From assembly GCA_002722105.1 (NCBI GenBank), contig PBKF01000031.1:18594-44881 (forward strand): a stretch of DNA of 26,288 bases, given 5' to 3'. The first letter of the stretch is position 1; the number at the start of each line of letters is the position of its first letter. Position numbers and translations under genes: made by a program. This stretch comes from Fidelibacterota bacterium (lineage in GTDB: Bacteria; Marinisomatota; Marinisomatia; Marinisomatales; UBA1611). The notes below the pieces were generated by a model. The model was not told the origin of the DNA. It did no database searches and saw only the letters and a list, made by a program, of their open reading frames with translations. Shown piece by piece: positions 1 to 26,288 of this stretch.

Positions 1-90
1 TTAGGTCGATCATTAAGTGCTGGAATTTATATATATGCAATACAGGTCGGAGATTTTAGACAGGTTAAAAAGATGATTCTTTTGAAATAA
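1..90 (+). CDS. C-terminal end of a T9SS-sorted secreted protein (partial)
   Basis: Frame 1 is open from the first base to a TAA at 88-90 and encodes 29 residues. They end in S-A-G-I-Y-I-Y, a short strand, and a final K-K-M-I-L-L-K. This is the last part of the Por-type/T9SS type A C-terminal sorting domain, and the same ending pattern (G-x-Y-F-x plus K/R-M-I-L-L-K/R) is seen in the two complete cargo proteins in this window. The parent protein would be exported by Sec, carried across the outer membrane by T9SS and trimmed there. Only the tail is present, so the functional domain cannot be known. Confidence 0.75.
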   Translation, partial: LGRSLSAGIYIYAIQVGDFRQVKKMILLK

Positions 91-177
91 TAGTATAAAT
101 CTGATGATTGTGACTAAATGGATTGTAAATGATTGTATGTATTTCTATATTAAATTAACTAAACCATTCAATGAATC

Positions 178-645
178 ATGAAAGTAACTATAAGAATCCT
201 ATTTATAATTCCGATTGTTTTATTTAGTCAACAAAGCAACAAAAAAAATAAAATAAATACCGATGACGTCAATAAACGTCTAAATATTGCTGTACAAAGT
301 GGCCTTATTACACAGAAACAGGCTGATAAAAGATTAGAAACTTATTTAGAAAAGACAAAAAGCGGAGATAGAAAGAATAATATTGAACACCGTTTTAAAA
401 GATTGGGACTTGATAATATTCAAGAGATTAAATCAAAATTGAAAGATAACAATATAACTGATAGTCAATTAGAAATGGTGTTACCTGTTATGCTCCGACT
501 CATACATATTTTGAAAGATCAGGGGAAGGATTCTTCATCCTATCCAAGAATTACACAACATTTGGAAAATAAGATTGGACTTACAGACGTTCAGATTAAA
601 CACGTTTTAAAATATTCTCATATGTTAGCCAGGCGTTTACGGTGA
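178..645 (+). CDS. small exported protein of unknown function
   Basis: This encodes 155 residues from an ATG. The first 17 or so residues (M-K-V-T-I-R then I-L-F-I-I-P-I-V-L-F-S) form a plausible Sec signal peptide, with cleavage near S17/Q18. The rest is charged and mostly helical, rich in Lys, Asn and Ile, and has no cysteines. One stretch (about residues 35-55, 'SGLITQKQADKRLE') resembles the short helical repeats of exported calcium-sensor-like or hypothetical proteins, but no named family is recognised. It lies 87 bp after the preceding cargo gene and 84 bp before the next gene, so it may be transcribed alone. The coding call rests on the signal peptide and clean length. Function is unknown. 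Confidence 0.6.
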   Translation: MKVTIRILFIIPIVLFSQQSNKKNKINTDDVNKRLNIAVQSGLITQKQADKRLETYLEKTKSGDRKNNIEHRFKRLGLDNIQEIKSKLKDNNITDSQLEMVLPVMLRLIHILKDQGKDSSSYPRITQHLENKIGLTDVQIKHVLKYSHMLARRLR

Positions 646-654
646 ACTAATCCC

Positions 655-681
655 AGTAATAATAAAATTAATTACTTTTTT
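655..681 (+). terminator. weak candidate terminator
   Basis: A 6-bp inverted repeat (AGTAAT at 655-660, ATTACT at 671-676) is followed directly by a T run (676-681), 10 bp after the stop of the small exported protein. The stem is almost all A/T and the loop is 10 nt, so this could be chance in AT-rich DNA. Confidence 0.25.
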
Positions 682-729
682 AAATAGTGGGAAAATTATA
701 TCAAAGGATAATTTTTATATATTTATTTT

Positions 730-1191
730 GTGAATAAGAATGATCTCTTACTACTAGTTTTTTTTTCTCATATCGGTTGTGGTGCCGGGTTGAGTGTAAT
801 TGACGAAAAAAAATTAATTATTAGGGGTAGTCGAATGTACCAACCAAAGTTATTTAAATTTTTTGGTACTGAGAAACCTTACAATGGCGTTGCAATCAAA
901 TATTTTGAAAGGGATGGTAAATCAATAGGAAAGGAATGCGAAGGGAATTATAAAAATGGTCGAAGAGATGGTGTATGGACATATTATTACGAGCCTGTCC
1001 AAAAAATTATTAAAGAAGGTATAAAGGAAGCAGAAGGTCCTTATCGAATAGGTTATCGTGATGGATACTGGACTTACTGGTATCCGAACGGTATTAAAAA
1101 AGAAGAAGGAGAATTTAAATATCGTGAAAGAATTGGTAAATGGAAATACTATGATGAAAGTGGCAAGATTATTTTTGTCCGAGAATTTTAA
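730..1191 (+). CDS. YwqK/MORN_2-type repeat protein, probably exported
   Basis: This encodes 153 residues from a GTG start; the nearest internal Met (residue 36) would remove the hydrophobic N-terminus. Residues 6-16 are hydrophobic and followed by Cys17 (H-I-G-C), a poor but possible lipoprotein site. Residues 45-150 contain at least three copies of the MORN_2/YwqK pattern: G-x-Y-K-N-G-R-R-D-G-V-W-T-Y-Y near 77-90, then Y-R-D-G-Y-W-T-Y-W-Y-P-N-G, then R-I-G-K-W-K-Y-Y-D-E-S-G-K. This family is often labelled 'toxin-antitoxin system YwqK antitoxin', but no toxin gene is nearby, so that label should not be transferred. Such proteins usually sit at the cell envelope; the role here is unknown. 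Confidence 0.7.
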   Translation: MNKNDLLLLVFFSHIGCGAGLSVIDEKKLIIRGSRMYQPKLFKFFGTEKPYNGVAIKYFERDGKSIGKECEGNYKNGRRDGVWTYYYEPVQKIIKEGIKEAEGPYRIGYRDGYWTYWYPNGIKKEEGEFKYRERIGKWKYYDESGKIIFVREF

Positions 1192-1213
1192 TTTCTAAAA
1201 ATATTAATACTAA

Positions 1214-3427
1214 TTGATTTCTAATACGAAAAATATTTTCAAAACTATAATTATCATATTTTGTTTGATAATTAATAATTCATATTCTATGCCAGACCGT
1301 ATTTTGGGTGAGAATTTCAATATCAATGATAATCGTGAATCAGATCCAGATCTTTATTGGGAATGGGAAAATAATCCTCGGTGGCTGTCTGGAGTGGACT
1401 GGGGCGGAGCTACATTCAACGGTTACATTGGATATGGAGAAGAGTTCTTAGGATCTACTATATCTGCAGAAGATGCGATAGATGTTGAAATTCGATTTGA
1501 CAGTGAAGAGATAACACTTTGTCAAACCTTTCGCAGGGATTTAAGCTATCAAGCTTCTGGCGTAGGTGAGTTTAGAGGCTCAGCATGGGATATTTCAAAC
1601 CCGAGTAATCATCGGCGTTTGAATATCTGCTTTGTTGAATTTGATGATGGTACGGGCGAATCAGAGCCCAATCTTTTATGGGATCCTGATGATTCAAATA
1701 GTGGCAAGAGAGAGTATCTTTTAATTATGGAGAGTGATTATGATGGTACTGGTGAAACATATAATAATGATAATAATGGCACGACTGCGGATGTAATATA
1801 TGGATGGTGGCCACGCCTCCGTACAAATTATACCTTTTTTGAAACAGATCCAGCAATATTGCGGATCAGACTGGGATATATTACTAATTTTCAAACTTTA
1901 CCAGATGATGAAGAATTGTTCCTTACATGGGAATTTGAAGAGGGTGACATAGACCATTTCAAATTGTATTTTGGAGATACAGAACAACCAGACAGTTTAT
2001 TAACCATTATAGATGCTAATTCTCGCGAATATGTTCATTCAAATATTCCAAATGATGTAAAATTATTTTATCAACTCAAGGGTATTGATTACAATAATAC
2101 AGCTAAATATTCAAGTAATATAGTCTGGGGAAAACCCCATCCTATTTCTCATAATATGAACCTAATTGGCACCTGGAATCAAAGAGAAGATTATGGAGAT
2201 ATCTGGGGTTATACAGATGCAAATACTGGTACTGAATATGCACTAGTTTGTGCACGGGGAGAAGGTTTAAGCATTATTGATATTACTAATGAACCAATGG
2301 AAGTTGGATTTGTACCTTCATTGTCTACTGGTAACGATGCAAAAGATGTAAAGGTATATGAACATTATGCAATTTTGATAAAAGAAAGAGAACCTGCCCA
2401 GATAATTGATCTTTCTGATCCTACAAATCCAGATCAAGTAAGCACTATCCATTTTGGTAATTCTGTTGAAGACGGAGGAGCACATAATTGTTATATTGAT
2501 GGTAACTATCTTTATGTTGTAGGTCATGATGCTGGGGGTGTAGAGATATATGATATTTCTGTACCAGAAGATCCACTATGGGCAGGCCATTATTCTACTT
2601 ACTATTATCATGATATTTATGTAAAAGATGGTTTAGCGTATTCTGCTGCTATATACGGAGATGGTGTGGATATTTTAGATGTTTCAAACCCTGCAAACAT
2701 TCAATTATTAGCTAATTTTAATTACGAAGGCTCAGGTGCACATAATTGTTGGACAACGGAAGATGGAAACTATCTTTTGGTTGGTGATGAAATAGGTAAT
2801 GGAAACTGGATAAGAATATTTGATATTCAGGACTTTGAAAATATTAATATGGTATCAGAGTACATCGTGGATCAGGATGCAGTTGTACATAATTGTTATA
2901 TAAAAGATAATATTCTATATGTTGGACATTACACAGAAGGTGTTCGTATTGTTAATCTAACGGATCCTACAAATCCTGAAGAGATTGCATATTTTGATAC
3001 TTATTTACCACAGGAATATGGTATGAATGGATGCTGGTCTGTATATCCTTATTTTGAATCAGGGAAAATTATTGCATCAGATTTACAATCAGGGCTATTT
3101 GTTCTAGAGCATGAACCACAGATGAAAACTATTTCTGTGAATTCTCCGCAAAGTTTTTTACTTAAACAAAATTATCCTAATCCCTTCAACCCAAAAACAA
3201 AAATCGAATACGAACTAAATGTGACGGAATATATAGAATTATCTGTTTGGGATCTAAAAGGTCGGATGATCAAGCTGCTGGAGCGTCAATTAAAACCATC
3301 AGGCATTTATCATTATGAGTGGAACAGTGTAGATGAGAAGGGAAAAATGGTCCCTTCTGGAGTATATTTTATTAGAATAAGTTCAAAGAATTTTTCTCAA
3401 TCACGAAAAATGATCTTATTGAGATAA
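1214..3427 (+). CDS. secreted LVIVD-repeat (choice-of-anchor B type) protein with T9SS sorting domain
   Basis: This encodes 737 residues from a TTG start. Residues 1-25 are a signal peptide (K-N-I-F-K-T, then I-I-I-I-F-C-L-I-I). Residues 30-220 form an Asp/Trp-rich beta domain I do not recognise. Residues about 225-305 look like a fibronectin III-like domain. Residues about 310-640 are LVIVD beta-propeller repeats, with units such as 'GLSIIDITNEP', 'AQIIDLSDPTNP', 'VEIYDIS', 'VDILDVSNPANI' and 'VRIVNLTDPTNP'. Recurrent 'AHNC/VHNC' motifs are typical of choice-of-anchor B proteins. The T9SS type A sorting domain occupies residues 647-737 (NYPNPFNP at 653-660, ending R-K-M-I-L-L-R). It should be surface-exposed or released. 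Its stop lies 6 bp from the stop of the convergent TerB-like gene. Ligand or activity is unknown. Confidence 0.85.
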   Translation: MISNTKNIFKTIIIIFCLIINNSYSMPDRILGENFNINDNRESDPDLYWEWENNPRWLSGVDWGGATFNGYIGYGEEFLGSTISAEDAIDVEIRFDSEEITLCQTFRRDLSYQASGVGEFRGSAWDISNPSNHRRLNICFVEFDDGTGESEPNLLWDPDDSNSGKREYLLIMESDYDGTGETYNNDNNGTTADVIYGWWPRLRTNYTFFETDPAILRIRLGYITNFQTLPDDEELFLTWEFEEGDIDHFKLYFGDTEQPDSLLTIIDANSREYVHSNIPNDVKLFYQLKGIDYNNTAKYSSNIVWGKPHPISHNMNLIGTWNQREDYGDIWGYTDANTGTEYALVCARGEGLSIIDITNEPMEVGFVPSLSTGNDAKDVKVYEHYAILIKEREPAQIIDLSDPTNPDQVSTIHFGNSVEDGGAHNCYIDGNYLYVVGHDAGGVEIYDISVPEDPLWAGHYSTYYYHDIYVKDGLAYSAAIYGDGVDILDVSNPANIQLLANFNYEGSGAHNCWTTEDGNYLLVGDEIGNGNWIRIFDIQDFENINMVSEYIVDQDAVVHNCYIKDNILYVGHYTEGVRIVNLTDPTNPEEIAYFDTYLPQEYGMNGCWSVYPYFESGKIIASDLQSGLFVLEHEPQMKTISVNSPQSFLLKQNYPNPFNPKTKIEYELNVTEYIELSVWDLKGRMIKLLERQLKPSGIYHYEWNSVDEKGKMVPSGVYFIRISSKNFSQSRKMILLR

Positions 3428-3433
3428 TTTGGA

Positions 3434-3868
3434 CTATAAGTTTTCATTGATAGAAATTGTAATTCCCAATACAGATTCTACCTGTTTTGCTATTTCCATT
3501 TCAGAAGTCATTACAATTCCATCTGCTTCAATTAAATCTTTTATTTTGGGTTCTAATAGATTGATTTGTTCAAAAGATAATAATGTTTTTATACGATGAA
3601 GAATGGAATCAATATAATGAGTCATATCTGATTCAGGCTTTCTGTTCATTATAATATAAGCTTCTTGAAGAAATCGATCAGCACGGTCTTCAGAAAACTC
3701 CGGGAATAATTCTTCTATAGTATGCACCCAGGCTTCACGTTCTTCAAAATCTGTCTGTTTATCAGCTAATTGAATTGCAGCACAAAGATGAGTTACTGCT
3801 TCCAGAGGTGACATATTTTCAGGCTTGTTTATATTAGAATCTTTACTTTTTTTACTAAACCATCCCAT
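3434..3868 (-). CDS. TerB-like (tellurite-resistance/DjlA-N family) protein
   Basis: This encodes 144 residues starting M-G-W-F-S-K-K-S-K. After a short basic leader, the protein is all-helical with the TerB fold pattern. The first half has 'LCAAIQLADKQTDFEERE', and a second half-repeat near the C-terminus has 'LIEADGIVMTSEMEIAKQV', the A-D-G-x-x-x-x-x-E metal-binding-like motif of TerB/DjlA-N domains. The N-terminus is a small soluble leader with no signal peptide. The upstream in-frame ATG at 3883 is not preferred: a GGGAGA Shine-Dalgarno lies 7 nt before the ATG at 3868, which also overlaps the BolA stop as TAATG. The two genes should therefore be translationally coupled. TerB domains are linked to stress and membrane sensing; the exact role is unknown. 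Confidence 0.75.
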   Translation of the reverse strand: MGWFSKKSKDSNINKPENMSPLEAVTHLCAAIQLADKQTDFEEREAWVHTIEELFPEFSEDRADRFLQEAYIIMNRKPESDMTHYIDSILHRIKTLLSFEQINLLEPKIKDLIEADGIVMTSEMEIAKQVESVLGITISINENL

Positions 3869-4140
3869 TAGAGATTCTCCCATTCCATCTTTGTGTATGT
3901 TTTCATACTTAAGGCGTGAATTTCATGTTTCATCAATGCTCCCATTGCTTCATATACCTTTCGATGACGCTGGATCAATGTTTGACCTTCAAAATCATCT
4001 GATACAATAACGGCTTCTAAATGAAAGCCACCTTCATGTAGTTTGTGATTCAAATGCCTTCCTGTGAAATCTTTAACATTAAAGTGATTTAAATCGATAA
4101 TAGATTCTAGACGAGATCTCATTACCGATTCAATTGCCAT
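3868..4140 (-). CDS. bolA: BolA family protein
   Basis: This encodes 90 residues (M-A-I-E-S-V-M-R-S-R-L). BolA-fold hallmarks are clear: an N-terminal helix (R-L-E-S-I-I), a central 'HLNHKLHEGGFHLEAVIVSDDFEGQ', the conserved helix 'LIQRHRKVYEAMG', and the C-terminal strand 'EIHALSMKTYT' with the invariant His (H75). BolA proteins pair with monothiol glutaredoxins in iron-sulfur cluster handling and can act in stress-related regulation. A longer reading from 4176 would start inside the start codon of the divergent gene at 4175 and adds 12 residues not typical of BolA, so 4140 is chosen. The stop overlaps the start of the TerB-like gene (TAATG). No glutaredoxin gene lies in the window. Confidence 0.85.
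   Translation of the reverse strand: MAIESVMRSRLESIIDLNHFNVKDFTGRHLNHKLHEGGFHLEAVIVSDDFEGQTLIQRHRKVYEAMGALMKHEIHALSMKTYTKMEWENL
3876..3881 (-). promoter_or_regulatory. Shine-Dalgarno that decides the TerB-like start
   Basis: On the minus strand GGGAGA is followed by 7 nt and then ATG at 3868-3866. This makes 3868, which overlaps the BolA stop, a better start than the in-frame ATG at 3883 that lies upstream of the site. Confidence 0.6.
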
Positions 4141-4174
4141 TGTATTTCCGATTAAACTGTTAGAAGTTTCCTGC

Positions 4175-4561
4175 ATGTCCGATCCAAAGTTATTTGAATT
4201 AACTGAAAAAGATAAAGCACATTATCTTAAATTAATTGAAAAAATAGATCCCGTACATTCTCGCAAAATCACAACAGTTCTAGGCCAGAAAATATCAGGC
4301 ATGTTGGATGGCGGTAATCTTAATTCAGTGGAAGTTGCTTTAATTGATGAGATTTCCATGTTAATGGGTATATTAGAATTACATTCTGAATTGCCTGAGA
4401 GCGTTATTAAAAAAATCCTATTTGCAATGACATATTTTGTAGATGAATACGACGAGATACCGGATGTTATTCCAGATTATGGCTATTTAGATGATGTGAA
4501 GGTAGTAGAATGGGTTATCGATGATATTCGTGACCAGATACCTTCTATACCTCAATCATAG
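4175..4561 (+). CDS. DUF1232/YkvA-like protein
   Basis: This encodes 128 residues from an ATG. The C-terminal third (residues about 85-115) carries the DUF1232 pattern: a helix 'ILFAMTYFVDEYDEIPDVIPDYGYLDD', with the expected D-x-I-P-D-x-x-P-x-x-G-Y-L-D-D signature, then 'VVEWVIDDI'. In most family members the helix before I-P-D is hydrophobic and membrane-associated; here it is more acidic, suggesting a soluble variant. The N-terminal 80 residues are helical and family-specific. It is divergent to BolA, with 34 bp between the chosen starts, and convergent to the zinc-ribbon gene (1 bp between stops). Molecular function of DUF1232 is not established. Confidence 0.7.
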   Translation: MSDPKLFELTEKDKAHYLKLIEKIDPVHSRKITTVLGQKISGMLDGGNLNSVEVALIDEISMLMGILELHSELPESVIKKILFAMTYFVDEYDEIPDVIPDYGYLDDVKVVEWVIDDIRDQIPSIPQS

Positions 4562-4562
4562 A

Positions 4563-4787
4563 TTATTCTTCTTCATCAACAGAATATTCTGTACCATCTA
4601 AATCTTCTTCAGAGAACTGCCATTGACACGGCGGACACCACCACGGTTTACCATAATAGGTATCAAGGTTTGCTACCAACTCTAAATTTTGACTACACTT
4701 AGGACAATCCCTTTCTGTACCTTCTTCAGGCCACTTGTAGTCAGGCCTATATTTAAGACCACTATCAAAAGTATGATGTTTTTGCAT
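4563..4787 (-). CDS. small zinc-ribbon protein
   Basis: This encodes 74 residues. Two CxxC knuckles are visible, C28-P-K-C31 and C51-P-P-C54, separated by 19 residues with aromatic spacing (Y-Y-G-K-P-W-W), which fits a single structural zinc ribbon. The C-terminus is strongly acidic (E-E-D-L-D-G-T-E to D-E-E-E). It has no signal peptide, so it is cytosolic. It lies downstream of the PEGA-protein gene on the same strand with a 44-bp gap that contains a 12-bp palindrome. No Shine-Dalgarno is seen. Proteins of this size and shape may bind nucleic acid or act as adaptors; no specific family is recognised. Confidence 0.65.
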   Translation of the reverse strand: MQKHHTFDSGLKYRPDYKWPEEGTERDCPKCSQNLELVANLDTYYGKPWWCPPCQWQFSEEDLDGTEYSVDEEE

Positions 4788-4815
4788 ATTACAAAATTAC
4801 GGCTATATGAGTACG

Positions 4816-4827
4816 CATATGCATATG
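4816..4827. repeat. 12-bp perfect palindrome CATATGCATATG
   Basis: A perfect inverted repeat without spacer lies in the 44-bp gap between the PEGA-protein stop and the zinc-ribbon start, about 28 bp upstream of the latter. It could be an operator or a -10-like element. Alternating AT-rich palindromes also arise by chance, and no T run follows, so it does not look like a terminator. Confidence 0.4.
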
Positions 4828-4831
4828 ATAT

Positions 4832-5257
4832 TTAGAAAATTGAAAGCATAACAAATAACAAGACACCCACAAGTAATACACCAACATAATTTTGGATTTT
4901 CAACTCCTTTTCAAGTGTCTCAATTTGTGCAAGATAATGATCATAAAATAGAAATACTTCTAATGTGTCATTTTGGGCAACATACACACGCTTTATACCC
5001 TCATGTAAATTTTCTTTTACTTTATCATTTTGAATATCCGGTGGAATGTAACTCACTTCATGAAATCCCGGTAAAACTGGCACTGGCCCTTTTAATGGAT
5101 GTGAACCGACAAAATAGCCATCTACAAAAAAAGGAACGTTCATACTATCAGTTTTTATATCAAGAAATCCAAATTCTTGAATATCTCTGTTTTGCTGAGC
5201 AGAGTTGAAACTCATTGAAAAAATGCTTACAAGTAGTAATTGGAGAAAGAAATGCAT
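4832..5257 (-). CDS. exported PEGA-domain protein with C-terminal membrane anchor
   Basis: This encodes 141 residues from the ATG at 5257. Residues 1-20 are a signal peptide (F-F-L-Q-L-L-L-V-S-I-F, cleavage near S-A/Q-Q). Residues 29-75 match a PEGA-type beta domain: 'FGFLDIKTDSMNVPFFVDG', then 'GSHPLKGPVPVLPGFHEV'. This family of short surface domains is found attached to kinases and envelope proteins. Residues about 105-122 are a short coiled coil, and 123-141 a hydrophobic C-terminal anchor. A longer reading from 5383 would bury the signal peptide and overlap the opposite gene by 70 bp, so it is rejected. It is divergent to the TPR lipoprotein operon (56-bp gap) and likely lies in the periplasm tethered to the inner membrane. 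Function is unknown. Confidence 0.65.
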   Translation of the reverse strand: MHFFLQLLLVSIFSMSFNSAQQNRDIQEFGFLDIKTDSMNVPFFVDGYFVGSHPLKGPVPVLPGFHEVSYIPPDIQNDKVKENLHEGIKRVYVAQNDTLEVFLFYDHYLAQIETLEKELKIQNYVGVLLVGVLLFVMLSIF

Positions 5258-5313
5258 ACCACTCAAATTATTTTTATCTAACCCTGAAATCAAATAAGTA
5301 AATTTAGAGTCAA
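5258..5313. promoter_or_regulatory. divergent promoter region (inferred)
   Basis: This AT-rich 56-bp gap lies between two divergent starts and must hold or abut the promoters of the PEGA-protein gene (-) and of the long 5314-17498 operon (+). I do not see a convincing -35/-10 pair, so this is inferred from gene layout alone. Confidence 0.35.
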
Positions 5314-7065
5314 ATGAATTCCATATTTTTTTCAAAAACAGTCTTATTTGCGGTTGTTTTATTTGGTTTTGGTGGGTGTGCATACTTCAATACATTTTAC
5401 AACGCACAACAATATTTTGAAGAAGCTGAAAAAATACGTCTTCAGAAAGAAGGTGAGTCCATACCGATAACAGCTATGGATAAATACGGTAAAACTATTG
5501 AAAAATGTGAAAAGGTTTTACTGGATTATCCAGAAACAAGATTTAGGACAGAAGTTATCCTGCTAAAGGCAAAAGCACAATTTTATCGTAAAGATTATGA
5601 CCTTGCTATTTCTGATTTGAAAATAGTTACAGATGATGGGAATGAAAAACAAATAGGAGAAGCACAATATTGGCGAGCATTATGTAAATGGAAAAAGGGT
5701 AATTCTCAAACCGGAATTAATGAATTAACAAATTTACTAGAATCTTCAAAATCAGAACAGATTATATCACAATGCCATCTATATCTTGCTGAAATATTTC
5801 AGGAATTAAAAGACTCTGAACGAGCCATGATGCATTTGCAAGAAGGTGCTAAATTAGCTAAAAATAGAGATCAGAAAGGCGTTATCTACGTTCGTTTAGC
5901 GGAAATGGCATTCAATAGAGAAAAATTTGACATTGCAAAAAAAAGCTATGAGAATGTAATTGCTCACTCCTTATCAAAAGAGAAAATTGAAAACGCACAT
6001 CTTCAAATTTTAAAAATACTTAGAAATCAAAAAAATTATCGGTCAGCATCAAGAAAAATAAAAGGAATGCTAACAGATGATAAGTTCAAAAATATAGCAG
6101 GTAATTTAGAATTAGAATTAGTTCAGTTATATCGAGCTCAAGGTGAGGCTGCAGAAATTGAAACCAGATTGCAGTCTATTGTTAACGATTACCAACGTAC
6201 AACTGTATCTGCTGAAGCATATTATATGTTGGGTCAGATTTATACATCAAAAAAATGGGATTTAAATAAAGCAAAGGAATACTTTGATCTTGTAAGTAAA
6301 GAATCGAGTAGGTCACTTTTTGCGCCATTAGCAAAAAGTAGAAGTAAGGCCATTGATATGTATCAGAAAGCACTAACAGATCTTGATATTCATTCAAAAA
6401 TAGAAAGCCATGATACGATTTTACTTGAGCCAGAAAATGATTCTTTAATCGCAGGTGTATCTACAGATTTTCCAGACCGTACAGTAGCAGAACTTTATTA
6501 CCAATTAGCTGATTTAGAAGCATTTAGTTTTAATCGGTATGAACAGGGAATCCAGTTTCTGACTAAAATCATTTCAAACTTTCCTGAATCACCTTATCGA
6601 GTAAAATCCATGTTCACTATGGTTTTTATATATGAGAATATGGGTGATACGCTCAAGGCAATAGACGCAAAAGAAATTATATTAAAGACCTATCCAAATT
6701 CAGAATATGCCGCATATTTGTCTGGTAGCCTAGAAATAGAAGTAAAAGAGCAGGAAAAGCTTTTTGAGAAAGCAGAATCTCAAATAACTGATAATCCAGA
6801 TAATGCGGTACAGCTTTTTAAGGAATTAATTAGAATTGATAAGAAAAGCGATCTGGCAGTTTCGGCAGCCTATACTATTAGCTATCACTATGATCACTCA
6901 GCAAAAATCGATAGTGCCATAAAATATTACAGCTGGATTCAAGAGAATCATCCCAGATCAGACCAATCAATCCAAGCCGAAAAAAGAATGCAAAACTTGC
7001 AGTTAGCAATGAGCATAATTGAAACTGAATCTGACTCTACAGCTATTATTCAGGAAGAAAATTGA
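5314..7065 (+). CDS. TPR lipoprotein, SprE/PorW-like
   Basis: This encodes 583 residues. The N-terminal hydrophobic segment ends in G-F-G-G-C22, a lipoprotein cleavage site, followed by A-Y-F-N-T-F-Y-N-A. That motif begins many FCB-group TPR lipoproteins and resembles the start of the gliding/T9SS lipoprotein SprE/PorW. The remainder is TPR/BamD-like helical hairpins: 'YGKTIEKCEKVLLDYPETRF', a copy near residue 410-440 ('GIQFLTKIISNFPESPYR'), one with 'AIDAKEIILKTYPNSEYA', and a last one ending 'SIQAEKRMQNLQ'. It is probably anchored in the outer-membrane inner leaflet. It is the first gene of the long operon, and its stop overlaps the next start (TTGA). The link to T9SS is inferred; a generic tol-pal/BamD-type TPR lipoprotein is the alternative. 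Confidence 0.7.
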   Translation: MNSIFFSKTVLFAVVLFGFGGCAYFNTFYNAQQYFEEAEKIRLQKEGESIPITAMDKYGKTIEKCEKVLLDYPETRFRTEVILLKAKAQFYRKDYDLAISDLKIVTDDGNEKQIGEAQYWRALCKWKKGNSQTGINELTNLLESSKSEQIISQCHLYLAEIFQELKDSERAMMHLQEGAKLAKNRDQKGVIYVRLAEMAFNREKFDIAKKSYENVIAHSLSKEKIENAHLQILKILRNQKNYRSASRKIKGMLTDDKFKNIAGNLELELVQLYRAQGEAAEIETRLQSIVNDYQRTTVSAEAYYMLGQIYTSKKWDLNKAKEYFDLVSKESSRSLFAPLAKSRSKAIDMYQKALTDLDIHSKIESHDTILLEPENDSLIAGVSTDFPDRTVAELYYQLADLEAFSFNRYEQGIQFLTKIISNFPESPYRVKSMFTMVFIYENMGDTLKAIDAKEIILKTYPNSEYAAYLSGSLEIEVKEQEKLFEKAESQITDNPDNAVQLFKELIRIDKKSDLAVSAAYTISYHYDHSAKIDSAIKYYSWIQENHPRSDQSIQAEKRMQNLQLAMSIIETESDSTAIIQEEN

Positions 7066-8111
7066 GAGCTGGAGTTTTTTCCTTTATATATCGAGCTACT
7101 AGAAGTATTGTCACCAAAATACTCTATTTTTTTCAAGCAATATCTTTTAGATCAAAGGATCTTGAACCAGCCGTCAATTTTGGTGATTCACAATTAGCAG
7201 GCTTTGAAATTTTCAGTAAACTTATTTATGATTTTAAGATTCCATCTGAAAAATCTGTTAAAATATTTGATCTTATATTTCCGTCACCTTTAATAGCTGC
7301 ATCTTTTAAATCCGATCCTGTCATATTAAGGATATGGTTAAAAATGGGACTTGGTGGGATCATGCTAAAAACTATTATGGCAGAGCCAAGACAAGGAAAC
7401 CCAAGGCCAAGACTCCAAGATGCGTCTATTGCCGGTGAAAAAGGTATTTTAAATACTATGGGGTTGCCAGGTGATGGAATTGAAACATTGAAAAATGTAC
7501 TTACTAAATCAGATCTTTGGAATTTTAATCGGCCAATTGGTATAAGCATTGGAGGGGATTCTTTAGCTGAATATATCAAATGTATCAAAACATTCGATTC
7601 AGTATTAAATGACCCAAAGCAAAATTATTTTTATGAATTAAATATAAGTTGTCCAAATACAGAGAATGGCCTGACAATTGCAGAAGAACCAAATAAGCTG
7701 GAAGCGGTCTTAAATGAAGCACGATCTTTATCTTCTTCTCCAATTTCTGTGAAAATATCACCTGATTTATCAGACAGTCAGTTAAGGGCAATTGGTGATA
7801 TTTGTGACTCTGTTAACAGTACCATGATTAATGCTGGGAATACACAATCAAAAAAACCATACCAAGTAGGTGTTAATCCTGATAACTTTTCTATGCCTGC
7901 TGGGGGTTTCTCAGGTCCGGCACTTTTTGACCGTACTCTTGAAATGGTTAAATTATTTTCAGATTTTAAATTTCCAATAATCGCTACAGGTGGTATCTCA
8001 AAATTTGATCATGTGTATAAGTTAAAAGAAGCTGGTGCTTGTCTTTTTGGTATGGCAACTTCTCTTGTTTTGGATCCATACTGTATACCAAAAATCAATT
8101 CAAAAATATAA
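7062..8111 (+). CDS. pyrD: dihydroorotate dehydrogenase family protein
   Basis: This encodes 349 residues from TTG (7062), overlapping the previous stop, with AGGAAG 5 nt upstream. It is an FMN-binding TIM barrel that oxidises dihydroorotate to orotate in pyrimidine synthesis. Visible motifs are 'GGIMLKTI' (98-105), 'EPRQGNPRPRL' (108-118), 'ELNISCPNT' (192-200) with Cys197 in the catalytic-base position, Lys231 in 'VKISPDL', 'GGFSGPAL' (281-288), and 'IATGGISKF' (307-315) for the FMN phosphate. The N-terminal extension (about 45 residues, aromatic and basic) resembles the membrane-associating helices of class 2 enzymes, but class 2 has Ser as base and this has Cys as in class 1. No pyrK is seen beside it. 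The family is certain, the class is not. Confidence 0.85.
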   Translation: MRAGVFSFIYRATRSIVTKILYFFQAISFRSKDLEPAVNFGDSQLAGFEIFSKLIYDFKIPSEKSVKIFDLIFPSPLIAASFKSDPVILRIWLKMGLGGIMLKTIMAEPRQGNPRPRLQDASIAGEKGILNTMGLPGDGIETLKNVLTKSDLWNFNRPIGISIGGDSLAEYIKCIKTFDSVLNDPKQNYFYELNISCPNTENGLTIAEEPNKLEAVLNEARSLSSSPISVKISPDLSDSQLRAIGDICDSVNSTMINAGNTQSKKPYQVGVNPDNFSMPAGGFSGPALFDRTLEMVKLFSDFKFPIIATGGISKFDHVYKLKEAGACLFGMATSLVLDPYCIPKINSKI

Positions 8112-8569
8112 TGCTGACAATTGTTTTATTAGAACCTCAAATACCACCAAACACTGGATCCACAGGACGTTTATGCGGGGCAACAAATACAAGGCTACAT
8201 ATTGTTGGAAGGCTTGGGTTTGAATTATCTAATAAAACTTTAAAAAGGGCGGGTTTAGATTATTGGGATTATATTGACTGGGAATATTTCCCTGATCTAA
8301 AATCGTATTGTAAAAACATGGTTAAGAACGAAAACTATCATCTACTAACGACTAAATCATCTAAACCGTACACATCGCAACAATTTCAGCGAGGAGATTA
8401 TTTAGTTTTTGGCAGTGAGACATCAGGAATTGATGAATCTTTTTTAAAACGACATTGGAGCAATGCTTGTACGATTCCTATGGAAAACAAAAATATTAGA
8501 AGTTTAAATCTGGCTACAAGTGTTGGGATTGTCCTTTACGAAGCAATTCGACAGATCAATGCGTCTTAA
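8111..8569 (+). CDS. trmL: tRNA (cytidine(34)-2'-O)-methyltransferase
   Basis: This encodes 152 residues, close to the usual 150-160 of TrmL. It is a SPOUT-fold RNA methyltransferase that would 2'-O-methylate the wobble base of tRNA-Leu isoacceptors. Motif 1 is 'LLEPQIPPNTGSTGRLCGAT' (6-25), motif 2 'LVFGSETSGI' (98-107), and motif 3 'IPMENKNIRSLNLATSVGI' (122-140), which builds the knot and SAM pocket. The start at 8111 overlaps the pyrD stop as TAATG. The longer reading from 8039 would add 24 residues encoded inside pyrD and is rejected. No Shine-Dalgarno is seen, so translation is probably coupled. The 3' end overlaps the next gene by 11 bp. Confidence 0.9.
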   Translation: MLTIVLLEPQIPPNTGSTGRLCGATNTRLHIVGRLGFELSNKTLKRAGLDYWDYIDWEYFPDLKSYCKNMVKNENYHLLTTKSSKPYTSQQFQRGDYLVFGSETSGIDESFLKRHWSNACTIPMENKNIRSLNLATSVGIVLYEAIRQINAS

Positions 8570-9050
8570 TATTCTAATTCTCATATTAATCATTTTAAAA
8601 GGTTGCTACAGCTCCCCAAGGTATGCAACTGGATCAAAGAATACTAAAACTTCTAAAAAGTCAAAGTCTGTCGCTTTATCTAAAACTGTAAAATCAAAAA
8701 AAAATGTAAAGCATAGAAAAGTAATGACAGGAGTAAGTTCTTTTTATGCGGAAGATTTTCATGGTAAACTAACTGCAAATGGTGAAGTCTATGACATGTA
8801 CGGTGTCACAGCTGCCCATAAAACTTTGCCACTTGGCACAGTTTGCCGTGTGACAAATCTTGAAAATAATAGATCCTTAATTTTACGTATAAATGATCGT
8901 GGACCTTATATTAAAGGGCGTATATTAGATTGTTCCTATGGAGCTGCAAAAAAGTTAGATTTCATTAGGCAGGGAACCACAAAAGTAAAAATAGAAGTCA
9001 TGGAGTGGGGTGATGGTGAATACATGCATCACCGAGAGAAACCAAAATGA
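8559..9050 (+). CDS. rlpA: RlpA-like septal ring lipoprotein (lytic transglycosylase family)
   Basis: This encodes 163 residues starting M-R-L-N-I-L-I-L-I-L. The lipobox is L-K-G-C16. A Lys/Ser-rich linker (about 25-55) precedes a double-psi beta-barrel (57-148) with the RlpA pattern: 'GVSSFYAEDFHGKLTANGEVYDM', 'AAHKTLPLGTVCRVTN', 'INDRGPYIKGRILDCS'. RlpA proteins bind or cleave denuded peptidoglycan glycans at division septa. No SPOR domain follows, so this is the short form. The start at 8559 is chosen because it begins right before the signal peptide; the ATG at 8520 would add 13 residues in front of it. It overlaps trmL by 11 bp and its stop overlaps the next start as ATGA. Confidence 0.88.
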   Translation: MRLNILILILIILKGCYSSPRYATGSKNTKTSKKSKSVALSKTVKSKKNVKHRKVMTGVSSFYAEDFHGKLTANGEVYDMYGVTAAHKTLPLGTVCRVTNLENNRSLILRINDRGPYIKGRILDCSYGAAKKLDFIRQGTTKVKIEVMEWGDGEYMHHREKPK

Positions 9051-9934
9051 AGAAATATTACATGGTTGTTAATCCGCATGGCGGATTAAAAAAAGGCATT
9101 GGAATACTTGATCGAGTAAAACCACTTTTTGAAGCAGATGGGGCAGAGTTAACTATTTTGGAGACAGAATATGCTGGGCATGCACGTGATTATGCTCTTG
9201 AAGTAGACTATAATGGTTATGAAGGCTTTTGTGCTATAGGTGGAGATGGTACTATGCATGAAGTTATTAACGGAATGTTGAAACGGTCTGATGAACGACA
9301 ACTTCCTATTGGTTTAGTAACTGGAGGTACAGGAAACTCTTTTATGCATGATCTTAATTGTCTTGAACCTGAAAATGCTGCAAAGCGAATATTAACGGGT
9401 CGAATACGTCCAATTGATATTGCAAAGGTAGATGCAGCAGGCAAAATTATTTACGGCTTTAACATAGTAGGCTGGGGAATGCCTACTGATATAAATTTAT
9501 TAGCAGAAAAGATGCGTTGGATGGGTCAACAGCGATATAATGTTGCATCTATCATTGAAGTTCTAAAAGGAAAACAAAGATTAGCGAAATTAATCATAGA
9601 GGGGAATACAGTAGTGGGAGATTTTGGATTTATATTGGGATGTAATACGATTCATACAGGTAAGGGTATGAAAATGGCTCCATTGGCACAATTGAATGAT
9701 GGATTGATTGATCTTATTATAGCTAGGAAAGCAGGACGAATAAAATTATTAACGTTATTTCCTAAATTGTTTAGTGGTGCGCATGTTGGGGACCCCCTGG
9801 TAGAATATCGCCAAGTAAAAGAATTCTCCATTATACCCCAAGAAGATAATATTTTAAATATTGATGGGGAAATGATAGGAAGCACGCCAATAAATGTTAA
9901 AGTAGAATCCGACTTAATTAATGTATTAGTATAA
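9047..9934 (+). CDS. diacylglycerol kinase-family lipid kinase (YegS/DgkB-like)
   Basis: This encodes 295 residues. It is an ATP-dependent lipid kinase of the DAGK catalytic family, likely phosphorylating diacylglycerol or a related lipid at the inner membrane. Motifs: N9-P-H-G-G for the nucleotide loop, 'GGDGTMHEVINGM' (65-77), 'GGTGNSF' (93-99), and near the C-terminus 'LNIDGE', whose Asp is part of the catalytic/metal site. The length is typical. It overlaps rlpA by 4 bp (ATGA) and lies 15 bp before cdsA, so phosphatidate made here could feed CdsA directly. Substrate (diacylglycerol, sphingosine-like or phosphatidylglycerol) cannot be fixed from sequence. Confidence 0.85.
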   Translation: MKKYYMVVNPHGGLKKGIGILDRVKPLFEADGAELTILETEYAGHARDYALEVDYNGYEGFCAIGGDGTMHEVINGMLKRSDERQLPIGLVTGGTGNSFMHDLNCLEPENAAKRILTGRIRPIDIAKVDAAGKIIYGFNIVGWGMPTDINLLAEKMRWMGQQRYNVASIIEVLKGKQRLAKLIIEGNTVVGDFGFILGCNTIHTGKGMKMAPLAQLNDGLIDLIIARKAGRIKLLTLFPKLFSGAHVGDPLVEYRQVKEFSIIPQEDNILNIDGEMIGSTPINVKVESDLINVLV

Positions 9935-9949
9935 CGAAGAAATATAGTT

Positions 9950-10771
9950 ATGGGTATAATGAAAGGAAGAAATCTTGTTAATGTATTAGGAATCCCCGGG
10001 TGGCTATTCCTTATTTGGAAAGGGGATCTTTATTACAGTGTATTCATTTTAATTTGTATTGCATTTGCACTGGGAGAGTTTTACTCCATATTAGAAAAAA
10101 AGGGAGTAAAACCTCTTCGTTGGATGGGTATGTGTGCTGCTGTGTTCATTGCAGATTTTTATTACGTTCAACCTGATGTTTCTCCTCACAATGTTTTAGG
10201 AGTAATGATTTTAATTATCTTAATGACAATTGTATGGGAATTGTTTTCAAACAAAGATAATTCAGCGCTAAATATATCAGCCACCTTAGCAGGAGTTTTA
10301 TTTGTCCCAGTTCTATTAGGCACAGCTATTGATCTTAGACAATTCGATTTTTTGATGGGAACCCAATTGACCTTGGCTATGGTTTTATCTATTTGGGCCT
10401 GTGATTCTGCAGCTTTTATTTTCGGTACAAAATTTGGAAAAACTAAGATTTTTCCAAGAGTCAGCCCGAATAAATCTTGGGTTGGTTCTTTTTCAGGGCT
10501 TATTGCTTCATTAGTCGTATTCTACCTTTTTCACAATCAGAATTGGTTGGGGGATTATTTTTCCCTAAAGGATGCAATGATATTTGGTGTTATTTGTGGT
10601 GTCTTTGGACAAATGGGGGATTTTGCAGAGTCACTTTTAAAGAGAGATGCTAACGTAAAAGATAGTGGTACATTGTTGCAGGGCCATGGTGGAGTTTTAG
10701 ATCGGTTTGACTCCTTGATCTTCGCTGCTCCGGCTACCTATCTTTACGTCCATTTTTTGATACATATATAA
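9950..10771 (+). CDS. cdsA: phosphatidate cytidylyltransferase
   Basis: This encodes 273 residues with about eight membrane segments. CdsA makes CDP-diacylglycerol from phosphatidic acid and CTP, the branch point for phospholipids. The C-terminal signature (residues 220-256) is present: 'GQMGDFAESLLKRDANVKDS', 'GHGGVLDRFDSL', with the metal-binding Asp residues. 'SPNKSWVGSFSG' (172-183) is the other family motif. The start is the first ATG (9950); ATG at 9959 is possible. It follows the lipid kinase by 15 bp and precedes the MutL-like gene by 18 bp. Confidence 0.92.
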   Translation: MGIMKGRNLVNVLGIPGWLFLIWKGDLYYSVFILICIAFALGEFYSILEKKGVKPLRWMGMCAAVFIADFYYVQPDVSPHNVLGVMILIILMTIVWELFSNKDNSALNISATLAGVLFVPVLLGTAIDLRQFDFLMGTQLTLAMVLSIWACDSAAFIFGTKFGKTKIFPRVSPNKSWVGSFSGLIASLVVFYLFHNQNWLGDYFSLKDAMIFGVICGVFGQMGDFAESLLKRDANVKDSGTLLQGHGGVLDRFDSLIFAAPATYLYVHFLIHI

Positions 10772-10789
10772 TCTCTTAAATAAATCCCA

Positions 10790-12598
10790 ATGGAATTAAA
10801 ATCAATATTAGCTACGGATTGTGGCTCAACCACAACCAAAGCCATCCTTATACAGAAAATTGATGGTGAATATTGATTGACACACAGGGGAGAAGCTCCA
10901 ACCACAGTAGAAGCACCTTTCGAAGATGTTACGAGAGGTGTTTTAAATGCTGTAATGGAAGTTGAAGAATTGGCCAATCATAAAATCTTGGATGGAGATT
11001 CAATTATATCCCCAATGAAGAAAGATGAAGGAGTCGATATTTACATATCAACCAGTTCTGCTGGAGGTGGTTTACAAATGATGGTAGCTGGGGTTGTAAA
11101 ATCTATGTCTGGAGAAAGTGCAGAGCGTGCAGCTTTAGGTGCCGGATCTATTGTCATGGATGTGATGGCATCCAATGATGGACGCTTAGCACATGAAAAA
11201 ATCAAAAGGATACGTGATTTACGCCCAGATATGATTTTATTATCCGGAGGGATAGATGGTGGAACCGTTTCACATGTTGTTGAATTAGCAGAAATATTAA
11301 ATGCAGCGAATCCGCAACCTAGATTGGGACAAAATTATAAGTTGCCAGTTATTTATGCCGGTAATAATAAAGCACAAAACCAAATAACTGAAACACTAGG
11401 TGAAATGACAGATCTAGATATCGTGGATAATATTAGACCTGTCCTTGAAAAAGAAAACCTAGAACCTTCACGTGATAAAATCCATGATCTTTTTATGGAG
11501 CATGTTATGCAGCAGGCCCCAGGATATAAAAAATTAATGTCATGGACAGATGCTCCCATTATGCCGACACCAGGCGCCGTTGGGTCTCTTATTGAAATGA
11601 TCGCTGAAGAAGAAAATATATCAGTAGTTGGAGTAGATATTGGTGGAGCAACTACTGATATATTTTCTGTGTTTCAAGGTAAATTTAACCGAACTGTCAG
11701 TGCGAACCTTGGGATGAGTTATTCAATTTGTAATGTTTTAGCTGAATCGGGTTTGGACAATGTATTGAGATGGGTTCCATTTGATATAGATCGTAAAGAA
11801 TTAACAAATCGAATTGGTAATAAAATGATTCGACCTACGACGGTGCCACAATCATTGGAAGAATTATTTATTGAACAAGCTATTGCTCGGGAAGCGTTAC
11901 GTTTATCATTTAAGCAGCATAAAGAATTTGCTGTAGGACTAAAAGGTATCCAGAAAGAGCGAACGATTTCAGACGCGTTCGAACAGTCGTCTTCTGGTGA
12001 ATCTCTAGTAAATATGATGGATTTAGATCTTTTGGTTGGTTCCGGTGGTGTATTAAGCCATGCTCCAAGAAGGGAACAGTCCGCGAAAATGTTAATTGAT
12101 TCCTTCATGCCTGAAGGAATTACACAACTGGCAGTTGATTCAATATTTATGATGCCGCAGCTGGGCGTATTAGCAAATATTGAAAAAGAAGAGCTTGCAG
12201 AAGAAGCTAGAAAAGCTTCTTTAGAAGTTTTTCATAAAGATTGTTTAATACGACTTGGAACATGTATTGCACCTGTAGGTAAAGCAAAAGATGACGATGT
12301 AATTTTAGCTGCTCAATTTGAATTATCAAATGGTCAGAAGGTAAATAAAGAACTCAGGAGTGGTGAATTATTTAGGATCAAAGTTGAATATGAACCGATA
12401 AAAGCTATTTTTGAACCAGAAAAGAAAATTGATGTTGGAGCAGGGCCGGGTGAAACAGTTTCAACAACAGTTTTTGGTGGTGTAGTTGGCATAATTCTTG
12501 ACGGGAGGGATCGACCAATACATATTCCAAATAATTCAGAAATCAGATTAGAAAAATTAAAATCCTGGTCAGAGTCAATAAATGAATACCCTGATTAA
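10790..12598 (+). CDS. MutL/GlmL-family ASKHA protein interrupted by an in-frame TGA
   Basis: Reading from ATG 10790 gives 28 residues with the phosphate-1 loop of the actin/hexokinase/Hsp70 fold ('LATDCGSTTTKAILI'). Next come TGA (10874-10876) and the same frame open for 573 more residues, starting 'LTHRGEAPTTVEAPFEDVTR'. The second lobe has 'VVGVDIGGATTDIFSV' (279-294 full-length numbering) and 'VGSGGVLSHAPRREQ' (about 416-430). This is the glutamate mutase MutL/GlmL family (PF13941 type), but at about 602 residues it is longer than clostridial MutL (about 460), and no mutase S/E genes adjoin. If the TGA terminates, a product restarting at TTG 10877 or later lacks the first phosphate loop. 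The break may be a real mutation, a sequence error or readthrough. Operon neighbours: cdsA (18 bp), lipoyl/KOW protein (20 bp). Confidence 0.8.
10874..10876 (+). other. in-frame TGA (premature stop or recoded codon)
   Basis: The TGA falls between 'DGEY' and 'LTHRGEAPTTVEAP' in a conserved stretch where MutL-family relatives usually have Arg. One base change from CGA (C to T) or AGA (A to T) would create it. The frame is unchanged on both sides. TGA is used as a true stop by other genes here (645, 7065, 9050, 14123). Confidence 0.9.
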
Positions 12599-12618
12599 TT
12601 TACATACTATATCCTAAT

Positions 12619-13746
12619 ATGGCTCATTCATATACACCAGGACTTAAAGTATTACATTATTCAAAAGTTGAAAAAAATAGACGTCTTCCGATTAAGGGTG
12701 ATGTTCTAAAATCTGTTGGTGATTCTTTATCACCTAATGACATTGTTGCTAAAACGGATCTGCCTGGAAATGTTCAAATGGTAAAGATAGCAAATCTTCT
12801 AAATGTTGGCCCAGCTGATGTGCCAGATATGATGTTGATCAATGAAGGAGATAAAATAACAAAGGGGCAAATGATTGCTCAAACTGAAGGAATATTTGGA
12901 TTTTTCAAAACAGATGTTAAATCACCAATCAACGGGACAATTGAATCCATTTCTGATGTTACAGGTCAAGTTGTTCTAAGAGAAGCTCCTATACCTGTTG
13001 AAGTAGATGCTTATATTTCAGGAAGGGTGAAAAATATAATGCCTGGTGAAGGTGTAATTGTTGAATCAGATGCTGCATTTATTCAGGGTATTTTCGGGAT
13101 TGGTGGTGAATCTCGCGGTGAAATGGTAGTACTTGTTTCAGAGAGAAATCAGGAATTGACGGAAAACCTTTTAAACGAGTCACACGAAGGTAAAATAATT
13201 GCGGGAGGGTCTTTTATAAGTCTGGAATCATATAAAAAAGCAATTTCTCTGGGTGTTGCAGGGGTAGTCGTTGGTGGCTTTAATTATTATGACCTTGAAA
13301 ATATACTAGGTTATACACTCGGTGTTGCCATAACCGGATCGGAAGATTTAGTTACATCATTAGTTGTTACAGAAGGTTACGGAAACATTAAAATGAACAA
13401 TCGCACATTTGATTTAATAAAAAACCATGATGGTAAATTTGTTTCCATTAACGGTGCAACACAGATCCGTGCGGGAGTAATTCGTCCGGAGATTGTAATT
13501 CCCTTAACAGATGATGAAATTTCGGATATTTCCAATAAAGCTTCAGAAGAAAAAGGCATTGGTGAAGGGAGCTTGGTTCGTGTAATTCGCGCTCCATACT
13601 TTGGTCAAATGGGTATAGTAAAAGGGTTACCAACAGAACTCCAAAAAATGGAATCGGAAACAATGGTTCGTGTCGCTGAAGTTGAAATTGAGAATGAAAC
13701 TATTATTATACCACGAGCAAACCTTGAAATGGTTGAAGTGGATTAA
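12619..13746 (+). CDS. lipoyl/barrel-sandwich-like protein with C-terminal KOW-like domain
   Basis: This encodes 375 residues with no signal peptide or membrane segment, so it is probably cytosolic. Residues 40-140 look like a lipoyl/RnfC-type barrel-sandwich hybrid: 'LINEGDKITKGQMIAQTEG', then 'VKSPINGTIESIS'. The modified Lys context (M-K-M) of true biotinyl or lipoyl domains is absent. Residues about 180-285 have an alpha/beta Rossmann-like pattern ('GKIIAGGSFISLES', 'VAGVVVGGF'). The last 60 residues read like a KOW/translation-factor beta barrel ('GSLVRVIRAPYFGQMGIVKG', then 'VRVAEVEIENETIIIPRANLE'). It follows the MutL-like gene by 20 bp without a clear Shine-Dalgarno. Function is unknown; with the neighbouring genes it may be a soluble partner of a membrane complex. 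Confidence 0.6.
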   Translation: MAHSYTPGLKVLHYSKVEKNRRLPIKGDVLKSVGDSLSPNDIVAKTDLPGNVQMVKIANLLNVGPADVPDMMLINEGDKITKGQMIAQTEGIFGFFKTDVKSPINGTIESISDVTGQVVLREAPIPVEVDAYISGRVKNIMPGEGVIVESDAAFIQGIFGIGGESRGEMVVLVSERNQELTENLLNESHEGKIIAGGSFISLESYKKAISLGVAGVVVGGFNYYDLENILGYTLGVAITGSEDLVTSLVVTEGYGNIKMNNRTFDLIKNHDGKFVSINGATQIRAGVIRPEIVIPLTDDEISDISNKASEEKGIGEGSLVRVIRAPYFGQMGIVKGLPTELQKMESETMVRVAEVEIENETIIIPRANLEMVEVD

Positions 13747-13769
13747 TCTGTTCAGTAACTTGGGTTGAA

Positions 13770-14123
13770 GTGTTAGATAAAAGTTTAAACGAAACGATCC
13801 TATCAGTAGAATCTACTGAAGATGATTTAATTCCAATCGATAAACAGGATAAATTATTTTTAGAAAGAATCGCAAGAAAAATACATGATTCAGGTTTAGT
13901 CACTCCTGCAGTATTCTTCTTGGAGATGACAAAGCCACTATCACTTTTGGGATCTCATGCTTTAGTATTTTTTGGCCCAGTAATTAATGCGTTTATTCAA
14001 TCAGAGAATTATTATCGCTCTGTCCAAGTTTTTGAAGAAGCTGCTAATATTGAATTTTTATTGCAAATGATTGAGAGTATGGAAAATCAGGTAAATATTG
14101 AAAATACAAAATTACATGAATGA
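13770..14123 (+). CDS. small helical protein of the MutL-DUF6754 cluster
   Basis: This encodes 117 residues from GTG. The central part ('LFLERIARKIHDSGLVTPAV', 'FFLEMTKPLSLLGSHALVFF', 'PVINAFI') has a hydrophobic stretch (about 45-75) that may touch or dip into the membrane. The C-terminus is an acidic helix ('EFLLQMIESMENQ'). I recall similar short proteins beside MutL-like genes in other FCB and related phyla, but that is memory, not a search. It lies 23 bp after the lipoyl/KOW gene, and its stop is overlapped by the next gene (8 bp). The upstream frame is open back to 13746 without a standard start codon, so the true N-terminus could be slightly longer. Confidence 0.6.
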   Translation: MLDKSLNETILSVESTEDDLIPIDKQDKLFLERIARKIHDSGLVTPAVFFLEMTKPLSLLGSHALVFFGPVINAFIQSENYYRSVQVFEEAANIEFLLQMIESMENQVNIENTKLHE

Positions 14124-14979
14124 TCGCGATTTTATGACTGCCGCTGGCGGACTATCCTTAGCATTCTTAATATATTGGTTAATAGGACATCCTTATTTTA
14201 TAACTGGTCGAATTGTGATGTTTTTGGCTATAATGTTATTTTCAGGTACTCTTATATTTTTCACAAGAAAGGCACGTCGTGGGGAAGATATCTTTTTAAG
14301 GACTATTCCAGGGTTAAAAGCAGTAGAAGAAGCAGTTGGTCGTTCTACAGAAATGGGAAAACCTGTGCTATATGTCCCTGGTATTATGGATATGGATCAG
14401 GTAGAAACAGTAGCCGGTGTAATTGTTTTAGGTCATGTATCAAAAATGACAGCTCGTTATGAGACGACGCTTAATGTACCTGTTTCAAGGGCGATTGTAA
14501 TGAAAGCAGCAAGAGAAGCGTGTAAAGAGTCCTATCTAATTGAAGGACGACCAGATATGTTTCATGATGACATGGTTCACTATTTAACCGATGAGCAATT
14601 TGCTTATGCCGCAGGCGTAAATGGAATTATGGTGCGGGAAAAACCTGCTGCATGTCTATATATGGGAAAATTCTATGCTGAATCTCTCATACTGGCAGAA
14701 ACCGGAAACTCCATTGGGGCAATTCAAATAGCTGGTACAGCATCTCAAGCTCAAATACCCTTCTTTGTAACTGCCTGTGATTATACTCTGATCGGTGAAG
14801 AATTTTTTGCAGCCAGTGCTTATTTATCCGGAAGGCCAGAGTTGATTGGTGGAGTAAAAGGTCAGGACATGATTAAAGTTTTCATTATTGGGCTAATTCT
14901 TTTAGGGGTTGTTTTGAGACTTTTCAATGACTTAGGCTTTCTCAACTTCAGTATAATTGACTTATTGACGGTGAAATAA
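14116..14979 (+). CDS. DUF6754-like membrane protein
   Basis: This encodes 287 residues from ATG 14116; the TTG at 14098 would overlap the previous gene more. N-terminal segments about 7-24 and 30-48 span the membrane, and a last one lies near 250-268. The middle 180 residues are soluble alpha/beta: 'PVLYVPGIMDMDQVETVAGV', a Glu/His-rich helix region ('MVHYLTDEQFAYAAGVNGI'), 'ETGNSIGAIQIAGTASQAQI', and 'FVTACDYTLIGEEFFAASAY'. A Gly-rich 'LIGGVKGQDM' leads straight into the final membrane helix. I assign it to the DUF6754 family from memory of its typical company with MutL-like genes. It starts inside the preceding gene and is followed 10 bp later by a polytopic protein. Activity is unknown. 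Confidence 0.6.
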   Translation: MNDRDFMTAAGGLSLAFLIYWLIGHPYFITGRIVMFLAIMLFSGTLIFFTRKARRGEDIFLRTIPGLKAVEEAVGRSTEMGKPVLYVPGIMDMDQVETVAGVIVLGHVSKMTARYETTLNVPVSRAIVMKAAREACKESYLIEGRPDMFHDDMVHYLTDEQFAYAAGVNGIMVREKPAACLYMGKFYAESLILAETGNSIGAIQIAGTASQAQIPFFVTACDYTLIGEEFFAASAYLSGRPELIGGVKGQDMIKVFIIGLILLGVVLRLFNDLGFLNFSIIDLLTVK

Positions 14980-14989
14980 AGGAAAAAAT

Positions 14990-15808
14990 ATGATCTGGAA
15001 AAGACAAATTCCAATCCTAATAGTAGCTGTCATAGGTTCTCTTACATTGTTTGGTTGGTTTATTGATGAGCCCCGTATAAAAACATTTGTAGATGACGAT
15101 GCTACGCAATGGTATGATATTTTGGCCAGTTTTGCAATCTTTCTAGGTGGATTTAATCTACTGAAGCTGCAGCTTCAAAAAGTTTTAAGGAAACAAAAAG
15201 GTTGGCAGTATTCCATATTTGCAATTGGTGGGTTCTTATTTGCTGTAATAGCAGGCTTCTTTTACAAAGGGAATCCAGAGGTGGCTTGGGGTATTCATGT
15301 TACTGCAAAAGGTACACTTTTCAAATGGATCTTTACATATATGTTTGCACCCATGCAGGCAACTATGTTTGCACTTTTGGCATTTTTCGTTGCATCAGCT
15401 TCCTATCGAGCCTTTAGAATAAGAAATTTTGAAGCTACACTACTACTTGTTTCAGGTATTATTATCATGATCGGTCGCGTTCCATTAGGTAGTAATATTT
15501 CCAGTTGGTTTATCATGTATTTGTTGGTTCTCATTCTAGGTATAGCAGTCAATACCATTTATAAAAATAAGCAATTAACTTTTGCTTTTATATTGGGTGG
15601 TTTAGCAATTGTTACGTTCAGTGGAATGAGTATGGGATGGCCTGTGGATCAACCAGGTCTCTTTTATCTTCCATATCTACAAGAATGGATCTATAAATAC
15701 CCAAACGTAGCCGGTGCTAGATCGATTATGATTGGGATTGGACTTGGTATTTTTGCAACATCAATTCGTTATATACTTGGGATTGAAAAGTCCTATATCG
15801 GAGAGTAA
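14990..15808 (+). CDS. polytopic membrane protein of unknown function (about 8 TM)
   Basis: This encodes 272 residues from ATG, with an AAAGGA Shine-Dalgarno a few bases upstream. Hydrophobic segments are visible at about 8-25, 45-62, 74-92, 110-135, 148-164, 168-187, 195-212 and 245-265. Loops contain 'WFIDEPRIKTFVDDDATQWY' after the first helix, an aromatic loop 'FSGMSMGWPVDQPGLFYLPY' before the last helix, and basic loops (V-L-R-K-Q-K) that should face the cytosol. No transporter or enzyme motif is recognised. It is tightly packed with the DUF6754-like gene (10 bp) and the next gene (2 bp), which implies a stoichiometric membrane assembly. Confidence 0.65.
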   Translation: MIWKRQIPILIVAVIGSLTLFGWFIDEPRIKTFVDDDATQWYDILASFAIFLGGFNLLKLQLQKVLRKQKGWQYSIFAIGGFLFAVIAGFFYKGNPEVAWGIHVTAKGTLFKWIFTYMFAPMQATMFALLAFFVASASYRAFRIRNFEATLLLVSGIIIMIGRVPLGSNISSWFIMYLLVLILGIAVNTIYKNKQLTFAFILGGLAIVTFSGMSMGWPVDQPGLFYLPYLQEWIYKYPNVAGARSIMIGIGLGIFATSIRYILGIEKSYIGE

Positions 15809-15810
15809 TT

Positions 15811-16656
15811 ATGAATCTACTAGTTGATTTAATATTAAAACTTGGGAAAGTAGATCGGAGATGGATTTTTGTAATAATAGCCTTAGTAGTGTTACTCCCC
15901 TTGTTCTTTCCTCTTGGACTACCAATCCGGGCAACTGCAACTACGCAACAAGCGTATGATGCTATGGATAAACTTCCTATAGGTTCTAAGGTTTTACTTT
16001 CTTGTGAATACGGGCCTAGTACCAAACCTGAAATTCATCCAATGACATTAGCAGTTTTGCGCCATTTGTTTAGAAACGGCCACAAAGTATATGTTACCTG
16101 CTTATGGCCTGATGGACAATTTCTGGCAGAAGAAGCTTTGGATGAAGTAGGAGGAAAAGAATTCGGGTTAACTTATGGTGAAGATTACGTTTTATTGGGT
16201 TTCCGACCTGGGAATGAAGCAGTTGTGAAAGGCATTGTTAGTGACTTAAGAAAATTATATACTATCGATGCTAGAGGAACCAAGGTAACTGAAATCCCAA
16301 TGATGGAAGGTATCAACCGATTCGAAGACTTTGATTTTCTTTTTTCAGCTTCTGCTGGATATCCCGGAACCATTGAGTGGGTGCAATATGCTGTTGATCC
16401 TACGGATGTACCAATGAGTTCTGGAACAACATCAATTCAGGTCAATGAAGTGATGCCTTATGTTTCTGCAGGTCAGGTACAAGGTATTTTAGCTGGGATG
16501 CCAGGTGCAGCTGAATATGAAGCGTTAATTGGCGTTCCTGGAATTGGTACCAGTGGCATGGATGCACAATCTATTGCACATCTGGTCATTGTTATTTTTA
16601 TCGTTCTTGGAAATATTGGTTATTTCATAGAACGGAAACGATCAAGGAAATATTAA
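15811..16656 (+). CDS. bitopic membrane protein with alpha/beta domain, unknown function
   Basis: This encodes 281 residues. GGAGAG (15800-15805), overlapping the previous stop, lies 5 nt before the ATG, a strong start. One helix at about 18-40 (W-I-F-V-I-I-A-L-V-V-L-L) and one at 256-275 (I-A-H-L-V-I-V-I-F-I-V-L) flank a soluble domain of about 210 residues. That domain alternates strands and helices: 'GSKVLLSCEYGPSTKPEI', 'GHKVYVTCLWPDGQ', 'VLLGFRPGNEAVV', 'FDFLFSASAGYPGTIEW', and 'QGILAGMPGAAEYEAL', resembling a Rossmann-like fold. A Gly-rich 'GVPGIGTSGMDAQS' enters the last helix, similar in placement to the DUF6754-like protein. No family is recognised. Confidence 0.65.
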   Translation: MNLLVDLILKLGKVDRRWIFVIIALVVLLPLFFPLGLPIRATATTQQAYDAMDKLPIGSKVLLSCEYGPSTKPEIHPMTLAVLRHLFRNGHKVYVTCLWPDGQFLAEEALDEVGGKEFGLTYGEDYVLLGFRPGNEAVVKGIVSDLRKLYTIDARGTKVTEIPMMEGINRFEDFDFLFSASAGYPGTIEWVQYAVDPTDVPMSSGTTSIQVNEVMPYVSAGQVQGILAGMPGAAEYEALIGVPGIGTSGMDAQSIAHLVIVIFIVLGNIGYFIERKRSRKY

Positions 16657-16664
16657 GGTGTTGA

Positions 16665-17498
16665 ATGATGATGGGTGAAATATTTGGCGCGTGGATCGCA
16701 GTATTTCTGACTTTAGCGATCTTCTCATTCCTGTATAAGGATAATCCATTTTATAAAACTGCAGAACATATTTTTGTGGGTATTTCTGCGGGCTATTGGA
16801 TGTCGATGTTTTTCTGGACACAAATTCAACCGAATCTTTTCGGTAGACTCTGGCCCGCTACACACTATTCTGATGGGTTCTGGTACGGGATATATGATAT
16901 TCTAGGATTGATTGCTTCTTCCATCTTTCCAGAAGGAGGTATTGATAAAGGGCATGATTTACATTTTAGCTATTTAATTCCCTTTGCTCTTGGAATTATG
17001 ATGCTATTAAGCTTAATCCAAAGATTTAGCTGGTTTGCAAGATGGGGCATAGCATACACCGTTGGGATGGCAGCAGGATTACGTGCATATGGATATTTAA
17101 ATTCAAATGTTTTGGGTCAGGTAAAAGGAACTATTATACCACTAGCTAATTCTGAACTCCCATTATTCAGTCTGCTAGAAGCATCTCATTTTAATAACCT
17201 GATTATATTGGTAGGTGTGGTTACTGGTCTATTATATTTCTTTTTCTCAAAAGAACATACGGGAAATTTTGGAAAAGTAACTCGTGTCGGTATTTATTTC
17301 TTAATGATTTCTTTTGGTGCATCTTTTGGATTTGCTGTGATGGGACGGATTTCACTTTTGATTGGTCGTTTTGTGGAATTAATTACATACTCTAGTTCGC
17401 AGTACCACCACGCGACACTATGGGTTTTAGCTCTTATGGTAATTTTACTAGGATATTCAGCTTTTACAGAAAAAGGGAAACCGGAAGCAGAAGTATAA
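16665..17498 (+). CDS. polytopic membrane protein of unknown function (about 7-8 TM)
   Basis: This encodes up to 277 residues. Three ATGs stand in a row (16665, 16668, 16671) after AAGGTG, so the exact first Met is uncertain by one or two residues. Hydrophobic helices run through 'FGAWIAVFLTLAIFSFLY', 'TAEHIFVGISAGYWMSMFFW', 'LIPFALGIMMLLSLI', 'WGIAYTVGMAAGL', 'NNLIILVGVVTGLLYFFF', 'GIYFLMISFGASFGFAVMG' and 'ATLWVLALMVILLGYSAF'. The helix with E34-H35 and the loop with H-D-L-H-F-S are polar sites worth noting. It is the last gene before the strong terminator at 17540, so it ends the operon. No known family is recognised. Confidence 0.65.
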   Translation: MMMGEIFGAWIAVFLTLAIFSFLYKDNPFYKTAEHIFVGISAGYWMSMFFWTQIQPNLFGRLWPATHYSDGFWYGIYDILGLIASSIFPEGGIDKGHDLHFSYLIPFALGIMMLLSLIQRFSWFARWGIAYTVGMAAGLRAYGYLNSNVLGQVKGTIIPLANSELPLFSLLEASHFNNLIILVGVVTGLLYFFFSKEHTGNFGKVTRVGIYFLMISFGASFGFAVMGRISLLIGRFVELITYSSSQYHHATLWVLALMVILLGYSAFTEKGKPEAEV

Positions 17499-17539
17499 AA
17501 GTAGATTATTTTGGTGAAAAAAAAATTAAAATTATTAGT

Positions 17540-17569
17540 AAAAGGCTTGGAATTTTTCAAGCCTTTTTT
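17540..17569 (+). terminator. intrinsic terminator of the long operon
   Basis: AAAAGGCTTG (17540-17549), an 8-nt loop, and CAAGCCTTTT (17558-17567) form a perfect 10-bp stem continuing into a T run to 17569. It starts 42 bp after the last membrane-protein stop. The arms are A-rich on the left and T-rich on the right, so it could work on both strands. Confidence 0.9.
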
Positions 17570-17626
17570 AATTATACTCAGAATCAAACATTATTATAAA
17601 TCCAATTATAAAAAGAGTTAATCATT

Positions 17627-19774
17627 ATGAATAAAATTCTTATTTCATTATTATTTTTACTAAATATAATTTTTGGGATTAATCCTCCGAAAAATGGAAA
17701 ATTTCCTGATGGATTCTGGGAAAAAATGGAACAACAGAATATTGGCAAAGAGTACGGTGATCCGGGATGGGTAAAAAAAATATCTAATTATATAAATAAC
17801 TCAAACCGAGACACACAGTTAGAATTTCTGGTACCAGTTCTACTAGGAAAATATGCAGATGTATCGGCAACTTACTTTAATGCATCTGATTATGATCAGT
17901 TATTATTTGGAGAGAATCCAACTGGATCTATGAAGGATTATTATCTTGAAATATCCTACGGAAATTTTCTAGTTGATGGCACAAGCGGCGGATGGTATCA
18001 GTCTACTCTTACCATGTCTCAGGCGGTAGAAAACACAAAACAATACGTTGCAGAAATAGCTGCATTAGCAGATCCAGATTTTGATTATGCGCAATATGAT
18101 AATGATGGCCCCGATAATATTCCAAATTCAGGAGATGACGATGGGTATGTTGACGGCATTCTGATAGTTTATTCAGGATGCGGCGCTGAGTGGGGGCCAG
18201 GGAATAATAATCTTTGGCCTCATATGAGTTCATTAGGTGCTTATGAATATCAAACCAATGATATTGGAGCCAATGGATCGAATATCATTGTAAGTAGCTA
18301 TGCTGTTAACCCTGAACTTGCAGGTGGCGGTGATTGTTATACTGATATTATCAGGCCAATGGGAGTTTATGCTCATGAATTTGGTCATATTTTAGGTTTA
18401 CCAGACCTGTATGACCGTGATTCAAATAATGGAAATTCTGAAGGAGTAGGTGAATGGTGTTTAATGGCCAGTGGTGGCTGGATGGGTTGGGCAGGTGATA
18501 GACCAGCACATATGTCAGCTTGGTGTAAAATACAGTTAGGATGGATTAATCCAACAGTGGTTACAAGTCATGAGAGTAATATGGAAATTCCACAGGTGGA
18601 AACAAGCCCTTTCACTCTGAAAATCTGGGAAGATGATTATCATTTTTCACGATACTTTTTATTAGAAAATCGACAGTCTGTTGGATTTGATGATAATTTA
18701 CATGGTCCTGGTATTATAATGTATCATGTAAATGAAAATAGACGATACGGTCCAGATTATTTTAGCGGCGGATCCTGCAATGATGATGAGACTGATAAAC
18801 TGGTCGATATTGAAGAAGCAGATGGTAATGATGATCTAGATCAAGATATAAATCGAGGTGATGATGGGGACCCTTTCCCAGGTTCATCAGCAAATGCTAC
18901 TTTTGACAATTCTTCTTACCCTTCTTCTTTAAGAAACGATGGTTCAGTAACTGGGATTTCTGTAACAAACATCAGTGAACCAGATTCGGTTATGACTGCT
19001 GATATTATTATGAGACCGCAATACGGTTATGGCATTGCATATGATGAATTAGGTGTATCTTCATTTGGATTTGGAAATTCACAAATGTCAGATAAATGGG
19101 GTGGTGTACTATTTACTGCTGAAGAAGGTGGATTTCTCACTGAAGTGGATTTTGGTGTAAGATATACTGATTCTTATTGGACGGTTTCTGTGTATGAATC
19201 ATTTGACGGTACTTCACCAGACGTATTAATAGACAGTATTACAGGTTATTCTGGAATAGATGACTGGGTCACTGTATTATTTGATTCAATACCAATTGCC
19301 CAAGGAGAAGATTTTTTCGTTGCTGTAAAATACCACAATAAACTCTATCCAGTTTGTTTTGACAGAGCTGGAATACGGTCAAACAGGTCCTATTATTCCA
19401 CTGATGGTGTGTCCTACTCCGATTATATTTCAGATTATGGTGATGTAAATATTAGAGCAAAAATTTCAACTAACGCTTTTGTCCAAATTGATCCAGTTGC
19501 ATCTATTCCTGAAAGAATCGGTCTATTTCCTAATTACCCGAATCCGTTCAATTCCCAAACAACTTTATCCTTTACAATCTCAAAAGAATCTCATGTGAAG
19601 CTTGAAGTCTATGGAGTCAATGGTAATTATATCAATACTTTAATTAATAAAAAAATTAGTAGTGGTCGACATGAATATTTATGGAATGGTTTTGATTATT
19701 CATCAGGAATTTATTTTGTAAAATTTGCAAACGAAACTTTTATTGAAACACAAAAGATCATGTTACTGAAATAA
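17627..19774 (+). CDS. secreted M6-family metalloprotease with T9SS sorting domain
   Basis: This encodes 715 residues with a signal peptide (K-I-L-I-S-L-L-F-L-L-N-I-I-F-G). Residues about 60-330 are the M6/immune-inhibitor-A-like peptidase. It has 'PVLLGKYADVSATYF', 'SMKDYYLEISYGNF', an Asp-rich calcium-loop-like 'DDDGYVDGILIVYSG', and the zinc motif H250-E-F-G-H254-I-L-G-L-P-D260, where H250, H254 and D260 bind zinc and E251 is catalytic. The following 'WCLMASGGWMG' supplies the Met-turn-like segment. Residues about 460-620 are beta-rich. The T9SS sorting domain spans 630-715 (NYPNPFN at 636-642, ending Q-K-I-M-L-L-K). It should be a surface or released protease acting on extracellular protein. 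AAGAG lies upstream of the ATG. Confidence 0.9.
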   Translation: MNKILISLLFLLNIIFGINPPKNGKFPDGFWEKMEQQNIGKEYGDPGWVKKISNYINNSNRDTQLEFLVPVLLGKYADVSATYFNASDYDQLLFGENPTGSMKDYYLEISYGNFLVDGTSGGWYQSTLTMSQAVENTKQYVAEIAALADPDFDYAQYDNDGPDNIPNSGDDDGYVDGILIVYSGCGAEWGPGNNNLWPHMSSLGAYEYQTNDIGANGSNIIVSSYAVNPELAGGGDCYTDIIRPMGVYAHEFGHILGLPDLYDRDSNNGNSEGVGEWCLMASGGWMGWAGDRPAHMSAWCKIQLGWINPTVVTSHESNMEIPQVETSPFTLKIWEDDYHFSRYFLLENRQSVGFDDNLHGPGIIMYHVNENRRYGPDYFSGGSCNDDETDKLVDIEEADGNDDLDQDINRGDDGDPFPGSSANATFDNSSYPSSLRNDGSVTGISVTNISEPDSVMTADIIMRPQYGYGIAYDELGVSSFGFGNSQMSDKWGGVLFTAEEGGFLTEVDFGVRYTDSYWTVSVYESFDGTSPDVLIDSITGYSGIDDWVTVLFDSIPIAQGEDFFVAVKYHNKLYPVCFDRAGIRSNRSYYSTDGVSYSDYISDYGDVNIRAKISTNAFVQIDPVASIPERIGLFPNYPNPFNSQTTLSFTISKESHVKLEVYGVNGNYINTLINKKISSGRHEYLWNGFDYSSGIYFVKFANETFIETQKIMLLK

Positions 19775-19809
19775 TTTATGTAGTTATGATTGATTCATTG
19801 TCTTAGAAA

Positions 19810-21879
19810 ATGCCTGAACAGATTCGAAAACTTGCCGCCATTGTATTCACCGATATTGTCGGTTTTACCAAATTTTCTGCAGAAAATGAGCCAGCTGCAT
19901 TGGCTTTATTAGAGAAACAGCGTGAAGTCTTAAAACCGATCGTAGAATTACACCATGGTAGCTGGCTAAAAGAAATGGGGGACGGACTTCTTTTAATCTT
20001 TAATACAAATCTCGAAGCAGTAAACTGCGCCATAGCCATTCAAAATGCAGTTAAAAATATAGATGATTTAAATCTTAGAATAGGTATCCATAATGGTGAA
20101 GTGGTTTTCCAAGGAAATGATGTAGTAGGAGACGATGTAAATATAGCCAGCCGTATTGAACCGTTTTCTGCATCCGGAGGGATAGCCATATCAGATAGGG
20201 TGAATGCTTCACTGGAAAGGGACCCTGGATTTTCCACCTTATATCTGGGTAAACCAGAACTAAAGGGAGTTGGTCAGGAAGTAAAAGTTTACTGCATTAT
20301 ATCCCATGGTCTTCCAGGTACAGATCTTTCACAAGTAGCAGCTAAGTTAGAGCCAGAAGGTTTTCAATGGAATGTTAAAAATTCTATTGGCGTGGTTGCT
20401 TCTGTTATTGGTCTTTTATTTGTAATCAATTTCCTATTCTTACGAATTGGATATGCAGATGAAGAAGAAGTACCATCCATTGCCATTTTACCTTTTGAGA
20501 ATAAGGGCGCAAAAGAAGATGACTTTTATGCTTATGGAATTAGTTCTGATTTGATCACAGATGTGACTGGTGCTGGACTTATCCGTGTTGCTAGTTTAAG
20601 TGATGTCGAAAAATTAGACTATAGGAATATTGAAAATATAGAAATATCTAAAAACCTATTAGTAAGATATGTTGCCAAGGGTACATTATGGAAAATGGAT
20701 TCTATATTTCAACTAACAATGGAGATATTTGACACTAAATCACTAGAGATTATCTTTAATAAACGCTGGCAAAAGGACTGGAAAGATTTAGCGGTAATTA
20801 AAGAAGATTTATCCCGCAATATTTTATCAAAAATTAATGTGGTGATCCTTGGATCTGGTGAAAGTAAACATTACATAAATCCACAAGCATATGAATATTA
20901 TCTGAAAGGAAAATTTCAATTCAGTAATGCTCAAAGTTTTGAAGATGCGGTAGTTGCAAGAGAGCTAATTCAAAAAGCTATCGATATTGATCAGAATTTT
21001 AGTAGAGCAAATTTTATGCTAGGGTATACATATTTGTTTTATGGTGAGTACGAAAAAGCAATGGATATTTTTGAACCATTATCAGAAAAATCAAAAAAAA
21101 TAAATGATAAAAAAATATACGCATCTTGTTTGAATGCTATGGGTATCATTAACTCATATCAATTTCATTCAGATACAGCTTTGATATTTTATGAAAGTTC
21201 ATTGAAGATTAAAAAAGAGATTGGTGACAAGAAAGGGGAAGCTCAGCTATACAATAATATAGGTGCTGTTTATGCCAATAAGTTTGACTATCAAAAAAGT
21301 TTAGATTATATGTTAAAGAATTTAAATATTTATAAAGAATTAGATCATAAATACGGACAAGCTGCAGTTTTGAACAATATTGGTTCAGTATATAATGATT
21401 TAGGTGATTATAAAAGCGGTCTGGAAAGTTGTTTGCGATCTATAGAATTGAAAATAGAATTAGAAAGCCCACCATATGATTTTTTATGGAGTTATTTTAC
21501 AACTTCATTGCTATATGCAGATTTAGAAGATTTTCAAAATGCATATAACATGATGGAAAAATCATTAAAATTACAGAATGATCTCAAATATGAATTTTTA
21601 AAAGATGATTCTATTATTGCATTTGAATATTTTAAAAAGATGTTGGGTCATGAATTCAATATAGAATTGGTTTCAGATTTAATTAAAGAAAAGGAACACA
21701 TAAAGAATACACACAGTTATTTATTATATAAGTTATATGATGATAAAAAGTATTTAGAAATCGCCTATAATACCATTATTGATAAAAGTGCATTATTAGA
21801 AGATGAATTAAAAGTAAAGTATTTAAATTATCCTGAGCAAAAGAAAGTAATTGAAGAATGGCAAAAGGTTCAGTCATAA
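19810..21879 (+). CDS. class III adenylate/guanylate cyclase with TM, TolB-like and TPR domains (paralogue 1)
   Basis: This encodes 689 residues. The cyclase domain (8-165) has the metal Asp residues D15 and D58, adenine-site K54 (K-E-M-G-D) and D104, and transition-state N111 and R115 ('GDDVNIASRIE'), so it should be active and probably makes cAMP. A single helix (193-214) follows; the C-terminal part should lie outside the cytosol. Residues 221-350 match the TolB/FlgO-like domain often joined to cyclases ('SIAILPFENKGA', 'YAYGISSDLI'). Residues about 370-620 are TPRs ('AQLYNNIGAVYANKFDYQKS', 'AAVLNNIGSVYNDLGDYKSG'). It lies 35 bp after the M6 protease and 3 bp before the next paralogue. Confidence 0.88.
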   Translation: MPEQIRKLAAIVFTDIVGFTKFSAENEPAALALLEKQREVLKPIVELHHGSWLKEMGDGLLLIFNTNLEAVNCAIAIQNAVKNIDDLNLRIGIHNGEVVFQGNDVVGDDVNIASRIEPFSASGGIAISDRVNASLERDPGFSTLYLGKPELKGVGQEVKVYCIISHGLPGTDLSQVAAKLEPEGFQWNVKNSIGVVASVIGLLFVINFLFLRIGYADEEEVPSIAILPFENKGAKEDDFYAYGISSDLITDVTGAGLIRVASLSDVEKLDYRNIENIEISKNLLVRYVAKGTLWKMDSIFQLTMEIFDTKSLEIIFNKRWQKDWKDLAVIKEDLSRNILSKINVVILGSGESKHYINPQAYEYYLKGKFQFSNAQSFEDAVVARELIQKAIDIDQNFSRANFMLGYTYLFYGEYEKAMDIFEPLSEKSKKINDKKIYASCLNAMGIINSYQFHSDTALIFYESSLKIKKEIGDKKGEAQLYNNIGAVYANKFDYQKSLDYMLKNLNIYKELDHKYGQAAVLNNIGSVYNDLGDYKSGLESCLRSIELKIELESPPYDFLWSYFTTSLLYADLEDFQNAYNMMEKSLKLQNDLKYEFLKDDSIIAFEYFKKMLGHEFNIELVSDLIKEKEHIKNTHSYLLYKLYDDKKYLEIAYNTIIDKSALLEDELKVKYLNYPEQKKVIEEWQKVQS

Positions 21880-21890
21880 ATTATGCCTGA
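21861..21890 (+). repeat. gene-junction repeat, copy 1
   Basis: The end of cyclase 1 and the start of cyclase 2 (…QKVQS, stop, 3 bp, M-P-E) match positions 24285-24314 at 27 of 30 bases. This is the footprint of a tandem duplication unit. Confidence 0.7.
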
Positions 21891-24303
21891 GCCCACCCGC
21901 AAACTAGCAGCCATAGTCTTTACCGATATAGTCGGTTTTACCAAACTCACAGCCGAAGATCAGTCACAAGCATCTTCTTTATTAAAAACACAACGTGATC
22001 TGTTTCAGCCTCTTGTGGCGCAATTTAATGGATCTTGGATTAAAGAGATGGGTGATGGTCTCATCTTAACATTTGACACAGTAACTGATGCAGTTAATTG
22101 TTGTATCCAACTACAAGCAACATCTAAAGAGAACGATAATCTTAATCTTAGAATAGGTATACACCAGGGTGAAATTTTAATAGAAGAGAATGACATCATA
22201 GGTGATGATGTCAATATAGCAGCTCGAATTGAACCATTTTCTGCTCCCGGTGGAATTGCCATTTCCAATAAGGTGAATGATGCCTTAGTTCGTGAAACAG
22301 AATTCACTACAAAATACCTTGGTAAACCTCAACTGAAAGGTGTAGGACAGGAAGTAAAAGTATACTGTATTACGTCCCATGATCTTCCTGAAACAGATCT
22401 ATCCCAAGTCACAGCCAAACTGGAACCTGAAGGATTTCAGTGGAATGTAAAAAATACTATTGGTATTGCTGCTTCTGTTATTGGTCTTTTATTTTTAGTC
22501 AATTTCCTATTCTTACGTGTTGGTTACGCAGATAAGGATGAAACACCATCCATTGCTATTTTACCTTTTGAGAATAAAGGTGCAGAAGCGGACGAATTTT
22601 ATGCTTACGGGATTAGTTCGGATTTAATCGCAGATGTGACCAGTGCAGGACTGATCAGAGTGGCTGGGTTGAAAGATATAGAAAAGCTTGATTATGCCAA
22701 TATGGGCTACGACGAATTGTCTAATAAATTATACGTTCGATACGTTGCTCAGGGTACGCTTTGGAAAATGGATTCTGTTTTTCAATTGTCTATGGAGATC
22801 TTTGACACAAAAGAATCAAAAGTAGTGTATACCAAGCGATGGCAAACCGACTGGAAGGATTTGGCAACTATCAAAGATGGTCTTTCGGATAATATTTTAG
22901 AAACGTTAGAGATCAAGATCCTGCAAGACCCTGAAAAGCAGATTGCGGATTCAAATCCTAAAGCTTATGCCTATTATCTTGAAGCCAAACATAGATACGA
23001 TAAGCGGGAAGATACAGATGATATTGAAATAGCAAGAGGATTACTAAACAAAGCAATAGAGTTTGATAATAGTCTTTTAAAAGCTGAAATTTTGCTTGGT
23101 GCGACTTACTATAATGTGGGAGACTATGATAAGGCAATGGGAATCTATAACAGGGCTTTGGATCAGGCTGAAGATCTTGAAGATAATAATGCAATAGGGG
23201 ACGCATTAGTTGGTATTGGACTTATTCACCACTATAGAGGTGAACATGATCAAGCTTTTGATTATTACAAACGTGTTTTAATAATCGTAGAAGAACTAGG
23301 GGATATTGCAAGAATAGGGAGAACATTAATTAATATTGGAAATTTGTATCAAGAAAGAGGTGATGATGATGAAGCGTTAGATTTTTACCAACGAGCCTTG
23401 ATAATAGATGAAGAACTGGGAAATAAGAACGATGTAACTTTAAATAATATTGCCATTATCTACGCTAAAAGAGGTGATATTGATCAAGCTTTAGACTATT
23501 TCAACCGTTCCCTTGCAATATCTGAAGAGCTTAACGATAACAAAGGTATAGCAACTTCATATACAAATATTGGACTTGTTCACAATGTAAAGGGAGAATA
23601 TGATCAAGCAATAGACTATTTGAATCGTGGTATTACAATAGGCGAAGAACTTGGGGATAAGTATTTCATAGGAAATAACCTAAATAACATTGGACATATT
23701 CACATTGCAAAAGGAGAATATGGTCAAGCAATAGAATATCAAAAACGAGCCCTGCAGATAAATGAAGAACTTGGAAATAAGGAAGGTATGGCTAATTCAT
23801 TAGGAGGGATTGCTAATAATTACTCCAAAAAAGGTGAATATGATCAAGCGCTAGACTATTTGAATCGTGGTCTGACAATATGTAAAGAACAGGGGTACAA
23901 GCGAAAAATAGTTTTATTCCTGAATATGATTGGTGATGTCTATTTACTAAAAAGTGAATATGATCAAGCGGCAGACTATTACACCAGCTCGCTCGATATC
24001 AAAGAAGAGCTGGGAGATGAGTACAAGTTAGATATAATAGCTAATTTTTACCGGGTTAATAAACGCCTGGGTAAAGAATATGATCTACAGAAGATCCATA
24101 AGCTTATCGCAGAAGCGGATAAAATTGATTATGGTTTAAACTTTAGCTTGTATGAACTATTAGAAGATAAGTCCTATTTAGAAACTGCATATACACAATT
24201 AATGAAACAAGTTGATGGAATGGAAGATTCATACAAACAGGTATTTCTAGATTATCCAATTCCAAGGCAGATTGTGGAAGCTTTGCAAAAGGTCCAGTCT
24301 TAA
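21883..24303 (+). CDS. class III adenylate/guanylate cyclase with TM, TolB-like and long TPR array (paralogue 2)
   Basis: This encodes 806 residues. The cyclase residues are the same as in paralogue 1: D15, K54, D58, D104, N111 and R115 ('GDDVNIAARIE'). The membrane helix is about 193-214, the TolB/FlgO-like domain about 221-350, and the TPRs run from about 365 to 720. Eight TPR units of the 40-residue type follow a common pattern: 'RGEHDQAFDYYKRVL', 'RGDIDQALDYFNRSLAI', 'KGEYDQAIDYLNRGITI', 'KGEYDQALDYLNRGLTI'. The near-identical units suggest recent internal duplication. The C-terminus ('QKVQS') matches paralogue 1. The gene is 3 bp from its neighbours on both sides. Its likely role is a cAMP (or cGMP) signal set by a ligand or partner bound outside the cytosol. 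Confidence 0.88.
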   Translation: MPEPTRKLAAIVFTDIVGFTKLTAEDQSQASSLLKTQRDLFQPLVAQFNGSWIKEMGDGLILTFDTVTDAVNCCIQLQATSKENDNLNLRIGIHQGEILIEENDIIGDDVNIAARIEPFSAPGGIAISNKVNDALVRETEFTTKYLGKPQLKGVGQEVKVYCITSHDLPETDLSQVTAKLEPEGFQWNVKNTIGIAASVIGLLFLVNFLFLRVGYADKDETPSIAILPFENKGAEADEFYAYGISSDLIADVTSAGLIRVAGLKDIEKLDYANMGYDELSNKLYVRYVAQGTLWKMDSVFQLSMEIFDTKESKVVYTKRWQTDWKDLATIKDGLSDNILETLEIKILQDPEKQIADSNPKAYAYYLEAKHRYDKREDTDDIEIARGLLNKAIEFDNSLLKAEILLGATYYNVGDYDKAMGIYNRALDQAEDLEDNNAIGDALVGIGLIHHYRGEHDQAFDYYKRVLIIVEELGDIARIGRTLINIGNLYQERGDDDEALDFYQRALIIDEELGNKNDVTLNNIAIIYAKRGDIDQALDYFNRSLAISEELNDNKGIATSYTNIGLVHNVKGEYDQAIDYLNRGITIGEELGDKYFIGNNLNNIGHIHIAKGEYGQAIEYQKRALQINEELGNKEGMANSLGGIANNYSKKGEYDQALDYLNRGLTICKEQGYKRKIVLFLNMIGDVYLLKSEYDQAADYYTSSLDIKEELGDEYKLDIIANFYRVNKRLGKEYDLQKIHKLIAEADKIDYGLNFSLYELLEDKSYLETAYTQLMKQVDGMEDSYKQVFLDYPIPRQIVEALQKVQS
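23116..24030 (+). repeat. 120-bp coding repeats (TPR array)
   Basis: Units start at 23116, 23236, 23356, 23470, 23590, 23710, 23830 and 23950. All spacings are 120 bp except the third unit, which is 114 bp (two codons short). A 'GAATATGATCAAGC' core recurs in the last copies. This is TPR-encoding DNA, not a CRISPR array. Confidence 0.85.
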
Positions 24304-24314
24304 AGTATGCCTGA
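24285..24314 (+). repeat. gene-junction repeat, copy 2
   Basis: This is the end of cyclase 2 with the start of cyclase 3. It matches 21861-21890 at 27 of 30 bases, including the stop codon, 3-bp spacer and the next ATG. Confidence 0.7.
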
Positions 24315-26288
24315 TCAGACTCGTAAACTAGCAGCCATAGTCTTTACCGATATTGTTGGTTTTACCAAACTCTCTGCAGAAAATGAACCTGCTGCCCTAT
24401 CCTTATTAGAAAAGCAACGTGAACTCTTAAAGCCAATCGTAGAAGAGCACCACGGTAGTTGGCTAAAAGAAATGGGTGATGGTCTTCTTCTAACATTTAA
24501 TACAAATCTCGAAGCAGTGAATTGCGCCATAGCCATTCAAAATGCTATTAAAGAAATAGATGATTTAAATCTGAGAATAGGCATTCATAATGGTGAAGTA
24601 GTTTTTCAAGGAAGTGATGTGATGGGAGATGATGTGAATATCGCTAGCCGGATTGAACCGTTTTCCGCACCTGGGGGTATTGCTATTTCTGGGCGTGTAA
24701 ATGCTTCCTTGGAAAGAAACCCGGAATTCACGACTAGATATTTAGGTAAGCCCCAGCTCAAAGGCGTATCTCAATCTGTAAAAGCCTATTGCATAATTTC
24801 TCACAATCTCCCCCAGACTGACTTGTCCAAAATTGATGCGAAGTTAGAGCCTGTAGGTAAATCAAAAAAAACCGTAATGTATGTTGCCGGTATTGCAATC
24901 ATATTATTACTTGGTTTTTATACTGCCAGAATTTTTACTGGTAACTCACCAAATGAATTAAGCATTGCAGTTCTTCCTTTTGCAAATATGAGCGCTGATA
25001 TAGAAAATGAATATTTTTCTGATGGTATAACAGAAGAAATACTGAATTCTCTTGCCCAGATAAAACAGCTACATGTTGCCGCTAGAACATCATCGTTCGC
25101 CTTTAAAGGAAAAAATGAAGATATACGAAAAATAGGCAAGAAACTCTCAGTAGCTAATGTATTAGAAGGAAGTGTCAGAAAATTTAAGGATGATATACGT
25201 GTTACAGCTCAGCTGATTAGAGTGAATGATGGTTTCCACCTATGGTCAGAAACATATGATAGGAAGTTCAAGGAAATTTTTAAAGTTCAGGAAGAATTGT
25301 CAGACGCGATTGCAGAAGAAATGAAAATAAAACTTATTGGGGAAAATTTCTTTGAACGTCGGGGAATAACGACTATCCCGGAAGCTTTGGATCTTTATAT
25401 GAAAGGACGTTTTCTCTGGAATGAAAATCAGGAAAAACCAGTAAAAAGATCGATTGAGTATTTTGAATTAGCAATCCAAAAAGATCCGAATTACGCACTG
25501 GCATATTCAGCAATTGCGGATGCATATTATTCGTTAGGTGTAATTAAACGATGGACAGTCAGTGACGAAGAAAGAGGCGAATTATTTCAGAAAGCTGAAG
25601 ATCATGCTAAGATTGCTCTTCAAATAGAACCGGAACTTGGAGAAGCTTATGCTGTTTTAGGTACATTACTAAGTGGTGACCGTATTAGCGTAGAATGGAA
25701 AAATGATAGAGAAAAATCAAAAGAATATTTTATAAAAGCAATTGAACTGAATCCTAATTACGTTCAATCCTATCTATGGTTTTCTAACTTTTATTTGATG
25801 GATTATAATCTAGATGAGAGTGAAGTGTTATTTAATAAAGCCTTAAAATTGGATCCCTTATCTGCACAAGTTAATTTAGTAGGTGGTAGAATATTTTATT
25901 CAAAATCTAATTATGAAAAATCACTTTCATTTTATGATAAGGCATTCGCAATAGATCCTTATTTGGTCTATGGAGGTTTTAATTATAATTATACTACATT
26001 ATTGGAAAAAATGTATCAATGGGACAGAGCAGAAAAATCCTGGGAATATGCTTTTGAAACAGATTCCACATTTTTTGGTACTTTATGGGGATATACCATG
26101 CACCATATAAATAGAAATGATTTTTCTAAAGCTCAAAAATACCTTACTAAACTGAAGAAACAATATATCGATAATTCTGAACATGCATCTCAGGTTTATC
26201 CCGATATTTATTACCTTGAAGCAATGTTTTTATTAGCGAAAGACAAGGATTATGCAAGGGCCATTGAATTATTAAAACCTATTTTAGA
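24307..26288 (+). CDS. class III adenylate/guanylate cyclase with TM, TolB-like and TPR domains (paralogue 3, cut by window end)
   Basis: At least 660 residues are encoded, with no stop before the window ends. The cyclase domain (8-165) keeps D15, K54, D58, D104, N111 and R115. After residue 182 it differs from paralogues 1 and 2: the membrane helix (190-208, 'MYVAGIAIILLLGFY') and the TolB/FlgO-like domain are another version ('SIAVLPFANMSADIENEYFS', 'DGITEEILNSLAQI', 'VLEGSVRK', 'LWSETYDRKFKEIFKVQEEL'). That version is the form most common in TolB-TPR cyclases elsewhere. TPRs follow from about 365 ('AIQKDPNYALAYSAIADAYY', 'AIELNPNYVQSYLWFSNFYL', 'ALKLDPLSAQVNLVGGRIFY'). The conventional 34-residue TPRs contrast with the 40-residue type in paralogue 2. 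Confidence 0.88.
   Translation, partial: MPDQTRKLAAIVFTDIVGFTKLSAENEPAALSLLEKQRELLKPIVEEHHGSWLKEMGDGLLLTFNTNLEAVNCAIAIQNAIKEIDDLNLRIGIHNGEVVFQGSDVMGDDVNIASRIEPFSAPGGIAISGRVNASLERNPEFTTRYLGKPQLKGVSQSVKAYCIISHNLPQTDLSKIDAKLEPVGKSKKTVMYVAGIAIILLLGFYTARIFTGNSPNELSIAVLPFANMSADIENEYFSDGITEEILNSLAQIKQLHVAARTSSFAFKGKNEDIRKIGKKLSVANVLEGSVRKFKDDIRVTAQLIRVNDGFHLWSETYDRKFKEIFKVQEELSDAIAEEMKIKLIGENFFERRGITTIPEALDLYMKGRFLWNENQEKPVKRSIEYFELAIQKDPNYALAYSAIADAYYSLGVIKRWTVSDEERGELFQKAEDHAKIALQIEPELGEAYAVLGTLLSGDRISVEWKNDREKSKEYFIKAIELNPNYVQSYLWFSNFYLMDYNLDESEVLFNKALKLDPLSAQVNLVGGRIFYSKSNYEKSLSFYDKAFAIDPYLVYGGFNYNYTTLLEKMYQWDRAEKSWEYAFETDSTFFGTLWGYTMHHINRNDFSKAQKYLTKLKKQYIDNSEHASQVYPDIYYLEAMFLLAKDKDYARAIELLKPIL

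Follow-up and report, generated by a model that had tools for sequence, protein, structure and literature searches.

A seven-gene block downstream of cdsA

In the window analysed here, a bacterial DNA stretch of 26,288 nucleotides, seven plus-strand genes occupy positions 10790 to 17498, and the gaps between them (20, 23, −8, an overlap, 10, 2 and 8 bp from gene 1 to gene 7) match the spacing of at most 23 bp given by an earlier sequence-only reading. Upstream on the same strand lie the genes for a YegS/DgkB-type lipid kinase (9047..9934; PF00781 and PF19279) and for a CDP-diacylglycerol synthase family protein, cdsA (9950..10771; PF01148, E 5.9e-56); no opp gene sits beside the block. At the block end stands a terminator-like stem-loop (17540..17567, plus strand) with a 12-pair stem and a T-rich tail, and the first gene beyond it encodes an M6 metallopeptidase with a type IX secretion sorting tail (17627..19774, plus strand; PF05547 and PF18962). 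The place and stem length of the stem-loop make the proposed terminator plausible, but the four terminator-like sites of the window do not exceed the 5.4 expected in shuffled sequences.

Gene 1 (10790..12598) encodes a predicted MutL/GlmL-type ASKHA ATPase. PF13941 covers residues 6-468 of 602 (412 bits against a cut-off of 27, E 3.9e-123), with one TGA read as a residue, so that the protein carries the domain of GlmL and the original family assignment holds. It scores below the GlmL equivalog model NF040745 (222.2 bits, cut-off 475), the ornithine Or-4 model (211.8 against 600) and TIGR01319 (157.4 against 204.05), and extends at its C terminus by about 130 additional residues. The TGA lies in frame at 10874-10876, reading from the ATG at 10790, and had been overlooked; the first nucleotide-binding loop is encoded ahead of it and is missing from the open frame listed from 10877. 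Relatives hold copies free of inner stops. Across 17 aligned gene 1 sequences (alignment A8) the motifs D-C-G-S-T-T-T-K, V-D-I-G-G-A-T-T-D and S-G-G-V-L-S-H-A-P are invariant or nearly so, and we take them, with the motif roles this implies, to be the ASKHA nucleotide-binding loops. By these conserved loops the gene 1 family is a predicted family of ASKHA ATPases.

Gene 2 (12619..13746) encodes a soluble protein in which the RnfC_N barrel-sandwich domain PF13375 scores 30.5 bits (cut-off 25.6). The lipoyl-like and KOW-like features proposed for it do give hits, but below threshold, and RnfC_N alone exceeds its cut-off. Genes 1 and 2 are fused in four loci (L081, L082, L083 and L087) and in 44 of 120 listed homologues, as read by eye from the listing. 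The small gene 3 (13770..14123) starts with GTG and encodes one hydrophobic segment (alignment A7, hydropathy); it is fused to gene 4 in L021.

Gene 4 (14116..14979) encodes the DUF6754 protein (PF20539, E 1.4e-114). An alternative start exists at TTG 14098, and the closest homologue has 287 aa, the same length as the frame from ATG 14116. Three hydropathy segments are found, and the predicted structure of the L090 homologue suggests a Rossmann-like domain in the cytosol with membrane segments on either side; some lineages add a fibronectin-III domain. The Foldseek matches of this model listed from VIA-align cover the fibronectin-III part. Others include the C-terminal domain of Nir2 (E 9.2e-4, TM 0.19-0.28), which is no clear fold match since the rmsd is 25 A, and LNS2_PITM1-3 scores 13.9 bits against a cut-off of 27.7 in the gene 4 protein. 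The C-terminal domain of Nir2 binds phosphatidic acid.

Gene 5 (14990..15808) encodes a polytopic membrane protein whose eight predicted segments bear out the membrane protein of about 8 TM in the sequence-only reading; its outside loop differs in length among lineages. Gene 6 (15811..16656) has two segments, and its AlphaFold2 model (pLDDT 93.8) and charge distribution predict a Rossmann-like domain on the outer side flanked by them; Foldseek gave no clear specific relative for it (best E 1.0e-3). Gene 7 (16665..17498) also encodes a polytopic membrane protein, and with five hydropathy segments above threshold the 7-8 TM once counted for it are not directly confirmed. Rossmann-like folds are common, and the fold itself does not give the function. 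DUF6754 and gene 6 hold many conserved polar residues. Genes 4 and 6 are alike in layout; profile comparison shows no relation between them, or between genes 5 and 7. Genes 3, 6 and 7 match no Pfam family and gene 5 has a single sub-threshold Pfam hit. Searched by sequence or profile against solved structures, genes 1, 2, 4, 5, 6 and 7 returned nothing significant (best E 0.068), and the PHROGs hits of genes 2-7 were weak and of no use. Neither gene 1 nor gene 4 had a relative in the viral contigs searched, nor was DUF6754 found in plasmids. Genes 1 and 6 both have close homologues labelled Planctomycetota.

Conservation and genomic neighbourhood

The cluster is real and conserved. All seven genes are present on 63 of 80 Neomarinimicrobiota contigs and their order is kept in all 80 loci, these being the best 80 of 106 found via DUF6754, which is present in each by construction. 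Gene 3 lies ahead of gene 1 in six divergent loci, and the block is split in some divergent lineages. Compared with L001 and L002, genes 1 and 4-7 differ by 0.08-0.11 non-synonymous and 0.67-0.80 synonymous changes per site; constraint is weaker on gene 2 (0.13-0.14 and 0.66-0.70) and gene 3 (0.24-0.31 and 0.60-0.83). The constant order in this best 80 of 106 and the low non-synonymous relative to synonymous differences put conservation beyond chance. Among 149 genomes of this one phylum, whose completeness is not stated, 91 encode both MutL and DUF6754, five MutL only, none DUF6754 only and 53 neither. A plain orphan MutL is rejected on the count of five MutL-only and no DUF6754-only genomes among the 149. 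Support for the earlier proposal, in which the ASKHA protein would serve the membrane set, comes from the presence of MutL in all 91 DUF6754 genomes and from the fusions of gene 1 to gene 2 and of gene 3 to gene 4.

Neighbours were counted over the loci plus 20 hand-picked stretches, with L093 dropped as a repeat of L075, which gives 75 distinct loci upstream and 78 downstream; "directly" covers up to 0.3 kb on the upstream and 0.6 kb on the downstream side, and labels such as oppD or aldehyde dehydrogenase rest, for most loci, on a profile match with a single tested gene per label. The commonest upstream neighbour is cdsA, found directly upstream in 54 loci. In 15 loci oppC takes this place, and in 13 of these cdsA lies farther upstream, ahead of SBP5-oppB-oppC. 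Downstream, oppD follows in 22 loci and an aldehyde dehydrogenase or class-III aminotransferase in 23, one tested pair of which scores as lysine-degradation enzymes. As in the window, an M6 peptidase gene lies less than 100 bp past gene 7 in six loci (L006, L007, L020, L021, L028 and L037); other downstream neighbours encode SIR2, a TonB-dependent receptor, UbiD, UvrB, saccharopine dehydrogenase and a cyclase-TPR protein. The lipid kinase gene occurs in 32 of the 81 sequences searched (the 80 loci and the window). The hint of an envelope or lipid role in the sequence-only reading is partly borne out by the frequency of cdsA, but oppC upstream and, downstream, oppD, the aldehyde dehydrogenase or aminotransferase and the M6 peptidase point as much to peptide use.

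The link to the Opp genes is frequent but not obligatory. Linkage of oligo_HPY to DUF6754 was found in at least 21 genomes, at 3.4-4.4 kb in 20 of them and at 10.7 kb in G056; this number is a lower bound because 84 of 150 listed places were compared (cluster-bearing genomes, with many second hits left out). At E 1e-20, OppC is absent from 29 of 96 cluster-bearing genomes, ten of which are assemblies of 0.8-1.0 Mb, and present in 27 of 53 cluster-free ones, so that the block and OppC are each dispensable to the other and an obligatory dependence on Opp is ruled out. In seven genomes with unlinked operons SBP5 scores 147-190 bits, compared with 746 bits for the linked kind in L108, and these operons are therefore not clear orthologues of the linked opp; oligo_HPY matches number 2-4 in all but one of the seven, and in G002 and G116 some of them adjoin another OppC. 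None of the seven block proteins gave an SBP5, BPD permease or oligo_HPY hit. The Opp parts are neighbours: in many lineages the block is bordered by genes of Opp/Dpp family-5 peptide ABC importers, whereas no block protein belongs to an Opp subunit family.

GlmL and glutamate mutase

GlmL restores glutamate mutase, and MutL/GlmL proteins are annotated as helpers of this enzyme. The absence of a glutamate mutase from the cluster, as read initially, is upheld in the relatives: subunit E (PF06368), the subunit sought by itself, was over cut-off in none of 149 genomes, all of them from relatives. On this subunit E count a glutamate mutase encoded just outside the block is rejected for the relatives. 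The sequence-only reading had named two outcomes that would speak against it, genes not conserved together and a mutase nearby; since the genes are conserved together and subunit E was over cut-off in no genome, neither was found. Among the closest known systems is the GlmL of glutamate mutase (PMC4682846). It shares the ASKHA domain PF13941 with gene 1 and is 26-32% identical to the L081 fusion homologue, at most over residues 7-483 of the latter. Unlike gene 1, which has about 600 aa and is fused to or adjoined by gene 2 plus five more genes, the two annotated GlmL compared have 461-467 aa, and each is encoded between glmS and the gene for mutase subunit E.

A candidate ATP-driven membrane complex

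The seven genes may encode one ATP-driven inner-membrane complex that is probably part of peptide uptake, a tentative reading to which we give somewhat less than an even chance and whose least secure step is the tie to peptides. We favour it because of the gene order, the co-occurrence of MutL and DUF6754, the fusions, the absence of subunit E, the nucleotide-binding motifs of relatives and the frequent placement inside or beside Opp operons. Gene 1 would hydrolyse ATP and switch the complex, and gene 2, with its barrel-sandwich domain, would couple it to a membrane core of genes 3-7. The DUF6754 domain of gene 4 may be the cytosolic docking site, and genes 5 and 7 could make up the path through the membrane; the gene 6 domain, joined in some lineages by the fibronectin-III domain of gene 4, would face outward and meet the cargo. 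Against this stand the 29 carriers in which OppC is missing, the greater frequency of cdsA than of opp genes, the lack of an opp gene beside the block of the window, the unlinked operons that are no clear orthologues, the mixed downstream genes, the interrupted gene 1 of the window and the position of gene 3 before gene 1 in six divergent loci.

These same neighbours feed a rival account, rather unlikely in our view, in which the same ATP-driven assembly would work in making or flipping phospholipids or in supplying the outer membrane and the opp genes would be passengers. It draws on cdsA, directly upstream in most loci and farther upstream in nearly all those with oppC, on the lipid kinase genes, on the retention of the block in genomes lacking OppC, the small assemblies among them, and on two weak hints in gene 4, the sub-threshold LNS2_PITM1-3 hit and the Nir2 match of the L090 model. 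Yet cdsA may just mark the place of insertion, no lipid family is over cut-off in the seven proteins, and the Nir2 match has the large rmsd given above. A scaffold that orders membrane proteins and moves no substrate, in the manner of PilM or FtsA, is less probable still. In type IV pili the ASKHA protein PilM works with PilN and PilO, membrane proteins carrying outward domains, and the block resembles this platform in layout; the outward domains, including fibronectin-III in some lineages, would fit a structural role. DUF6754 and gene 6 keep many polar residues and gene 1 its nucleotide-binding loops, a strong conservation that suggests an enzyme or motor instead, and Pfam found no pilin, secretin or division family in 40 neighbour proteins. 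PilM and FtsA were not reported in the general family scans of the seven proteins.

Very unlikely is a GlmL-like role in which gene 1 reactivates a B12 enzyme from another locus and the membrane genes are unrelated neighbours. The PF13941 match would agree with it, as would the presence of the methylmalonyl-CoA mutase family in 142 of the 149 genomes and of B12-binding domains in all 149 (over cut-off in 148). The mutase family, however, does not track the block (found in 92 of the 96 genomes with the cluster and in 50 of the 53 without it), MutE is over cut-off in no genome, gene 1 misses the GlmL equivalog cut-off, and the block MutL is tied or fused to gene 2, whereas the two annotated glmL genes lie between glmS and subunit E. 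Least probable of all, and most improbable in itself, is an Rnf/Nqr-like redox pump. It would start from the RnfC-type domain that gene 2 shares with RnfC; barrel-sandwich domains, however, occur in many unrelated proteins, the RnfC subfamily model TIGR01945 gives 19.6 bits against a cut-off of 245.95, and nothing else from Rnf, flavin or iron-sulphur families is over cut-off in the seven proteins. An Rnf complex proper was rejected on the same TIGR01945 score and for want of other Rnf families over cut-off.

It is unlikely, albeit conceivable, that the block represents a new primary-active class, in which an ASKHA-fold ATPase, neither ABC nor rotary, powers a seven-protein inner-membrane transporter whose Rossmann-like domains lie on either face. 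Such a machine, present in Marinimicrobia and Planctomycetota, would have arisen nested in the operon of a peptide ABC importer and be able to exist without that operon. A membrane complex driven by an ASKHA ATPase is likely undescribed, and we know of no description of ASKHA ATPases in such a role. No literature was found on DUF6754, on glutamate mutase in Marinimicrobia or on TIGR01319, PF13941, IPR006230 or PF20539, and no title on GlmL, MutL, ASKHA, chaperones or glutamate mutase pointed to such a cluster, nor did the papers listed from broader searches, in a coverage to which most subscription papers do not belong. If the ATP-driven complex is real, ASKHA ATPases gain a new role, for which the link to the peptide importer offers a direct experimental handle. 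The name "glutamate mutase L" is likely misleading in many bacteria, since in the phylum examined the subfamily is tied to a membrane set and subunit E is missing; the MutL subfamily is large, with at least 7999 scored candidates in the protein search.

A conserved seven-gene block

In the window, a lipid kinase and cdsA are followed by seven tightly packed genes on the plus strand (10790-17498) and a terminator-like hairpin (17540-17567), in agreement with the sequence-only reading of a compact seven-gene array closed by a terminator. By Pfam, gene 1 is a MutL protein (PF13941), gene 2 has an RnfC_N barrel-sandwich domain and gene 4 belongs to DUF6754; gene 5 has a single sub-threshold match only, and genes 3, 6 and 7 matched no Pfam family. 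Our literature search returned no paper for DUF6754 or the family accession names and none on such a cluster among the titles listed, and we treat the set as categorically new, that is, new as a gene set and known here from its genes alone. The reading frame of gene 1, which opens with the ATG at 10790, contains an in-frame TGA (10874-10876) 3' of the first nucleotide-binding loop. Since the MutL proteins of relatives have no inner stop among the matches listed, and the remainder of gene 1 shows the same degree of constraint as the genes around it, this stop points to either a nonsense allele of recent origin or a mistake in the assembly.

The relatives of gene 4 that bear names are, among the matches listed, Candidatus Marinimicrobia. 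Scanning species genomes with a DUF6754 alignment yielded 106 encoding stretches, of which the best 80 were kept (loci with L numbers). The sequence-only reading would have been refuted by genes that are not conserved together; the opposite was found, with all seven genes in 63 loci and a colinear order in all 80. In 16 of the 17 partial loci the contig stops short of the missing genes; the exception is L068, which lacks genes 1-3 despite 3 kb of room. Compared with L001 and L002, genes 1 and 4-7 of the window have 0.08-0.11 non-synonymous and 0.67-0.80 synonymous differences per site; constraint is weaker in gene 2 (0.13-0.14 non-synonymous) and gene 3 (0.24-0.31).

MutL without glutamate mutase subunit E

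Of 149 genomes from the phylum, 91 carry DUF6754 and 96 a MutL above its cut-off, the latter including every DUF6754 genome, and 53 have neither (Fisher p ~5e-35, ignoring relatedness). The glutamate mutase subunit MutE exceeded its cut-off in none of the 149, with 15 weak matches below it, which is in line with the absence of glutamate mutase proposed earlier. Methylmalonyl-CoA mutase-type B12 enzymes do not track the block, because this family is found in 142 genomes, 92 of the 96 cluster-bearing and 50 of the 53 cluster-free. The block MutL also differs from GlmL proper: its score in the GlmL equivalog model is 222 bits, where the cut-off is 475, and its length is ~600 aa compared with 461-467 aa for two GlmL genes. 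Whereas glmL lies, as expected, between glmS and mutase subunit E in two annotated records, this setting is not seen for the block MutL. A tblastn search of plasmid records with a homologue (the L081 fusion) returned ten MutL-like places, all inside residues 7-483 and at 26-32% identity.

Fusions, splits and a proposed membrane complex

In four of 20 hand-picked stretches (also given L numbers), all from divergent lineages, genes 1 and 2 are fused into a single protein of ~1000 aa. Of the best 120 homologues of this fusion, 44 span the query nearly completely, the names among them being two Neomarinimicrobiota and one Planctomycetota; unfused MutL at 77-80% identity in the same 120 is named Phycisphaerales, Planctomycetes and others. 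A partial protein labelled Deltaproteobacteria ends within the first residues of gene 2, and names of gene 6 homologues (74-77% identity) include Planctomycetes; these labels for genes 1, 2 and 6 derive mostly from metagenome bins. Genes 3 and 4 share a single frame in L021, and gene 3 stands ahead of gene 1 in L081, L082, L084, L087, L090 and L091. The block is split into cdsA-1-2 and 3-4-5-6-7 in three genomes (L085/L086, L094/L095, L097/L098), and the 1-2 half was retrieved for two more (L096, L100).

Divergent lineages carry an extra small protein ahead of gene 3, a possible eighth component, which we call gene 0 and whose hydrophobic stretches were judged by eye. It has a weak DUF2207_C match in L090 (5258-5695), a weak bacterial PH-domain match in L082 (12343-12816) and no match in L085 (9644-10084); in L095 (7562-8026) and L097 (5700-6170) it is likewise a small protein with hydrophobic stretches. 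L092 encodes a DUF6754 protein extended by ~200 aa at its C-terminus (10415-11887) and a gene 5 into which an outside region of ~200 aa is inserted (11887-13341), neither addition matching a family above cut-off. In L082 a 6.8 kb insertion (903-7727) separates genes 5 and 4; it holds an AAA_13 gene and three further frames, two of which were scanned and matched no family.

The fusions, co-occurrence and gene order suggest that the seven products form one complex, most economically read as a membrane complex driven by the ASKHA protein. Gene 1 is likely to bind and hydrolyse ATP. Through gene 2 it would be coupled to the DUF6754 domain in the cytosol, with genes 5 and 7 crossing the membrane; gene 6 and, in some lineages, a fibronectin-III domain on gene 4 would point outward.

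Neighbours and possible role

Neighbours were counted without one repeated locus, leaving 75 loci with upstream and 78 with downstream room. Directly upstream lies cdsA in 54 and oppC in 15, with cdsA farther upstream in 13 of the latter. The next downstream gene is oppD in 22 loci; aldehyde dehydrogenases and other ABC ATPases take this place in 13 each (the one ABC ATPase examined, in L031, is DrrA-like), class-III aminotransferases in 10, UPF0047 in three and others in 17. The peptide importer genes enclose the block as SBP5-oppB-oppC-block-oppD in L061, L062, L067, L076, L090 and L091, and the linked OppC has 28 close relatives among the matches listed, 24 of them no more than 1 kb away from MutL. 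In seven genomes oppD adjoins the block and the best OppC sits elsewhere in an SBP5-oppB-oppC operon, beside which no OppD-like ATPase was found; one of these genomes, G086, has a single match to the OppD-type domain oligo_HPY, adjoining the block, and the other six have 2-4.

Going by these neighbours, the complex may take part in peptide uptake, which is the weakest step of the argument. Against it, no OppC was seen at E 1e-20 in 29 of the 96 cluster-bearing genomes and one was seen in 27 of the 53 cluster-free ones, opp genes are absent beside the block in the window, the unlinked opp operons are only distant relatives of the linked ones, and genomes G002 and G116 contain a further OppC that has an oligo_HPY ATPase of its own. 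The mixture of other downstream genes (among those scanned, SIR2, TonB-dependent receptor, cyclase-TPR protein, UvrB, saccharopine dehydrogenase and UbiD) also counts against a peptide role. A lipid role is a candidate alternative, since no other neighbour is as constant as cdsA and an LNS2/Nir2 domain is weakly hinted at twice in gene 4.

UPF0047 lies immediately 3' of gene 7 in the split-block lineages L085, L095 and L097. After oppD, L067 carries a pair (14536-17432) above the cut-offs for L-piperidine-6-carboxylate dehydrogenase and L-lysine 6-transaminase; homologues of this lysine-degradation pair occur downstream of the block in other loci, the L067 pair being the only one scored singly. 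In the window gene 7 is followed by an M6 peptidase, which lies within 100 bp of gene 7 in six loci, and at 19810-24303 by a tandem pair of similar proteins whose start is cyclase-like (IVFTDIVGFTK). A gene after the block in L001 matches Guanylate_cyc and TPR repeats.
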